In this document: positions 1 to 64,000 of the stretch, piece after piece
Layout of the letters: each line of letters begins with the position of its first letter
Position numbering within the stretch: the stretch's first letter is position 1
Virus record (IMG/VR): IMGVR_UViG_3300028045_001344
Location: 87,554 to 151,553 of that record
DNA: 64,000 nucleotides
From: a virus
Direction: 5' to 3' (one strand)
Translations under genes and position numbers: made by a program
The notes under the pieces: model-generated
Database searches by the model: none
What the model was told of the DNA's origin: nothing
Seen by the model: only the letters and a program-made list of their open reading frames with translations

Positions 1-568
1 AGGTTCCTGAGATATAAAATTTTAGAGAGCAAGAACCTTTTTTGATAGACGACCCGTAGAAGATAGAGGGAATGCTTATTATTTTTATTTCTTGTGTAGC
101 TTTGTCTCCGAGGCTAGAACTATAAAGATAACTCGGACTAAGGCACGCATATTTATTGAAAGTATTCTCAAGCGCATCCCTATAATATTTACACGCCGAA
201 CCTGTTACGCCAGTATCAAACCTCTCAAAAGAAAGACTAGAAGATAGAGGATAACTGCCAGTTATTGTGTCGCCATAGGCAAAATCATTATTGTAAGCTG
301 TAGTAGAAATGGTTCTAAAAGAAGTGAGCGAGCCTTGTTTTGTAATGAACGGATAAATCAACTCACCTGTCGGTCGATCTACATTCATCTCATAGAGACT
401 AATATTGCCAGCCGAAACATGAGTTATGTTAGCGTTGCTGAGTGGGCCTGTGTATTGAGTGTCTTTGTTGTATATTACTGTCCCACTATAGATATGAAAA
501 TCTAGTGCAGGATAAGTCTTTATACGATTGTAGAAAAGATCGTTCCGATCAAATTTATACAAGGACAT
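1..568 (-). CDS. Partial virion structural protein (3' end outside window)
   Basis: The minus-strand frame opens with ATG at 568 and runs without a stop to base 1, giving at least 189 residues. The protein begins MSLYKFDRND and is rich in Ser, Thr, Tyr and Asn, like the proteins encoded just upstream in the same orientation. It lies 23 bases after the stop of the preceding structural gene and has no clear Shine-Dalgarno sequence, so translation may depend on that neighbour. I do not recognise a family. A tail or baseplate-attached structural role is inferred from position and composition only. Confidence 0.72.
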   Translation of the reverse strand, partial: MSLYKFDRNDLFYNRIKTYPALDFHIYSGTVIYNKDTQYTGPLSNANITHVSAGNISLYEMNVDRPTGELIYPFITKQGSLTSFRTISTTAYNNDFAYGDTITGSYPLSSSLSFERFDTGVTGSACKYYRDALENTFNKYACLSPSYLYSSSLGDKATQEIKIISIPSIFYGSSIKKGSCSLKFYISGT

Positions 569-591
569 GGCTAAAGGTAATTAGTTAGTAA

Positions 592-1671
592 CTAATAATC
601 CAGGCGAACTCGTAAAATCATTTCGTTGGTTGGATCTTTCTTAAGGGGCTCACTAAGTTTGGCGACTGCCAACAATTCATTGTCTGCGCCGTAAAGACCA
701 ACTGTGGTGATATAAGATACCGGCGCGTCCAATTGAGAATTCTTGACACGAATCTTGCTTTCACTCAAATATGAAGGATTGGAACTATAATTGAAATCAC
801 TATTATTTGCTCGACAAAAATGAATAGTAGAATTGAGTTCAGTTGTGTTATTGAATGATATGTTTTGAACACGGTGCCTAAACATATCACACGTTCCAGA
901 AATGGACGTTCCAGTAAGGGCACCACTAATTGTAGTGACCGCTGGCAACGCATCCATAAGTGCGCCAACTTTCATTGATCCTGTATTACACCCATCAAAT
1001 ATGGAAGCAGTAAGAACTGCAATTCCGGCTTGATAAAAAATAAGTCCAGCTTTGGAGTATGTGCCAGTGACACAAGTTGCTGGGGAAGAACAAGTTAAGA
1101 TTCCATATTCACCCACGGCACTATTCACCTTAAAAGAATTTTGTGCGTTTGTGTCTCCAAAGGTCAAAAGCCCACCGAAAGGACTAGCATAAGCCGAACC
1201 ACTTCCGATAATCATTTGAAACGATCCTTTTTTGATTTCATCTTTTTGGAGTAGCCTAGCAAAGTTTACAAAAACGGCTTCTCTGATTTTGGCTCCAGCA
1301 GACGCAATATCACCATCTACATCAAACAAAATCACATCTCCAGCAGTATCGTAACCCATGAGTGTCGATGCCATTTGATTATACATATTGATCTTTTTAG
1401 CATTTTGAACATTCGTCGATGAACTAAGTTCCGAGTCAGAGGAGTATCCAACCGTCAAATCAAAAATGTGGTTGGCTGATGAACTAAGATAAGGATAATC
1501 ATAAACTGACTGAAACATTCCGTGAGCATAGTTTTTAATATTTAGCTCCTCTCCAAGCGACCCGGTATATGTTCCAGATACAATCGCTCCGGTAATTGGA
1601 ATTGCTTCGTGTAAAAGCGTTCTTGTGCTCTTTATATCGTTATTGAGAAAAGTTTTATAAACTGTTGCCAT
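592..1671 (-). CDS. Putative virion structural protein, 359 aa
   Basis: This 359-residue protein has no signal peptide or membrane segment. It is rich in Ser, Thr, Gly and Asn, with runs such as SSSAN and SSSTN typical of virion surface proteins. The start at 1671 is preceded by AAGGA at good spacing. It is one of a series of structural genes transcribed on the minus strand after the gp25/gp6 baseplate pair. The sequence shows no enzyme motif and I cannot name a family. Position suggests a baseplate-attached or tail-fibre component. Confidence 0.72.
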   Translation of the reverse strand: MATVYKTFLNNDIKSTRTLLHEAIPITGAIVSGTYTGSLGEELNIKNYAHGMFQSVYDYPYLSSSANHIFDLTVGYSSDSELSSSTNVQNAKKINMYNQMASTLMGYDTAGDVILFDVDGDIASAGAKIREAVFVNFARLLQKDEIKKGSFQMIIGSGSAYASPFGGLLTFGDTNAQNSFKVNSAVGEYGILTCSSPATCVTGTYSKAGLIFYQAGIAVLTASIFDGCNTGSMKVGALMDALPAVTTISGALTGTSISGTCDMFRHRVQNISFNNTTELNSTIHFCRANNSDFNYSSNPSYLSESKIRVKNSQLDAPVSYITTVGLYGADNELLAVAKLSEPLKKDPTNEMILRVRLDY

Positions 1672-1681
1672 CGTGTTTTCC

Positions 1682-2665
1682 TTATGTTGTGATCTGTTTT
1701 ATAAATCGAACGGGGATGTCTAATCTATAGCCGGTTGTTGCTCCGGTGATTTTAATGATTGTATCAATATATTTATATGTTCCTGTTGCCCCGGTAAGAC
1801 CCCAGGCGGTAGCTACGGCTGCATCTGCGATATCTAAATCTCCGCCGATTTGCGTAAACAAGAAATTGCTTGAAATTAATTCCAGGGTAGACTTTATAGA
1901 AAAGAACAGTGTGGTTCCTTGTGGTCCCTGGATTGTCGCAATAGAGGGGGCAGCAATCAAGGTGCTGTTGTTCCATAGTGCGTCCGTGCCGATATATTGC
2001 TTGTTGTTGACAATAAATTGTGGATCTGTTTCCTGTGACAAGTAATAGCTGGCGATATTGTCATCGTCAATAAAAGAAATCGTGGCATTTGTTCCATCGG
2101 ATGTGCTGGCGATAATCCCCAACCGACTATCAATCTCGATAATATATTGGGTTTCTTTGAGATCCTGATCAAGTTCATATTGCCAACTTATTTCCGTTGT
2201 GTCTAAGCCTTGATCAATTTTGGCTATCGCTGACCTATCCCAATTTTCTCCGTTAAAGGTTCCGAGTGGATTGTTAGCCTGCATTTCGGTAACGGTTGCC
2301 TGTGTGACTGCCACCGCATATCCTTGGTTCGCCGCAACAACTGATGAGTCAAGAGCAGTGTTACTGTTTATTTTCAATTCAGGCAAGTAAAGCAAATTTG
2401 TTCTGGGAATAGAGAGTAACTTATACTGTAGCATTGACGTGTTGTTTGTAAACGCTTCCAAGATTGGTGTTTGCATAATCTCTAAATCATAATAAGCCGA
2501 ACCACTGGAGTTATCCTTGTCATAAAGTTTATAATTTATTTCATCATCACCAAGCGCAAACTTTGTGATCCTAAATGAGCCATCGCCCTTCGCGAGCCTA
2601 TATCGTCCCGTATCTGTTAAAACTGCGTCCAATATAATGTCGCCGCTATTGTCAAGAAATGCCAT
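1682..2665 (-). CDS. Putative tail structural protein, 327 aa, with N-terminal module shared with 9269-10360
   Basis: The first 50 residues carry an ILDAVLTDTGRYRLAKG motif followed by a GDDEINY segment. A closely similar pattern (VIDLEITPYGENLLAKG, then FDDEVLY) starts the 363-aa protein at 9269-10360, so the two appear to share a paralogous N-terminal domain with different C-terminal parts. GGGAG lies 6 bases before the ATG. A 74-base gap separates it from the upstream gene; it is AT-rich and I see no strong terminator there. A virion role is inferred from the operon. No catalytic motif is visible. Confidence 0.75.
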   Translation of the reverse strand: MAFLDNSGDIILDAVLTDTGRYRLAKGDGSFRITKFALGDDEINYKLYDKDNSSGSAYYDLEIMQTPILEAFTNNTSMLQYKLLSIPRTNLLYLPELKINSNTALDSSVVAANQGYAVAVTQATVTEMQANNPLGTFNGENWDRSAIAKIDQGLDTTEISWQYELDQDLKETQYIIEIDSRLGIIASTSDGTNATISFIDDDNIASYYLSQETDPQFIVNNKQYIGTDALWNNSTLIAAPSIATIQGPQGTTLFFSIKSTLELISSNFLFTQIGGDLDIADAAVATAWGLTGATGTYKYIDTIIKITGATTGYRLDIPVRFIKQITT

Positions 2666-2739
2666 GTTTATCTCCCATAATTACAAATAAATAGTTTGTT
2701 TTTTTGTTTTACACCATTTTACCATGGGCTAAAATTTCC

Positions 2740-5658
2740 TTATTCATTCGAAGTTGTTTGTGTTGTTTTAAATTTTACATTAATATCTAACTTTTTTGAA
2801 CTCTTTGTTGAAGATAATCTTATTTTAAATTTTCTTCCGTTGCTTGGTTCGCCCCAAATACTTTGTTGTCCTTTTCCAAGTTGAGCAGTTACAGTCGCAG
2901 AATTGTCTCCCTCTAGTTGAAAATCGTTGTTCGCTGAACTGATTGATTTTACTTTCGCTGATAGCTCGCTCTCATTAAGTAAAGCTTGAGAAAAAGATGG
3001 TTTGATTTGTAAAAATCTTCTAACGGGTTTTGAGACTTGTCGTCCAACGTCTACGTCCATATCCACCAATTGTATTAAAGAATAAATGTTCTCGTTGTCT
3101 TGAACTATTTCACACTCATATACTGAAGTAGGATTTGAAGTATGATTATGATTATCTATTGCGCGGAAACAATAATAATACTTTGTATTTGGTTTGATGT
3201 CGTCTACAAAACCTGCGGAAGTTGAACCTTGAGCGGCGAATATCTTGGTATGTGCTCCTTGTGTAAAATCGGTATATTTGGTTGGTCTGTGTTCCAATCT
3301 AAAAATATCAAATTCAGTTACATGATCGTCGCTCTTAAAATGAACTTCATCCGGCGTATTGTTACTATTTGTGTCACGCCCATGAAGACGTAACATTTCG
3401 CTGAAATCATCCGATGGCAAAACGCTAATGGGTTCCTCCCAATAGTCTCCCACGCTTCCATTGAGCCACAACAAAATTTTATCCCCGGTGTCTTGATAAG
3501 GAATTATATTAATATCAGGTCTTACAGGTGGAGTATCAACAACTGCTATCCCCAAGGGGTAATCAATTTTTGTATCATAATAAGGAACCTCTATTATTTT
3601 TATAAGGGGCTCGTTGAAGACACAAAGGCGAGCAAGAAAGTCGCCAAGCCTAGAAGGAGGCGGAGGGGGCGTGAACGGTCCTTGTTTGCCCGATGGGTAT
3701 ACTACCGTCGCATTACTTATGCCACCAATTTTATTAACCTTGTATTCATACTTGTTGCCAATAACCATTTGATAAGCCCAGATCTTATAGCGATATCTTT
3801 TATTGTATTTTACTTGAGTGTCAATGTAGCTCATAACATCAATCTTGCTTGAATTAGGAAACCAAAAATTCTGTATGGTTTGATCCGGGACATCGGCATC
3901 AACCTTCTCTATGCGGTATAATAGCGTTTCTGAATATGCTTCTTTGCCCTGTAAGATTTCTTTGAACGATCTAAAATGGCCTTGATTAGAAGTTGGCTCA
4001 ACCAGTTTATCTAATTCGGCTGCAAACAAATTCATTCGCAACAGAACGTCTAACGCATTTGCCGGGTTGGATAGTAGGTCAAGGTCTTCACGGATACGAC
4101 CAAGAAATGTTATTCTAAATTCTTCCAGATCGTCAAAGAGATCTTTATATTCGTCCTGTAGTTGGGTTGGGTCAATAACCCCATCTATGAAGCCGCCTAA
4201 ATAAAACTGAGTGGAGGGAGCAAATTTATTAACATATTCGCACATTTCTGTAGCTATATTGAACCAATAGTCAAAACTATATAATCCCCTTGAGGCACCC
4301 ACCCCAGTCATCCCATTGATAAACTCGGAAATATTTTTTATTAGAAGTGGGAAAAGGCCGTTACTTTCCACTAGGTCAGCAAATTTAGTTTGAACATCCG
4401 TTACAAAGTCTATCTTAATGTTCATAGGGAAAAGGATTTCGTTTCCTTTGTGGTCCTCAAGCATTCGTGTATTTGAAATTGGAAGTGCTACATTTTCATA
4501 TTGACTTTTTAGTTTACTAAATGTGGTGTTGGGATCGGGAAAATTCTGTATCTTATCGGACCATGTTTCAAAATATTGACCCTTGTCAGTTTCTCCGATT
4601 TTGCGACCATTGGGACCAATAATATCAACAAATGTCTTAGTGATCTGATTTTCTCCCCTGTCATTTTGTAAGTTTATTAATCGACTAAACCGGGAGTTGT
4701 CACCGTCTAAAAATCTATTATCAAATTCAGAAGCAAAGGCATAAAGATTCGGCAATAAACTTTCTGGAATAGTTGAATCCGCGATTGTTTCTTCATAAGA
4801 TTTTATATAGAAGTTATACGAAGGAGTTATCTTAGCATATACATCCCTCACCGAAGAAGGAATATCCGGTGATCCCTCATTGATTTCCTTATCCTCAAAG
4901 GGAATCCACATACTAAAGCTAGTATCTTCGTAACTCTTTTCATGAAACTTTTCCTTAACAAAGAGAGCCCACTTGGTATTATCCTTCCACCACTCAGGCA
5001 CACTCTCATTTGGAAAATCTATAAACTCTTGTAATTGTGCGGGAGTGAAATTCCAAGGCGTTAGTGGTGGGGTTATTTGTATAGTATATTTTTCTCTCTT
5101 AGAGGATAGAAATGTTGGGTTGCTAGGTGGAGAAGCTTCAACGCTGTTCCACGGAAAAGCCGTATAGTTATCACTCAGCAATAAGGAAGACGGAATAACA
5201 CGGGATTGAAGATTAGAGTTATTTAGATTTCGAAACTCTGCTAGTGTATTATAAGGTCTATCATCCGTAAAGCAAATCGCCAAACCTAAATCATCGTCTC
5301 GATCAGAAAGATTGGTTGATGGCGTGGCAAAAGCATCGGTCTGGTCTGGGCTTGCGGCAAACCTATTATCATAATAGTATCTAGCGGGAAAGTTTCCATA
5401 CCGTGCTGGGCTATTTATTACTGGTCGTGTCCAAAATTTATTATATGCAGTGCGAAGAATATCTATGTCATTCGGTGATTTCTGGGTTACAACATAAGGT
5501 AGATATAGTTGCGGAGTAGTTCCCCAATAAGAATATTGTACCAATGGAGAGTTAGGTCCATTCGACCCCGTACATTCTCCTTCGTGGAAATATTGAATAG
5601 GCACAAGTTCTTTATTACGAAAAAGAAACTTCTTTTTGTGGATGAAATTCAGTGGCAT
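2740..5658 (-). CDS. Putative large tail/baseplate structural protein, 972 aa
   Basis: This 972-residue protein is not recognised by family. The region around residues 760-860 resembles a fibronectin type III-like fold: a segment reading IKPNTKYYYCFRAIDNHNHTS has the usual alternating aromatic pattern of the C-terminal strands. A second similar segment (KYNKRYRYKIWAY) lies near residue 640. There is no signal peptide or transmembrane segment. Its ATG overlaps the stop of the upstream 1202-aa gene by one base, with AGGAGGGGG upstream, which indicates coupled translation. Size and context fit a tail-fibre, baseplate or host-recognition component; this is inference. Confidence 0.72.
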   Translation of the reverse strand: MPLNFIHKKKFLFRNKELVPIQYFHEGECTGSNGPNSPLVQYSYWGTTPQLYLPYVVTQKSPNDIDILRTAYNKFWTRPVINSPARYGNFPARYYYDNRFAASPDQTDAFATPSTNLSDRDDDLGLAICFTDDRPYNTLAEFRNLNNSNLQSRVIPSSLLLSDNYTAFPWNSVEASPPSNPTFLSSKREKYTIQITPPLTPWNFTPAQLQEFIDFPNESVPEWWKDNTKWALFVKEKFHEKSYEDTSFSMWIPFEDKEINEGSPDIPSSVRDVYAKITPSYNFYIKSYEETIADSTIPESLLPNLYAFASEFDNRFLDGDNSRFSRLINLQNDRGENQITKTFVDIIGPNGRKIGETDKGQYFETWSDKIQNFPDPNTTFSKLKSQYENVALPISNTRMLEDHKGNEILFPMNIKIDFVTDVQTKFADLVESNGLFPLLIKNISEFINGMTGVGASRGLYSFDYWFNIATEMCEYVNKFAPSTQFYLGGFIDGVIDPTQLQDEYKDLFDDLEEFRITFLGRIREDLDLLSNPANALDVLLRMNLFAAELDKLVEPTSNQGHFRSFKEILQGKEAYSETLLYRIEKVDADVPDQTIQNFWFPNSSKIDVMSYIDTQVKYNKRYRYKIWAYQMVIGNKYEYKVNKIGGISNATVVYPSGKQGPFTPPPPPSRLGDFLARLCVFNEPLIKIIEVPYYDTKIDYPLGIAVVDTPPVRPDINIIPYQDTGDKILLWLNGSVGDYWEEPISVLPSDDFSEMLRLHGRDTNSNNTPDEVHFKSDDHVTEFDIFRLEHRPTKYTDFTQGAHTKIFAAQGSTSAGFVDDIKPNTKYYYCFRAIDNHNHTSNPTSVYECEIVQDNENIYSLIQLVDMDVDVGRQVSKPVRRFLQIKPSFSQALLNESELSAKVKSISSANNDFQLEGDNSATVTAQLGKGQQSIWGEPSNGRKFKIRLSSTKSSKKLDINVKFKTTQTTSNE

Positions 5659-8600
5659 TATGGACCCCCTCCTACGCCCGGAATCTCTACGCGATAATAT
5701 TCATCGTAAGTGGGCAAATCATAATTTGAATTTCTTGATAATAAAACCGTATTATTTACATATGCTGTAGAGCGACAGAATGGAGCATAAGTGTCCCAAC
5801 GAGGCTTAAAAAATGATTCTCTAACAAGCGAACTTCTCCAATTTGGCTGCTTTAGGAGAACACGAAAAATGGGTGTAGGCGGCGGTCGCGGAGACGAAGA
5901 TGCATTCAGGTTTGTAACTCGGGGGTTGTTGGGGTTCATGATCACACCGACGTTATAACCCGCGAGGTGTTCCATCTTATTAATAGTTTGAGTGCGATAC
6001 ATAAACTCAGGGTATAGTATAACATTATTTTCAATTTTGGCAAAAAAATCTCTCGCTGCTTGGCTTAGGCGCGAAGTCGCCGAGTCTGCTAGAACATTAT
6101 AATATAAAAGTGTCTTTGTTTGTGGTGGCACATCTCTCAAATAAGAAGATTCATAGCTACGTTCTATGGCATCGTTAGGAGGGTTTCGGGCCGCGACCGC
6201 TTGGGAAATCAATAAACTAGCAGAACTATTCTGTTCACTCAAATCAAAAGAAGATTTATCCAATGACATATTTTTTGTAAGTAAGCGTGGATTTAAGTCT
6301 GGGGAAGTGGATTCCTTGAGCACGTCTAAATAAAATTCATATGAAATGTATCTGCGCTGGTTTGATAATTTTCTTAGCCCCTTATAATAAGAATCCGCAA
6401 AACTGGCAGCTTCCGGGCCAGGAGATGTTCCGTTGGGGTATTGCGATTGTAAGTTCAATAAAAATCCGCCCTCTCCACCAATGTCGGGAGTTACAATCTC
6501 CGCACTGTGATAAGTTGAAAAATAATTTGATAAGTCATTGGCTAGCACTTTATCATTTACAAGTGCTGAAGTTCCAGCACCTTCGACCAATGTTTCTAAA
6601 AAATTGTTATTGGTGCGCGACTTTAGTAAAGAATATGACACGGGCTTAAGAAAATCACTTGATTCATAATTACTGTCTTGAAGTGAAACTGAACCACCAG
6701 GCACTACTATACGATAAGGGGAAAAGAAAACACCTTCAGTGTTTCCCATTTTTATGTTATCGCCAGGTGTATTACCAGCCAAAAAACCACCTAGGGGAAC
6801 GATCTGAAATGAAGAATTATAAGACGGAAATAAGTTGGTGTATTGCTGTGTGGAATATGTAGAATAATCGGCATAAGAGATTGTGTTTAGTCCGCTTTCG
6901 TTTTGTGTTGTCGTTGTTGTATTCAAAAAATCAAAGCCCAGATTAGTCATAAGGTTCGCATTGAAAATTGCTTGTGGGGTATTTTTTATTTTATAGCTGC
7001 GATCTTTAGACGCAGGATTTTGCTTTTCATCAAACCCAATGGATATTATTTCACCATCTTCATTTCGTGTCTCTTGTCTTTCCCTGCTTCTAATTGTTCC
7101 AATGATGGATTCTAAATTATTTGATATAGTTTCCATCAAGCGCATAACCGCGTTTATGCTCGAAGGTGTCGCGCTCCAAGGATTTAGATAGTTTAACAAA
7201 GTAGTTTCAATGTTGGCCCAATTAAGATTTTTATAAGAGTGATCGCTCGCCAATAATTTTATTATGCTTACTAATCCATGAGAGTTGTTGCTTATAGTTG
7301 ATGCGAATTCCACCACCAACTGTCCACCGGGAGCATAAACCTCTGAGAACTCTGATGTAAAAAAATTTGTTTTTGAATTGAAGTTTCCTGTCTGCACTTC
7401 ACCACGTTGATAAATTTGTTCAGTGCGACCGGCGATTGTCCCGCCCAAATAAGGACTTCCATCTTGCGCCGGGATGCCCGGAATAGTTCTCATTACTTTT
7501 GTTGCTTCATTGTAATATTTACGAATGCCTTTTAGGTTTATATCAAGTTGTGATCGTATGTCATCAAGAACCGAAACCGACTTGTCTAGCATTTCAAATT
7601 CAATTCGATATTGATAATAGCCATCAGTAATATTTTTTATAGAGCCATCGATTCCCTCAAAGTGTCGCAGCGTGTAACTAGGCAAATGCCTTCCGCCATC
7701 AATTGTTAAGCCAAGAGAAGTGTTTGAGATTTCTGAAATTACATTATCATTTGTTGAAGTTTTGGAAACAGGTATTATTCCGGTGGTCGTAAGAGAATCC
7801 TTTGTTTCAAAAAGCATTTCATCAATTTGATTTTCAGAAAATGGCTTCTGTCTCACATATGCTGGCATTGTATAGTCGGGATTTGGCACTACAATTGGGT
7901 TTGCCCCAGCCTCACTACTACCTTGAATCCTGTGTCGAAAAATTCTAAAGGAGGTTATCTTGCTTTTATTTAGAAGATTGTCAAGAGCCACAGAAGATCT
8001 TTTTTCAAAAATCTTCCCAAACACTGAATTATCAAGCAACATCCTTTGCCAATCAATAGTAAAGAAAAATCTGGCTTGATCCATAATATCTCGTGTGAGA
8101 AATAAATCAGAAAAATATGTATCTTGTGTGTTGATATCAATTTTAGAATTGCGTAAATTGTTTTTTATTGCGCCCAAGGCTGCGTTCTCAATGTGAGCAA
8201 AATCAAATTCAATATTTTCTATTTCGTTAAAGGTTCTAAAATCTTGAACTCTTGGTAAAGAAATAATTTCTGGTACAATAACTTTGTGAATGCCCCATTT
8301 CGAAATGTCCGAGACTTGATAAGTGCTTGGTACATATTTTGGCTCCATTTCGTGACCAGTCATCCATAGGTCTTTCTTGTCTTCAGTGCTGAAAAAAACT
8401 AAAATATCTTCTAAATTTTTAATCTTTCTTTCTCGCATCTTGTTTTTAATTAAGCGATTTGATGGGGCAGATAAATCCAACTCTTTAAGAATCGTAATCT
8501 TCTTCGCAATATCTATTCGATCAACTTTGCCATAATGAACTGGACCATTCCATACACGACCATCACGTTCGCGATATATCTGGGATGTAGAAACTATTTT

Positions 8601-9266
8601 TCCATTTTCTACCACAAGTAAGCCCGATTTCTGACTTACTGCTTTGTTAATGATCGGGGGTGTAAGGCGACCCATAGAAGTTGAAAGTTTTGAAATTGAT
8701 GAGTAGGCAATAATTCCAAGATCATTGAGTTGACCATCAATCAAAGATACATCATCAAATCGAAATGAATATGTCATCACTCTTGTTCCGTCAGCAAGGG
8801 TTTCTTGTATGGTGCTCAAGTCCATAGAACTTATTAAAGAACTTAAAGAAACGGTCTTTATAGTGTTAGGTTGTTTTTGTTCAGCCAATGCAACGGGATT
8901 CTTAAGGATTTTTTTATAAGTTTCTGAGTTTGTTGTTGTAATAACATTAATCAGGATACTATTGCGAACAGTGCTTGAATCAAGGGAGGTGCTTCCTACG
9001 GGAACCGAAATTGACAGATCTAATACCACACGAGTCTTGGGTGACAAAGCTCCAACGTTGATTGCTTGAGCTGCGAAACCGCGCCTTGAGATTGATACGT
9101 TGCTCCTACCCGCATCTATATGAGGATTCTTATTATAGAATGCTTCTGCATAATTAATATTTGACAAGTATGCGTTGGCACTCGCATCCGGTTGGATTTC
9201 TAAAGTTACTTTCTTGACCTTGACGACAGGCAAAAAAGGTTCAAAATTTATTCGTGGTGTTGCCAT
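5658..9266 (-). CDS. Putative large tail structural protein, 1202 aa
   Basis: A 1202-residue soluble protein with no motif I recognise. It contains long beta-rich, Ser/Asn-rich stretches and a few more charged helical segments (for example around residues 270-300). It follows the 363-aa gene by two bases, overlaps the 972-aa gene by one base, and so lies inside one translationally linked string of structural genes. GAGGAGG is about 13 bases before the start, which is rather far for a Shine-Dalgarno sequence; part of the spacing is taken up by the stop of the upstream gene. Function beyond virion structure cannot be stated. Confidence 0.72.
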   Translation of the reverse strand: MATPRINFEPFLPVVKVKKVTLEIQPDASANAYLSNINYAEAFYNKNPHIDAGRSNVSISRRGFAAQAINVGALSPKTRVVLDLSISVPVGSTSLDSSTVRNSILINVITTTNSETYKKILKNPVALAEQKQPNTIKTVSLSSLISSMDLSTIQETLADGTRVMTYSFRFDDVSLIDGQLNDLGIIAYSSISKLSTSMGRLTPPIINKAVSQKSGLLVVENGKIVSTSQIYRERDGRVWNGPVHYGKVDRIDIAKKITILKELDLSAPSNRLIKNKMRERKIKNLEDILVFFSTEDKKDLWMTGHEMEPKYVPSTYQVSDISKWGIHKVIVPEIISLPRVQDFRTFNEIENIEFDFAHIENAALGAIKNNLRNSKIDINTQDTYFSDLFLTRDIMDQARFFFTIDWQRMLLDNSVFGKIFEKRSSVALDNLLNKSKITSFRIFRHRIQGSSEAGANPIVVPNPDYTMPAYVRQKPFSENQIDEMLFETKDSLTTTGIIPVSKTSTNDNVISEISNTSLGLTIDGGRHLPSYTLRHFEGIDGSIKNITDGYYQYRIEFEMLDKSVSVLDDIRSQLDINLKGIRKYYNEATKVMRTIPGIPAQDGSPYLGGTIAGRTEQIYQRGEVQTGNFNSKTNFFTSEFSEVYAPGGQLVVEFASTISNNSHGLVSIIKLLASDHSYKNLNWANIETTLLNYLNPWSATPSSINAVMRLMETISNNLESIIGTIRSRERQETRNEDGEIISIGFDEKQNPASKDRSYKIKNTPQAIFNANLMTNLGFDFLNTTTTTQNESGLNTISYADYSTYSTQQYTNLFPSYNSSFQIVPLGGFLAGNTPGDNIKMGNTEGVFFSPYRIVVPGGSVSLQDSNYESSDFLKPVSYSLLKSRTNNNFLETLVEGAGTSALVNDKVLANDLSNYFSTYHSAEIVTPDIGGEGGFLLNLQSQYPNGTSPGPEAASFADSYYKGLRKLSNQRRYISYEFYLDVLKESTSPDLNPRLLTKNMSLDKSSFDLSEQNSSASLLISQAVAARNPPNDAIERSYESSYLRDVPPQTKTLLYYNVLADSATSRLSQAARDFFAKIENNVILYPEFMYRTQTINKMEHLAGYNVGVIMNPNNPRVTNLNASSSPRPPPTPIFRVLLKQPNWRSSLVRESFFKPRWDTYAPFCRSTAYVNNTVLLSRNSNYDLPTYDEYYRVEIPGVGGGP

Positions 9267-9268
9267 AT

Positions 9269-10360
9269 CTAATCACAAACCTCCTCGTCAACCGTATCAT
9301 AAAGATTATCTATTCCTATTTTTTTCTGATTTTCTAATTCGTTACATTCTAACAATCTAGATGAGAAAATTCCTTGTGACTTATCTGCTGGCTTGAGGGA
9401 ACAGAGTAGCTTCTGGTCGATCTCATTATCAGCAAAAATATCAAAATAGTATTCAACATAATTAGAATCAATATAGGTATTTTCTTGCGCTATAATTTCG
9501 TCTGGTTCTAATAAAATATTTCCTTGAACTTGTGATTTTTGTTTCTTAAAATATAGAGGAACTAAGTATTCCTTTTTCCATTTGGTTGCCGGACTTGACG
9601 GTGTGGCTATTTTGTCATATTCTTGCGTATGCACTTCAAACACTTCCACTTCAAAGTTTTCCCAATCAAAATCTGTATTATATTCGTCTATCTCCAAAAC
9701 AATAGAATCTTCAATAATATTTAATACCGCACCAGTGACCGGAGAATTTGAATTAAGCACCCACCCATCAAAATAATTTGGTGAGGAAATTTCACTAGAT
9801 AGCTGCAATTCATAGTTTATATAATCCATATTGAGTTGAGGTATGGATAAAGGTTTGTGCGAGCCAGAGGGATAGTTCCAATAAGCCACCGAACTACTTA
9901 AGGTTCCCTTGAGCATATTTATGCTCCATGCCGGTGCTTTGGATGAATTTAAATCTGTAGTCCCTAGTGGGATTCCAAAAGTTCCTTTGTCGGGAATAGT
10001 AGCAATAGTTACTGAATCATCAGAAATATAAGGAGTGTTGTTTATGTCAGTGGGAATGCGACCATATTGTTGTGCCAAGGTTTTCTCATTTTCGGTGAGA
10101 CGATAATATTCGGTTGCCGCATGGACTTGAGTCTCCGCACCATATAAAAAAGTTTGCATCTCTATTTCGGGGGCTTCAACAATTCTTACTGACGCACTAT
10201 TTTGTGCCTCTGTGAATCCTCCATACTGAGAGTCGTAAAGGACTTCATCATCAAAGAAAGCATAATATTCAGGCTTAAATCTTCCCTTTGCTAATAGGTT
10301 CTCGCCATAAGGAGTTATCTCTAGATCAATTACTTGTTCTTTTTTATTTAAAAACTTCAT
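9269..10360 (-). CDS. Putative tail structural protein, 363 aa
   Basis: The N-terminus (MKFLNKKEQVIDLEITPYG, then LLAKGRFKPEYYAFFDDE) closely matches in pattern the start of the 327-aa protein at 1682-2665. It probably represents a shared attachment or assembly domain of about 45 residues. The remainder is acidic and lacks membrane or signal segments. AAGGA lies just before the ATG, which directly abuts the stop of the 3847-aa gene. It is a virion protein by context; I do not recognise a named family. Confidence 0.74.
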   Translation of the reverse strand: MKFLNKKEQVIDLEITPYGENLLAKGRFKPEYYAFFDDEVLYDSQYGGFTEAQNSASVRIVEAPEIEMQTFLYGAETQVHAATEYYRLTENEKTLAQQYGRIPTDINNTPYISDDSVTIATIPDKGTFGIPLGTTDLNSSKAPAWSINMLKGTLSSSVAYWNYPSGSHKPLSIPQLNMDYINYELQLSSEISSPNYFDGWVLNSNSPVTGAVLNIIEDSIVLEIDEYNTDFDWENFEVEVFEVHTQEYDKIATPSSPATKWKKEYLVPLYFKKQKSQVQGNILLEPDEIIAQENTYIDSNYVEYYFDIFADNEIDQKLLCSLKPADKSQGIFSSRLLECNELENQKKIGIDNLYDTVDEEVCD

Positions 10361-13300
10361 CTATCCTTGACCTCCGGTTGGATCAAAGGTTCCTCTATGG
10401 CTTGTTCCATCATTACTTGAGGCACCGGAGTCACCAGATTGGGCTCCTGTTCCCTCCGAGCGACTTTGATCTTGATCCGCGTTGCTAGCGCCCGTTCCTT
10501 CTGATTTACCAATGGGATCAACCTCTGTAGATGCGGGAAGAAGTTTTTTATTGAATTCTACTTCTGTATTTATTTTTCCTAGCTCCACCAAGGAATAGAA
10601 ATCGTGGGGCCAGTTGTATGAAAATTTAGTCTCAATCCTTGGTATGGGTGAGGCAAATGTTGTTTGACCAGTAGACCTAAAGTCGGGTTGGGGTTGGGGC
10701 GTGACCAATCCACCAACATCATCTGTGTTCCACTGCGTAACTTGAGAATATTCCATAGTAGCTCGTTTTTTGATTTTGAAAACAAGCCACCTCACATCAG
10801 TAGGTAGGCGTCGTTTATGAAAAAATTCATTTGAATCCAATAAAGAATGTTTGATAGTAACGTCTTCTATCTCTGCTTTTACACCAATGCTCGGTAATAC
10901 ACCTTGCCAAATATCTTGTAGGTCTACTTGATCAAGTTCCTGTTCAAATTTAAAGATATACATAACAAAAGGGTCAATCCCAGGATTTTGGACAAAATCC
11001 ATTGAAGGGGGAAGAACAAATTCATTCATCATTTTTACCATATCTGTTATTGAATTCTTTGGCAACTCTGCATTTGGTGGAGCTTCGCGATAGGGATCAA
11101 AGCGTTTTCTATCTATCGCAAATAAATTTACTTCCCCGTTGCGACCCTCATTGAGCATATTATAGAGCGAAGACATTTGGGCAGGATTTGCGGTTGATGC
11201 CATTCCGGGAAGATAGCCCGGTGTGTCGGGAATGTTGGCTTGACCTGTAAACGGTATTGCAACAACGGCTTCAGATATTTTGCGCTTTTTCGCTAATACG
11301 CCGACCTCTTTGTGTAATGAAGTTTGCCCTGAGACATTGTTGAATCCAAATGCGTTGATAAGACTTGTGCTAATCTCTACACCATCTACTATCTGTGTTG
11401 GGCTAATAATGGCTGGATCAACTTTGCTTATCCCCATCGTTACAAAATTTGAATCACCTTTGCGAACTCCGTATCCACTCCACATACCCTTTCCTAGTCG
11501 CACTGGTTGTTGATCAAGGAAGCCACTTGAAGATAAAGAGGTTGGTGGGTGTAAGCCTCCACTAACCGTCAGTGTTTGTGTCTCTTGGTTTGAGAAGTCC
11601 AATATGGGGCACTCAAACTTGCTAGAAATAATCCACCGACTTTTACCAGGGGAGTATGTATTCGTGGCAGAAATTAATTTTCCAACTCCATCATACTGTA
11701 TCTTAAGCTCGTTCTTGATTCCTTTAAGGTTTATACTATCCCCAACATTTTGAGCCATTTGATAAGCAAACGAACTCGTGCTAAATGTATCTTCAAACAC
11801 GCTAGCACTAGGGCTTGTGGTGCTTGCTACATAATTCATATTGCCCAATTTGATTTTTTCTTCAAGTTCTGTATTGACAAATTCAATTTCCATTTTCTCA
11901 AAGAATACATCAATGGGATTCGTGTTCTCGAATGCCTGTTTCGTCCATTCGTCACCAGGAGTATATTTTATTCTAGCAATTGATTTACCATAATAATAGG
12001 GTGGAGTATATGGTGCCTGTGCCGGATCAGATACATTATAGTGTGCTCCTTCTGATGCTGATGACCAGTTAAATATACTTTTCCATTTTTGAGTTGCTGG
12101 TCCAAAATATCTGCCGTCAAATGTAGAATAAGTATTATAAATGCTACGATCCACAGGTGGAGTATTTTCTGGTCCAAGTGACCAAGTGGCATATTCGCAG
12201 GGTTCATCAAAATCAGGTAGCCGACATACAGGATCTTTGGCTGTGAATTGAGAAGGAGTATAAGAAAAATCACCAGAAAATCCCGACTCGCACATTGTAA
12301 ATGGCTTAGCTTCTGTTTTTTCTAATATTACATCCATATAATAAGTCGCACCAGAAACAAAATGACAAGCCACCACTGGTGATGATTCAAAATAATTCAA
12401 TTGACCTTGATTGAATGTTTCGGGGTTCTTTGGATCTCTCAAAAAGAATCTCACACATTCTGACAAGAAGTTATTCATGGCTTGGTTATATTTACTAATT
12501 TTATTTTCTGGATTGCGACCATTCCAAGACAGCATAAAGTGTTGGTTTGGAGAATCAATGTTTTCACCCTGCGCTGAACACCCAGTAAGACCACAATCTA
12601 AATCCAATCCAAACCCACCGTCAAGGGCTTCAGGATAATCAATATGAAACGCTGCATCTACGGTGCCAGATGGCTTGCCCGGATCTTTGTGAAATAATTT
12701 ATTCATATCATAAATTGTTTCAAAGTCAATCTTACGGGCAATAGAAGGATCTTTATACACAACGGTGTTCAAGAAATCGCCGCCCGATAAATTTCCTGAA
12801 ACACTCGATGTATTAACATTTTGGAGTGTGTAGGTGTCTGAGAGGCATGTTCCCGTAACAACAGTCCACCCAACTCCAACACCAGATTTGATAGAATTGT
12901 AAACAATCCCAGGGGCAAAGAATGGCGTCGTGATCCCTTGTTTGCGAATTGAGTTCAAAGTTTCGCTGGAAGTATAATCTTCTTCAGTTGTTGCTACAAA
13001 ACAATTCGCCGCCTTGTCCCATTTATATAATTGTAAATTTCTTCCTCCAACGCTTGAAGAATAATCAAGAGCATCAGCAAACAAAGTGGACAATTGCGTA
13101 GTTCGCGACATGGGATAGAAACCGTCATAAGGTAATAATTTTTTAATCCCCTTACAGGTTAGACTAAGTGAACCCACAGACATCCAACCCTCACTGTCTT
13201 CTTGTTGGTCCATTAGAAGATCAAATTCTTTTAAGAAGTCGGAATTAGAATACTCTCTAATAAAATCTAAATTTAGCGCACCATCGGCGCTTACACTGCT

Positions 13301-16300
13301 TGTTGTCTTGCCTCCTGGTAGTTCCAAGAAATCAGTGTGTGTGGCATAGGGATTCTCTTTTGCCATCATAGAAGACATTCTAAATTCAGGCATAATAGAA
13401 TAGTCTTTACCCATTACACGAATATCTTGTGCATATTCGTCATAAGAATTATAAGAAGGATATCTCAGTGATGGTGTTCCAGCGGAATTCGTGACCAAAC
13501 CCATATCAACCATTCTTTTGCGTTCATTTGTCACATTCCACATCAGCCCATAATCTTTATATATTCCACCAGAACTAGTATAATAGCCTGTATCATTTGT
13601 AATAAATCCAGCCGGATAAGTATATGAAATAGAAGCTGTCCAGTATGAAGATTCTGGGCAACTCTGTTCATAATTGGTTTCAAAATTTGTCATTGAAGCA
13701 GACTTATAATATGCAGTGTCGGCGACATCGGAACCCGAGAAATCGACCACCGCATAATACGATTGGTTAAGTGCAACACAAGATTGTGTAAGATCTAATA
13801 TTGGACCACCATCAACTGAAGTGTCGTTGTAATGTAATGTGTTCACGTCCTCGCGATGAAAAGTTTCCCAACACGAACCCGTGTTTCTTTGAAAAAGAAT
13901 TTCTCTTTGAAGGTTGACTTGAACAGAGGTGTATGGTAATCCTGTTACAGAACTTGTAATTTGATCATTCCAGTTTCGCATAATTCTGTAGCGATCTGTT
14001 TCCGGGTCTAATGTTCCAGGTCCAGAGTCAGAGTCAGACTTAAATCGACAAACGTTGTTGCCATTATGCGAGGTCTTTATAGAAGCTACGCTACTTGACA
14101 CCCAAGCGGAATAAGACCAGAGCCCAACGTCGTAGGCATTTTCAGTTTGATCCGGGGCTCCTACCATAATTGAGAATGTCATTGTGTAATCATTCGAACC
14201 CGTCACCACACTTGTGCAGACAGTATCGCATGTTGCGCCCAAGGTGGCTAAACACGCAGAAGAAGTCGAGGCAAGATAAGTGGAGCCCGATGGCTGAAGA
14301 CCCATTCTCATACACCAAAAGCGCACAAGAGGCGTTGGTCCCCCTGGGGGAACGATAGTTCCCGAAGGTTGAAAAGTGTAGTGCCCTATGTTGCCAACTG
14401 TGTATAAAGTATAAATGCCGGTGGTGAAATCGCAACCATAGCATCCCTCCGATCCAGTTCCACCAGGACAAGAAGCGGAGCCAAGATATGTTTGAGCAGA
14501 AGAAGTATCCCAAAAGCCATGGTTCCAGCCACAACACCACGGACCTATGCCGATCCCATTCCACTTATAGTCAATAGTTTGAGCGCCGCAGGAGGTATCG
14601 GTAAAATTAATATATCCACTCGAAGCAGTTATTGGGCAAGTCACATTTCCAACGTGGTTATTACCTGAGAGATATAGTGAAGATGATGGAATAATTTCAC
14701 CATTAAAAACACTAATCAAGTTATCATAATTTAATCTTGTAAGTTCTCCAAAATCGCCGCCTGTCTTCGAAGTATAAGTTGTTGCCAAGATTAGTGTGTC
14801 TGAAGAAGCTGTATTGTGAAAAGTTTTGTTGGTTCCCATTGGCCAGATGCTACTTGCCCAGCCATCAGTGTATCCCAATGAAGATGAAAGAGTTGTTCGA
14901 AAATCAAAATTACCAGTAAGAAGATTTCCGTTATCTCCGAATTCTTGAAGGGTTTCAAGTTTTCTGTTTCTGGTCAACCAATCATCTTTCCAGAAAGTTC
15001 TTCGGTATGTAGAATTTCGATCTATCCCGTTTGAACCATAAGATGCGATTGCGAACCCGTTGAAATCAACTGATGCTGTTTCCGAATAATTTGTGCGACC
15101 TCGGTTTTCCGCTAGTCCTGTATAAATCTGTCTTGGGTAGTTCCATTCAGAGTATTTAAGAAACTTGAATTTATCAGGATTGCGCTGATATTGCTGTCGC
15201 AAAAGATCGTGCATTTGTGTTTGAGGTGTGCGACCAAAGCGGCGTGTTTGAGTATTGTAATCACCAAGCCCTAAATCTTCAGTAAGCCCATAGTTAGCAC
15301 AAAACGAAAGATTGTTGCTAAATGTGTTTCTTATCATAACTGGTGGTATCGAATTTCTCGCAACTCCATCAGCCAATGATGGATTTTGATTTATCAATCC
15401 AGTAGTTAAGGGATTGTATTTGAATGTAACTGGGGGCTCTGTATAGTAAGCTGTTGATCCCGAATCTTTATACCAATTTGGTGTCTCGGGGAAGCTTGAG
15501 TCAGCGGCGAAAATAGCTGCTTTTTCTAAGGGAGTTAGCAATATTTTGTCTTTGGAACCCACCGTAATGATATTGTTATTTTTTTGATAGCGGGCAATTG
15601 ATGTTTCACCAGTCCTTATTTGTTTCCAAGAAGGATATTGATAGGGTCCATCGCGATGTAATAATAAAGCGTGAAGCATATCTCTGGCTGGATTGATGCG
15701 AGGGCACAAATAAGCAAATGCGCGGTTTTCATAATCGCTGTCCGAAGAACTTAAGAGATTTTGTGATTCGACAATCGGATCATTGATATATGTGTTAAGA
15801 CCTACAAAATCTAAAGAAGCGGTGAAGCCGCCAGTCGAAGCAGTATATTCACATGGAACATCAGGCACATCTAACACAATAGACGTATATTTTGCTTGTG
15901 AATAAGCATTATAAATTGGTGTGGCCAAGCTATAAACATCTGCTATATACCCACCCAAAGAAGAATTAACACTATCGCCAAATGTATCACCCATTCTCCA
16001 CCAAGATTGTAGGGCATTCTCGGCTGTGTCGGGAAGGATTGATAAATCATTTGGGCATCCTCCATTATATATCTCGTGTATTGATGCCGATGTTAACGTG
16101 GAATACCAAAAACTAATTTCATCTAAGGCTCCCGAATGAAAATTATAATAATTGTTATAATTAACTGGCTTATCTTTTTGAGCCCCAATAAACGTGCTGG
16201 AAGACACAGTAGTGGTTCGGCCGGAGGCTATATAAGATGTGGGCGGATCTTCATATCCATCAATATAAACATTCAAGTTCCAATCATAGGGTGGGAAGAC

Positions 16301-19300
16301 CGGAGTTGAAGTATTAAACGTAGCTACAATATGGTGCCAGGTGCCGCTAACAATACCGGGCAACCCAACCGACGAAGTATGTTGGCGTATTGTTCCGCCA
16401 GAGTCAGTATCCATAACCTCAAAGATAATCTGATTTCGCGCAGCCGCAGCAGACGCAGTTTGTGATCCAATGTATAGCCGCCAATCACAGTCACCCTTAT
16501 CGACAGCTACACCACCAGTTGACTTCCATCTCGACATCAATACTCGGGGATGATCGTGGCTTGATGTAACCATCATCCAGAGAGAAATTGAGAAATCTCC
16601 CGTTGCGCCATCGGGACCGAAAACACCGGGAATAGAGGGGGTGACAGAAGATACTGTGCCCGGTTCTAAATAACCAATTGTCAGTGGATCTCCTTTCGCA
16701 TTTGTAAAATTTACAGAAGATGAATTAAAGAACCCGCCATGTGGATCACACGATGGATAATGAGGCACCCAGGAACTACCATCCCAATCTAACAAATTAG
16801 ATCGAAACGCATATGCCGAACCGGATGGAGTGAATTGAACCATCGGTGCGTTCGTTGAGAGTGCTCCGCTTGGAACAGTAAAATTAGAACGACCACCATC
16901 ACCTGATCCAAGCAAACCAAATGGTTGGGCTTTTGTATTATCATAAGAGGCGTTTATCCACGAATATTGTAACTCACTTCTTGGAATTTGATGTTGAACA
17001 AACCAGTTATCGTATTGAATACTTGTTGTTAATTCAGTCGAAGAGGTTCCAACTAAGGCACCCAAAGTTTTTGGATTTCTATTGACTTTAAAATATGCGC
17101 CTATTGTGCCGGTGTAACAACAAGCCCTCACAGCATGTTGTTCGGGGGTTGTGCCGTCTCCTGGGCTTCCAGTGGGATCAATTCCAAATGGACCACAATG
17201 TTCCATAGACCACTCGTTAAGAGGCGCACGAACAACCATGTTCCTTTGATTGAGTTCGTTGCGGATTGCATATTCTTCTGCATATAAATCTAGAACACCA
17301 CGCGAACTAACATCAGGTCCACCAGGGGCATTAAATCTTTCTACAAAGATATTTTTTGTTGCGCCGTATTTGCTGAAGTCTGGGAGTTTATAATCTACAA
17401 GTCCAACAACCCACGGCGAAGCAGCATACTCTGGAATAAAGCCACCATTCTTAACAAAGAATCTGTTATTTAATTTTCGCCCTGAAGTTTGTAGGACTTC
17501 ATATTCGTGAGAATAGTTTCCAATAATGGTTGATCCGGTTGTTTGTTTTATGTTGCGAATGTTTACTGGACGCTTAGCCAAAGGTTCTCGCAAAATTGTT
17601 GAACGGGCTTGGTGGGTTGTGCGGGGTGTTATTTCCAAATCGGAACCATCAAAACCTAGGTTCCAAGCTTCTGGTCTGCACTCAGCGGCTAAAGAACCAG
17701 TCGCAAGTGATCCGGTTGATGGCGAACAATTTGTGTTTGGAAAAGGAACATGCCTGTGAACCCAGCCACCCACATACTTTTCAGTAAACGGACCTTGGGC
17801 TGGAATTTCATAGTCACCACCATATACATCATTGTGATAATTTCTGAGGTCGATCTGTTTCGGTGTGGCTCCCATTGGTGGAATTGCGCTAGCATATCCC
17901 GTTGTCACCGAGGAACTGTATAAATCAAAAGGAGCAAAAATGTCTCCATCACCCGAAGCATAACTAATCGGATTATTAGTGAGTTTATAACGAAGCTTTA
18001 CTTTATCATTCGGATTAATAATATCATCACAATCAATATCATCTTCAACTTGAGAAGAACTAATAGTTAGTTGTGTTGATGTTCCAAACGGTAGTTCTGT
18101 GTGAGCATACTGAAGATTTTTTATTTTTGATACATTCGTTCCGCCTTTTAGTTCGGGCATTATTTTTGTTTTAAAACGATAGGGTTTTGTAAAGTTCTTC
18201 AGGGCATATGTACTTCCCTCATATTGTACGGGTGTCACGCCCGCGATATCTGTTAAAGTGGGTGGCGTAGAATTTGGTCGCCAATCATTAGCCTCGCGAA
18301 ACGTATTTCTCTGTGAATCAATAATAGGATCACCAGAAGAAAATGTTTCGGCTTCCGCTCTTTCGTGTGCCCATACGCAGCTAGAAGTTTGGTTCAAAGG
18401 AATTGGAGCTTTGCCACGCTTATAGGGATACATCATTTCATTAATGCCGTATAGACCTGCTTCTGGATCTTTAGCCTTCATCTCTAGTGTGGGAAACTTA
18501 TTCCAGTATTTATTTCTTTCTAAAACATGACTCTCGATCATAGAGAATACTTTGGGAGAAAAATTAGCACTTGCGGGGAATAGTTGTGTTACCATCTTTC
18601 CCATTGAATCATCAATCCATTTAAAATAATCAACAAATTTTTCAAAATCCATTGTGGAGTTCTGAACTCTCTCGAAAAATAGTTGCCGCATTTTTTCAAG
18701 CGACTTGTAATCTTGACGATATCTATTGACCGGCTCGCCAATCAAATTATTGAAATCAATAACGGTGGCAAAGAGTTTTATCATTTCCGCAGAAATGATT
18801 GCATTCATACTTTTTTCAATAGTAAAGAAGAATCTTATTGGTCTAGTATCTCTAGTAAAAATTTCGATATCTTCATCATTACGAATTTGAACCATGTCAG
18901 AACTATTAATAACTTCGGGCGAGTCTTGCTTTGCGGTATATACAAACTCACGGATGGTGGCATCTGCGTTGCTTGCGGGAAACGAAAACCCCTTTCCGGG
19001 GTGTTTGATTTTTACAAGATCACCATAATCACCATAAGGAGCCGCAGCAGAAGTTGAGCCAGAAGAAAAATCTCCAACAAAAAATTCACCTAGAGCATCG
19101 GAGCCAGTGACTTGAGCGAAATCCCACTGAAGCGCCAAGGTTTCTATTTCAGGAACCTTAGTGACTTCTTCTGAAAAGAGATTACCGGGCTGGTTAAGAA
19201 AAGTATTTTCTCCGGGATGCTTACGACCAAAGTTGGAAGGATCTTTTGCATGAGCTAATATTGTAGAATCTTCTAAGTAATCCATCCAATATCGAACAGA

Positions 19301-21904
19301 AGATATTTTGGTATCAGATCTTTCTAAAACCGAACCAGTGAAATTAGTTCTATGAGCACCAACGTACATTCTCTTAGAAGATGATAAAAAGCTTTGACCG
19401 TCTGCGTATGACATAGTCCCGGTAATTCGAAATGAATTATCAGTGGAATCTAAGATATTATTATAACCTATAAATTCTACATCATAGGTGGTAGGAGTGG
19501 AGCCTAGAACAACATTGGGCCACTGGTAGTTTGTTGGCTTTACTTTTACTGCTATGTTCCACCTAGAGTTTTCATATACATCCTTTTGTAGACTACTGGT
19601 AAGTGTTGGGAAAACTCCGCCAGTGCTACTTGAAAGCATAAACTTGGCATCTTTATCATTTGCGGCTGGGCGAATTGCATATATTTGAAAGTTAGCAGTA
19701 TCCGGGGATAGCCAGGTCAGATCAGATTCCGTAGCACTTGGCGTGTGACAGCCACCCAAAGAGGAAGTAAGGAATGGGGTAGACCACCAGGAAATATTGT
19801 CAGGAGATACCTGCTTCGGAAAAAGAGATTCTAATTGAAAAGTCTGACCACGATAAATTTGATCAGCAGAAGAAGATATATAAGATAGTGATGAAGCATC
19901 CGATGTGCTTGATGTTTGAAAAACAGTAGCTTCCCAACTAGAAGTAGTATTAAAATTTGCGTATTCTTTACGAGTTATAGTAGATACATAATTTTCTTTA
20001 ATGTCATAAGTTACTTCATCTCCATAAAGATTTAGTTTGATTAATTCTTCGCCTACCCCATAACACCGTATTAGGTTACGAATAGATTTTTCTGCGCCTT
20101 TGGATTTGAAGATATAAACCAAATTATTATAGATGTTCTTGTAGATTCTATTTTTTGTATCATCCAGTTTTTCTGCAAAATTAAGAACATCATCACGATT
20201 TGCCAATGATTCTAATTCGGCAGCGTCAGCAAATAATTCTCCCACTGAAAGACCTGATGATTCTAAAAGCCTGTCCGCAAATGGAAGTGGCTTAAAACTA
20301 GAACTGATATAATCTACATCCTTAAGTCTGGGCAATCTTTCAGTTTGAAGCTGCAAAATATCAAAATAACTTCCCATCACTTGAATGAGTTTTAAAAGGG
20401 TGTGACGATCATTTACTGCGTCATCATCTCTGATCCAGCCTGGTAAGGAATTATAAATGGACGCATTATTATTTATATCATAATTGAACCCTTGCAATAG
20501 CAAATTTTCCAATGCCGCTGATACCAGTGGGTTGTATGAATATAAAATCGGATCTTTGAATTCTACTAAAGACGCACTAGATTCTACCATAGCAGAACCA
20601 GTATCTCGTGAGCCAATATTGTACCCCGTCCAAGCACCATTTGTTATACGACCAGAATAATCTAAAATTATTGCATCTGTATTTTCGACTGAAGCTGTAT
20701 TGATAATACCTTCGTTGAATTTGTAATAAACACCCAAATCAACGGGATTACTATAACTATATTTTGTGGGAGCATACCAATTTTCAGAAACATCGGTATT
20801 TGTTCCGCCGCCAACTTGCGTAAACCAATATTGACCAATCTGTTCAGAACTTCGTTTTGTTTTCCAAAACCTAAACTCATCCATGGAACCTGAAAGTTTT
20901 GCAAAGCCCAAGCCGCCCGTAACGGGTGTGTCTATGGTGGTGCCCATAGCGCCAATCCAACCCAGCATAGAGCCAGTAATTTCGCCAATACTTCCAGTAG
21001 ATATTGTGTCGTTGAGTTCACCATTGAGATAAAGTTTAGCTTCTAAATTTGCCCCATTATTGACAAAAGTAAAGGCATAGTGATTCCAAGTAGAACCAGT
21101 AAGATCAATGTTTTGACCGAGCTGCCCAAGATTAGAATCCAAAAACCCACCGGCAGTTCCCGACTGAAAGGCAACTGAAAACTGATGAGGCGTAATACTA
21201 AAATCACATTCAACACGAAAACGACCATAAGTGCCGCCAAGAGATGCACTATTCCATATATCAACAAATATCTGCTTGTCAGACTCAACCGGATCTCCGG
21301 TCCATCCATTCTTCTTGAACCAAAATTCTGCTGTGTTTCCAGCGGCGGCATTGAGTTCTAAATTAGATTGTTGATTAGTATCTTCGTCATAATAGTTGGC
21401 ATCAGGAACAGCACCTTGATGAGAATCAAAATATTGCGACAAAGAAGCATTAGGCACATTAGATGGATGAGGACCACCTTTGAAAGAAATATATTCATCT
21501 ACGGTAGGGGCTTCATAGCCACTAACACCACCCGGACCAACTCCACCATAATTTACACCAAGGTTTATATAGCCGGTTGTTCGGGGATATTCATTATCGT
21601 AAATATATTTATCAAAAGACGAACCACCATATAGCCACTCGGTTTGCTCTTTTTTGGAGCCATCATAAGGAAACTCGTTTCCAATATATGAGAAGGCATC
21701 AGTATAATATTGTTGTGCTGAGCCATACCGGGAAAAGTTGGCTGGCTCCGAAAAATCTATTTGTAAATCTACTTGATTCTTTAATTTAATAGTAGAATTA
21801 ACCCAGTCAGCGCCCTCGCCTTCGGGAGCCAAATCGTTCAGGCTTTTAGAAGCAAGAACTTTCTGGTTTTTATATAATTCAAATAGATCTTTAATATTCG
21901 ACAT
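10361..21904 (-). CDS. Giant virion protein, 3847 aa, with two LamG/concanavalin-like domains
   Basis: A single uninterrupted 11.5-kb reading frame. Two regions, about residues 175-360 and 1755-1950, have the features of LamG/concanavalin A-like jelly-roll domains: AEFWFKKNGWTG or FSISLWMMV strands, the TWNHYAFTF / TWHHIVATF strand, LYLNGELND / VYIDGYEDP, and a closing MDEFRFW / LDEISFW strand. Such domains usually bind carbohydrate or protein ligands. The C-terminal 60 residues are a Gly/Ser/Asp-rich low-complexity tail with a repeated SEGTGA motif. There is no signal peptide. The gene sits between the gp6 side of the baseplate operon and other structural genes, so a very large tail-tip, fibre or baseplate component is likely. 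It may be cleaved after synthesis, but no protease site is evident. Confidence 0.8.
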   Translation of the reverse strand: MSNIKDLFELYKNQKVLASKSLNDLAPEGEGADWVNSTIKLKNQVDLQIDFSEPANFSRYGSAQQYYTDAFSYIGNEFPYDGSKKEQTEWLYGGSSFDKYIYDNEYPRTTGYINLGVNYGGVGPGGVSGYEAPTVDEYISFKGGPHPSNVPNASLSQYFDSHQGAVPDANYYDEDTNQQSNLELNAAAGNTAEFWFKKNGWTGDPVESDKQIFVDIWNSASLGGTYGRFRVECDFSITPHQFSVAFQSGTAGGFLDSNLGQLGQNIDLTGSTWNHYAFTFVNNGANLEAKLYLNGELNDTISTGSIGEITGSMLGWIGAMGTTIDTPVTGGLGFAKLSGSMDEFRFWKTKRSSEQIGQYWFTQVGGGTNTDVSENWYAPTKYSYSNPVDLGVYYKFNEGIINTASVENTDAIILDYSGRITNGAWTGYNIGSRDTGSAMVESSASLVEFKDPILYSYNPLVSAALENLLLQGFNYDINNNASIYNSLPGWIRDDDAVNDRHTLLKLIQVMGSYFDILQLQTERLPRLKDVDYISSSFKPLPFADRLLESSGLSVGELFADAAELESLANRDDVLNFAEKLDDTKNRIYKNIYNNLVYIFKSKGAEKSIRNLIRCYGVGEELIKLNLYGDEVTYDIKENYVSTITRKEYANFNTTSSWEATVFQTSSTSDASSLSYISSSADQIYRGQTFQLESLFPKQVSPDNISWWSTPFLTSSLGGCHTPSATESDLTWLSPDTANFQIYAIRPAANDKDAKFMLSSSTGGVFPTLTSSLQKDVYENSRWNIAVKVKPTNYQWPNVVLGSTPTTYDVEFIGYNNILDSTDNSFRITGTMSYADGQSFLSSSKRMYVGAHRTNFTGSVLERSDTKISSVRYWMDYLEDSTILAHAKDPSNFGRKHPGENTFLNQPGNLFSEEVTKVPEIETLALQWDFAQVTGSDALGEFFVGDFSSGSTSAAAPYGDYGDLVKIKHPGKGFSFPASNADATIREFVYTAKQDSPEVINSSDMVQIRNDEDIEIFTRDTRPIRFFFTIEKSMNAIISAEMIKLFATVIDFNNLIGEPVNRYRQDYKSLEKMRQLFFERVQNSTMDFEKFVDYFKWIDDSMGKMVTQLFPASANFSPKVFSMIESHVLERNKYWNKFPTLEMKAKDPEAGLYGINEMMYPYKRGKAPIPLNQTSSCVWAHERAEAETFSSGDPIIDSQRNTFREANDWRPNSTPPTLTDIAGVTPVQYEGSTYALKNFTKPYRFKTKIMPELKGGTNVSKIKNLQYAHTELPFGTSTQLTISSSQVEDDIDCDDIINPNDKVKLRYKLTNNPISYASGDGDIFAPFDLYSSSVTTGYASAIPPMGATPKQIDLRNYHNDVYGGDYEIPAQGPFTEKYVGGWVHRHVPFPNTNCSPSTGSLATGSLAAECRPEAWNLGFDGSDLEITPRTTHQARSTILREPLAKRPVNIRNIKQTTGSTIIGNYSHEYEVLQTSGRKLNNRFFVKNGGFIPEYAASPWVVGLVDYKLPDFSKYGATKNIFVERFNAPGGPDVSSRGVLDLYAEEYAIRNELNQRNMVVRAPLNEWSMEHCGPFGIDPTGSPGDGTTPEQHAVRACCYTGTIGAYFKVNRNPKTLGALVGTSSTELTTSIQYDNWFVQHQIPRSELQYSWINASYDNTKAQPFGLLGSGDGGRSNFTVPSGALSTNAPMVQFTPSGSAYAFRSNLLDWDGSSWVPHYPSCDPHGGFFNSSSVNFTNAKGDPLTIGYLEPGTVSSVTPSIPGVFGPDGATGDFSISLWMMVTSSHDHPRVLMSRWKSTGGVAVDKGDCDWRLYIGSQTASAAAARNQIIFEVMDTDSGGTIRQHTSSVGLPGIVSGTWHHIVATFNTSTPVFPPYDWNLNVYIDGYEDPPTSYIASGRTTTVSSSTFIGAQKDKPVNYNNYYNFHSGALDEISFWYSTLTSASIHEIYNGGCPNDLSILPDTAENALQSWWRMGDTFGDSVNSSLGGYIADVYSLATPIYNAYSQAKYTSIVLDVPDVPCEYTASTGGFTASLDFVGLNTYINDPIVESQNLLSSSDSDYENRAFAYLCPRINPARDMLHALLLHRDGPYQYPSWKQIRTGETSIARYQKNNNIITVGSKDKILLTPLEKAAIFAADSSFPETPNWYKDSGSTAYYTEPPVTFKYNPLTTGLINQNPSLADGVARNSIPPVMIRNTFSNNLSFCANYGLTEDLGLGDYNTQTRRFGRTPQTQMHDLLRQQYQRNPDKFKFLKYSEWNYPRQIYTGLAENRGRTNYSETASVDFNGFAIASYGSNGIDRNSTYRRTFWKDDWLTRNRKLETLQEFGDNGNLLTGNFDFRTTLSSSLGYTDGWASSIWPMGTNKTFHNTASSDTLILATTYTSKTGGDFGELTRLNYDNLISVFNGEIIPSSSLYLSGNNHVGNVTCPITASSGYINFTDTSCGAQTIDYKWNGIGIGPWCCGWNHGFWDTSSAQTYLGSASCPGGTGSEGCYGCDFTTGIYTLYTVGNIGHYTFQPSGTIVPPGGPTPLVRFWCMRMGLQPSGSTYLASTSSACLATLGATCDTVCTSVVTGSNDYTMTFSIMVGAPDQTENAYDVGLWSYSAWVSSSVASIKTSHNGNNVCRFKSDSDSGPGTLDPETDRYRIMRNWNDQITSSVTGLPYTSVQVNLQREILFQRNTGSCWETFHREDVNTLHYNDTSVDGGPILDLTQSCVALNQSYYAVVDFSGSDVADTAYYKSASMTNFETNYEQSCPESSYWTASISYTYPAGFITNDTGYYTSSGGIYKDYGLMWNVTNERKRMVDMGLVTNSAGTPSLRYPSYNSYDEYAQDIRVMGKDYSIMPEFRMSSMMAKENPYATHTDFLELPGGKTTSSVSADGALNLDFIREYSNSDFLKEFDLLMDQQEDSEGWMSVGSLSLTCKGIKKLLPYDGFYPMSRTTQLSTLFADALDYSSSVGGRNLQLYKWDKAANCFVATTEEDYTSSETLNSIRKQGITTPFFAPGIVYNSIKSGVGVGWTVVTGTCLSDTYTLQNVNTSSVSGNLSGGDFLNTVVYKDPSIARKIDFETIYDMNKLFHKDPGKPSGTVDAAFHIDYPEALDGGFGLDLDCGLTGCSAQGENIDSPNQHFMLSWNGRNPENKISKYNQAMNNFLSECVRFFLRDPKNPETFNQGQLNYFESSPVVACHFVSGATYYMDVILEKTEAKPFTMCESGFSGDFSYTPSQFTAKDPVCRLPDFDEPCEYATWSLGPENTPPVDRSIYNTYSTFDGRYFGPATQKWKSIFNWSSASEGAHYNVSDPAQAPYTPPYYYGKSIARIKYTPGDEWTKQAFENTNPIDVFFEKMEIEFVNTELEEKIKLGNMNYVASTTSPSASVFEDTFSTSSFAYQMAQNVGDSINLKGIKNELKIQYDGVGKLISATNTYSPGKSRWIISSKFECPILDFSNQETQTLTVSGGLHPPTSLSSSGFLDQQPVRLGKGMWSGYGVRKGDSNFVTMGISKVDPAIISPTQIVDGVEISTSLINAFGFNNVSGQTSLHKEVGVLAKKRKISEAVVAIPFTGQANIPDTPGYLPGMASTANPAQMSSLYNMLNEGRNGEVNLFAIDRKRFDPYREAPPNAELPKNSITDMVKMMNEFVLPPSMDFVQNPGIDPFVMYIFKFEQELDQVDLQDIWQGVLPSIGVKAEIEDVTIKHSLLDSNEFFHKRRLPTDVRWLVFKIKKRATMEYSQVTQWNTDDVGGLVTPQPQPDFRSTGQTTFASPIPRIETKFSYNWPHDFYSLVELGKINTEVEFNKKLLPASTEVDPIGKSEGTGASNADQDQSRSEGTGAQSGDSGASSNDGTSHRGTFDPTGGQG

Positions 21905-21910
21905 AATGAC

Positions 21911-23365
21911 TTACTCTATTATCTTAAATTTGTATATATTTTCATCTTCAATATATTTGCCACCAAGTGAAAACAATAATCTAATTCCATATTCAAAGCC
22001 AACCTCAAGCATCGACATATCAAATGTAAAATAACTGCCAGAAACATCATAAGAAAGACGAGTGTGATTTTCACTTCCTGTGCCGTATGGCACTATCTGC
22101 AAGTCATCCACAGTTCGATATACACTATAATAGATATTATCTAAAATGTCTTTTTGTATTCCCGCAATAGCTACAGTGTAGATTGTGGGGTTCCAATTTT
22201 TTAAACGAGTATAGAGACGAAAATCATAAACATCCTCATTGTAATATTCACATTGAAGATTTGTCATCGCGGAAATATACTCTGCTGTTTGGAAAGTAGG
22301 TGAAGCTGTTAGCGATTTTGGTTTATAACTACCAGTATAATAACATACTGACTCATCGGAATTGAACCATCTATCGTAGACTACTTCTTCAGTCGTATCA
22401 AGGGCAAAGGACGCGCTATAAATTCCAGTCGCGACCCACCCACCCGTAATTGGATTATTTGGGGCTGCTAGGATTTCAGAACCAGTTGAAGCAGAAATAT
22501 AATTACGAACATAAATTGCGCCGGTTCCAATAGTGGGAAGATCTACCAACTGATTTCTATAATAATTATAAAAATAAATCGTGTTTATATTATCTGCGGC
22601 TGAACGAGCTGAGCTTGATACAAAGAAATTGCCTCTCTGATCTTTGCGGGTTGAGTCCCATCGCGCTTCGATGATTGGTCTTTTAAAGAAATATTCACTA
22701 TCTCTAGCAGAGAACTTTTTAGTATAATAAGAACGGTTTCCATTTTCTTGGCTCGAAGTCAAATGAACACCAACACCATTGTTCGTATACTCGCCCCCTG
22801 CCGCACCAGTCAACCAGTTCTCAACCATCTCTGTTATGTCAACCGATAAATCTCCTGTTCCTACATCAAAAACCTGTTGGTAAGTAGGAGAGGATAAATA
22901 ATCACCACCGGCTGTAGTCCATGGTGTTCCTGCCGAAGCATTGATCCAATTTGAGCCTGTTCCATTATAAGTTTGATCGCTATAATTTTCCATGTCTAGT
23001 CCGTAGCCCTCTTGCCAAGATTGGGAAACAGGCTGTGCCACTAGTGTAAAATCTCTTGGAGTAGTTTGATCATGGGCTACATTAAATAATCTAAGATAAA
23101 AACTGACACTACCACTAGCCGGAATATCACCTGACGCCCGAGCACTTGCAATAGATAATGTAGAAGAATCCTCTAGTGTCACTGGAAATTGAACTAAAAG
23201 CCTTGTAAGTTCGACAGAAGCACTACTGGCTTGTCCAAATATTGAAAACACTTCCAAAGAGTCGGCAAGGCCCATGTTGCTGCCCGTGCCTCTGGTTACG
23301 AGGTTGGATTCAAATGCATTTGTTATGGTATTATCCTTTATGGCAACCCATCTTTTAATTCCCAT
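21911..23365 (-). CDS. Putative baseplate/tail structural protein, 484 aa (DNRLRE-like pattern)
   Basis: The first half (about residues 40-250) has a pattern like DNRLRE/TGF-beta-propeptide-like beta domains: alternating strands describing coordinated values, SWQEGYGLD, then DITEMVENWLTGA, then a conserved RPIIEARWDS strand. These are common in carbohydrate-associated and virion surface proteins. The second half is unassigned. The gene lies directly after gp6 and before the giant LamG protein with only six intervening bases. I infer a structural role linking baseplate and fibre; the domain name is from pattern only. Confidence 0.7.
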   Translation of the reverse strand: MGIKRWVAIKDNTITNAFESNLVTRGTGSNMGLADSLEVFSIFGQASSASVELTRLLVQFPVTLEDSSTLSIASARASGDIPASGSVSFYLRLFNVAHDQTTPRDFTLVAQPVSQSWQEGYGLDMENYSDQTYNGTGSNWINASAGTPWTTAGGDYLSSPTYQQVFDVGTGDLSVDITEMVENWLTGAAGGEYTNNGVGVHLTSSQENGNRSYYTKKFSARDSEYFFKRPIIEARWDSTRKDQRGNFFVSSSARSAADNINTIYFYNYYRNQLVDLPTIGTGAIYVRNYISASTGSEILAAPNNPITGGWVATGIYSASFALDTTEEVVYDRWFNSDESVCYYTGSYKPKSLTASPTFQTAEYISAMTNLQCEYYNEDVYDFRLYTRLKNWNPTIYTVAIAGIQKDILDNIYYSVYRTVDDLQIVPYGTGSENHTRLSYDVSGSYFTFDMSMLEVGFEYGIRLLFSLGGKYIEDENIYKFKIIE

Positions 23366-25168
23366 TTACTTTACACTCCCAACAATATCCGAAGCTGGAT
23401 ATTTTAACTCCAATATAACATTTTGTGGGACTTTAATGAAGCGACCATCTGGAGAAATAGCTTGTTCGATATTGAATGCGGTTGTAGAATAATTATTTCC
23501 CCGCTTAATGCTTATATCAACACTTACCGTATCAACTACGCCAGGTGCTTCATTGAGTGTATTATAAACATCAGTGATAAAAAACGGTTCTCCGATATCC
23601 ATCTTCCTTGAATATTCCCTAGTAAGCACTGTGATGGCATCAGATAAGACTTGATATTTGTTAGTCTCTAGATCCGCTATAATATTAAAACTAATTTGTA
23701 TATTGGCAATCTTGGCATCAAATATATCTATAGTATCATTTATCATCCGAGATCGATTAACCCAAGATTTTAGGTTTTCTTTGATTGCATTATTTGAGGT
23801 TTCCAAATTTCCATCAGCATCTTCTGAAATAATATATAAATTAACGTTTCTCTTATTAGAATTATTATCTCTATAAACATTAACTCTTTTTACCGCTCCA
23901 AACTGTGCTGGCATTTTATACGCTATGGAACGATAATCTTGTTGTGTTACTGCTCGATTTTGACTGGCAAAAGTGTCATAGATTCTTATCTTGAGTTCTT
24001 CAATAGACGGCAGCGTTACGTCCCCAATAATAGGTTCCTCATTTGAAACTTCCAAAGAAGCCCTAACTGATGATACTAGGACTTGATCTAAACTATTGAC
24101 ATTCTCAAATTGGAATATTGGATCAGAAACACTCGCAAGTGTATTGGCACCGATATTTACAGTTGCATTTGTGTTTGAGCGGAACACAACCCTTAGTTCT
24201 GTGTTTGCTGGTGAAATACCAAGCTTGTCGGTTCCTAAAAGATTGGTTGGATCAAAGGATGTTTCAGTAACATAATCTTTTGAATGAAAATTCAAAACCG
24301 TTGTTGCCGGATCAATTAGTGGATTTGAAGCTACGTCTCTGGCAGAACCAAAGCCAAACTGTAAAAATGTTTTAAATTTTTGTCGTTCCACTGTAAATCG
24401 TCTTGGGACAACCACCGGCTTTAAAAGAGAGGGTGCCCGAGCGCGGGTAATGGCATCGCGATTAGTTATGGATTTATAGATTATATCCTGGGATAAATAA
24501 TCTACTTCAAAATACTGATTGCCTTCCTTATCAAATACATTTACAATCTCCGTTATGTTCTCATTAGATAACTCTATTTGACGGAATTTCTCAAATGCTC
24601 CGACTGTTATTATTTCGTCACGAATTTCGCCGGATATAACTTGACCTGTGGATCTAATGGCATAATGTGTCGGCATCCCAGTTGTCTCGTTGGCTTTGGC
24701 AACCACGATTTCATTAGTTGGATTAGAAAAATCTACATCTTCATTCAGAATGAAGCCGGTCCCATCATTCGAAGTCAATGATGTACCTCGTTGTAAGATT
24801 GGAATATAATTTGTATCTGGTCCTAGTCCAGTAGAATTTGCTGGTATGACAATATATAGAGAAGCAATACCTGTAGAAGACGGGGTTCCAGTAAAACGAA
24901 AACCCATTTGGCGACCAAGTTTTAAAATATTGTTATATTCAAGTGCTGTATCTAGAAAGGATTCATTGGCACTATAATCTACATAAAAAGAAGAAATGTC
25001 ACCCACATAGGCAACTGTATCTAGCATTAGTGCGCCGAAGCCAGCCTCATTGAAATCTCTAAATGTATTAGGATAATATCGTTTTGCATAATTAACTAAT
25101 TCATCTTTGATAGAATTGAAATCTCTCGCAGTATAGTTTATGGCGGGGAATAATTTTTTATGACTCAT
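23366..25168 (-). CDS. Baseplate wedge protein, T4 gp6-like
   Basis: The 600-residue protein starts with the pattern typical of T4-type gp6: NYTARDFNSIKDELVNYAK, FNEAGFGALMLDTVAYVGD, then SFYVDYSANESFLDTA. The middle and C-terminal parts (RAVTQQDYRSIAYKMP, RVNVYRDNN) match the baseplate J/gp6 core seen across contractile tails. In T4, gp6 forms the dimeric iris that joins the baseplate wedges around the hub. The length is slightly under T4 gp6 (660 aa). The gene follows the gp25-like gene, a pairing expected for wedge proteins that contact each other. Confidence 0.9.
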   Translation of the reverse strand: MSHKKLFPAINYTARDFNSIKDELVNYAKRYYPNTFRDFNEAGFGALMLDTVAYVGDISSFYVDYSANESFLDTALEYNNILKLGRQMGFRFTGTPSSTGIASLYIVIPANSTGLGPDTNYIPILQRGTSLTSNDGTGFILNEDVDFSNPTNEIVVAKANETTGMPTHYAIRSTGQVISGEIRDEIITVGAFEKFRQIELSNENITEIVNVFDKEGNQYFEVDYLSQDIIYKSITNRDAITRARAPSLLKPVVVPRRFTVERQKFKTFLQFGFGSARDVASNPLIDPATTVLNFHSKDYVTETSFDPTNLLGTDKLGISPANTELRVVFRSNTNATVNIGANTLASVSDPIFQFENVNSLDQVLVSSVRASLEVSNEEPIIGDVTLPSIEELKIRIYDTFASQNRAVTQQDYRSIAYKMPAQFGAVKRVNVYRDNNSNKRNVNLYIISEDADGNLETSNNAIKENLKSWVNRSRMINDTIDIFDAKIANIQISFNIIADLETNKYQVLSDAITVLTREYSRKMDIGEPFFITDVYNTLNEAPGVVDTVSVDISIKRGNNYSTTAFNIEQAISPDGRFIKVPQNVILELKYPASDIVGSVK

Positions 25169-25187
25169 GGGCGCGTCCTGCTAATAA

Positions 25188-25583
25188 TTAGTTATGAGGT
25201 AGAGTTATTTCTAATTTATCCACTTGACTCAATGGCAGGATCGTGTAGCCAAGATCGACTTTTAATAAATTACGATCAAGGGCATCAACCAACGAATCAT
25301 AAGGTGAGAAATCAATGTAAGTAATTGAAACAAAAGGTATGTATCTCGTCACCTGTTCATGTATTTTTGCTCGGATGGCAGAATATAGAGCCTCGCCGTC
25401 ATTTTCGAAAAGATAATTTCTTATACCCACTCCGAAATTAGGGTCCATCATTCGTTCTCCTGGTGCAGTTAAAATAAGGTTTCGAAAATTTTGTTTTATC
25501 AAGTTCTTGTATGATTTGATGAGTTTGTAAGTTCCATCTTCATCGCTCCTAATTAAAGGTAATTTTGGTGTAAGTCCAGACAT
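25188..25583 (-). CDS. Baseplate wedge protein, T4 gp25-like
   Basis: At 131 residues this has the expected gp25 length. The segment NLIKQNFRNLILTAPGERMMDPNFGVGIRNYLFE is the conserved core of gp25/VgrE-like baseplate proteins; it includes the T.PGER..P.FG motif. These proteins form the inner wedge ring and nucleate sheath assembly. AGGAG precedes the start. Despite the family's old lysozyme label, no lysozyme catalytic function is implied. It is adjacent to gp6, as expected. Confidence 0.93.
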   Translation of the reverse strand: MSGLTPKLPLIRSDEDGTYKLIKSYKNLIKQNFRNLILTAPGERMMDPNFGVGIRNYLFENDGEALYSAIRAKIHEQVTRYIPFVSITYIDFSPYDSLVDALDRNLLKVDLGYTILPLSQVDKLEITLPHN

Positions 25584-25600
25584 ATTGTTCTCCTAGATAT

Positions 25601-28600
25601 TTAGTCACATTCATCTTTTCCGCTTGGATTAATTTCATTACTTGGTGAGCTTGGTTGCCCCGAACAATCATCCTTTCCGGTTAAATCCGGTCCGTTTAGC
25701 TTTTTAATATTACAGCGATCCCTCTTTTTCTGATCTGCTGTTTTCAACGCTCGTGATCCAGGGAGTTCTTCGTGTCCGAAAGCCGCAAGATATGCAGCAC
25801 CTAAACCAGTTATCGGAGGACCAACGCCTATACCAAGTGGAGGCACACCAAAAATATTAATAGGCAATAACCCAAATGATATAAGCAACAACGGAATATC
25901 AATCTCTGGTAAATTGAGAGCACATTCAGTGATCTGATTTTTTCTTATTTCTTCTTCACTTTGACCTTGTAATCTTCCAACAGAAGATTTTCCTCTATTA
26001 ATTGCTGACGTTAACGCTGGTCCTATCAACTCCATAGCATCTTTAATCTTCTTGGCTACAGCAATATTTGGATCAAAAGCCTCACCAGCACCCTTTAGTA
26101 TTCCCCAGAAAAACTGCTCTATTATTGAAAAATCAAAACCAGGAATGTCGGCACCATTTATAGCAGCATTTGCCTGTGCCTTATTAGTAAAGACAAGATC
26201 ACGCGACTTATAATCGCCACTGCTCGCAACAGAACTAAAAGACATCCTTAGTTGTTCTTTGGTTCCCAAGAATGCGTTATTTAGCCCAGGAAATGGAAGT
26301 GAATAAGTGATCCCATATAAAGCTGTCAAAGAAACCAAACGATCCATTGGAAAACAATAATCAAAAATAAAAGAGTATTCTGGTGTTTCTTTTATTTTGG
26401 TGACAAGTTCTGGATATACATTATTATATCCATCGCTAAAATAATTGGGATCGTTACGAATATCTGAAACTGATATATCTAAAGGAAGTTCTTTTTCCAC
26501 GCACACAATTGGTATCGTATAGGCGTCTATCCTTTCTGCATTGGCTTCTTCTTTATAGTGATAAGACTTATTTAGTTTTGTATTGTTGACATCATAATTA
26601 TTTTGCATAGCCTGGTGGATGGGTTGGCTCGTTATTCCCCTGGAATTGTCAGCCGTATCATTGACAACTTGACACACTAACCTCAATCCATACCTCAAGG
26701 ATTTAATATAACTCCCAAGTTTTTGGGGGTCTGGGGCAGTGGCGATCAGTGGGGCTAATTCTCCGGGAATGACAATTTCTTGTTCGGCGCAATCGTCGGC
26801 GGCAATAATCGTTGAATCCAAGCGGACTGGGGTGGTGGGAATGATGGGCATTGAGGTTTGGCTAAAGAACTCTCCGCTCATCCAAGTGCTAAATAAATTT
26901 TTATCCACAACACCTCTATTATCAAAAGGCAGATCCTCTGGTTGATAGGTGGGGGCATATTTGGGAGGAGGGAAAGCAGAAGTGGAGTCAACACTTTTAT
27001 TGTCTTTGTATTCCACTCTGATATATGTCTCAAGGTAAATATTTCCCTCACGCCAATCTTTTAAACCAATAATATCTTCTTTTGATGCCACGCCATAATC
27101 TCCAAGCCTAAAGTCTTGACCAAGCCTTTGAAGGGCGGGTTTGCGCAATATTCCAGCGTTCCCGGACTGAGGTGCCGAGGAGGATACATTAAATTGTGGC
27201 AACCAATGAAGGGGTGCTATTTGATTGGGAACCAACTCCGCTGAAAAAAGTAAATCATCTACTGCTTGGGGGGAAGATGGTAACGAAGCTAATTTCAATA
27301 TTTCAGTAACGGCATACGCTAATTCATTTTTTACAAACCAGTTAAAAGCTTTTCTCGGATCACTCAAATTATTTGGTGACTGATGTTGGGGCAAAGAATT
27401 ATAAGACTTTAAGCACTGACTCAAAAAAGAGTTCAAATAAAATTTAGCTTTGATTTCTTCAATAGCTTGAGTCGAAACATACTCTACAAAAACCTCGTCT
27501 ATGTCAGTTATGGACAATGCACTAAAAGTCGGGGCTGTTCTTATTATAGCTTCAAGCGCATACACTCGCGCCGTAGTTTGCACAAGACCATACAGTATGG
27601 ACTGCTCCAAAGCGTTATCTTTATTGGAGACTGTTCCACAAACATTAGGCATCGTGGGTTCGATACATTTTGTCATATCATAAACTTCTTTGAGTCTGTT
27701 TTTTATGCCCGTAAGATCTAATAAACTATTATCATTTCCTTCCTGTGATGGATCTGAACTTACGCATGGTTGCGGCGTTAGGTTTAGACTTTGAAAGACA
27801 TTATCTTCTAAAAGCTTTGATTTACTTACTTCAAACAAACACATAGCTTGCAAGCCCCTCAACAATTCATCATATAAGGTTCCAACTAATTCCCCTTGGT
27901 TTCCTGTGCTTAGAATGTTTTGTCCCTGGATTTGTAAAAGAGTGTTGGGATCTAGAGAGTGGGCGGAGGCTCCGCCAGGAGTTTGGATGATGTTACCAAT
28001 TGCGTTAGCATATCCTGGACGTTCTGAAATTGGTAATTTTCTTATTTCTCCCAAATCTTGAATTGTATATATGCTTTCTCCCAAATTCCAAGAATTACTC
28101 AAAAACTCTGCGAACCTTCTTTCTACTAAAGAAAAATCACTATTGGTCTTGGGTGGATGCGTGGGATCAAGAGGGGGAACATTTACAGGACTTAATTGAG
28201 TTTCGCCTAAACCCTTTTCCTCTATAACTTCTTGCGTTTTGATAGGTATGTCAGATTGTTGGAACCCTTTGGACCAAATAACATTTTGTTGTCCCGCTTG
28301 AATGGAAACGGCAAAGTTTTCTTTTCCAGTTATAGGTTCTTCTGAAAATTGAGTGTAAAACAAAGCGTAAGTGCTATCTCTAAATACATCGCCTAATATT
28401 CCATCGAGTGTTTGTTCGCTGTTCAGATCATCTGAAGAAGTGCCAAAGCCGCCCCAAGACTTTCTTAACTCATTTTTTACATAGTTTTTTACTTGATCAA
28501 TTTGACTTTGACCAGACGTAGGAGTAGAGAGCTTTGTGCTCAACGAGTCTTCTATAGTAAATTGTAATATTTTAGAACGTGAATTTAGAAGATCTCTACG

Positions 28601-31483
28601 ATCCCTGTTCTCCATAAAATCGTGGCCCGTGCGTAAACTGGTTTGAAACCTTGTATAAACGCCAACGTTCTTGTCGCCTTCTGTGTCTGCCATCCCAGGA
28701 AGAAACACGTTTTCAAAGGTTTGGGCTTTGATGGGGCTTGGGTTTGTGGTGTTATAGCGGAGAGTGTCTCGGCGGGCATCATCTGGGTTTTTTTTGTTGG
28801 ATTCCCAAAATGGCATTTGGCCCGTGGGTCGCTGACCCTGATCATAAAGCATACGAAATTCTGGGTTGATGATCTCCCGATTATTAACCGTGACTAATCG
28901 AGGAACGTCCTTTCCCTCGCCAAGCACCCTTGGTGATAAAAGACTTGGAACGGAGGAGACATCAGTAATAAACGAATTATAAATCCCATCAAAAGTTGTA
29001 TCAAGCACACGATCCATCATAAATGTATAAGAAGGATGATCCTGTTTGATTAGTCCTTCCACAAAATTACCATCAGCATCTATCGCACAATAAACTGGTG
29101 GGACAACTCCGTCTAACGGATCTTCTTTATCTAAAATTTCAGCAAGCTCATTGATGCGGCTTTTTGCTCGCTCGCGAGATGCATTTATTTGAGCATTACA
29201 AACTTCTAAACTTGTTATTCCTTTTCCTTCTAAAAGCTCACAGCGAAGAAAGTTATCATCTTCATCGCAAAGGCTTGTGGCAAGTATCGGCGTAAGATCT
29301 TCAAAATTGTCTATTTGTTTTTGTATTTCTTCTTCATCAACCAGTTTGCCAACGTTTCCAAAGAAATCGTTAATTTTATCTTCATCACCCAATAGGTCAC
29401 ATAAAGGACCATAAATCTCTGGGTTTATGGCACACATTTGATCGGCAGTAGATTGAACAATTTTTATTGTATCTTTTGTAGTTTTTCCCTGAAGCATTTT
29501 ATTTACTTCTCCGCAAGTGAGTGTGCTGCCAAGTGTATCCAGAAAGGAGCCAATAGGTGATTGTGTAATAGCCTGGGCTGTGGCTTGAGTTGCCTGTTGT
29601 ACCGCTTGTCCTGCTGCTTGCTGAACTTGTGACGCCGGTTGAGCCAATGGAGCTGTTAGTTTGTCCACTTGCTCATCTGTTACGTGAGATTGAAGATTAC
29701 TTAAAAATTTGCGTGATTGTTGAGAAATCCCTGGGGAAACAATACCGGCTTTCATGCCATCAAGTACGGCACCACCAACATTTTCTCCCATTACACCTAG
29801 CGTACCGGCAATTACGCCCGCAGTGTTTCCTTCACTAAGCATTTTGCCGATAGGAAGACTACCGAAATTTAACTTACATGGATCTCCGCAAGCCTCCAAA
29901 TACATCATTACAACTTGTTTGACCATTGATATAAGTGCTTTCTTGACTGCTTCTGCAATTGAAAGCAATATTTGTTCAACAATATCCCCCATGATATCGA
30001 CGGTGGGTATAATGTCGTCCAAACTTATAACAGGAATCTTTAATATTTTTACAACTTCACCCGCGAAGCGATTCACATCAAGCAAGAAGCTCTTTATCTC
30101 ATCTATGGGAAGATCTAGATTCAAGCATTCCACAGCAGCTTTCACGATATAGGTTATACCAAATTTATTCAAATAATGATAATAAACATCCTCAATACTG
30201 TTTATTGTATTGATTGTTTTATTCAGGTTTCCAATTACAGTATCGCCAACAAAATCTTTTGATTGTTTGCGAAACTCATTCATCTCTTTTTTTAATTCTT
30301 TAGACTTTAGTCTCCAAGATTCTTCACTTAAAGCTTTAGCATCTTTCGCAGAGTTTGAGTTAACTTTTTTTATCTCTGTTTCCATTTGAGCATTTTGATC
30401 TGGTGATCTCGGACGACCCACTGTATATTCAATTACTGGTGATGGAAATTTAATAAACTCAGTAATAAAAGTTTCCCAACCCATTGGTGGACTGCCGATG
30501 CCATCTTTTACTGTTGGTCGCTGTTGAGCTATTTGTGTTATTTTCTCTAAATGTTTATACAGATACATCGTGTTGCTTGTTATAAACATAGAATCACTAA
30601 ATGTACTAAAGCCAGCAGATAAATTCCGAAAGGAGTTTCCTTGATTTATTTGAGCATATTGTGGCAAATAGGCTGAACCTGTTAGTCCAGAACCCGACAT
30701 ACCCATCATAATAAGATCGGATTGAGATTCCGAGTAGAGATACCCATTTGTCCTAACTAGATCACGTAATACTGGTACAAACTCACGAAACCTCTCTGCT
30801 TCTTTCGCAAGATCGGCGTTATATACTTTTCCCTCAAAATCCATCATAACGCTATTATAATTTTCTAATAGTTGAGAAACCTTGGATACCTTTTTTTCTA
30901 GACCATAGGTGTTTAATTGAATCTCATCATAAACCGCAGGAGCCACAAATTTTTTCTCTGGAAGATTACTAAAAAGTGACTGGAAACGAAGATTGGATGA
31001 TTCTGGGGCTCCCACAGATGGAACACCACCAAATGCTGTAGATGTATCCAATTGAATTGAAGGATTAGAAAAGCTGTTGCTATAGTTCCCTGGAAGTATT
31101 TCTGGTATGGTTACTAATACTTTAATATTTGATGCAGGTCGCAAAGGAACATACAACCCCTGTGCTTCTTCTTCTGGTGTTCCGTTTTCTCCCGGTATAA
31201 TAACATCTGAAATTAATCCAGAAATAGTTTGGTCATCGGAGTCTTTATTATAAAAATCTAAAATAGAACGCAACCCTTCTTCTTTGTATGGCGACTTATC
31301 AGAAGGCACAAGATCATATTGAGCAATCCCAGTATCGACGGCAACACCATAATATCCTCCCACAGAACCAGACCGAGGGACAAAAAATGGTGTCTCACCT
31401 TCTGGCTTAGTCCAGTCTAATGAGATAAGAGGTTTTATATTCCGCCCGACTCGTTCAGTGTTTTTTTGATTAGCGTTAGACAT
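25601..31483 (-). CDS. Very large baseplate/tail structural protein, 1960 aa
   Basis: An unbroken 1960-residue frame between a spike-like gene and gp25. Around residues 490-640 are strongly amphipathic or hydrophobic helices (for example MGDIVEQILLSIAEAVKKAL) followed by an Ala/Gln-rich stretch (QQAAGQAVQQATQATAQ). The C-terminal 110 residues contain another hydrophobic Gly/Pro-rich segment (LLLISFGLLPINIFGVPP). There is no catalytic motif. Placement next to gp25 and gp6 suggests a wedge or hub protein occupying the place taken by several T4 baseplate genes, but homology to a particular T4 protein is not visible. Hydrophobic helices could interact with the host membrane during ejection; this is speculation. 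Confidence 0.75.
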   Translation of the reverse strand: MSNANQKNTERVGRNIKPLISLDWTKPEGETPFFVPRSGSVGGYYGVAVDTGIAQYDLVPSDKSPYKEEGLRSILDFYNKDSDDQTISGLISDVIIPGENGTPEEEAQGLYVPLRPASNIKVLVTIPEILPGNYSNSFSNPSIQLDTSTAFGGVPSVGAPESSNLRFQSLFSNLPEKKFVAPAVYDEIQLNTYGLEKKVSKVSQLLENYNSVMMDFEGKVYNADLAKEAERFREFVPVLRDLVRTNGYLYSESQSDLIMMGMSGSGLTGSAYLPQYAQINQGNSFRNLSAGFSTFSDSMFITSNTMYLYKHLEKITQIAQQRPTVKDGIGSPPMGWETFITEFIKFPSPVIEYTVGRPRSPDQNAQMETEIKKVNSNSAKDAKALSEESWRLKSKELKKEMNEFRKQSKDFVGDTVIGNLNKTINTINSIEDVYYHYLNKFGITYIVKAAVECLNLDLPIDEIKSFLLDVNRFAGEVVKILKIPVISLDDIIPTVDIMGDIVEQILLSIAEAVKKALISMVKQVVMMYLEACGDPCKLNFGSLPIGKMLSEGNTAGVIAGTLGVMGENVGGAVLDGMKAGIVSPGISQQSRKFLSNLQSHVTDEQVDKLTAPLAQPASQVQQAAGQAVQQATQATAQAITQSPIGSFLDTLGSTLTCGEVNKMLQGKTTKDTIKIVQSTADQMCAINPEIYGPLCDLLGDEDKINDFFGNVGKLVDEEEIQKQIDNFEDLTPILATSLCDEDDNFLRCELLEGKGITSLEVCNAQINASRERAKSRINELAEILDKEDPLDGVVPPVYCAIDADGNFVEGLIKQDHPSYTFMMDRVLDTTFDGIYNSFITDVSSVPSLLSPRVLGEGKDVPRLVTVNNREIINPEFRMLYDQGQRPTGQMPFWESNKKNPDDARRDTLRYNTTNPSPIKAQTFENVFLPGMADTEGDKNVGVYTRFQTSLRTGHDFMENRDRRDLLNSRSKILQFTIEDSLSTKLSTPTSGQSQIDQVKNYVKNELRKSWGGFGTSSDDLNSEQTLDGILGDVFRDSTYALFYTQFSEEPITGKENFAVSIQAGQQNVIWSKGFQQSDIPIKTQEVIEEKGLGETQLSPVNVPPLDPTHPPKTNSDFSLVERRFAEFLSNSWNLGESIYTIQDLGEIRKLPISERPGYANAIGNIIQTPGGASAHSLDPNTLLQIQGQNILSTGNQGELVGTLYDELLRGLQAMCLFEVSKSKLLEDNVFQSLNLTPQPCVSSDPSQEGNDNSLLDLTGIKNRLKEVYDMTKCIEPTMPNVCGTVSNKDNALEQSILYGLVQTTARVYALEAIIRTAPTFSALSITDIDEVFVEYVSTQAIEEIKAKFYLNSFLSQCLKSYNSLPQHQSPNNLSDPRKAFNWFVKNELAYAVTEILKLASLPSSPQAVDDLLFSAELVPNQIAPLHWLPQFNVSSSAPQSGNAGILRKPALQRLGQDFRLGDYGVASKEDIIGLKDWREGNIYLETYIRVEYKDNKSVDSTSAFPPPKYAPTYQPEDLPFDNRGVVDKNLFSTWMSGEFFSQTSMPIIPTTPVRLDSTIIAADDCAEQEIVIPGELAPLIATAPDPQKLGSYIKSLRYGLRLVCQVVNDTADNSRGITSQPIHQAMQNNYDVNNTKLNKSYHYKEEANAERIDAYTIPIVCVEKELPLDISVSDIRNDPNYFSDGYNNVYPELVTKIKETPEYSFIFDYCFPMDRLVSLTALYGITYSLPFPGLNNAFLGTKEQLRMSFSSVASSGDYKSRDLVFTNKAQANAAINGADIPGFDFSIIEQFFWGILKGAGEAFDPNIAVAKKIKDAMELIGPALTSAINRGKSSVGRLQGQSEEEIRKNQITECALNLPEIDIPLLLISFGLLPINIFGVPPLGIGVGPPITGLGAAYLAAFGHEELPGSRALKTADQKKRDRCNIKKLNGPDLTGKDDCSGQPSSPSNEINPSGKDECD

Positions 31484-31486
31484 GAC

Positions 31487-32464
31487 TCAAGTTGTGTTAT
31501 TAAACCTACTATTAATGTATTTAGAGCCAGCAGGATTTAAATAAGAAAACTGGAATAAAGCTAAATTAGCTTTATGAGTGGCTAATGATTTCTTGGTCTG
31601 TGAAAGATGATCAATCATTGTCCTCATGCCCGCAGCTACAACTGGGAACGAGGGGAATGTTTCCCAAGGGCCGGTGCCGTCCCATGGTTTTCCAGGTGCG
31701 AGATGAGTATGATGTGTGAGGGTTTCATTGAGCCCGATTTGATACATTAACAATGAATCCACAATACCATTTAACTTATCAACATGCGTTGTTAGTCTTT
31801 CTAGTGCAGCTCGTAAGTTTTCACCCTTTACTAGCGGCTGTAAATCTTCATCATTATTGGAGGCTAACAAATCAATTCCATTAACACTTTCGATATCAGA
31901 ACCTTGAGAATTACGCCGATCTGTTCGCGTTACTAATTTTATTCCTTCACGACCAATAATTCTAATTCCATCAGCTTTGAGAGCAATTCCTGATTTAGTC
32001 TTAGAATTTCCGATGCTTCCATCGACAAGATTAAAATTCTCATCAATATCGGTTTTTTGACTCATATAGATTCGGGCGGCATCCTTGTTGATATCAGGAT
32101 CAACCCATGTTCTTTGTTTAGAGTCGTCAGATCCTTTGGTTACGCTAAAAGATCTCGCTTCAGCACCAAGTCGTCCCACAACTAAATCTAAAGAACCACA
32201 CTGAGTATCACCTTTGCCGCCATAGCCGCTCAACCTACTTTGTGGTCGATCTCTGCCAAACACAATCCATGAGTTATTCATTCCACTAATAACTTTTTCA
32301 GAGGGTGTTTGAATATAAGCAGGTATAGGTTCTGAAATTGGATCGCCAGCTACGCCCGCATAATCAAGCCTTAAAGACTCGGGCACATTATTTAGTCTTG
32401 CTTCCTTTGCCTCATCTGTGGAGTTAATTCCTCCAATAGCGATTGCTTTTTTCTTTGTTGCCAT
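31487..32464 (-). CDS. Spike/baseplate-hub-like protein, 325 aa
   Basis: The central part (about residues 85-195) reads like a short beta-helix or OB-adjacent spike region: SGIALKADGIRIIGREGIKLVTRTD has the alternating IxLxADGI/IxLx repeats seen in gp5/VgrG-type spike stems. The C-terminal third is helical (LERLTTHVDKLNGIVDSLLMYQ) with an HHTH cluster. It lies immediately after the peptidase-bearing gene at 32466-33584, so the two may form a split equivalent of T4 gp5, with lysin in one chain and spike in the other. That functional pairing is inferred. Confidence 0.68.
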   Translation of the reverse strand: MATKKKAIAIGGINSTDEAKEARLNNVPESLRLDYAGVAGDPISEPIPAYIQTPSEKVISGMNNSWIVFGRDRPQSRLSGYGGKGDTQCGSLDLVVGRLGAEARSFSVTKGSDDSKQRTWVDPDINKDAARIYMSQKTDIDENFNLVDGSIGNSKTKSGIALKADGIRIIGREGIKLVTRTDRRNSQGSDIESVNGIDLLASNNDEDLQPLVKGENLRAALERLTTHVDKLNGIVDSLLMYQIGLNETLTHHTHLAPGKPWDGTGPWETFPSFPVVAAGMRTMIDHLSQTKKSLATHKANLALFQFSYLNPAGSKYINSRFNNTT

Positions 32465-32465
32465 A

Positions 32466-33584
32466 TTATGAACGACCCCTTATGCTTTCAAGCGATGGTT
32501 GATGTTCCCAGTGCCAATGCTCGGATGCTATTCGTTTGAATCCAAAATCTTTGCCATGCGCAGCCAACCATTCGTAATTTTTGCCCGCTCCACGACGCTT
32601 ATTTTCCTTCGAAACGCCCAATGTATTGAGATCTAGTGCTACTCCACTTTGGTGGTTTGAATGGCCCGGCTTGTTGGCAGCGTTTCCATTTGAATTTTTG
32701 TATCGACAATAAAAATAGTCTTGTTCCTGCATCGTGCGAAAAGCACTTACTATTTCCAATGTAACATCATCCCTTGCCGCCGCATCTCTCATGCGAATAA
32801 AGTCCCTAGCAGCACGAACGTCCATAACCCACTTGCCAACTTTAGTAGCCTGAAATGTATACTGCTTTCCTTTTACAAACCCCTGTAAGCTAAAAGTTGC
32901 GCCGCTTGTGTCGGGTGCTGGCTCTCGTTTACATTTTCCGCCACCGTCGCCATCTGCGTTTGGAACCCACGCAGCACCTGTATAGCCATTTGCGAATGCG
33001 GGCCCGGGTCCGTTTAGTTTGTTTCCTTGGGCGTCAAAATGAGTTTTTGATTTATTTCCAACAGCTAATCCAATGGGATTTTCAAAAACTTTCCCCAGAT
33101 ATACTCCTCCCCTTCTCGTGGTTCGATCATCATAATCTACTCTTACGATGTCCCCAATACTTGGAACATCTCCACTTATTTCCTCATCAGCCGCAACAAA
33201 AGTGTTATATAACTGTACGACATCCCAGTCCAGTAGAGGTTCAGTCTTAAATGGATCAGGTAACATAGAATCTAAAAAAGGAATCCTAACTTTTATAGCC
33301 AGCAAAGGCTTAGGATTTTCTTCCGAATTGGAAAACATACGAGATACCCACCCTTCGCCACTATCCGCGTTATAAAGTTGTGTTATACCGATACATATAC
33401 CCTTGAGAGCCCCCAATCCAGACATAGTATCATAAGAATAAATTGTTTCCAGCGAGTTCTTGAGTGAATCAACACCAGAAGTTGTATCTGGATTATATGT
33501 CGGTCCCACGTTTGTGCGCGAAACATCATTGAGCTGGCCATAGCCAAAATTTAATATAAACTGTGGGGGCACCGGATCAGCCAT
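32466..33584 (-). CDS. Tail protein fused to VanY-type (M15) D-Ala-D-Ala peptidase
   Basis: The C-terminal domain (about residues 245-365) is a peptidase M15/VanY-type zinc peptidase. SNHQSGVALD (residues 309-318) matches SxHxxGxAxD with zinc ligands His311 and Asp318. EHWHWEH (355-361) supplies the catalytic Glu355 and third ligand His358. The N-terminal 170 residues include PSIGDIVRVDYDDRTTRRGGVYLGKVF, which resembles the OB-fold of phage hub proteins. The likely role is local cutting of peptidoglycan cross-links by the tail tip during entry, replacing the lysozyme domain of T4 gp5. Its start codon overlaps the previous stop by one base. Confidence 0.85.
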   Translation of the reverse strand: MADPVPPQFILNFGYGQLNDVSRTNVGPTYNPDTTSGVDSLKNSLETIYSYDTMSGLGALKGICIGITQLYNADSGEGWVSRMFSNSEENPKPLLAIKVRIPFLDSMLPDPFKTEPLLDWDVVQLYNTFVAADEEISGDVPSIGDIVRVDYDDRTTRRGGVYLGKVFENPIGLAVGNKSKTHFDAQGNKLNGPGPAFANGYTGAAWVPNADGDGGGKCKREPAPDTSGATFSLQGFVKGKQYTFQATKVGKWVMDVRAARDFIRMRDAAARDDVTLEIVSAFRTMQEQDYFYCRYKNSNGNAANKPGHSNHQSGVALDLNTLGVSKENKRRGAGKNYEWLAAHGKDFGFKRIASEHWHWEHQPSLESIRGRS

Positions 33585-33880
33585 CAGCTTTCTTCTCCTA
33601 ATTCCTTAAATATCTCGTCTCTTTCTTCAGCCGTGAGAGCTGAATCTGATACTTGTTCTTTCTGTTTTAGCGAAGCTACTTTAACTAATTGCTCGTTGGA
33701 CCTTTGCAAAGTTTCAACATATTTTGCAGCAGTCGTGCCAACGTCTCGATGACGATCTTCCGAAGACGCCATATATTTAATAAGATCCCGTAATAGCTCT
33801 TGTGTCTGCTCGCGATCTGAACGAATATTATCTATCGCCTCGCTAGTGAGAGATTCAAAGTTTTTCCCTATTCGTGCCAT
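33584..33880 (-). CDS. Small helical protein, 98 aa, unknown function
   Basis: A 98-residue, highly charged, apparently all-helical protein with coiled-coil character (YVETLQRSNEQLVKVASLKQKEQ) and an acidic C-terminus ending LGEES. There is no membrane segment. It overlaps the end of the sigma-factor gene by 13 bases and the following peptidase gene by one base. Position suggests a small tail-assembly or chaperone-like protein, but no family is recognised. Confidence 0.65.
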   Translation of the reverse strand: MARIGKNFESLTSEAIDNIRSDREQTQELLRDLIKYMASSEDRHRDVGTTAAKYVETLQRSNEQLVKVASLKQKEQVSDSALTAEERDEIFKELGEES

Positions 33881-34551
33881 TTCTTTTTTATTATAGAATA
33901 ATCTCTTCTAAACCTGTTCAAACTATTCAATATCTGCTTTGTGTTTAAATTTGTTATTTCCCTAATGTATAAATAAATAGCCTTCTTATTGAAAATTTCA
34001 ATGGCTTCTGGTTCTGAAAGCAAGATTTTGATTGCTTCTAAGACCTTGCGCTCATTGTCCTTAAGTGACTGCTTGTTCCACTTTTCAATTTCTATCCAAA
34101 GGTGCTCCATGTATTCTTTTTTCTCTCTATCTTCTTCGTAAGTATTATATACCGATAAGTGTTGAGATTCACAACTTTTAGAAATATCTTCAAAGGCGGA
34201 TTCGCGACGGCGCTGAATTGCTGTTTTTTTGATTTTTGCTATAAACCAATTTTTTGTTATAACGCTGAAATATGAGAAAGCCTTAGAACCCTTGGATTCA
34301 TCAAAATTGCTCAAAATGGTTATAAGATGTATTTCGCACTCATCTTTGAGCATGTGTATGTTGGGTAAATTAGTAAATTTATATGTGAAGACAATCTTGT
34401 TAATCATTTCAAGAAATACAGGGCGGATTACATCTCGGTATATTACATTACGATGAGATGGATCATCACAACCCTTATATTCTAAAATTGCATCTTCATG
34501 AACTTGGGTAAAATACTTCTTACCCTTCTTGCGACGTTTCTTCTTCGTCAT
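33868..34551 (-). CDS. Late-transcription sigma factor, T4 gp55-like
   Basis: At 227 residues it has about the size of T4 gp55 (185) and other phage sigma factors. The segment FDESKGSKAFSYFSVITKNWFIAKIKK (about residues 79-105) matches the sigma region 2 pattern shared by gp55 and sigma70 proteins (F..S.G..F..Y.....R..F...I). The first 12 residues are almost all Lys/Arg. The family directs host RNA polymerase to phage late promoters. The start at 34551 lies inside the previous gene (32-base overlap) with GGA a few bases upstream; no other in-frame Met precedes the conserved part. Placement just upstream of the tail operon is consistent with late control. Confidence 0.78.
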   Translation of the reverse strand: MTKKKRRKKGKKYFTQVHEDAILEYKGCDDPSHRNVIYRDVIRPVFLEMINKIVFTYKFTNLPNIHMLKDECEIHLITILSNFDESKGSKAFSYFSVITKNWFIAKIKKTAIQRRRESAFEDISKSCESQHLSVYNTYEEDREKKEYMEHLWIEIEKWNKQSLKDNERKVLEAIKILLSEPEAIEIFNKKAIYLYIREITNLNTKQILNSLNRFRRDYSIIKKKWHE

Positions 34552-34888
34552 TTTCCATATCCTCCGATGCCTGAAGTAATTGTTGTGCTAATTCTGGCTG
34601 TGTAAAGGAGTAAATTTCTTCATACCCCTTGAGATATTCTATCATCTCGTTTGTGTGGTCGAGGAGGGATTTCAATGTTTCATCGCCATAAAAGGTGGGC
34701 ATTTCGTAAACAGAACTCAAGTGCTCTCTGAACGCATCCATTAAGCTAAAAATTTCAGTGCTTGCTTCGGCGGCATTATAAACCGTCTCGATCTTCACCA
34801 AAGTATTTTTAGCATAACCAACCATAAAAATATTAATGAGAACAGAAATAGCGGCGAGGACCGAGAGAGAAATTATTGCATAACTCAT
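34520..34888 (-). CDS. Small membrane-anchored protein, 122 aa
   Basis: The N-terminal 28 residues (ISLSVLAAISVLINIFMVGY) form one transmembrane segment. The rest is a soluble helical domain ending in an acidic tail (EDMENDEEE). The probable topology is a single N-terminal anchor with a cytoplasmic or periplasmic domain. It overlaps the zinc-ribbon gene upstream by four bases and the sigma-factor gene downstream by 32 bases, so all three are likely co-translated. Function is unknown. Confidence 0.72.
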   Translation of the reverse strand: MSYAIISLSVLAAISVLINIFMVGYAKNTLVKIETVYNAAEASTEIFSLMDAFREHLSSVYEMPTFYGDETLKSLLDHTNEMIEYLKGYEEIYSFTQPELAQQLLQASEDMENDEEETSQEG

Positions 34889-35151
34889 TTTTTATACCTC
34901 CTGGTTTTCAAGTCAGATTGATCCTGCTTCAATTCTTCTTTCGCTTCGGCGATGGCACTCTCCACAACGCTTCCAACTTTAGAATCTCCGCTAATTTTAG
35001 AATCTTTTTGGGCTATAAAAATCTCGCTTGGTATGCGGGCGATATAACCGTCTTCTCCACAATTTTTACAAATTGTATAAGTTTCGTGCAAGGAGTGGAA
35101 AATCTCAAAGTGTGAATCGCACTCGCTACAAATATAAGAATACCTAGGCAA
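34885..35151 (-). CDS. FmdB-like zinc-ribbon protein, 88 aa
   Basis: The first 40 residues contain two CxxC pairs (CSEC and CKNC) in the spacing of the FmdB/CxxC zinc-ribbon family, which begins MPxYxYxCxxC. The C-terminal half is a charged helix. Such ribbons are often nucleic-acid or protein-binding regulators. Because it precedes the sigma-factor gene, a role in late transcription is possible but unproven. It overlaps both neighbouring genes by a few bases. Confidence 0.75.
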   Translation of the reverse strand: MPRYSYICSECDSHFEIFHSLHETYTICKNCGEDGYIARIPSEIFIAQKDSKISGDSKVGSVVESAIAEAKEELKQDQSDLKTRRYKK

Positions 35152-35335
35152 CTGTTTCCTGTTCTGGTTCTTTTACTTCTAATATGGGTGGGTTCTCCAC
35201 AACCAAGCCATCGGCTGTGCTTACCAAAACAAATTCTTTTAACATACCTGTTATGTCCGTTTGCTCCATTAAGCCTTTTTGAAGCGCCATCATTAGAGCC
35301 CCGATTGCTTGATTAGATAATTTATAGTTTGTCAT
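35144..35335 (-). CDS. Small hypothetical protein, 63 aa
   Basis: A 63-residue protein with a helical N-terminal half (LSNQAIGALMMALQKGLMEQ) and an acidic, Pro-rich tail (PPILEVKEPEQE). AAGGAG lies shortly before the ATG. It is the first gene of the small late-control cluster after the glycan island. No family is recognised. Confidence 0.68.
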   Translation of the reverse strand: MTNYKLSNQAIGALMMALQKGLMEQTDITGMLKEFVLVSTADGLVVENPPILEVKEPEQETVA

Positions 35336-35344
35336 GTGTTCTCC

Positions 35345-36355
35345 TTATGCTTCATTGACATATAATAGATTCTTAATTCTTTCTGGTTCCCAGAAACCTT
35401 TATACCATAGTTTATCACTTAACTGATCTTTTTTTAAATCTTCTTTCATTGTATCAAGGATAAGATTTTCATAATGGTATAAGTATAATTCTTTGCCGTA
35501 GTACATCACACGTCGATCTTGTTCGTTTGCTCTGAGACATAAATCAACATCCTGATACGAAGCTTTAAGAGATGGACAAAAGCCACCGCTTTTCATATAC
35601 CACTCCGCGTCTATGATCAAAAAGGCGGCTGTTATAAACAATTCGCCTTTGTCGCAATTTACTTTTGGATCGTCCTTGGGATAACCTCGAAACATGTGTA
35701 AGGCAAATAATCCGGCTTCTCCTGGTCTTGGTCCAAACATCGAGCCAGCGTATTGAACCTTGTCTGCTCTATCGGGCTTATGATATAAAAAATCTTTGGT
35801 AGGATAAAGGAGCTTGGTTCCTGTGATTGTATTTTTGTTTTCAGTGTGCTTCTTATAAAGCACTGGTAACATCTCTGGATTATTTGTCCATAGATCTGAA
35901 CTCCACAAAATAATATCTTTTAGGTTTGGTGATTTCGTTTTCAGGGCGTGAGTTGCGAGATTGTGCAGCATTGAAAAATTAAATTGATTTGCGGTGTTAT
36001 CTACCCGCATATATGAACAGTCGCTTTCAAGAGCAATCGTTTTAATATGTTCTGTCTCTGAACGATCATCAACTATTAAGACGTTTGCAAAATCAAAAAT
36101 TTTGTTCTGCTTCATATTGTTCAAAGTAAATTGCAAAAGTTCTGCATTGTCCTTTATGCAAAGGAGGATGTGTGGTTTTTTATAATCGGTAGTTTCGGCT
36201 TCAATAAACTGACACTTGTATTCATTGGAAGTCGTTTTTAGATTATACGAATTAGAATAGAAGCTTTTTACCACATCATCTTCAGACTGTGTTACAGTGA
36301 ATTTGGATGGATTAATTTTCTTTTTAAAATTGTATACGTGTGTATGATTATTCAT
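35345..36355 (-). CDS. Glycosyltransferase, family 2-like (GT-A)
   Basis: The 336-residue protein has a GT-A nucleotide-sugar fold pattern: HILLCIKDNAELLQFTLNNM, VLIVDDRSET (the first acidic strand), a later FITAAFLIID strand, and ASYQDVDLCLRANEQ, which resembles the ED motif preceding the catalytic helix of GT2 enzymes. It would transfer a sugar from a nucleotide donor to a glycan acceptor. I start it at 36355, after GAGGAG with four bases spacing, rather than at an earlier Met. It overlaps the upstream RgpF-WbsX gene by eight bases and is the last gene of the island. Confidence 0.8.
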   Translation of the reverse strand: MNNHTHVYNFKKKINPSKFTVTQSEDDVVKSFYSNSYNLKTTSNEYKCQFIEAETTDYKKPHILLCIKDNAELLQFTLNNMKQNKIFDFANVLIVDDRSETEHIKTIALESDCSYMRVDNTANQFNFSMLHNLATHALKTKSPNLKDIILWSSDLWTNNPEMLPVLYKKHTENKNTITGTKLLYPTKDFLYHKPDRADKVQYAGSMFGPRPGEAGLFALHMFRGYPKDDPKVNCDKGELFITAAFLIIDAEWYMKSGGFCPSLKASYQDVDLCLRANEQDRRVMYYGKELYLYHYENLILDTMKEDLKKDQLSDKLWYKGFWEPERIKNLLYVNEA

Positions 36356-38279
36356 TTTGCTCCTCAATGTAATATTTTTCTATATCATCTAAGACTTCTT
36401 TTGTATCCTCAAGGGTTTGATTCCCCAGTTGAGCACTTGGCTCCATTACGCACCCCTCTCCCCATTCATTCCATGAATTCATAAAAAGAAAGTTTTCAGA
36501 TTCATCAGGATTATCTTCGAGTAACGTATTATGTAACTGTTTCATTAGATAAAGCTTATATACTTCTCTTGATGTGCTAGAAAAAACATTAGCTTCAGAC
36601 TTTGAGCGTCTAGGGGTGTTATCCCAACCTGGGAAGAAGCCATTATAATAAGAGATATTTGCTTTGCGAACTTTTTCTCCTAATGTTGTATCTCGAATGG
36701 GAACATTTTTAGACCAGTTGATTAGTGTCTTTTGATTTCCTTTTGCCATAGTCATCTGATCGTAAAGGGCTTCTTTGTCAAAAATCGTAGAAACTCCTTT
36801 CCAATGTTCCAAAACTGATAAAGATTGATTGTGCCCCGAGAAATTAGGTTGAAATTCACACACACCATCCACACCATTAAATATCTCAGTTTCAAAATTC
36901 CCCAAACACTGAATTATGTAAATCCCATTCCAGCCTTGTTCCACGGCTCTAGTGTTCCACCACTCTATCATTTGAGGAAAAGGTTTAATATGCGGGGCGC
37001 GGTAAATTAAGAAAACAGGTTTATTGTTTATTTTTATATAATTCTTATGATTGAAGAAATGGAACAAATATTTAAAATGCTCATCCCACTCATTTATATT
37101 GCCATAACGTTGCTCAACCAGAACTTTGTCCTCTTTTCCATCCCAGTTTTTTGTCCAAGGTTCATTCGCCCAATTAAGACAAAAGGGTAGATCAGGTTCC
37201 CCATCTTTCAGCATTTTCTCCAAAGGCTTATATAACGCCCGACGGCCATTGAACCAATAATGATGATAACAAAATCCATAAACGCCCGCTTCTTTTGCCA
37301 AACGTGCTTGCAGCGCACGAGTTTCTTTATTCATTAGATCGTAATAGCCCAAAGCTGAGTGTGGATTCAAAAACTTTTGGTTATTAAACTTTGGCTTGGC
37401 TTTCCTTAGATTATCCCATTCAGTAAATCCGTCGCCCCATAAAATATCATTTAAATCCGATTGGTGATATTGAGGAAAATAAAAAGAAATAATTTTTGGC
37501 TTTGAGGTGGCAACCTTTTTGATGGGAAGAAGAAACAATGTGTATTTCATATGACGAACAATGGCGGAGAAAAATCTCTCGAAAGCATGAGCCATTGTCC
37601 CGTCTAGTGGTGGGGAGCCTTGAAAACTTTCAAAATTATTTAAATCACACGTATGCTTTTTAAAAAAGTTTAAAATATCTCCACGTACCCAGAACATTGT
37701 ACCTGCCACAAAACTCTTGGACTGAGGGTATGAAGCTTTGGGGCTGATTTTATATTTTTTACATAACTTTTCATAGTTTGCTTCGTTTGCGCCCATATCT
37801 TGGCACACATAATTTGCACAAGAAATCATCCCAACATCATGCTTCTGTTTGAAAATATCTACTATCTCTTGGATGCGCTCTGGGGTTCCTAAGAGAGTAT
37901 CTAATAAATCTTTCGTCCATTGATCCCCGGCTACTTCAAAAGGGTTGGTATTGTGTTTGCCCTTCTTAGTGTGAATTTTACATATATAATCATATCTTTT
38001 TTTAAGATTATTCGCGTGGTTTGCGGAGACTGTAAAGCCACCGGGGTCCATTCCCTTGTTTTGGGAAATAGTATAGTAGAAATTATCGCCTTTCAGGTTT
38101 TGATATAGTTCGATTATTTTAGATATGTTACGTGAATTTTGTAGGCCGTCTTTTGTGTCGCGGCTAAAATTTACATACAGATCATATTCGAAAGGGATGT
38201 TTTCTAAATATGTATTGATTTGAGGTAACACATCCAAGTGAAAGGCGTGTATAAAAACGGCAACTTTTGGTGAATTCAT
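36348..38279 (-). CDS. Two-domain polysaccharide protein: RgpF-like plus WbsX/GH99-like
   Basis: Residues about 1-265 match the rhamnan synthesis protein F (RgpF) pattern: VAVFIHAFHLDVLPQI, YDYICKIHTKKG, then FVAGTMFWVRGD. Residues about 270-625 match the WbsX/GH99-like family: FYFPQYHQSD, WGDGFTEWDN, GVYGFCYHHYWFNGRR, LPFCLNWANEPWT and a C-terminal SWNEWGEG. Both domains occur in bacterial O-antigen and rhamnan loci, where they are thought to extend or process polysaccharide chains. The gene overlaps both neighbours by a few bases, as expected for one operon. The order of the domains is clear; the exact reactions are not. Confidence 0.86.
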   Translation of the reverse strand: MNSPKVAVFIHAFHLDVLPQINTYLENIPFEYDLYVNFSRDTKDGLQNSRNISKIIELYQNLKGDNFYYTISQNKGMDPGGFTVSANHANNLKKRYDYICKIHTKKGKHNTNPFEVAGDQWTKDLLDTLLGTPERIQEIVDIFKQKHDVGMISCANYVCQDMGANEANYEKLCKKYKISPKASYPQSKSFVAGTMFWVRGDILNFFKKHTCDLNNFESFQGSPPLDGTMAHAFERFFSAIVRHMKYTLFLLPIKKVATSKPKIISFYFPQYHQSDLNDILWGDGFTEWDNLRKAKPKFNNQKFLNPHSALGYYDLMNKETRALQARLAKEAGVYGFCYHHYWFNGRRALYKPLEKMLKDGEPDLPFCLNWANEPWTKNWDGKEDKVLVEQRYGNINEWDEHFKYLFHFFNHKNYIKINNKPVFLIYRAPHIKPFPQMIEWWNTRAVEQGWNGIYIIQCLGNFETEIFNGVDGVCEFQPNFSGHNQSLSVLEHWKGVSTIFDKEALYDQMTMAKGNQKTLINWSKNVPIRDTTLGEKVRKANISYYNGFFPGWDNTPRRSKSEANVFSSTSREVYKLYLMKQLHNTLLEDNPDESENFLFMNSWNEWGEGCVMEPSAQLGNQTLEDTKEVLDDIEKYYIEEQNE

Positions 38280-38677
38280 TTCTCCAAGTATTTTACCACT
38301 TTATCATGAATTTTTGAATCAACATTTTCTTTCCACGAATCATCCTCGTTATTTATTTGATTGCGAATTTGTGTTGCCGAAATAAAGCCAATATCTTTCG
38401 GTGGAACATGTTCAACAATTCCATATCCAACTCCGCGTCCATAATTGACCGATTCAATATCTGGTATGGATAAAATTTCAACATCGTCATCGGCATACGC
38501 AGTTTCTAGCATATCAATAGTTTGCTCAGTTGTAAATGGATTTTTTTCATCAGGAGGAATATCTCTTACGCAAATAAGAACAGGCACTCCTTGATTTAGT
38601 TTTTGACCGATAAGCCATTTGTGACCATTGTGTAAAGGTTGCCACCTACCTATAAACATTGCTCTTTTGTTATTCAT
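38276..38677 (-). CDS. Nucleotidyltransferase, HxGH superfamily
   Basis: GRWQPLHNGH (residues 10-19) is the HxGH ATP-binding motif of adenylyl/cytidylyltransferases, and ISATQIRNQ (about 100-108) is the matching ISxTxIR motif. At 133 residues it is shorter than NadM-type nicotinamide mononucleotide adenylyltransferases (about 170). The substrate is not fixed by the sequence: NMN, a sugar phosphate or a phospho-alcohol are possible. It lacks the QxRNPxHRAH motif of ATP sulfurylase, so it should not be read as the missing first step of sulfate activation. It overlaps the HAD gene upstream; a partial copy of both lies 1.1 kb away. Confidence 0.8.
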   Translation of the reverse strand: MNNKRAMFIGRWQPLHNGHKWLIGQKLNQGVPVLICVRDIPPDEKNPFTTEQTIDMLETAYADDDVEILSIPDIESVNYGRGVGYGIVEHVPPKDIGFISATQIRNQINNEDDSWKENVDSKIHDKVVKYLEK

Positions 38678-39042
38678 TTATTTTCTCCTTGTTCAATGAA
38701 ATCAATTGTTTTGTGCCATGCGTTCGGATCTGTTTTATCGAACCTGATAGCATGGTCATCAATATAATATTTGGCTGGTTGTTTGATGTTTGTAACATCA
38801 TCAAAGAAATGAGATAAATTATATTTTTCCAGCCACTTCCTAATAGGTTTAACTGGTCGGCTTGATACTATTATCAAACGATAGCCAGCATCCTTTAGCT
38901 TTTGTAAAGAAGGAATAGAGCCTGGCATTGGTGGATCGTAAGCATTATCTAGACCTTGAAATCCTTTGGAATATTGATGAATGACTCCATCAAAATCTAT
39001 TGCAATAGTATTGTTTTTAAATTCTGTTCCAACTTCCTTCAT
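38674..39042 (-). CDS. HAD-like phosphatase, 122 aa
   Basis: IAIDFDGVIH (residues 13-22) is HAD motif I with Asp16 and Asp18. VSSRP near residue 60 fits motif II, and YYIDDHAIRF near residue 92-101 supplies the acidic C-terminal motif. It is a small cap-less HAD, likely acting on a phosphorylated metabolite, perhaps one linked to the HxGH nucleotidyltransferase encoded directly downstream with overlapping ends. A copy about 90% identical by eye over 270 bases is present at 39912-40182, where the C-terminal motif has been lost. The start overlaps the sulfotransferase stop by four bases. Confidence 0.82.
   Translation of the reverse strand: MKEVGTEFKNNTIAIDFDGVIHQYSKGFQGLDNAYDPPMPGSIPSLQKLKDAGYRLIIVSSRPVKPIRKWLEKYNLSHFFDDVTNIKQPAKYYIDDHAIRFDKTDPNAWHKTIDFIEQGENK
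38772..39042 (-). repeat. Direct repeat, copy A (HAD gene 5' part)
   Basis: This 271-base stretch aligns without gaps to 39912-40182 at an exact offset of 1140 bases. I count about 30 differences, mostly at third codon positions. It marks duplication of the HAD gene. Confidence 0.88.
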
Positions 39043-39818
39043 CTTATATCCTCAATCGAATATTTATAACATTCTATGTCTTCCCTATATTTTTTATTAA
39101 CCAAAGAAATACATTTATCATTATAAAAGCATATATCAGGCGGAAGTGCATTATGTGGCAAATCTGACCATTTCCAACAAGAGACATTTTTTTTCCACTC
39201 AATGTCCTTCGTAGCAAAACGTCCGGTCATATAATTCATCTCTCTCAGGATGTTGGGATCAAAAGAAGTCCCAAAGGATATATTGACTTTGCTTATATCT
39301 TTTTCAATTTGTTCCAATTTACACACATGATCAAAGAAGTTTTCATATTTATCTTCTATAGATCTTTTTTGCGGTTGCCAATGTTGATCATCCTTTTTCT
39401 TATTACTTATGACCTCTAAAAATTCCACAAAGGACAAATCATCGCCCAAATTATTACGACCTGATATTTGCTTCTTGCGCCCGAACGCATGTCGATAAGA
39501 ACTTACAGCCCGACTAAAAGGATTTCTTACTATTTTTAGCGTTAAAATTTGTGGTGATAACACTTCGTCTAAAAATAAAGGCTTGACTTTTGTTTTATAA
39601 TATTCGTGATTACGGTACTTGTGAATCCAAATATATTTTTTTAAAGCATATTCTAAAACACCAATTTCCTTGTAAAACATTAACATCACTAAGACACTTC
39701 CACACTTCGCATTCCAATCTATAAAAATTTTTTTTTCAAAATCATAGAGAGGGGGCGGTCCACCAAGCCATGGAAATATTTTTTGACGCGGATTATAAAA
39801 AACTTCTCTACCCTTCAT
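39039..39818 (-). CDS. Sulfotransferase (carbohydrate type)
   Basis: From the ATG at 39818 (AAGGGG upstream) the protein is 259 residues. IFIDWNAKCGS (about 31-41) fits the 5'-phosphosulfate loop. LKIVRNPFSRAVSSYRHAFG (about 90-110) is a strong 3'-phosphate-binding motif with the RxPxxRxxSxY pattern of PAPS-dependent carbohydrate sulfotransferases. It would move sulfate from PAPS to a sugar hydroxyl. The frame extends upstream to 39944, but that part lies over the chimeric gene in another frame and is unlikely to be translated. Its start overlaps the chimera's stop by 11 bases. An APS kinase gene lies about 1 kb upstream. Confidence 0.8.
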   Translation of the reverse strand: MKGREVFYNPRQKIFPWLGGPPPLYDFEKKIFIDWNAKCGSVLVMLMFYKEIGVLEYALKKYIWIHKYRNHEYYKTKVKPLFLDEVLSPQILTLKIVRNPFSRAVSSYRHAFGRKKQISGRNNLGDDLSFVEFLEVISNKKKDDQHWQPQKRSIEDKYENFFDHVCKLEQIEKDISKVNISFGTSFDPNILREMNYMTGRFATKDIEWKKNVSCWKWSDLPHNALPPDICFYNDKCISLVNKKYREDIECYKYSIEDIR

Positions 39819-40182
39819 CTTGTTCCCCTTGAATATAAAGCTGATTTTGAATGGTTGACCACAATGGGTTTTGATTGTAAATATGTGTTGCCGAAATAAA
39901 GCCAATATCTTTGGGTGGTTGTTTGATGTTTGTAACATCATCAAAAAAATGAGATAAATTATATTTCTCTAGCCAATTCCTAATAGGTTTAACTGGTCGG
40001 CTTGATACTATTATCAAACGATAGCCTTCATCCTTTAGCTTTTGTAAAGAGGGGATGGCACCGGGCATTGGTGGATCATATGCATTGTCCAATCCCTGAA
40101 ATCCTTTAGAATACTGATGAATAACGCCGTCAAAATCTATTGCAATAGTATTATTTTTGAATTCTGTTTTAACTTCAATCAT
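39808..40182 (-). CDS. Chimeric HAD-nucleotidyltransferase-sulfotransferase remnant
   Basis: A 124-residue open frame built from three pieces. Residues 1-88 are a near-identical copy of the HAD protein at 38674-39042, ending at NIKQP. The next segment (PKDIGFISAT) is the C-terminal ISxTxI part of the HxGH nucleotidyltransferase at 38276-38677. The last 20 residues (IYNQNPLWSTIQNQLY) resemble the C-terminus of the sulfotransferase at 40175-40849 (IYKNNPAWSKIEEKVY). The HAD motif IDDHAI and the nucleotidyltransferase HNGH motif are both missing, so it is probably not an active enzyme of either kind. The frame is nevertheless intact and overlaps both neighbours in normal operon fashion. It may be a decaying duplicate or a stabilised fusion. 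Confidence 0.75.
   Translation of the reverse strand: MIEVKTEFKNNTIAIDFDGVIHQYSKGFQGLDNAYDPPMPGAIPSLQKLKDEGYRLIIVSSRPVKPIRNWLEKYNLSHFFDDVTNIKQPPKDIGFISATHIYNQNPLWSTIQNQLYIQGEQDEG
39912..40182 (-). repeat. Direct repeat, copy B (HAD part of the chimera)
   Basis: This is the partner of 38772-39042 at an offset of 1140 bases. At its low-coordinate end the similarity switches, within a shared GGTGG/GCTGG region near 39912-39918, to the nucleotidyltransferase gene (39871-39918 matches 38357-38404). Confidence 0.88.
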
Positions 40183-40849
40183 TTAATATTACCAATTTCC
40201 CATATACCTTTTCTTCTATTTTAGACCAAGCAGGATTATTTTTGTATATGGTGTTGATATCCTCTTGTGTAAACCACTCGTTAAGATTTTTTTTATATTT
40301 CTTGTTCTTTACGTTTACATTTGCTTTAATACTTTTAATTTTCTTTTTTCTATCTTCATCAATTTCCGTAAAATTACTTGCAACCTTGATAAAATCTTCT
40401 GCCAGATAATCAGTCCGTATCCAATAATCAACTTCGTGAGAACTGAAGGAGGCGAGCCATTCATCTCCTGTGTGGATTTTGAACAACTTACCATCGGAAT
40501 GAATCTGCTTGATTTTTCCTTGTCTCAGAAACTCGTATTGTTCTTCATCGAAAGGTTGTTTTATGTTATTTAGACCATAAGTATCAAAATGAAAACACCA
40601 ACTTAAAATCCAATATGGTAGTGGGCGTATATTTAAGATCTTCTTTTTGTTGGAGAAATCTTTACCAAGATTCTCTGCCATGTAATTAAATCCAGCATGT
40701 TGAATTCCTATGTGCTTATGTTTCTTCGGAATTGGAGTGTGTCCATTATAATATTTTATCAGTGATGGAAACAATAAAAACATATCGGCGGTCGATGACC
40801 CCGCAGTTTTTGGTATATGACCCCATACAAATTTTTCTCCATATATCAC
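40175..40849 (-). CDS. Sulfotransferase-family protein, 224 aa
   Basis: The N-terminus FVWGHIPKTAGSS carries the HIPKTAGTS-type 5'-phosphosulfate loop of P-loop sulfotransferases, and ILNIRPLPYWILSWCFH supplies a possible 3'-phosphate site in weaker form. The rest is basic (KKKIKSIKANVNVKNKKYKK). It probably sulfates a sugar or other small acceptor with PAPS. The start is a GTG at 40849, five bases after the APS kinase stop. The C-terminal motif IYKNNPAWSKIEEKVY recurs in the chimeric protein encoded next. Confidence 0.72.
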   Translation of the reverse strand: MIYGEKFVWGHIPKTAGSSTADMFLLFPSLIKYYNGHTPIPKKHKHIGIQHAGFNYMAENLGKDFSNKKKILNIRPLPYWILSWCFHFDTYGLNNIKQPFDEEQYEFLRQGKIKQIHSDGKLFKIHTGDEWLASFSSHEVDYWIRTDYLAEDFIKVASNFTEIDEDRKKKIKSIKANVNVKNKKYKKNLNEWFTQEDINTIYKNNPAWSKIEEKVYGKLVILND

Positions 40850-40854
40850 TCTAC

Positions 40855-41565
40855 TTAAGTGTTTTTTGTAATGAAATTTTCTAATTGTTCAACCGACATT
40901 TCCAAACTTAATTCATTTGTATCAATTACTAAATCAGGGCATTCAGGTTCTTCGAACGGATCTGAAATGCCTGTAAAATTTTGTATCTCACCCGATAATG
41001 CTTTGGCGTATAATCCTTTGACATCACGTTCAATGCATTTCTCTACAGGACATTTTATGAAAACAGTTAGTGCTCCGCAAGTTTTCTCAAGTTCTTCTCT
41101 TAGATCCTCATAGGGATTGATTGCCGACATAATTGTAACAACATTATTACGCGAAAGAACTTTCCCAACAAAACCCAATCTTCGAATATTAGTATTTCGG
41201 TCTTCTTTCGAAAATCCCAAATCCTTACATAAACCTTCCCGATATTCATCCCCATCAATAATCTCTACCTTGAATCCCTTTGTCTTTAATTTTTTTTCAA
41301 CTGCCCGAGCAAGAGTTGTTTTTCCGGCTCCCGACAATCCTGTCATTTGTATAAACATACCTTTTGTTTTACCCCACTTAATAAAATTCCATAATCGTTC
41401 ATGAAGAAAGAACATAAACACCTGAATAGTATTATAGCATAAAGCTATCAAACTTGTAGATTTAATATTACCTGTAGTTATAAAGGCAACCGCGACTAGA
41501 ATAATAATGGCAATCAAACGCCATGTTATTGCTTTCCAAAAGCTTCTTTGTCTTGAATCAATCAC
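40855..41565 (-). CDS. cysC: APS kinase with N-terminal DUF2061 membrane domain
   Basis: Residues about 5-65 form a DUF2061 domain: RSFWKAITWRLIAIIILV, a second hydrophobic helix, and FFLHERLWNFIKWG. Residues 70-235 form an adenylylsulfate kinase: P-loop GLSGAGKTT (76-84), DGDEYREGL (104-112) and the FSKEDRNTNIRR signature (118-129). APS kinase converts adenylyl sulfate plus ATP to PAPS, the donor for the two sulfotransferases encoded next. The SPYRxxRD element is altered to NPYEDLREE. The membrane domain should place PAPS synthesis at the inner membrane. Start is GTG; an in-frame stop lies directly before it. No ATP sulfurylase gene is in the window. Confidence 0.88.
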   Translation of the reverse strand: MIDSRQRSFWKAITWRLIAIIILVAVAFITTGNIKSTSLIALCYNTIQVFMFFLHERLWNFIKWGKTKGMFIQMTGLSGAGKTTLARAVEKKLKTKGFKVEIIDGDEYREGLCKDLGFSKEDRNTNIRRLGFVGKVLSRNNVVTIMSAINPYEDLREELEKTCGALTVFIKCPVEKCIERDVKGLYAKALSGEIQNFTGISDPFEEPECPDLVIDTNELSLEMSVEQLENFITKNT

Positions 41566-41589
41566 TCAACAATTTCCTATAATCCTTAG

Positions 41590-42618
41590 TTACTTAATCG
41601 CATAATATTTCATAAAAAAGCCCATCATTTTTTCGACACATTCTTTGCTCAAATGTCTCCCATCAGGACTATATCCCCCATTCTCCATCACAGGAGAAAA
41701 AATTTCTTTTACAATATCATAGGAAGGAAAATACCAAAGATCATTTCTATTGTGGCCGTCGGCTTCACGGAAAAATTCATCAACTGAGCCTCGCAAAATT
41801 GATTTTGTTACTTGACTTGCCGTCAAGCACGAAACAGGTCTGAAAGTTGCGTTTAAAGGAACAGGAGAGATAGTAAAAACTACTTGTGCATCTGGATTAT
41901 GTTTCTTTATCAAATTAAATATTTTATGAAAATTTTCTTTGTTTTCCGCAAAAGAAGATACACGGCATCCATGTATTTTTTCGTCATATTGACCGTCAGG
42001 TATCGCTCGCCAAAAAACATCATTAGTTTCCTTATTATACCAAACTTCACCCACTCCCACAGTTATTACAAATACATTGGTTTCTTTAAGTTCCTTTTCC
42101 ATAAAAACTCGCAACTTTTCGGTCTTTTTTATTACTGTGGCGTCTTCGCGGTGCCAAGTTTGCTCATAAAAAGTTTTATTTTCAAATACCCATTCGAAAA
42201 GTTGGCGAACAGCAAATGTACTATTGACCCCGGCGCGGAAGACCACATTATCTGTAAGCTTAAATCCCTGCTTCACCATATATTGTCTAATCTCCCAAGC
42301 AAAACAACTTCCGAAAGTTGTTACGACTGTTTCTTTTTCAATAAAAGGCTCATCTGGAATCCAGCCGCGAAACAAAATGTTTTGGTATTGTTTTTCATTA
42401 TGTAAGGTTTCCATGTTTCCTGGGTAAAATTCCCAAGTCCCTTTCGCCCAACGCCTGGGCGTCAAATGACCAAGAAGATGAGCCCCATCATCCTCATTTT
42501 CTTTTACAAATGTCGCATTTGAGAGATTTGCTCTTAATTTCTGGGGGTTTGTTGGCAGTAGGCTCGAACTACCCGTCACGTTTGTCGCGTGAGCTAATGA
42601 TCGTTTTTTCTTTTTCAT
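41590..42618 (-). CDS. GSCFA-domain protein, 342 aa
   Basis: TTFGSCFAWEI (about residues 100-110) is the defining motif of the GSCFA family, an SGNH/GDSL-like group associated with polysaccharide loci. Further conserved elements are VGVGEVWYN, a VVFTISPVPL strand and a C-terminal DGRHLS. Its likely function is ester transfer or hydrolysis on a glycan, with Ser104 as candidate nucleophile; the biochemistry of the family is poorly known. I choose the ATG at 42618 because AAGGAG stands 10 bases before it. The frame is open upstream to 42726, where there is no Shine-Dalgarno sequence and another small frame lies. Confidence 0.78.
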   Translation of the reverse strand: MKKKKRSLAHATNVTGSSSLLPTNPQKLRANLSNATFVKENEDDGAHLLGHLTPRRWAKGTWEFYPGNMETLHNEKQYQNILFRGWIPDEPFIEKETVVTTFGSCFAWEIRQYMVKQGFKLTDNVVFRAGVNSTFAVRQLFEWVFENKTFYEQTWHREDATVIKKTEKLRVFMEKELKETNVFVITVGVGEVWYNKETNDVFWRAIPDGQYDEKIHGCRVSSFAENKENFHKIFNLIKKHNPDAQVVFTISPVPLNATFRPVSCLTASQVTKSILRGSVDEFFREADGHNRNDLWYFPSYDIVKEIFSPVMENGGYSPDGRHLSKECVEKMMGFFMKYYAIK

Positions 42619-42754
42619 AAGCGCTTGACTCCTTTTTAAAAAACTGGGGGCGACGAACACATCGGGGTTCGCCTCTTGATAAAACAAGTCCAGCTTTGAT
42701 GAACTGATTAACATATATATCACCAACTTGTGAGTATTTATCTAGCCAATTCAT
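42569..42754 (-). CDS. Possible small protein or displaced 5' end of GSCFA gene, 61 aa
   Basis: The frame begins MNWLDKYSQVGDIYVN and starts after GGAAGAGG, a better ribosome site than that of the 42726 start in the overlapping frame. The first 25 residues look natural. The last 35 are Arg/Lys-rich and run over the start of the GSCFA frame. It may be a real small protein overlapping the next gene by 50 bases, or the original N-terminus of the GSCFA protein separated by a frameshift near 42690. The sequence alone does not decide. Confidence 0.42.
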   Translation of the reverse strand: MNWLDKYSQVGDIYVNQFIKAGLVLSRGEPRCVRRPQFFKKESSAYEKEKTIISSRDKRDG

Positions 42755-42819
42755 CCTCTTCCCCCCGGAAAATAATTTGAATGAGTCTGGTAGAGACAGT
42801 AAAGTTTATTATCGGACAT
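42751..42819 (-). CDS. Possible 22-aa leader peptide
   Basis: ATG at 42819 follows AAGGA by four bases and opens a frame encoding MSDNKLYCLYQTHSNYFPGG plus two residues. Its TGA overlaps the ATG at 42754 (ATGA). The arrangement suits translational coupling. At this length coding status is uncertain. Confidence 0.32.
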   Translation of the reverse strand: MSDNKLYCLYQTHSNYFPGGRG

Positions 42820-42838
42820 TGTTTCCTTGCGCGAAGCC

Positions 42839-43648
42839 TCATTTCTGCAACTTGTTTTTAATAACATACAAATCATGGAAGTCACATAATCCTTTTCGAT
42901 AATATTTCACGAGATCTCCGCAACCGCTTTGTCTGACAAAGTTGGAAACAAATTCTCTTGAAACAAAGGTGCTACCATAATAATCTCCTTTAAGGCGACC
43001 TTTTGTTTCGTTCCTTTTTGCGAAAAGAAACCCCGCTTCCGTGAAATCAAAATTGGTGCGGTCTTCGGCTGGTCGAAGGTGCAAACCATGAGTTGAAAAC
43101 ACTAAAGTTCCATTAGGGCTTAACAACGAGTAAATCTTTTTATACCATTGTTTCCAGTGTTCAAGCGAAAGGTGTGTAAACAAAGAACAGACAAAAATTG
43201 TATCGTATTTTTCGTCATGTTTTAGATCATCGGCTAGTTTAGTGGAATAAAACCCCTTCACACCAAAACTTTTAATATTAAAATCTACTGCCATAGGATC
43301 AATATCGGAAACTGTAACTTTGTTTTCCCAACCAAATTTTTTAGTTAAAAAACGAGTACACCTACCATAGCCTGATGCAAAATCAAGCACAGTTCCGTCA
43401 CCCCACCAAGGAGCCCCCGGTTTTTGCGCATTAACAAGAGCCATTACCAATGAATCTAATATCCTTTCCCCAATTCGAAAATATGTCATAAATGCGTCTT
43501 CGTCAGATACTTTCCCGCGACCAGAACCATAAAGATACATTTCATCTTTATGATTTATACTAAGAACCACATTACCTTTATAATCTCCCTTAAGTGAGTT
43601 TAATATTTTTTTTCTTAAATCTTCTTTAATATCTACAACGCTTTTCAT
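42839..43648 (-). CDS. SAM-dependent methyltransferase, 269 aa
   Basis: A class I methyltransferase. VLDFASGYGRCTRFLTKKFG is motif I (the SAM-binding loop DFASGYGR), VTVSDIDPMAV is motif II, YDTIFVCSLFTHLS is motif IV, and LLSPNGTLVFSTHG follows. The acceptor is unknown; in this island a sugar O-methylation is likely. AAGGA is upstream, and a sigma70-like promoter lies in the last bases of the preceding rfbD gene, so this gene may open a separate transcript. Confidence 0.85.
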   Translation of the reverse strand: MKSVVDIKEDLRKKILNSLKGDYKGNVVLSINHKDEMYLYGSGRGKVSDEDAFMTYFRIGERILDSLVMALVNAQKPGAPWWGDGTVLDFASGYGRCTRFLTKKFGWENKVTVSDIDPMAVDFNIKSFGVKGFYSTKLADDLKHDEKYDTIFVCSLFTHLSLEHWKQWYKKIYSLLSPNGTLVFSTHGLHLRPAEDRTNFDFTEAGFLFAKRNETKGRLKGDYYGSTFVSREFVSNFVRQSGCGDLVKYYRKGLCDFHDLYVIKNKLQK

Positions 43649-43672
43649 TATTTACTCTTTCCTTGTTTTTAT

Positions 43673-43702
43673 ATTATAGCGCATTTATGCCAATAACCTC
43701 AA
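43673..43702 (-). promoter_or_regulatory. Sigma70-like promoter before methyltransferase gene
   Basis: On the minus strand, TTGAGG (43697-43702) and TATAAT (43673-43678, a perfect -10) are 18 bases apart. The site is in the 54-base gap between rfbD and the methyltransferase gene. It would allow internal transcription of the downstream part of the island. Confidence 0.55.
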
Positions 43703-44398
43703 TCATACAAAACTTGTATCCTTTGGAACCTGTGCGTATACTGTACTTCTCGTTGTTTGTGTAATATTCTCGCTTCTATCTTTTGCTATATCATAAATAG
43801 TTCGGCGATTATTTCCCACATGCACCACACCTCTTTTATCACTCAATATTTCCTCTAAAACTTTTGGCGCAATTATATCCACATAATCTTTTGAACTCCA
43901 CTGGTCCACAAACGCAGCTTCATAAGGAAAGTCGTAACCAAAAAAACTTGTCCTAATGACTAAACTATTTTCATAAGTTCTTACCAGCAATTCGGCTGCG
44001 GCTTTTGTCTTTGCGTACTTTGACAACGGATTAATTGGGTCATCAGTTGTGTAGTTTCCCTTCTCTCCGTCAAAGACGTAATCAGTTGATATAAAGACTA
44101 GCTTTTTTCCCAAATCTCTACAACTTTTCAAGACATTCAGTGTCCCTAATACATTCACTTCCCAAGCTCGTGAAGGATCGTTTTCTGTGGCTTTTACATC
44201 GGTAATTGCGGCAGAGTGAACTACTGTATCACAATCGCGCGAAGCCTTGATATAATTGTGAATTTGATAAGGATTTGTTATATCACAATATTTAGATGCT
44301 GGTGCTATAAACTCTACATCATGGGCTTTGGATATTTTTATTAGCTCGGTGCCCAGTGTTCCCGAACCTCCTGTAAGGAATATTTTTTTTAAAACCAT
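43703..44398 (-). CDS. rfbD: dTDP-4-dehydrorhamnose reductase-like protein
   Basis: From ATG 44398 the protein has 231 residues. FLTGGSGTLG (7-16) is the Rossmann loop, STDYVFDG (104-111) and Y128-x3-K132 are the catalytic elements of the extended SDR/RmlD family. It would reduce dTDP-4-keto-rhamnose to dTDP-rhamnose. It is shorter than typical RmlD (about 290 residues), mainly in the C-terminal substrate domain, so specificity is less sure. The ATG overlaps the rfbB stop by 10 bases; the longer frame to 44431 is rejected because the Rossmann strand begins right after this Met. Confidence 0.8.
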   Translation of the reverse strand: MVLKKIFLTGGSGTLGTELIKISKAHDVEFIAPASKYCDITNPYQIHNYIKASRDCDTVVHSAAITDVKATENDPSRAWEVNVLGTLNVLKSCRDLGKKLVFISTDYVFDGEKGNYTTDDPINPLSKYAKTKAAAELLVRTYENSLVIRTSFFGYDFPYEAAFVDQWSSKDYVDIIAPKVLEEILSDKRGVVHVGNNRRTIYDIAKDRSENITQTTRSTVYAQVPKDTSFV

Positions 44399-45279
44399 TT
44401 GTATATCCCTTTGAAATGTTTTGGTTCCCACCCGATCTTTCTTATTTTTTTAGAACTCACAGAATAACGCAAATCTTGACCCCAACGATTATCTACAAAC
44501 TTAACCGACCGTCGATCTTTTTCTTTCCACTTTAGCATTGTATCCACAACTTCTAGATTGGTCATGTGGTTTTCGGCTGCAATATTATAGGTTTGGTTTT
44601 TGATGCCAGCCTCGATGATATGAAATAATGCCTCCACATTGTCTTTGACATATGTCCAGTCGCGAACATAAGAGCCATCGCCGTGAACTGGGATTTGCTT
44701 TCCACTTTGTAGAGAACTCAAACACTTGGGAATTAGTTTTTCTTCATATTGGCGAGGACCATAGTTATTCGCGCTCCTGGTTATAACATATTCCAAACCA
44801 AAAGTTCTATAATATGATAATACTAACATTTCCGCTGCGGCTTTGGTTGCTGAATATGGGTTTGATGGAGTTAATTTATCTTCTTCAGTAAAAGAGCCTT
44901 CCAAACGATCACCATATACTTCATCTGTGCTGATTTGAAAAAACAAAGGTCGATCATATTCTGGCTTTCCGCGAACAAGTTCTAAAAGATTATGAACTCC
45001 TAAAATATTGCTTTTGACAAAAGGACTTGTATCACGGATCGAATTATCGACATGACTTTCAGCCGCAAAATTAATAATTACATCGCATGATGGAAGATGC
45101 TTTAGTTCGGATATATCTTCTTGAATAAGGGTATAATTTTTGTCTGAATCCCAAGGTAAAGTTTTGTGGGAAGCATAACCCATCTTATCAATGTCGATAA
45201 TGGCAATATTTCGTTCTAGCGCGGCTTCAACAAAATGCGAGCCAATAAACCCCCGACCGCCTGTTATAATAAACTTCAT
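44389..45279 (-). CDS. rfbB: dTDP-glucose 4,6-dehydratase
   Basis: GGRGFIGSH (7-15) is the NAD-binding loop, STDEVYGD (117-124) carries the Asp-Glu catalytic pair, and Y142-x3-K146 completes the site; FAAESHVDNSI is typical of RmlB. The enzyme converts dTDP-glucose to dTDP-4-keto-6-deoxyglucose, the first committed step of dTDP-rhamnose synthesis. At 296 residues it is shorter than usual (about 350), with a compact C-terminus. It overlaps rfbC by four bases and rfbD by ten. No rfbA (thymidylyltransferase) is in the window, so dTDP-glucose presumably comes from the host. Confidence 0.88.
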   Translation of the reverse strand: MKFIITGGRGFIGSHFVEAALERNIAIIDIDKMGYASHKTLPWDSDKNYTLIQEDISELKHLPSCDVIINFAAESHVDNSIRDTSPFVKSNILGVHNLLELVRGKPEYDRPLFFQISTDEVYGDRLEGSFTEEDKLTPSNPYSATKAAAEMLVLSYYRTFGLEYVITRSANNYGPRQYEEKLIPKCLSSLQSGKQIPVHGDGSYVRDWTYVKDNVEALFHIIEAGIKNQTYNIAAENHMTNLEVVDTMLKWKEKDRRSVKFVDNRWGQDLRYSVSSKKIRKIGWEPKHFKGIYKWF

Positions 45280-45809
45280 ACTTCCTCATAAAAGAATTTA
45301 GGATCACTTGAATATTCTCTAAATGACTGTGCTCCTAAATCTTTCTCACTAAGTATAGCACTTCTCTCATCAGTTTTTAATTTAATTTTAAGGTCGGGAT
45401 CTTTTATGCTGATTGCTGATTCACCATCTTTGCTATAATAAGAAGAACATTTATACATTACGTGTGAATCTTCAAGTGCCTCAAAACCATGAGCATAGCC
45501 TGGTGGAACCCACAACACGTTTTTATTTTCCTCGGATAATTCGAACTTCCAACACTCACCATATGAAGGGGAGTTATATCGAATGTCCACAATATAATCT
45601 ATTATCTTTCCTGATATTGTTTGCACAAGCTTTCCCATTGGTTTGTCCCACTGGTAATGTAATCCGCGAACGACGCCTTTGTGGGAATAAGAAACATTGT
45701 CTTGATAAAATGTTTCTCCAACAAAAAGATGTTCACGATGAGAAAAGGATTCATAAAAATATCCCCGATTATCGGGATAAGGTTTGTTGGTGAATAATCT
45801 ATAGTTCAT
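45276..45809 (-). CDS. rfbC: dTDP-4-dehydrorhamnose 3,5-epimerase
   Basis: A 177-residue cupin of the RmlC family. The motifs are RGLHYQWDKPMGKLVQ, DYIVDIRYNSPSYG, and WVPPGYAHGFEALEDSHVMYKC; His in RGLHYQ is the catalytic base in the family. It epimerises C3 and C5 of dTDP-4-keto-6-deoxyglucose between RfbB and RfbD. It is the first of the three overlapping rhamnose genes. The ribosome site is weak, and GATAAATA lies upstream, one base off the T4 late-promoter octamer; I do not rely on it. Confidence 0.9.
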   Translation of the reverse strand: MNYRLFTNKPYPDNRGYFYESFSHREHLFVGETFYQDNVSYSHKGVVRGLHYQWDKPMGKLVQTISGKIIDYIVDIRYNSPSYGECWKFELSEENKNVLWVPPGYAHGFEALEDSHVMYKCSSYYSKDGESAISIKDPDLKIKLKTDERSAILSEKDLGAQSFREYSSDPKFFYEEV

Positions 45810-45833
45810 GATTATTTTCTCTTTTATTTATCC

Positions 45834-46625
45834 CTAACATAAAATAGCCTTACAAACAGGCGTTGCCTTTTTTTGGCTTTTTTCTAAATCACCATTTGTT
45901 TTTACATACTCTTCATAATCTACAAAAATTTCCGCCCTTTCGGGTCGTATCAGCGGAGGATGACACGGAAAACTCACAAAGCTTTCCCACGTCTCAAACT
46001 CAGGAGATATATTGTCAGTTCCATCATCTAATAAATCACTTCTTATAAAAAAAACATCTAGAGTCTTGATCATGGCGACAATAGAATACCCATGTTTATC
46101 ACCCACCATTTTCAATGCTTTTAAGGAAGCTCCATAGCCCCGATCAAATTCCCATCGTTCATTCGGATCATTTGGAAAAGTTATAGCCACATCCAATGGG
46201 TAATTAGCATTATATTCCACACTCACAACTCTCGGTCTATATTCTTCCAAAACCGCCTTAAATAACCACAAATCGGTAGAATCAACATCAATGCTAACAT
46301 AATCGGGTTCGGTAGGAACTTTATACTTTTTAAAAAGTTTACAGATATTGTCTGAAGTAAGATAGTGTTTATGTAAATTAATTTTTATATTTTCATTGGC
46401 TCCATCCAAAAGCAAACACTTCCATCCTTTATTCAAGACAAGACTGGCAACATTAGGGCCCGTTCCTCCAAGAAATTCGGTATTATTAAAACCAAACTCA
46501 ACACAAAAGGGTGGACTATTTTTGGTTCCTATGTTCTCAAAAATAGTTTCCAAAATACCGTCTTGACCTCCCTGAGAATGTACCTTACGAGCGTGGTTGC
46601 TCAAATTTACTAACCACTTTTTCAT
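45834..46625 (-). CDS. FkbM-like methyltransferase-fold protein, 263 aa
   Basis: The N-terminus SQGGQDGILETIFENIG followed by CVEFGFNN (the SAM loop region) and later YVSIDVDSTDLWLFKAVLEE matches FkbM-type and related proteins that O-methylate sugars in surface polysaccharides. AAGGAG stands eight bases before the ATG. The C-terminus is Lys-rich with two Cys. Methyl transfer to a glycan is likely, but the acceptor is unknown. It is encoded between gmd and rfbC. Confidence 0.72.
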   Translation of the reverse strand: MKKWLVNLSNHARKVHSQGGQDGILETIFENIGTKNSPPFCVEFGFNNTEFLGGTGPNVASLVLNKGWKCLLLDGANENIKINLHKHYLTSDNICKLFKKYKVPTEPDYVSIDVDSTDLWLFKAVLEEYRPRVVSVEYNANYPLDVAITFPNDPNERWEFDRGYGASLKALKMVGDKHGYSIVAMIKTLDVFFIRSDLLDDGTDNISPEFETWESFVSFPCHPPLIRPERAEIFVDYEEYVKTNGDLEKSQKKATPVCKAILC

Positions 46626-46638
46626 TTAATATTCTCCT

Positions 46639-47625
46639 TTATCCTTCCCTAATCGAGTGGTCTGCACTCAAAAATTTATAATCTGCCCGAAACATCATTT
46701 CGCAAAGCTGTTCGAAATGGATTTCTGGCTTCCACTTTAAAATCGTTTTGGCTTTGGAATTGTCGCCTAGAAGTAACGGGACTTCGTGGGGTCTAAAAAG
46801 CCTTTCATCTATTTCCACAAACTTATCAGGATTTAATCCAGCATGTGAAAAAACACATTCTAAAAAATCCCTAACCGTATGAGTTTCGCCAGTGGCAATT
46901 ACATAATCATCGGGGATCTCTTGTTGAAGCATTTTCCACATAGCTTTTACATAATCTCCTGCAAATCCCCAGTCGCGTTTTGCATCCAAATTTCCGAGAA
47001 ACAATTTATCTTGAAGTCCAAGTTTGATGTTCGCGGCAGCTAATGTAATTTTTCGTGTGACGAATGTTTCCCCACGCATTGGAGATTCATGATTAAAAAG
47101 AATTCCGCTGGACGCATGGATGCCATAACTTTTTCTATAATTTCTTATTAAATTATGTGCAAAAGTTTTCGCACAAGCATAAGGTGACGCGGGCATAAAT
47201 TTTGATTCTTCATTAAGGGGAATGTTGGGATTATCTCCAAACATTTCGGACGAAGATGCTTGATAAAATCTCGCGTGAGGACAAACGGTTTTCATAGCAT
47301 TGAGCATTCTTAAAGTTCCCATCGCAATTCCATCAACTGTGTGTTCGGGAAGGTCAAACGAAACTCTAACGTGTGATTGAGCCGCCAGATTATATATTTC
47401 GTCGGGTTGAATTTTGATCAATAAATCCCAAATTGCAGATGTGTCATTCAGGTCAAAATACAATAACTTAAAATTTTTGTGTGTAAGAACACTGTCCACT
47501 CTATCCGTACTAATAAGAGAAGAACGTCTTTTGAACCCATACACTTCATAATCCTTTTCTAATAAAAGTCGCGAAAGATACGCACCGTCTTGACCCGTAA
47601 CGCCGGTTATTATCGCCTTCTTCAT
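46639..47625 (-). CDS. gmd: GDP-mannose 4,6-dehydratase
   Basis: From ATG 47625 the protein has 328 residues. GVTGQDGAYLS (8-18), AAQSHVRVSF, the catalytic Y149-x3-K153, and LFNHESPMRGETFVTRKI are diagnostic for Gmd. It makes GDP-4-keto-6-deoxymannose from GDP-mannose, feeding Fcl encoded just before it. The start overlaps the fcl stop (ATGA) with GGGGGG upstream. The frame upstream of this Met lies inside fcl and is not used. It is slightly shorter than the usual 345-370 residues. Confidence 0.92.
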   Translation of the reverse strand: MKKAIITGVTGQDGAYLSRLLLEKDYEVYGFKRRSSLISTDRVDSVLTHKNFKLLYFDLNDTSAIWDLLIKIQPDEIYNLAAQSHVRVSFDLPEHTVDGIAMGTLRMLNAMKTVCPHARFYQASSSEMFGDNPNIPLNEESKFMPASPYACAKTFAHNLIRNYRKSYGIHASSGILFNHESPMRGETFVTRKITLAAANIKLGLQDKLFLGNLDAKRDWGFAGDYVKAMWKMLQQEIPDDYVIATGETHTVRDFLECVFSHAGLNPDKFVEIDERLFRPHEVPLLLGDNSKAKTILKWKPEIHFEQLCEMMFRADYKFLSADHSIREG

Positions 47626-48515
47626 TTCACCCCCCGTACATTCGGGTAATTTTTTACGAACCACTTGCAAGTATTTCCTAAAGCTTCTACAAAGGGAGTG
47701 AAGTCGGCTGCCTTCCATCCTAATTTTATTAAATTAGAATTATCCGATGGCTTTCGGTGTTGTCCCACCGGCTGAGTGGTATCCCAAATAATATTTCCGT
47801 CAAACTCCATTATATTTGCAATGATTTCTGCAACTTCTTTCACAGAATATTCCTCTGTGTTTCCAACATTAATTGGTTCGCGAGATTCATGCTTGTCCAA
47901 CAATAATAGCACAATTTTCGCCAAATCTTTAGAATAAGTGAATTCTCTTAAAGCTTTCCCATCCCCCCATAATACCACGTCTTTATTACCTTCTTTTGCA
48001 TCATAAACTTTGCGTATAATCGCTGGTACAAGATGGGAATTTTCCAAGTCGAAGTTATCATACTCCCCAAATAAATTGTTAGGAATGACAGTAACAAAAT
48101 TACATCCATATTGATCGCGATAAGCTTGAGATTGAATATCTAACATTCGTTTGGCGTGGGCATAAGCATAATTTGACAAATGAGGTGAACCATTGTGAAT
48201 TTGTTCTTCAGTAAGCGGATAAGCCACCTCATCTGGATAAACACATGTACTTAAAAAAGACAAAACTTTTTTAGCTTTGTATTTCCTGGCTGCTTCAAGA
48301 ACGTTGGTATTTATCATAATGTTATCGTAATAAAAAGAACCTAAGTTTTGTGAGTTTGCCTTAACCCCGCCGACCTTTGCAGCCAAATGAATAACTTGAT
48401 CTGGAGATTCAGACATAAAAAGATAATTAGCATCGAGTTGATTTCTTAAATCATACGATTTAGAATCAATAAAAGTCGCATCGGGGATTATTTCTTCTAA
48501 AGCATGACCAATCAT
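47622..48515 (-). CDS. fcl: GDP-L-fucose synthase; true start probably non-canonical upstream
   Basis: Conserved Fcl elements include HLAAKVGGVKAN, STCVYPDE, Y-A-H-A-K (the catalytic Tyr/Lys pair), PNNLFGEYDNF, and REFTYSKDLA. The enzyme epimerises and reduces the Gmd product to GDP-L-fucose. The ATG at 48515 would remove most of the Rossmann loop. In the same frame the ten codons before it read VKILVTGGSG, exactly the expected N-terminus, and are preceded at once by TAA (48546-48548). No ATG, GTG or TTG exists there. Initiation at GTC (48545) or ATT (48539) near AGAGAG, coupled to the overlapping upstream gene, is the best explanation; a sequence error is the alternative. Confidence 0.86.
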   Translation of the reverse strand: MIGHALEEIIPDATFIDSKSYDLRNQLDANYLFMSESPDQVIHLAAKVGGVKANSQNLGSFYYDNIMINTNVLEAARKYKAKKVLSFLSTCVYPDEVAYPLTEEQIHNGSPHLSNYAYAHAKRMLDIQSQAYRDQYGCNFVTVIPNNLFGEYDNFDLENSHLVPAIIRKVYDAKEGNKDVVLWGDGKALREFTYSKDLAKIVLLLLDKHESREPINVGNTEEYSVKEVAEIIANIMEFDGNIIWDTTQPVGQHRKPSDNSNLIKLGWKAADFTPFVEALGNTCKWFVKNYPNVRGVK

Positions 48516-48532
48516 GCCACTCCCACCAGTTA

Positions 48533-49081
48533 CTAAAATTTTGACTTAACACTCTCTATATTCAAGCTTACCAAAATTCCATTTTCTTTATCCATGTGAG
48601 GAAGATACGCTTGACTAAAGTCATCGACATAAAAGTGGTCTGTCTTCCTCCAATCATATGGACGAATATTTTTAAACCCCGTTTCTTCTAAATCTTTCTG
48701 CATCTCACTATAATCCCAGCACCAAAAGTGATTATTTTCTGGATAATCTTGACCTCCATATAATAAACCGGATATATCTCTGAGGTTTTTTGTTTTTAAA
48801 TAATGTTGTACCAATTTTTCAAAATCTGGGACTGCTATACGGAGGATTCCTCCAGGTTTTAAAATTTCGTGCCATCTCTGTAAAACTTGACGATAGTCCC
48901 ATCGCGAAAAGTGTTCTAAAACATGGCAAGCATAAATAACATCGACTGAGTTTTTTTTGAAAGAACGCAAAAATCGTACATTATCCACCACGTCTACTGA
49001 AGGGAGGAATCTACAATCTACATTGATATATCCTTCAATCTCTTTATTACCGCACCCCAAGTGTAATTTAACTTCTACCAT
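48533..49081 (-). CDS. SAM-dependent methyltransferase, 182 aa
   Basis: LHLGCGNKEIEGYINVD (about 6-22) is motif I of class I methyltransferases of the type common in glycan loci. VDVIYACHVLEHFSRWD and EILKPGGILRIAVPDFEKL are motifs IV and V. CAGGAGG stands just before the ATG. The C-terminus overlaps the likely start of fcl. The acceptor is unknown. Confidence 0.87.
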   Translation of the reverse strand: MVEVKLHLGCGNKEIEGYINVDCRFLPSVDVVDNVRFLRSFKKNSVDVIYACHVLEHFSRWDYRQVLQRWHEILKPGGILRIAVPDFEKLVQHYLKTKNLRDISGLLYGGQDYPENNHFWCWDYSEMQKDLEETGFKNIRPYDWRKTDHFYVDDFSQAYLPHMDKENGILVSLNIESVKSKF

Positions 49082-49123
49082 TTTGCCTCCTGAATAAAAT
49101 AACCTATTTTATTATATATTTCT

Positions 49124-50032
49124 TTAGTTATTTGCTTTTGCCAAAATTTGTGCCACTTTAAAAAAACTGCTTCCTGATGAAAAAATATTTAAATTAAGGC
49201 GTGATAAAATTAAACAATCTTGCGCGGCTTCTATTACTGAATCAGTATCTCGCAAAACATTATACTGACTTGACGGAAACTGCCCAGCAGTACCTATCCA
49301 TTTTTGATGAGTATCATATTTTTTTACATAAGATGATTTTTTGTTAACTACAATGTTTTCTTCTCCAAACATTTTTAATATTCGATCTTCGGCAAACTTA
49401 TCATCTGAACAAACGAAAATCTTACGTCCAGAGTTTATAATTTTTCTTATCTTTTCATCAATGTGTTGAAAATTAGGCGTCTTATTAAAATCGGTCATTC
49501 TCAAGTGCAACCCAACTGTATTGTCAAAACGGAGGTTCTTCGTCAAACAAAACTCATCAACATATTTCACAATACTATTTTTAAAATAAACACACTCAAA
49601 AAAAGAAATTATACTATCGAGAGTTACGCTAGGTGAAATGCCGTCTTCTTGATAATAAACTCGTCGATGGTCGGCATTTTCTTCAACCACTTTTATAATT
49701 TGTGATGGCGTCATCCGGTTGCGGTGATAATAAACCTTCTTTTGATTTTTATTTTTAAAGTGTGTGACCGAATGTACTATCCATATGTGTTCATCCCTTT
49801 GAGAGCAAAAATCATTAACATTACCAAGCCAATTAGAAAATTCAATATTATCATTCCTCACCGAGAATAATTCTTCCCAAGGCGTCATGCACCCTGTATC
49901 TAAACTACACCATTCGACAAATAATTTTGCATTTGTTTCTCTTGCAAAATGATAAGCACTGATTAATCCCAAAATCCTATTTCCAAGACCACCGGCCGAC
50001 CAATTTGACAATTTTTTATTTCTACCATTCAT
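49124..50032 (-). CDS. Fucosyltransferase-like protein, 302 aa
   Basis: GGLGNRILGLISAYHFARETNAKLFVEW (about 14-41) is the N-terminal signature of the GT11/GT23/NodZ-type fucosyltransferase clan. VGLHLRMTD (about 177-185) resembles their GDP-fucose motif (HxRxxD), and IFVCSDDKFAED follows as expected. It would transfer L-fucose from GDP-fucose, which Gmd and Fcl, encoded 1-3 kb downstream, can provide. The ribosome site is weak, and it follows the upstream gene by one base. The exact linkage and acceptor are unknown. Confidence 0.75.
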   Translation of the reverse strand: MNGRNKKLSNWSAGGLGNRILGLISAYHFARETNAKLFVEWCSLDTGCMTPWEELFSVRNDNIEFSNWLGNVNDFCSQRDEHIWIVHSVTHFKNKNQKKVYYHRNRMTPSQIIKVVEENADHRRVYYQEDGISPSVTLDSIISFFECVYFKNSIVKYVDEFCLTKNLRFDNTVGLHLRMTDFNKTPNFQHIDEKIRKIINSGRKIFVCSDDKFAEDRILKMFGEENIVVNKKSSYVKKYDTHQKWIGTAGQFPSSQYNVLRDTDSVIEAAQDCLILSRLNLNIFSSGSSFFKVAQILAKANN

Positions 50033-50033
50033 A

Positions 50034-50678
50034 TTATGCTTTTTTACAGATTAGCAAAGCGGTACACCCATTGATTCCCACATGACCATCATAATACCAT
50101 TCTTCATCAGGAAGGTATAAATCATAAAGTGCATTCTTTTTTTTCAATATATGAATCATTGATTGAATGGCAATATAACCTTTATCAAAGTTTCCTGTAG
50201 AATTAAAATAATCATGAGTAGTAAAAATGAAACTATTATTGGCGCGATCATAAATGTGGCTACAATCTATAGTATTGATATGGGCATCATTAAAAATAAA
50301 ATCCGTATTCTTTAAATTCTCATTATTCTCTAAAAATTTTGTACTCCAAGTACCAGGAAAAGTCTTGATTCTGTTACTTAGGGTACATTCCGTATCGACA
50401 AATTCATCCTTATTATCGCATGTATATATGATTGCCCCTGTTTCTTTAGTAGCGTTAGCCATTGAATAAGCTGATGAACCAATCCACGTACCAATCTCAA
50501 TTATTTTTTTTGGTTTAAATTCTAGACACACTAACTGTAAGAACTTGCAATCTGGTTTACTTGTTGTTTCCGTTTTATGAGTTAGCTGCAATTTGGGATA
50601 AATTATTTCCATTTCATCAGATAAAAGATGAAATTCAGAATGATGCTTCTTCTCTAAACGTTCTATAAATTGCTTCAT
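50034..50678 (-). CDS. Class I methyltransferase-like protein, 214 aa
   Basis: IIEIGTWIGSSAYSMANA (about 60-77) is a SAM-binding loop of the O-methyltransferase/CmcI type, followed by IIYTCDNKDEF as motif II. Later IFNDAHINT and FIFTTHDYFN occupy the positions of motifs IV and V. A role in decorating the glycan is inferred from the island. The end is one base from the fucosyltransferase-like gene. Confidence 0.74.
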   Translation of the reverse strand: MKQFIERLEKKHHSEFHLLSDEMEIIYPKLQLTHKTETTSKPDCKFLQLVCLEFKPKKIIEIGTWIGSSAYSMANATKETGAIIYTCDNKDEFVDTECTLSNRIKTFPGTWSTKFLENNENLKNTDFIFNDAHINTIDCSHIYDRANNSFIFTTHDYFNSTGNFDKGYIAIQSMIHILKKKNALYDLYLPDEEWYYDGHVGINGCTALLICKKA

Positions 50679-50682
50679 TATA

Positions 50683-51288
50683 TTAAGATTTTTTCCATAC
50701 CAAAAAGACTTTTCTCACATTAGAGGTGAAATAACATTGTGTCAGGATATTACCACCGTTTTTTATGATCATCTCTTTATATTCTTCCAAAGTGGCACCT
50801 AACGGATCGGTTGATGTAGAGCGCAAATCATGTTCTGTATGTTCTATAATACAAATACCATTTTCGGTCAATGTTTGCCCCCAAGTTGATAAAGCGAGAT
50901 CAGGATCATTCGAGTGATCAAAGGCATTAGAATATATTATATCAAATCTATTATTCCATTCTGGTTTAGCTTTGTGAAAGTCCCAATTAAGTAATTTCAT
51001 TTCTGGATTGGATTCAATCACCAAATCAGTCCCAATGAAATCCACTCCGCTGGCTTGCTCAAACCAAGTGTTTTCCTTGCCGAGTTTGGCTCCATGACAA
51101 ATTCCATACTGAGGCACAATGTTTAAGCCTTTAAAGTAGGGGTCAATAAGTTCGCCCCATAAATATTTAACTTCTTCAGGATGTATCCATTCATAATTTA
51201 CATTATCTTTTACAGTTGGGTGATTATATATTCCTTTTGTTTGTGCCCCTACATATTCATCATAATTTTTGTATTCATAAAGTTTCAT
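50683..51288 (-). CDS. Methyltransferase-like protein, 201 aa
   Basis: The segment YGICHGAKLGKEN followed by FIGTDLVIESNPEMKLLNWDFHK and FDIIYSNAFDHSNDP has the layout of a class I methyltransferase in which the glycine-rich loop is reduced (GICHGAKLG). Similar proteins are found in phage and polysaccharide contexts. SAM binding is plausible but not certain. AAGGGG lies before the start. It lies four bases ahead of the next gene. Confidence 0.68.
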   Translation of the reverse strand: MKLYEYKNYDEYVGAQTKGIYNHPTVKDNVNYEWIHPEEVKYLWGELIDPYFKGLNIVPQYGICHGAKLGKENTWFEQASGVDFIGTDLVIESNPEMKLLNWDFHKAKPEWNNRFDIIYSNAFDHSNDPDLALSTWGQTLTENGICIIEHTEHDLRSTSTDPLGATLEEYKEMIIKNGGNILTQCYFTSNVRKVFLVWKKS

Positions 51289-51334
51289 TTTTTGTTTTCC
51301 CCTTATAATTCGTTTCTGTGTTTCGTTTCATATC

Positions 51335-52684
51335 TTATCTCAGCCCCCTATCGCAACTGAATCCTACTTTTTTATCAATACAAAATGGAAATTCGTTTCT
51401 GGTTAAGTATTCATGTAAGATTGATTTATAAAACCTGTTTTTAAGTTCTGGTTTTAGCCATAAAAATTCTTGAACCAAATCAAAATCTAAAAATGGATAT
51501 CGACCTTCAATTCCAAAAGCACCAGGAATATTTTCTTCTTTAGCTAAGTAAGAAACTTGTGTGCTTTCGTAAAAGCTATTCCAAGGAAACACCGCTTCTA
51601 AATCATCGGGATACTTTCCACCAAAGGTACTATGATTATAAATCTTTTTTCCATCAATGCCATAATCAGAGAAAATTTCATCTGCGCCCTGTCCTGAAAA
51701 ATATATTTTAGCACCATCTTTTTTGGCTAAAGAACAAATATAAGCAAGCCCTATTGATCCTTTATCGTCGGTCATCAATTCATTTGGTGTAATAAAGTCG
51801 CTTCGCTTGATTTGATACAAAAATTCTTCTGAATTGTTTTTTACAAATTTTTGAGTTTCAGAAAATTCTTCTCTTGATAAATAAATCATTTCAGTTTCTT
51901 GTTTATGTTGTTTCAAGATTTTATGCCGATCCAAAATAATTTGTTCATCTTCTTCTGCTTTGATAGAATAAGATTTAAATTTCACATTTTGATTATTTAA
52001 TTCGCAAGCGATTGCTCCGCTGTCATAACCACTACTCAGCCCTATGAAAACCTTTTCTCTCAAATCTTTCGTTCGTTTTGCAATTGCATTTGAAAAAGCT
52101 TGAAGACAATCATCAAACGTGTCCTTGTGTTGTCTTAAGTCAAATTCTCTAATTTGAAACCGATTTTTCAATTTAAAGGTATCTAAATCTAAAACCAAAA
52201 GAGAATTTGCAGGAATTTTGTAAGCGTTATCAAAACCCACACCCTTCAAAACACTTTCATAAGAAGCAACACCGCAACGTTCTGAGTCTTTGCCTATCCA
52301 AACTGGCTTCGTCGCAAAAGTATCTGTACCAACTAGAATTTCTCGTTGAGCAAAATCATAAATAACGATGGCAAATTCACCATCCAAATATTTAAACAAC
52401 TTTTTGCCATATTTTTTGTAAAGCGGAATAATGACTTCGCCATCACTTTCGCAATCGATCCCGAATGATTCATGGTTATAAATTTCACCGTTATACATCA
52501 CAACCAAATCCTTATCTATAAATGGTTGGCTTGTAAATTGTCCTGTGATGCTTAATAAGTTGTGAAGAAAAAAATAACCATCATGATCATAAGTGCTGGT
52601 TTGATCCGGTCCTCTTTTAGAGTTATAATAATTGATAAAATCAACATTATCAGGAACAAAGTTAAATCCCGCAAAACTACACAT
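51335..52684 (-). CDS. Asparagine-synthase-type glutamine amidotransferase, 449 aa
   Basis: Cys2 (MCSFAGF) is the N-terminal glutaminase nucleophile, with MYNGEIYNH and DGEFAIVIYDF as further GATase II motifs. GLSSGYDSGA (about 214-223) is the ATP-pyrophosphatase loop of the synthetase domain, and FSGQGADEIFSDYG and GIEGRYPFLD are typical of AsnB. At 449 residues it is well short of AsnB (about 550), as in WbpS-like enzymes that amidate sugars in O-antigen loci. An amide on a uronic acid in the glycan is plausible; free asparagine synthesis is an alternative. Its start overlaps the previous gene by eight bases. Confidence 0.82.
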   Translation of the reverse strand: MCSFAGFNFVPDNVDFINYYNSKRGPDQTSTYDHDGYFFLHNLLSITGQFTSQPFIDKDLVVMYNGEIYNHESFGIDCESDGEVIIPLYKKYGKKLFKYLDGEFAIVIYDFAQREILVGTDTFATKPVWIGKDSERCGVASYESVLKGVGFDNAYKIPANSLLVLDLDTFKLKNRFQIREFDLRQHKDTFDDCLQAFSNAIAKRTKDLREKVFIGLSSGYDSGAIACELNNQNVKFKSYSIKAEEDEQIILDRHKILKQHKQETEMIYLSREEFSETQKFVKNNSEEFLYQIKRSDFITPNELMTDDKGSIGLAYICSLAKKDGAKIYFSGQGADEIFSDYGIDGKKIYNHSTFGGKYPDDLEAVFPWNSFYESTQVSYLAKEENIPGAFGIEGRYPFLDFDLVQEFLWLKPELKNRFYKSILHEYLTRNEFPFCIDKKVGFSCDRGLR

Positions 52685-53390
52685 TTGCTAATTCCCCTAG
52701 ATATCTATAAATATATGGAATGAGGTGGGGCTGATTAATTCGCCTCTCAATAGTTTCTAAGCCCGAATCAGATTTAAGGTGAAAAATCCTTACGTCAGAA
52801 GAATCACCTAAAGCAGAAATCACACTCTCATCTAATTCCTGTATTTTCAAAATATTTTGATTTTCAAGTACATAGGATAATGCGGGACTTTCTTTATGTT
52901 TTCCTTCGGAGTTTTCAATTCTATCAATCCATTTATCCAGAAAATTTATACTTTTTGTGATATTGTTAGCCGCGAAAAATGATCCTAAATGATTAGAAAA
53001 TCCAGGTCGAGTGCGACGACATACAGTCAGATCTGTATTTGAATCCAACAACTTTATAAATTCACACTTAAACACACAATCAGCATCAATCATAATTGTG
53101 GGTATGCCAGTTTCAACTAATACTTCCTTTAAAAAGCGTGTTTTAGAGTATGTATTTTTTTGCCAACCCTTATCGTGAATATCTTCGCTCAATGCTATAA
53201 AACCTGCATCCACTATTTTAATTTTTGGAAATAGAGAAAGGTATTTTTTACTATTGCTTGACAGGCCAGTGTCATAAATATAAATTGTATCAATACTATC
53301 CAAATCTATATTATCAAACAACGAATTTATAAAAAGTCTTCCAAATTGTGCATATCCTTCATTTAGGACAGTTAATATATTATATCTCAC
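52677..53390 (-). CDS. Putative glycosyltransferase, GT-A type, 237 aa
   Basis: I start this gene at GTG 53390, because AAGGA stands seven bases before it and the protein then begins VRYNILTVLNEGYAQFG. TIMIDADCVF has the DxD motif of metal-dependent GT-A enzymes, followed by LTVCRRTRPGFSNHLGSFFAANN. The frame extends to 53435, but that portion lies within the preceding gene. It overlaps its upstream neighbour by 11 bases. A sugar-transfer role is likely; the donor is unknown. Confidence 0.7.
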   Translation of the reverse strand: MRYNILTVLNEGYAQFGRLFINSLFDNIDLDSIDTIYIYDTGLSSNSKKYLSLFPKIKIVDAGFIALSEDIHDKGWQKNTYSKTRFLKEVLVETGIPTIMIDADCVFKCEFIKLLDSNTDLTVCRRTRPGFSNHLGSFFAANNITKSINFLDKWIDRIENSEGKHKESPALSYVLENQNILKIQELDESVISALGDSSDVRIFHLKSDSGLETIERRINQPHLIPYIYRYLGELANV

Positions 53391-54231
53391 CAAGCATCCT
53401 TTGGAACATATTTTCTGCCTCTTGCCTAGCATCACGCAATCCCACTACAAATTCGAACCCTGTAGTGTTGAACCAAGGCTCTGATGCGATACCCATCAAT
53501 CGGCGCGGAGCAATAATGTTAACTCCCATTATTTTACATTCTATGGCAATTCTAGGAGTCGGCTCTGGATGACCAGTCATAAATACTAGATTTTCATATT
53601 CGCTCAAAATTTCTAGAAACTTAGCATTATTATTATGAGAGATTAGATCATATTCATATCCGTTCTTGAGGCAAAAATTCGCTGCTTCTTGCGTTTTTTT
53701 AATAGGATTTGAAGATTTTATAACTGCATATTTTTTCTTTTTCTTTTTCTTTGAAAGAGATAGTAAAAATTCGATCAACTCCTCTGAAAAAAGACTTGTT
53801 CTAATATTTTCTAAATTATCTAAATCTAAGTTTTTTTCATAAATTTCTTTTTGCATTTGACTCAAGCAGATTACGCGATGGGCTTTCTTATAAAAATTTA
53901 TATTAGTGAGCTGTGAGTCTGGTGCAACAAAGTCGGGATAAGTGATGGGGTTCCTATTTTTTAAAAATTTATAATCATGTTCATATATTGAATAAACACC
54001 GTATTTATACAGTGCTGCTTTTGCAACAGTAGGTAAAAAAGCAAAATTAGAAATAATATAATATTTATCGATATTATCTAGGATATAAGCCTCAGATAAT
54101 CGTTCTGATTTTATCTTGGCATATAAAAGATCTTTAGAAGCTAAAAAACTAATCAATGTATCATCATTGATTTCAGCACCACCAGTCACCTCTTCTTTAA
54201 AAAAATCAGCTACAAAGACTACTTGCTTCAC
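53380..54231 (-). CDS. Putative glycosyltransferase, GT-B-like, 283 aa
   Basis: The N-terminal strand QVVFVADFFKEEVTGGAEI fits the GGAE loop of GT4-type enzymes, and HRVICLSQMQKEIYEKN resembles the inter-domain helix. The C-terminal part (LVFMTGHPEPTPRIAIECKIMGVNIIAP) resembles the donor-binding region with its conserved acidic residues. It is shorter than classical GT4 proteins. A homopolymer run of Lys codons (KKKKKK near residue 163) is a possible slippage site. The start overlaps the upstream gene by four bases. Confidence 0.7.
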   Translation of the reverse strand: MKQVVFVADFFKEEVTGGAEINDDTLISFLASKDLLYAKIKSERLSEAYILDNIDKYYIISNFAFLPTVAKAALYKYGVYSIYEHDYKFLKNRNPITYPDFVAPDSQLTNINFYKKAHRVICLSQMQKEIYEKNLDLDNLENIRTSLFSEELIEFLLSLSKKKKKKKYAVIKSSNPIKKTQEAANFCLKNGYEYDLISHNNNAKFLEILSEYENLVFMTGHPEPTPRIAIECKIMGVNIIAPRRLMGIASEPWFNTTGFEFVVGLRDARQEAENMFQRMLGEI

Positions 54232-55484
54232 AACAATTCCATTGTATTATTTGTAGCCATCCACTCTAAGTCTTTTTTTGATCCGGGCGAAACTGAATCA
54301 CAAAATCTATCATACTGTGTTTCACAGGAAAATGTCTTTAGAACATACTTTTGTAATTTTTTTGCTTTAGATTTATATCCACCAATTGACTTGAACATAG
54401 ATTTGAGTGCTTTCTTATATGACCATTCTTTGGCAAAGCACCACTGGGAGTCAGCTTGGATAACTCCTTCCCACCGGGCTTCTGGTTGTATCTCTTTTAT
54501 GTCATAAGAAACAGGAGCAAACATAGGTGTGTTTTTTACTTTCCCTTTTTTATCTTTTATGGGCATATAGAGAAAATCACATTGTCCGCCCCATGGAGTA
54601 GTCATGATAGGAAGCGCATTATACGCGGCTTCAAACATCGGTAATCCAAAGCCTTCTCCGTGACCAATATTTATCAAAGCCTTTACTTTGGGGTGTTGAT
54701 AAAGTCCTGTCATTTCTCTTTCGTTAAGATCTCCGTGTAACAAATATATATTACATTTACGACCCTTGTACTCATGCAACAGGTCTTGTAATTTTATCTC
54801 TGCTGCTCTGCGATCTCTTAATGAATTTTTTGCTAGCGAAGTTTTTACAATAAGACCCACTTCTTGATCATAAAATTCTTCTATAAACCATTTGATAGTG
54901 TTCTCTAGATTCTTCCTGGGAATCCAAGTACCCACGGTAAGAAAGTTGAACTCATCTTTTAGTTCTAGATTTATCTCAACGGGCTTTACTTCTTTAACCG
55001 GATATCCTACTACATCAATGGGGCAAGTCACCTTAGCCATAAACTGTTCACCAGTTTGAGGATTATTGGCATTATACTCGGTGTTTTCAAAGCCAAATCT
55101 AGCATGTTCTGATACAACAATAATTTTATCCATCAAGAAGGATTTTTCAACCCACACGGGTGCAATTTTGGTAGTTTCAATTCCTGCGGTAACTCCAATG
55201 TTTATTGGGGCTATTTTTTCCCATTCATTAGGTATTGTAACCTGTAAAGAAATATCGAATTGACCTCCCCCTTGCGAATACCTAATTGTTTTTTGTAGTA
55301 AGAAATCTATCCATTGTCGTTCTTCGGTGTCTTCCCAAAGCCACCCTGTTTGACCCCAATTAGTTGCAACTAAATAAATATCAAATAAGTCAGACTGACT
55401 TCTCAAGGAACGAAGCACAAATCTGGTATGTTCTCCGTATCCACTTTGACTTAAGGCTGGGCCTCTTACAAAAACTTTTTTCAT
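54228..55484 (-). CDS. Glycosyltransferase family 4, 418 aa
   Basis: From ATG 55484 (GAGGGAAG upstream) the protein begins MKKVFVRGPALSQSGYGEHTR, a GT4 N-terminal pattern. FLTVGTWIPRKNLENTIKWF and GHGEGFGLPMFEAAYNALPIMT (the E-x7-E donor site) define a GT-B retaining glycosyltransferase. It overlaps the preceding glycosyltransferase gene by four bases. Donor and acceptor cannot be read from the sequence. The frame upstream to 55529 lies inside the neighbour and is discarded. Confidence 0.88.
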   Translation of the reverse strand: MKKVFVRGPALSQSGYGEHTRFVLRSLRSQSDLFDIYLVATNWGQTGWLWEDTEERQWIDFLLQKTIRYSQGGGQFDISLQVTIPNEWEKIAPINIGVTAGIETTKIAPVWVEKSFLMDKIIVVSEHARFGFENTEYNANNPQTGEQFMAKVTCPIDVVGYPVKEVKPVEINLELKDEFNFLTVGTWIPRKNLENTIKWFIEEFYDQEVGLIVKTSLAKNSLRDRRAAEIKLQDLLHEYKGRKCNIYLLHGDLNEREMTGLYQHPKVKALINIGHGEGFGLPMFEAAYNALPIMTTPWGGQCDFLYMPIKDKKGKVKNTPMFAPVSYDIKEIQPEARWEGVIQADSQWCFAKEWSYKKALKSMFKSIGGYKSKAKKLQKYVLKTFSCETQYDRFCDSVSPGSKKDLEWMATNNTMELL

Positions 55485-56824
55485 ACTTCCCTCAACTCCC
55501 AAGATTGATATCCAGTGCGTGTATCCCATGAACCATATTTTTCATATGTGCCTGTCATTAACTTCTCCCATTGATTTGCAAAGTTTTCAAAATTATAATT
55601 CGTTTCAATGTGTTTACAACAACGTTCGCCCATCACAGTACGTTCTTCAGTCGTCATCTCATACATTGTCATCAGGGCATCAACTATTTGCTTTTCACAT
55701 AAACGATCTTCATAAATAAAAGGAACTTCCTGTGAACCTATGATTGCCTTAGAAGAAGGTTCTAATCCAATCCCATGCTCAAATAATGTATTTCCCTTAT
55801 TTTTCTTATTTCTCTTAAGCATCATCTCCTGAGAAACGCTCTCTAGGTTGGTTACTTGCTCTTGTAAACCCCCAGTCATTGTTACTATGATGGGTGTTCC
55901 ACAAGATAAAGATTCAAAAGTCGCCAAACCAAACCCTTCAGCATCGGAAACATTAATTGTGCAGTCAGCCGCATTATATAAAGAAGCTAACGCATCAGGT
56001 GGGATTTTAGCGCCTGAAATAAGAACTTCTCTATTTTCAAGCCCCAACTCATTAATAATCGCAAACAAATCCTGTCCGTTTGGATCATTGGCTGCTGTGT
56101 GCATTAACAATGTAGCGTTTGCACCTTTGTGTTTTTGCTTAAGTTTTTTCAAAAATGTGTTGAACCAAAAAATCAAAGAGCCACTTTGTTTGCGTCGGGC
56201 ATTTCGATTATTCCAAAATACAAGCATGTGTTTATCATCTTCAATTCCAAAATGTTGCTTTCTAAAAGAGGCGATAGTCGAATCATTTTGTTTGGTAAAT
56301 AACTCCGAAGGAATCGCGTGAGGAATATATTGCTCTGTTACGTCCGGGGATACCGTTTTTACAATATCGGAAGTCAATTTAGAAATGGTTGCTATTACAT
56401 CAGTAGAATCATACCAAATTTTATTAAATTTTGGATAAGGATAATTATCCCATACGTGATAATATACCATAGGAACCAAAGACCTAACTTCATTTTCAAT
56501 ATCCCATAACCATGGATAAAAACGTGGATCAGTCATAAACCAGAGAATGTCGGGTTTATGTGAACGAAGAACTGACCGTATTGTTTCGGCGTTTCCATAA
56601 CCATCAATAGGATATATGACCCAATCATCTCCAAATTCCTCTACTTTCTGAGGTTCATAATTTTGGTGTTTCATCGCACCACCAAGACTAACAAATTCGA
56701 ATTTTCCTGTCTTGAGGAGTTCAACAATAAAATATTTTGTTTGGGTTCCTACACCAGAGGGTGAAAGTGGGTGGTCGGATATAGTTAGAATTTTAATCTT
56801 TTTTTCGGGTTTTGGTTCTGCCAT
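55481..56824 (-). CDS. Glycosyltransferase family 4, 447 aa
   Basis: From ATG 56824 (AAGGAG four bases upstream) the protein begins MAEPKPEKKIKILTISD. SGVGTQTKYFIVELL is the first GT-B loop, and SDAEGFGLATFESLSCGTPIIVT is the E-x7-E donor motif of GT4. A loop with LVFWNNRNARRKQ supplies the basic residues that usually contact the donor phosphate. It is the first gene of the glycan island, 8 bases after the nuclease gene stop. Confidence 0.88.
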   Translation of the reverse strand: MAEPKPEKKIKILTISDHPLSPSGVGTQTKYFIVELLKTGKFEFVSLGGAMKHQNYEPQKVEEFGDDWVIYPIDGYGNAETIRSVLRSHKPDILWFMTDPRFYPWLWDIENEVRSLVPMVYYHVWDNYPYPKFNKIWYDSTDVIATISKLTSDIVKTVSPDVTEQYIPHAIPSELFTKQNDSTIASFRKQHFGIEDDKHMLVFWNNRNARRKQSGSLIFWFNTFLKKLKQKHKGANATLLMHTAANDPNGQDLFAIINELGLENREVLISGAKIPPDALASLYNAADCTINVSDAEGFGLATFESLSCGTPIIVTMTGGLQEQVTNLESVSQEMMLKRNKKNKGNTLFEHGIGLEPSSKAIIGSQEVPFIYEDRLCEKQIVDALMTMYEMTTEERTVMGERCCKHIETNYNFENFANQWEKLMTGTYEKYGSWDTRTGYQSWELREV

Positions 56825-56832
56825 TAGTCTCC

Positions 56833-57600
56833 TTAAGGGCACCACTCCGTTCTGTGAAATTCACACTTCGCACAACTAAGACGATTTTTGGGGTGGTTCT
56901 TATTATGGATATTATACACCGCCTTGTTTAAAACATTAAGCGAATTGTTTATTTTTTTTTGTCCGCTGGAAACTCTAAAGATTTCAATCCTGTTTTTCTT
57001 GGCTGTTCGCTTCAATAATCCAAAGTATGTTTCTACCATAGTTGGATCAATATTGTGTTTCTTACAAAAGAAGTGCTTATAATAAGTGAGCTGGTATGTA
57101 ACCATTTTATCTGTCTTTCGTCTTATGTCCCAACCCCAAGAACACGACTTCCAATCTATAATGTGATATTTTCCATCAGGTGTTTTAATAACAAGATCTA
57201 GAAAGCCCTTATAGTCATAGTTACCTGGGCTGTCTATAATAGGTTCGAAGATTTGTTCTTCTGCTGAGATGACTGTATATTGTGGAAACTTTAGTTTCAG
57301 TGCTTTTAGAACTAGCGCAGCCAGTTCAACACCATGCACTTTCATGTCACCAATCATTTTTTGTTCTTTGATTGTTATTTCTTCTAACTTTCCTAGTTCT
57401 TCATCAAATGAGTTACTGAAAATCTTATCATAATCTTCTGTGTTATCTAAAACTAATTTTTCACAGGCTTCATGAAGCGCAGATCCAAAAGCAGTATAAA
57501 CATTTCCTGTGAATCCCTTTAATTTATCTATGTAAGTTAGTTTATGATAAAAGGGGCAAAAGTCCCAGTTTTTGAGTGCGCTAAAAGATACATGAGGCAT
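56833..57600 (-). CDS. PD-(D/E)XK nuclease with possible iron-sulfur cysteines
   Basis: From ATG 57600 (AAGGAG five bases upstream) the protein has 255 residues. GFLDLVIK followed by YHIIDWKSC forms the D-x(n)-D-x-K core of the RecB/Cas4-type nuclease family, and TAFGSALHEACEKL is the typical upstream helix. Cys15 together with C243-x2-C246-x7-C254 at the C-terminus could hold an iron-sulfur cluster, as in Cas4/AddB-type nucleases. Phage relatives act in DNA recombination or end processing. There is no cas gene near by, so a CRISPR role is not implied. Confidence 0.82.
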   Translation of the reverse strand: MPHVSFSALKNWDFCPFYHKLTYIDKLKGFTGNVYTAFGSALHEACEKLVLDNTEDYDKIFSNSFDEELGKLEEITIKEQKMIGDMKVHGVELAALVLKALKLKFPQYTVISAEEQIFEPIIDSPGNYDYKGFLDLVIKTPDGKYHIIDWKSCSWGWDIRRKTDKMVTYQLTYYKHFFCKKHNIDPTMVETYFGLLKRTAKKNRIEIFRVSSGQKKINNSLNVLNKAVYNIHNKNHPKNRLSCAKCEFHRTEWCP

Positions 57601-57637
57601 ATTAACTCCTTGTGGCATAAGCCAACGTTATAGTAAT

Positions 57638-57666
57638 ATTCTATCATGTAAAAGAGAAGAAGTCAA
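57638..57666 (-). promoter_or_regulatory. Sigma70-like promoter before nuclease and glycan island
   Basis: On the minus strand TTGACT (57661-57666) and TAGAAT (57638-57643) are 17 bases apart, five of six matches to each consensus box. The site lies about 40 bases before the nuclease start and could drive the glycan island by host sigma70-type polymerase. Confidence 0.62.
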
Positions 57667-57673
57667 AGAGTAT

Positions 57674-58366
57674 TTAACTAATTTCATTATATATTTTATT
57701 AATCTTGGAGTAAAGTACAGGATTTACATTCTTTAATAAATCAGGATCTCCAAATAAATATTCTTCAACACCATTTGCAAAATATTCACGAATTGATGTA
57801 ACCGAATAAGGAGAAATAAATAAATTTGGAATTATTAATGAAAGACGGTCATAACCTATCTCATTATATAATAAATCATCTAATTCATCAGTGAGATCAG
57901 GATCAAAAAAGATATTTCTAGAAAAGTAAAAGCCTTCATGATTTAGTAAAGAAATTAGCTTATCTTTTTTGGCTTTAAATTCATTTTGAATTAATTTATC
58001 ACCATAAATTTCATAGCCCATCTTTTCTTCTAAGGCATGTGCTAATTCATGACAGATGTTTCTAGCAATCAATTCTTCAGAAGCATAATCTATATTTTTA
58101 AAAGAAGATAAATAAATAACACCATCTTTAAACATAGCCTCAATATTTCTTTCTTCTAACTCTTTAAAATCACCTATATAGATTCCATCTATAAGATTTA
58201 AGATTTGTGAAGGAATGTTTTTCTCTAAATTCTTAATAATGTTATTGAAGTCAATATCATTTGGAAGTTTATTTACAACAACGACAGGCACAAGGCCTTT
58301 TAAAAGAGAGAATTCATTTCTGTTTTTTAATGCGTGAGAAGAACTGCTTTTTATATAATCTTTCAT
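57674..58366 (-). CDS. Zinc metallopeptidase-like protein, 230 aa
   Basis: H106-E-L-A-H110 is a zinc-binding HExxH motif with the catalytic Glu107. E194 in SIREYFANGVEEYLFG is a good candidate for the third ligand, in the style of gluzincins and anthrax-lethal-factor-like peptidases. There is no signal peptide, so it probably acts in the cytoplasm. Such small phage peptidases could process host or phage proteins. The substrate is unknown. No Shine-Dalgarno sequence is obvious; a sigma70-like promoter lies 23 bases upstream. Confidence 0.75.
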   Translation of the reverse strand: MKDYIKSSSSHALKNRNEFSLLKGLVPVVVVNKLPNDIDFNNIIKNLEKNIPSQILNLIDGIYIGDFKELEERNIEAMFKDGVIYLSSFKNIDYASEELIARNICHELAHALEEKMGYEIYGDKLIQNEFKAKKDKLISLLNHEGFYFSRNIFFDPDLTDELDDLLYNEIGYDRLSLIIPNLFISPYSVTSIREYFANGVEEYLFGDPDLLKNVNPVLYSKINKIYNEIS

Positions 58367-58388
58367 ATATTTAAATAATGTATCTTAA

Positions 58389-58417
58389 TTAATATCATGC
58401 TTCGCAAAGTCTGTCAA
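58389..58417 (-). promoter_or_regulatory. Sigma70-like promoter before metallopeptidase gene
   Basis: TTGACA (58412-58417, perfect -35) and TATTAA (58389-58394) are separated by 17 bases on the minus strand, in the 59-base gap after phoH. The -10 has four of six consensus bases. Confidence 0.5.
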
Positions 58418-58425
58418 GTTAAAAG

Positions 58426-59751
58426 TTAAAGATTTTTTGCACATAAGGTTGCGACCTTGCTTCTTTCACCTTTAATAAATGTGATATGTCCTGTGATATC
58501 AAAATATTTTAATTTTTCAATCACGTAGGTTAAACCGTTTGTAGTCTCATCAATATTCACATTATCTATTTGTTCAATGTCACCAGTCAAAACAATTTTA
58601 GTTCCTTCACCTACTCTAGTAAGTATAGTCTTTATTTCATGCCGTGTCAAGTTCTGGCACTCATCAATAATAATATAAGCATTTTGAATTGAGCGACCAC
58701 GAATATAAGTTAGAGCCTCGACTTCAATTATTCTTTTATCCATATACGACTCTAGCATTAAATTATCATCACCAAATAAGAATCTTAAGTTATCTTGAAT
58801 TGGCGCAAGCCATGGCACCATTTTATCCTCTAGAGATCCAGGTAAATAGCCAATGTCTTTTCCCATGGGTTGAACTGGTCTAGAAACAATTAATCTATTA
58901 TATACTGAAGATTCTCCCATTATCTGTTGCAATCCCGCTGCAATAGCACACAAAGTCTTTCCGCTTCCTGCTTTACCAATAAGAGAAACCACAGGAACAT
59001 TTGGATCTAAAAGTAAATCCAACGCACAATTTTGTTCTTTGTTTTTTGGTGCTATGCCCCATCCATCTGATTCTTTATGTTGAGGAATTTTTTTAAATTC
59101 TGTATTCTCATCAATGAATCTAGTAATTGCTGTTTTCTTTTCATTCGACGAAGATACCAGCATTACATATTGATTGGGATATAATTCTGCTTTGTCATCT
59201 ATCGCATTATACAGATAAACGCTTTCACCTGTATAGAAACGGTCAATTATTTGATCATCCACAAGTAGCTTTGTAAAGCCACCATACAATTCAGAACTTT
59301 CCTTTATAACATTTTCGCTACTATAGTTTTCTGCATTTACTCCAATAGCATCACACTTAATTCTTAGGTTAATATCGTTGGATACTAATATCACCTTACG
59401 GCTTGGAAACTCTTTTATAAGTGTAAGTGCGGCGGCAATAATTTGATGATCGGCTGTATTAGGATCATAACCAGAAGGAAGTTCTGATAAATCTGGTGTT
59501 TTAGTAAAAACCAAGCCCCGGCCTTTTCTAATTCGAATTCCTTTTTGAAAACTTCCTCTATTTCGTAATTCGTCTAGGGTTCTAATAATTCCTCTAGCAT
59601 TTGCACCGACACCGTTTGGTCTTTTTTTGTTGTTGTCTAATTCTTCTAACACTACAAGGGGAACATATACATCTCCATTTCCATAAGAAAAGATTGAATT
59701 ACAATCTGTGAGGTAAACGCTCGTATCAAGAACATAAATCTTTTTTGCCAT
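58426..59751 (-). CDS. phoH: PhoH-family ATPase with N-terminal PIN domain
   Basis: Residues 1-145 form a PIN nuclease domain (YVLDTSVYL with Asp9, VVLEEL, NTADHQII with Asp101, LVSNDINLR with Asp126). From about residue 230 follows a PhoH domain with Walker A GKAGSGKT near residue 260 and Walker B YIIIDECQN. The two-domain PhoH2 form is an ATP-dependent RNA helicase/nuclease in bacteria. PhoH genes are widespread in marine phages, without a settled function. GGAAG precedes the ATG. The gene is divergent from the plus-strand protease across a 112-base gap. Confidence 0.93.
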   Translation of the reverse strand: MAKKIYVLDTSVYLTDCNSIFSYGNGDVYVPLVVLEELDNNKKRPNGVGANARGIIRTLDELRNRGSFQKGIRIRKGRGLVFTKTPDLSELPSGYDPNTADHQIIAAALTLIKEFPSRKVILVSNDINLRIKCDAIGVNAENYSSENVIKESSELYGGFTKLLVDDQIIDRFYTGESVYLYNAIDDKAELYPNQYVMLVSSSNEKKTAITRFIDENTEFKKIPQHKESDGWGIAPKNKEQNCALDLLLDPNVPVVSLIGKAGSGKTLCAIAAGLQQIMGESSVYNRLIVSRPVQPMGKDIGYLPGSLEDKMVPWLAPIQDNLRFLFGDDNLMLESYMDKRIIEVEALTYIRGRSIQNAYIIIDECQNLTRHEIKTILTRVGEGTKIVLTGDIEQIDNVNIDETTNGLTYVIEKLKYFDITGHITFIKGERSKVATLCAKNL

Positions 59752-59863
59752 ATTTTACTTCCGTTGTTTGTTTTTGGTGCTGATAATTCAGCCCTTAATA
59801 CTAAATAGCCAAGCCGTTTGAGAATTTTCTTTATAGTTACTTTGTAGGGAAAAAAAAATAATC

Positions 59864-60724
59864 TTGAAAAATGCGGTTGCAAAATTAGTTATAGTATTTA
59901 TGATGTTCATTACTTTTATGGGATGTGCATCATGTGCGTCAAGCACAGCCCTATTTGGACCAGGAGATTTATTCAGAGATAAAAGACGTTCCTTCATCAA
60001 GATTGATATTTATAAAAACATCTACCTAACAAAAACCTCCTCTGCGGTAGCCGAAGCAAATTTAGAAGAATATGAAATTGATTTGCGCTCATCAGCTTCG
60101 GGCTTTATTGTTGGACACGATAGAGAAATTACACTCGTAGGAACTTCAGCGCACGTTTGCAGTATTCTTTACGGCAATCAAATAAATTATTTTGTGCAGG
60201 ACTACTCACCTAAGAACCCTGAATGGAAGATGACCGAAAGGGCTTCATATATCCTAAACGATTACAAAGGTGAAACATATGCGGCAATTCCAATTGCTTT
60301 TGATTTTGAAGCCGATATATGTATACTGGGTTCAGCCAAGATATCGCGTCCAGCATTGAAAATTTCTAATTCTAAGCCAATAATTGGAGAGAAGTATTAT
60401 AACATAGCCGCCCCTATGGGATTGTGGTCTTCTAAAATGATCCCGTTATTTGAAGGATTTTATTTGGGTAGTAAGAAGGTTCGTAGCAACCGAAAAACTT
60501 CGTATGTTTTTTCTATTCCTGCCAAGGGTGGATCTTCGGGCTCCCCAATACTGAATAGTTATGGTGAAGTTGTTGGAGCATTACACTCTGCTTATAGAGG
60601 GTTTGAAAATTTGTGTATGGCTACCACAAATAAAGAGATTTACTTAATCTATCGTAAATCTATGAGAAAATTATTGAAAGATTATGATAAATATAAACTT
60701 ATCATTGACCTTATGAACATTTAA
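59864..60724 (+). CDS. Trypsin-like serine protease lipoprotein
   Basis: The only plus-strand gene. The N-terminus is a lipoprotein signal peptide: two Lys, a hydrophobic run to residue 19, and FMGC with Cys21 as the likely lipidated residue. The triad is visible: His97 in TSAHVC, Asp151 in EADICIL, and Ser225 in GGSSGSPIL (GxSGxP). The N-terminal extension to residue 75 is unassigned. It should be exported and tethered to a membrane, there cutting proteins. The start is TTG, since no ATG gives a complete signal peptide; the ribosome site is weak. Its stop overlaps the stop of the next minus gene by three bases, leaving no room for a terminator. Confidence 0.85.
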   Translation: MKNAVAKLVIVFMMFITFMGCASCASSTALFGPGDLFRDKRRSFIKIDIYKNIYLTKTSSAVAEANLEEYEIDLRSSASGFIVGHDREITLVGTSAHVCSILYGNQINYFVQDYSPKNPEWKMTERASYILNDYKGETYAAIPIAFDFEADICILGSAKISRPALKISNSKPIIGEKYYNIAAPMGLWSSKMIPLFEGFYLGSKKVRSNRKTSYVFSIPAKGGSSGSPILNSYGEVVGALHSAYRGFENLCMATTNKEIYLIYRKSMRKLLKDYDKYKLIIDLMNI

Positions 60725-60930
60725 TATACTACGTGAATATCCACTTCATGGCTGGACGTACCTTCTAGGTCAACTGCTCTAGATTTTCCACCGATATCTT
60801 TGATAACAATCACACCCTCATCGTTATGAGGATTGACTTGATAATTGGTGATTTCTGCTGGTCCTTCACAAAAAGTTTCCTTTGTGTTGCGATGCGTATA
60901 TAGTAAAAAGACTTTATCTCCGATGTTCAT
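60721..60930 (-). CDS. Small hypothetical protein, 69 aa
   Basis: A 69-residue beta-rich protein beginning MNIGDKVFLLYTHRN, with the look of a small SH3/KOW-like barrel (GDKVFLLY, GVIVIKDIGG). AAGG stands about ten bases before the ATG. It converges on the protease gene, with the stop codons overlapping. No family is assigned. Confidence 0.65.
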   Translation of the reverse strand: MNIGDKVFLLYTHRNTKETFCEGPAEITNYQVNPHNDEGVIVIKDIGGKSRAVDLEGTSSHEVDIHVVY

Positions 60931-60939
60931 AATAATACC

Positions 60940-61053
60940 TTACCATAAATAGGATCTAAGATCAAGAAAAAGAAAAAAAATAATGGAGGTGGCGGGAGTC
61001 ACAAATTTACCCCCACTTGGGTCCAAGTGATTACCTTTTGTATCTTTGCTCAT
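60940..61053 (-). CDS. Small membrane-type peptide, 37 aa
   Basis: ATG at 61053 follows GGAGG at seven bases, an excellent ribosome site. The 37-residue product begins MSKDTKGNHLDPSGG and ends with a hydrophobic segment (SIIFFLFLDL). The frame extends upstream to 61179, but that part overlaps the next gene and has no ribosome site. The DNA at 60984-60997 repeats the last 14 bases of the tmRNA gene. Function is unknown. Confidence 0.55.
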   Translation of the reverse strand: MSKDTKGNHLDPSGGKFVTPATSIIFFLFLDLRSYLW

Positions 61054-61102
61054 TTCTCTTCCTCCGCGAATTCCCACTCTTCCGGGGAATAAATAATATA
61101 AT

Positions 61103-61381
61103 CTACTTTTCCATCTTCTCTGGAAACATGTATTCCTGAACTGATAGGCTTGATATCCACATCCTCTCCTCATTCTCAAACTCTAAGAGGAATGATGCCG
61201 ATCCCGTAATGAATGCCTTTGGAAATACTGATTTGATCACCTTTCCCTTCTGTCCGTGATACGCCTCTGGAACCAAATCCGTTCGTGAATAGTTTTCTCG
61301 AATTGTCAGGAACTCGTGTTCGCACTTTACGTCTAGATCGATACAGTTTGGATACTTGTATGGGTCAAACATGTTAGTCAT
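61103..61381 (-). CDS. Small hypothetical protein, 92 aa
   Basis: From ATG 61381, after AAGGAAG, the protein has 92 residues. It begins MTNMFDPYKYPNCIDLD and includes GQKGKVIKSVFPKAFITG, which suggests a small beta-barrel. The frame is open further upstream, but that part would lie inside the tmRNA gene and is not translated. The start lies 22 bases after the tmRNA 3' end. Confidence 0.66.
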   Translation of the reverse strand: MTNMFDPYKYPNCIDLDVKCEHEFLTIRENYSRTDLVPEAYHGQKGKVIKSVFPKAFITGSASFLLEFENEERMWISSLSVQEYMFPEKMEK

Positions 61382-61402
61382 TTTCTTCCTTAATAAGTTA
61401 TT

Positions 61403-61742
61403 TGGAGGTGGCGGGAATCGAACCCGCGTCCGTAGCAATGTCCAGTTCAAGTCATTCACAGGTTTAGATTATTTTTTTAAACAATCAAATTGCTTGTTAA
61501 GTTCCCGTTGTTTCACAAACATTAACAACTCGGATGTTTATTTGTCGGCAGAATCACCTGCTTATTCACTATTGGGTAACGAGGTCAGTGAAGACCCAGC
61601 AAACTACGCTGCTAGAGCGAGAGATTGAAAATGATTATTGTTATTGGCAATTATCAAAATTTCAATAAGTTTAAGGTCATTTATTGAAGTAGACCACCTG
61701 CACTATCCATTTCTATTACCACGTCGAAACCAGGACACCCCC
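61403..61742 (-). ncRNA. ssrA: Transfer-messenger RNA (tmRNA)
   Basis: The 5' end GGGGGTGTCCTGGTTTCGACG is the classic one-piece tmRNA start. The 3' end carries a T-arm (GGGTTCGATTCCC) and CACCTCCA, so the acceptor stem GGGGGTG/CACCTCC pairs over seven positions with one G-U; CCA is not encoded. The tag frame starts at the resume codon GCC (61648) and reads ANNNNHFQSLALAA-TAG, ending in the LAA-type degradation signal. tmRNA rescues stalled ribosomes and tags the product for proteolysis. The total length of 340 nt is normal. Phage-borne tmRNA is known in some large phages but uncommon. Confidence 0.95.
61604..61648 (-). other. tmRNA proteolysis-tag reading frame
   Basis: Fourteen codons from GCC (61646-61648) to GCG, then TAG (61604-61606), encode ANNNNHFQSLALAA. 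The ending ALAA is the usual ClpXP/ClpAP recognition end. The Asn-rich front and HFQS differ from the E. coli tag (ANDENYALAA). Confidence 0.88.
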
Positions 61743-61755
61743 GTTAAATATTCTT

Positions 61756-61872
61756 CTATAAACATCCATTAGCGGATAATGACATCCACAATAGTAGAAA
61801 GAAAAAAGTAATAGCCATCAGCGAACTAAGAGCTACAGTGATATAATCTTCTTTTGGAATTCTATTCTTCAT
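61756..61872 (-). CDS. Small single-pass membrane protein, 38 aa
   Basis: ATG at 61872 overlaps the stop of the 90-aa gene by 11 bases. The 38-residue product starts MKNRIPKEDYITVALSS and has one strongly hydrophobic stretch (LMAITFFFLLLWMSLS). The gene ends 14 bases before the tmRNA 5' end. Translation is probably coupled to the upstream gene. Confidence 0.55.
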   Translation of the reverse strand: MKNRIPKEDYITVALSSLMAITFFFLLLWMSLSANGCL

Positions 61873-62134
61873 TGCCTATAAGTATAAGCTCTTCCCTGTT
61901 AAGGCTATCTAAATTTGGATATTTAGGATATACATTTTCGTATGCGTCCTTGAGTAAGGCAATCGCCCTCCTCATCATCCACTCTTCCTGCACCATCTCA
62001 TCTTCTATTTTTTTGTTTAAATCATGCTCTACTAACGCATCTTCTTTTCTGATCTGCACTTGTTTGAGCACATTCGATTGACGTTTTATAATCAATTTAA
62101 GCTCTTCTATTACTTCTTTGCTCAGCCAGTCCAT
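61862..62134 (-). CDS. Small charged helical protein, 90 aa
   Basis: The 90-residue product is Glu/Lys-rich and almost certainly a coiled coil (EVIEELKLIIKRQSNVLKQ, then KIEDEMVQEEWMMRRAIALLKD). No ribosome site is seen. Its ATG overlaps the end of the small membrane-protein frame at 62122-62208, and its stop overlaps the 38-aa gene. The three may form a small membrane-linked complex; this is speculation. Confidence 0.66.
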   Translation of the reverse strand: MDWLSKEVIEELKLIIKRQSNVLKQVQIRKEDALVEHDLNKKIEDEMVQEEWMMRRAIALLKDAYENVYPKYPNLDSLNREELILIGNEE

Positions 62135-62208
62135 GATATATTATACCACGAACATATGAAAGATGCAATACATAAAATAAAAAATATTAAAACTATTTTA
62201 GATATCAT
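62122..62208 (-). CDS. Possible small membrane peptide, 28 aa
   Basis: ATG at 62208 stands six bases after AGGGTG. The product MISKIVLIFFILCIASFIC plus nine residues is almost wholly hydrophobic. An earlier in-frame ATG at 62232 would give 36 residues. The frame fills the 102-base gap between its neighbours and overlaps the next start by 13 bases. Coding status is plausible but unproven. Confidence 0.45.
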   Translation of the reverse strand: MISKIVLIFFILCIASFICSWYNISWTG

Positions 62209-62236
62209 TTTGATCACCCTGATCATCATCATCTGT

Positions 62237-63091
62237 TCAAGATTCTTCGAGTTTCCATCCTTCGCCGTGACCGGGGTAATCGTCAATGGCGTCATCTCTG
62301 AAATCCATCTTACGATCTTCAGCATCAAAATCGCGGATACGCGGGGCCTGAGTGCGCTTATTAACAATATCCATGATTGCGCCGTATGTCTTAGGGGCAC
62401 TTTCTTTTAGCATTTCCCTTTCTTCCTGAAAGGCGTCAATGAGATCGTTAATTGCTGCAGACCAGTCTGGGTCTGAATCTTCTTGAACGACTACATCATC
62501 ATCTTCATTAATTTCCATCGCATGATCGGGAAGCTGCGTGACAACCAATGCCGATTCTCCCTCTTCGCCCGCAGGACCCATATCCATGGGATCTTCCAAG
62601 AGGCCTTGAATTGAAGCCATAATTTCTTCCACAGCAGACGTATAGCCGGCCCCAAATGCTTCATCTGGGGAAAGATCAGCAATTGCTGGTTCGGCTTCTT
62701 CTGGGCCCATTTCTGGGCCGCCACACTCCTCTTCCATAGCGCCCGTATCGGTTGTCAACTCCTTTCGGGTCAACTTCTTTCGGGTGATTATGTCATTAGA
62801 CAGGCCTTGCAAGATTCTATCCTGCTCTACTTGTGATCTAATTTTTACTGTAATTCCGCTATTAGGTTTTGCGGCCGCTGTGGTCGGGGTACTCCAAGGG
62901 TCATGACTATGATCACCTGCAGCGCCATCACCAATTTGCATTTCCTTAACAGACCCTTCTTCGAGCCAATTATCGAACGAGAAATCATTGAAATTTGCGT
63001 TAGTTTTCTCAACATTCTCTTTGGTTTCTTCTTTTCTCTCGCTGAGGAATCTGCGAGCATCAAATCTTTTCTTATTCTTAATAGCCTTCAT
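62237..63091 (-). CDS. Acidic hypothetical protein, 284 aa
   Basis: The N-terminal 35 residues are strongly basic (AIKNKKRFDARRFLSERKEE), the middle carries ITVKIRSQVEQDRILQGL, and most of the rest is very acidic (EEECGGPEMGPEEAEP, EINEDDDVVVQEDSDPD). There is no signal or membrane segment. Low complexity and charge separation resemble scaffold or assembly proteins, but no family is recognised. TAGGAG lies upstream of the ATG. A scaffold role is only a guess. Confidence 0.7.
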   Translation of the reverse strand: MKAIKNKKRFDARRFLSERKEETKENVEKTNANFNDFSFDNWLEEGSVKEMQIGDGAAGDHSHDPWSTPTTAAAKPNSGITVKIRSQVEQDRILQGLSNDIITRKKLTRKELTTDTGAMEEECGGPEMGPEEAEPAIADLSPDEAFGAGYTSAVEEIMASIQGLLEDPMDMGPAGEEGESALVVTQLPDHAMEINEDDDVVVQEDSDPDWSAAINDLIDAFQEEREMLKESAPKTYGAIMDIVNKRTQAPRIRDFDAEDRKMDFRDDAIDDYPGHGEGWKLEES

Positions 63092-63142
63092 GGTAAAGGT
63101 CTCCTATATTATAGTATAAATAGTATGAAAAATAGGTAAATC

Positions 63143-63592
63143 CTATTCTTCGAATGGGTCATCGCAGGGGCATATATCGCCTCTCACCTTGATTCCACTA
63201 TCGGAAACTTCGATATCATAGCAGCCATCCGGGCCTTTTCCGAAGATCTGAACATAATAAGCATTATTATTATCTGTATCAAGAACTTTCATTGTATCAA
63301 TATCTGAACACGACCAGTCCCATTGGTCTTGCCAGGCGCCCCAACCTTCAGTATCATTCCAAAAAAGAACACCATCTTCTTTGGGGAACACACACAGATC
63401 CTCGAAACCAGGAACTAATGTGTCAACAATTGCGTTCTTTGTTTCGAAATACCACCATTTGTGAAGAATATCATCTTCATCACAAGTTTTGATTTTATTG
63501 CCGTCCCACCCGCCACCATACTTATATCCAGTCAGGCGAGGCTCAGAGGAACAGCTAGTAATAAAGAATAGCGATATCAGAAAGGCTTTCAC
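63143..63592 (-). CDS. Putative lipoprotein, 149 aa
   Basis: Begins at GTG 63592 with a short signal peptide (MKAFLISLFFITSC); ITSC with Cys14 is a good lipobox. The mature part is acidic, Trp-rich and has about seven further Cys, which suggests disulfide bonds and an extracytoplasmic site (CDEDDILHKWWYFETK, then DICPCDDPFEE at the end). The ribosome site is weak. Possible roles include superinfection exclusion or host-envelope change; none can be shown. Confidence 0.68.
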   Translation of the reverse strand: MKAFLISLFFITSCSSEPRLTGYKYGGGWDGNKIKTCDEDDILHKWWYFETKNAIVDTLVPGFEDLCVFPKEDGVLFWNDTEGWGAWQDQWDWSCSDIDTMKVLDTDNNNAYYVQIFGKGPDGCYDIEVSDSGIKVRGDICPCDDPFEE

Positions 63593-63609
63593 ATTAGTAA
63601 CTATTACAT

Positions 63610-63768
63610 TTAATAAAAATTGAGCTTTTTAATTTTCTTTTCTTTTATTTTATAGAAATTCATAATTTTTGCTCGGTACTCTTGGCGGCGCTGATAGCAT
63701 TGGCCCCCTTGAACAAGATTTAATTGCTCCATTGTCAACTCTATAACGTCCTCTTTCTTTACACCCAA
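63610..63768 (-). CDS. Small basic protein, 52 aa
   Basis: The frame starts with TTG at 63768 (AGAGG eight bases upstream) and reads MGVKKEDVIELTMEQLNLVQ, then a basic C-terminus (KIKEKKIKKLNFY). An internal ATG at 63733 would give a 40-residue form. Amino-acid make-up is protein-like, and it begins just after the upstream stop (63771), so it is probably a genuine short gene. A longer frame across this area in another phase is Cys/Arg-rich and looks like a shadow. Confidence 0.5.
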   Translation of the reverse strand: MGVKKEDVIELTMEQLNLVQGGQCYQRRQEYRAKIMNFYKIKEKKIKKLNFY

Positions 63769-63770
63769 CT

Positions 63771-64000
63771 CTACATCCTCTGTTCAGGGGTATTAACTTC
63801 GACACCGCCCATGTTTTGGTCAGGCATATCAACTTTTTCTCTCTCGAGTTCATCTTCTTGGACTTCTCCGACAATAGTTTTAAAGCTTTCGACGTGTGCA
63901 ATAATCGCCCCTTTCATAGATGCATCGGTTATATTAGCAGCAGTTGTGACGATTTGGTCCAAAAGAGCACAAATTTCATTCGTTAGTTTGGGATCATCTG
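63771..64000 (-). CDS. Partial hypothetical protein (5' end outside window)
   Basis: The frame is open to the window end at 64000 and stops at 63771, giving at least 75 residues. It includes PKLTNEICALLDQIVTTAAN, a helical segment, then an acidic tail (GEVQEDELEREKVDMPDQN). A TTG at 63962 could be taken for a start, but the open frame upstream is protein-like, so the gene probably continues beyond the window. No family is recognised. Confidence 0.62.
   Translation of the reverse strand, partial: DDPKLTNEICALLDQIVTTAANITDASMKGAIIAHVESFKTIVGEVQEDELEREKVDMPDQNMGGVEVNTPEQRM

Follow-up and report, generated by a model that had tools for sequence, protein, structure and literature searches.

The 64,000-nucleotide stretch of phage DNA analyzed here (the window, positions 87554-151553 of a virus record 151,553 bases long) carries a complete, structurally intact tmRNA gene of the standard, one-piece form. 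Our favored reading, which we hold to be likely, is that this is a working standard phage tmRNA whose allele was acquired by exchange, and whose 3′ end is a recurrent breakpoint through endonuclease cassettes. The window tmRNA itself belongs to an already known kind of tmRNA; the novelty lies in an ORF-bearing form of the gene found in sister phages and in the exchange at the 3′ end.

ARAGORN found a single tmRNA in the window, on the minus strand and with the tag ANNNNHFQSLALAA* (Table 1). The Rfam tmRNA model RF00023 matched it over the full model length (1-374) at 120.7 bits (E 1.3e-46), with a gathering score of 47 bits, and the Rfam search gave no other RNA-family match in the window. An earlier note on this DNA had proposed a one-piece phage tmRNA here, to be checked by just such a covariance-model search, and these two results confirm it. 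Its coordinates and one-piece form stand, while the strand is corrected to minus and the gene has no encoded CCA. Two other gene forms were rejected for the window tmRNA: the permuted two-piece form (RF04321; 3′ half before 5′ half), as the gene order is not permuted, and the group I intron form, as the T loop is uninterrupted.

Table 1. Features of the tmRNA locus; positions are those of the window unless a contig is named.
Feature	Position	Strand	Evidence or remark
PhoH-like gene	58426..59751	-	lineage marker; served to find sister phages
Remnant of tmRNA 3′ end (GACTCCCGCCACCTCCA)	60984..61000	-	17 nt, 1 mismatch; 419 bp from intact end
92-aa ORF (MTNMFDPYKY...) of downstream cassette	61103..61381	-	
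tmRNA + upstream flank of G001 lineage	61402..64000	.	82-86% identity in most aligned pieces
tmRNA gene, standard one-piece form, 340 nt	61403..61742	-	ARAGORN; RF00023 120.7 bits; covariation
Discriminator A	61403	-	
Acceptor stem 3′ strand CACCUCC	61404..61410	-	
T arm GCGGG-UUCGAUU-CCCGC	61411..61427	-	covariation; homology to other lineages ends here
Possible PK3 (AAACAU/AUGUUU, GUUGUU/AACAAC)	61507..61539	-	weak in relatives
PK2 (GGGU/ACCC, UUCACU/AGUGAA)	61565..61597	-	second stem covaries in 6/6 pairs
Tag reading frame GCC...UAG, ANNNNHFQSLALAA*	61604..61648	-	ARAGORN (nt 95-139)
PK1 (GGUC/GACC, UUCAAUAA/UUAUUGAA)	61661..61695	-	
Acceptor stem 5′ strand GGGGGUG (7 bp)	61736..61742	-	third base pairs U at 61406 (G3:U, alanine identity); GU 16/16
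EndoVII/HNH-like gene behind tmRNA 3′ end, then remnant	L007 6493-7017; L151 634-1185; L306; L322		
Replaced T loops (AGTCGGTG or AGTCGGAG)	L023 2322-2794; L133 4005-4476; L123; L150 near 2215-2245		

The structure was written by hand as acceptor, T arm, P2, PK1, hairpin, PK2, hairpin and PK3, and pairs were counted over 16 viral tmRNAs including that of the window. In this structure 80% of cells are paired, as opposed to 38-52% when the partners are slid by 1-3 columns. Two-sided changes occur in 31 pairs and 129 cells, where shuffles give 51 +/- 6 cells and the slid controls 14-47; these compensatory changes back P2, PK1, PK2 and the T stem. PK1, which lies before the tag, has 7 pairs with two-sided changes, and PK2 lies behind the tag. 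The earlier note had the 5′ and 3′ ends pairing as a tRNA-like domain, and the 7-bp acceptor stem, a G3:U pair present in all 16 tmRNAs and a covarying T stem and P2 bear this out. It had also named failure of the covariance model, or loss of the pseudoknots or the G-U pair on folding, as outcomes that would speak against a tmRNA, and we found none of these. PK3 is weakly supported (43-51% of cells paired in relatives), and inspection by eye found no clear PK4 in the window tmRNA. The minimum free energy of the RNA corresponds to z = -2.1.

The tag is encoded by GCC AAU AAC AAU AAU CAU UUU CAA UCU CUC GCU CUA GCA GCG UAG, with an alanine resume codon and a hydrophobic AA end; the bacterial-type ending noted before is present in ANNNNHFQSLALAA as LAA. 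The same note had called the tag unusual, but it turns out to be typical of a viral group. A looser tag-pattern search returned at least 60 intact viral tmRNAs with the head ANNN[N/D][H/Y]F, where NNNN followed by HF is the rule and the variation sits in the tail (EQRLAA, DSVRLAA and EYALAA are examples), so that the ANNNNHF head is common property of the group. The tag is open in all 60 related viral genes, and the intact tmRNAs of relatives occur in independent contigs. The closest two relatives of the window tmRNA are 91% and 90% identical to it and share the tag head, and the tag pattern search also gave two viral contigs with ANNNNHFQAVALAA. The tag head has a role in E. coli, and on that basis we would guess that the conserved head is the target of a host protease adaptor.

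It is plausible that this tmRNA would serve ribosome rescue or protein tagging during infection. In such a scheme the RNA would be transcribed in infection, trimmed by host enzymes and given its CCA by them, then charged with alanine and bound by SmpB. SmpB was not found in the phage record or in ten relatives (11 records), so the host protein would be needed. The charged RNA would free stalled ribosomes and append ANNNNHFQSLALAA, whose LAA end would suit host ClpXP-type proteases. That the gene is instead a passenger, or decaying, with no role in infection, is something we consider very improbable. Such a gene would fit with a tmRNA scoring above the cut-off in only part of the records (30 of 40 chosen records; short RF00023 matches of 76-96 nt in this search were set aside as probable tRNAs), but the compensatory changes in P2, PK1, PK2 and the T stem, the invariant G:U pair and the open tags of all 60 related genes argue against it.

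As for the source of the record, a T4-like myophage is indicated by PhoH, a gp55-like sigma factor and baseplate wedge proteins. ARAGORN found no tRNA genes in stretches covering the record, and a promoter scan of the window stayed at chance level. Elsewhere in the window, a single 3847-aa ORF lies in the structural region (10361-21904), and translations alone suggest a long run of glycosyltransferase-, nucleotide-sugar epimerase/dehydratase- and methyltransferase-like ORFs at 35345-56845, with APS-kinase-like and asparagine-synthase-like ORFs in the same run, as well as a near-identical pair of HAD-like ORFs (38674-39042 and 39808-40182). A protease-like ORF (59864-60724, plus strand; PHROG 9683, E 1e-5) adjoins PhoH on the opposite strand.

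A host could not be read from the tag. A scan of genomes for ANNNN.[H/Y]F gave scattered bacterial tmRNAs among the matches listed, with ANNNNNFALAA, ANNNNNFAVAAVA and ANNNNHFAAAAVA among their tags, and a class-wide search found tags of this type in 2 of 71 genomes. The suggestion that a one-piece form argues against a host with a two-piece tmRNA proved weak as well, for two reasons. Phage Melnitz, which infects OM43, has a two-piece tmRNA of the alphaproteobacterial kind and a host of another lineage, so that its tmRNA kind mismatches the lineage of its host (PMC9004378). In addition, tmRNA alleles of differing architecture swap at the same locus in the phages studied here.

The lineage of the flank changes exactly at the 3′ end of the window tmRNA. 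From 61402 onward the window is 82-86% identical to G001 (L007) in the aligned pieces closest to the tmRNA and 85% beyond them, falling to 68% over the final 0.2 kb, as opposed to just 64-76% over the remaining genome. On the PhoH side it is about 91% identical to contigs such as L010 and L013 up to 61000-61065 and 90% identical to G037 up to 61401, and as far as 61401 the homology here is to the G003/G037 lineage. Colinearity of G000 extends to G003, at up to 97% identity, and to G001 at 64-76%, except for the tmRNA and its upstream flank, where the main pieces reach 85-86%. Sister phages are 88-92% identical over 5-6 kb of this region yet carry quite different tmRNAs, of 254 nt in G033/G034 and of 528 nt with the tag ANDNVALTLAA in G003/G031, and the window tmRNA has at most its last 29 nt in common with them (61403-61431, 100%). 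The tmRNA of G002 is 91% identical to that of the window and has unrelated flanks. Altogether three architectures swap among close relatives: a minimal one of 244-256 nt, the standard one of about 340 nt and a long one of 463-529 nt that houses a protein gene. From the lineage switch, together with the remnants and endonuclease genes described below, we infer homing-type exchange at the tmRNA 3′ end, in which a single crossover at that point would have brought in the window allele from a phage that is only distantly related.

Our main doubt concerns the junction in the window itself, since the contig is unclosed and ends 2.6 kb away from it. The tmRNA could be real and functional and the junction an assembly chimera, in which a G001-like tail was joined to a G003-like phage at the 29-nt conserved end. 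The G001-like part indeed makes up only the final 2.6 kb of the metagenomic contig, 29 nt are identical at the joint, and no second record with this junction was found in a scan that may leave out near-identical records. Stretches of 29-32 nt are, however, short for a false join at usual assembler word sizes, and a like switch and remnant occur in the independent contigs G001, G003/G031, G037, L150, L151 and L306/L322. We therefore regard a chimera as unlikely, if by no means negligible.

A remnant of the tmRNA 3′ end sits behind a 0.4-kb cassette in the window, and in the sister phages L013 and L094 the tmRNA itself has its 3′ end at the position of this remnant. The cassette holds a 92-aa ORF for which family searches gave no function; protein copies 98-100% identical to it occur in L149-L152, where they adjoin other tmRNA alleles. 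Remnants behind cassettes are also present in G001 (an exact copy, 591 nt downstream), G003, G037, L150 and L151, and that of L306/L322 is 12 nt long. In G001, L306, L322 and L151 an EndoVII/HNH-like endonuclease gene starts 63-69 nt past the tmRNA. These cassette genes match PHROG endonuclease VII/HNH families, and the layout of endonuclease and remnant recurs in three lineages other than that of the window. The window cassette is without an endonuclease, G000 has no homologue of the relatives' endonuclease, and none of 91 loci had an endonuclease homologue upstream within 2.5 kb.

A 3′ end left intact at one border, with a displaced copy at the other, is also what an integrase attachment site classically looks like, and genomic islands are known to use ssrA as a site (PMC11915505). 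The tmRNA 3′ end could thus be such a site, with the cassettes brought in by site-specific recombination. We found no tyrosine integrase (PF00589), however, in any of 14 records including G000, G001 and G003, the window's record having no integrase match, and a prophage attachment site was rejected on this ground. The cassettes are moreover small, and those that bear an enzyme encode an EndoVII/HNH-like nuclease, which makes site-specific recombination improbable. Under the favored reading, the recurrent breakage at the 3′ end would most likely come from targeting by endonuclease-bearing cassettes, and insertion of a cassette would leave the displaced remnant behind.

The T arm varies in a manner that may bear on such targeting. 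Its alleles differ among relatives by compensatory changes, and four contigs have AGUCGGUG or AGUCGGAG (8 nt) in place of the T loop UUCGAUU while retaining the T stem. Possibly these changes confer immunity to cutting. We infer that the endonuclease cassettes may use the T-arm region as their homing site, and SegB of the T4 tRNA cluster is a comparable case. SegB is a free-standing T4 homing endonuclease at that cluster, tied to exchange of the region between phages (PMC2988022, PMC13096335), and is likewise encoded by a small gene next to an RNA gene. It differs in being GIY-YIG, whereas the candidate homing enzymes described here are EndoVII/HNH-like and adjoin the 3′ end of a tmRNA, a remnant of which follows the cassette.

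The long tmRNA genes of sister phages (about 450-529 nt) contain a complete ORF that follows the tag/PK2 part and precedes the 3′ half. It has 63-69 codons and is preceded by an SD sequence. Both halves surround the ORF in 20 contigs (14 contigs; L023, L133 and L035; L106; L150 and L151), and three more are truncated at a contig end; L124, L127, L138, L150 and L151 are examples. With about 19 datasets represented among the contigs, the arrangement is not explained by assembly error. L150 and L151 represent a diverged lineage with a diverged 61-codon ORF and another tag (ANDNVEIDDFAIAA in L151). Selection on the ORF is strongly purifying: all 12 differing bases between the ORFs of L127 and L133, and all 6 between those of L124 and L016, are at third positions. 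Between groups of the ORF, synonymous sites approach saturation; the arrangement is therefore either old or renewed by exchange. The RNA around the ORF is preserved as well, with 97.5% of cells paired across 14 ORF-bearing genes and two-sided changes in the acceptor, the T stem and P2, which brackets the ORF. The minimal tmRNAs (244-256 nt) correspond to this tmRNA minus the ORF; those of L094, L107, L110, L111 and L114 have just PK1, the tag and one further pseudoknot.

The inner ORF matched no PHROG or Pfam family and no isolate phage homologue at E 0.01. An AlphaFold2 model gives a two-helix hairpin (mean pLDDT 85), which is a generic fold. Other phages have standalone relatives that share the CACACACAGGAG leader, and gene and leader therefore probably entered together. 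A family of small GYEIR/PYEIR proteins (L367-L446; about 60-77 aa, predicted two-helix hairpin, conserved CACACACAGGAG leader) is widespread and unnamed in phage contigs.

We rejected the permuted form for these genes, as the 5′ half comes first and the 3′ half last, and the intron form, as the insert is outside the T loop and none of the ORF-bearing relatives scanned matched an intron family; RF04321 matches on some relatives were weaker and overlapping. In our view the sister-phage gene is probably an RNA gene and a protein gene in one, a fourth form of tmRNA gene in which the tag is open and the ORF takes the place of PK3-PK4, and its transcript would be either cut, into a non-permuted two-piece tmRNA and an mRNA, or kept whole and translated. 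In a whole transcript, ribosomes finishing the tag could possibly re-initiate at the inner ORF. Among open-licence papers we found no description of a protein gene inside a tmRNA in such a layout.

The 2025 tmRNA database holds 97,179 sequences in standard, intron (T loop) and permuted forms (PMC11915505). The window tmRNA is of the standard form, while the ORF-bearing sister genes fit none of the three. Relative to standard ssrA (RF00023), the window tmRNA is alike in part order, acceptor G3:U, T arm, P2, PK1, LAA tag and PK2, but is on a phage, has no encoded CCA, a weak PK3, a PK4 that is not clear, and the tag head ANNNNHF. Phage tmRNAs are established, with 402 of 18,146 phage genomes having one (PMC9004378) and 79 unique phage sequences in the database (PMC11915505); Streptomyces phages were among those with tmRNA in a phage-record search. 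Like that of the window, those described are complete tmRNAs on a phage. No isolate phage had a similar whole tmRNA gene, matches in 50,697 phage records covering just about 60 nt of the tRNA-like end. The permuted tmRNA of Melnitz (PMC9004378) shares the marine T4-like myophage setting, and like the sister-phage genes has an intervening sequence between tag part and acceptor part, but the gene order here is not permuted. Group I intron tmRNAs (PMC11915505) are likewise interrupted by non-tmRNA sequence; their insert is in the T loop and splices, whereas that of the sister phages lies between PK2 and P2 and encodes a protein.

The window adds one phage tmRNA, and its ANNNNHF tag is the mark of a widespread viral group. 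The locus matters more than this single tmRNA, since it makes the exchange of tmRNAs between phages directly testable, and the swapping of architectures amounts to a natural experiment on which parts of a tmRNA are dispensable. If the inner gene of the sister phages is translated from a working tmRNA, it would be a new way to pack two genes into one RNA, and rescue could be coupled to protein production.
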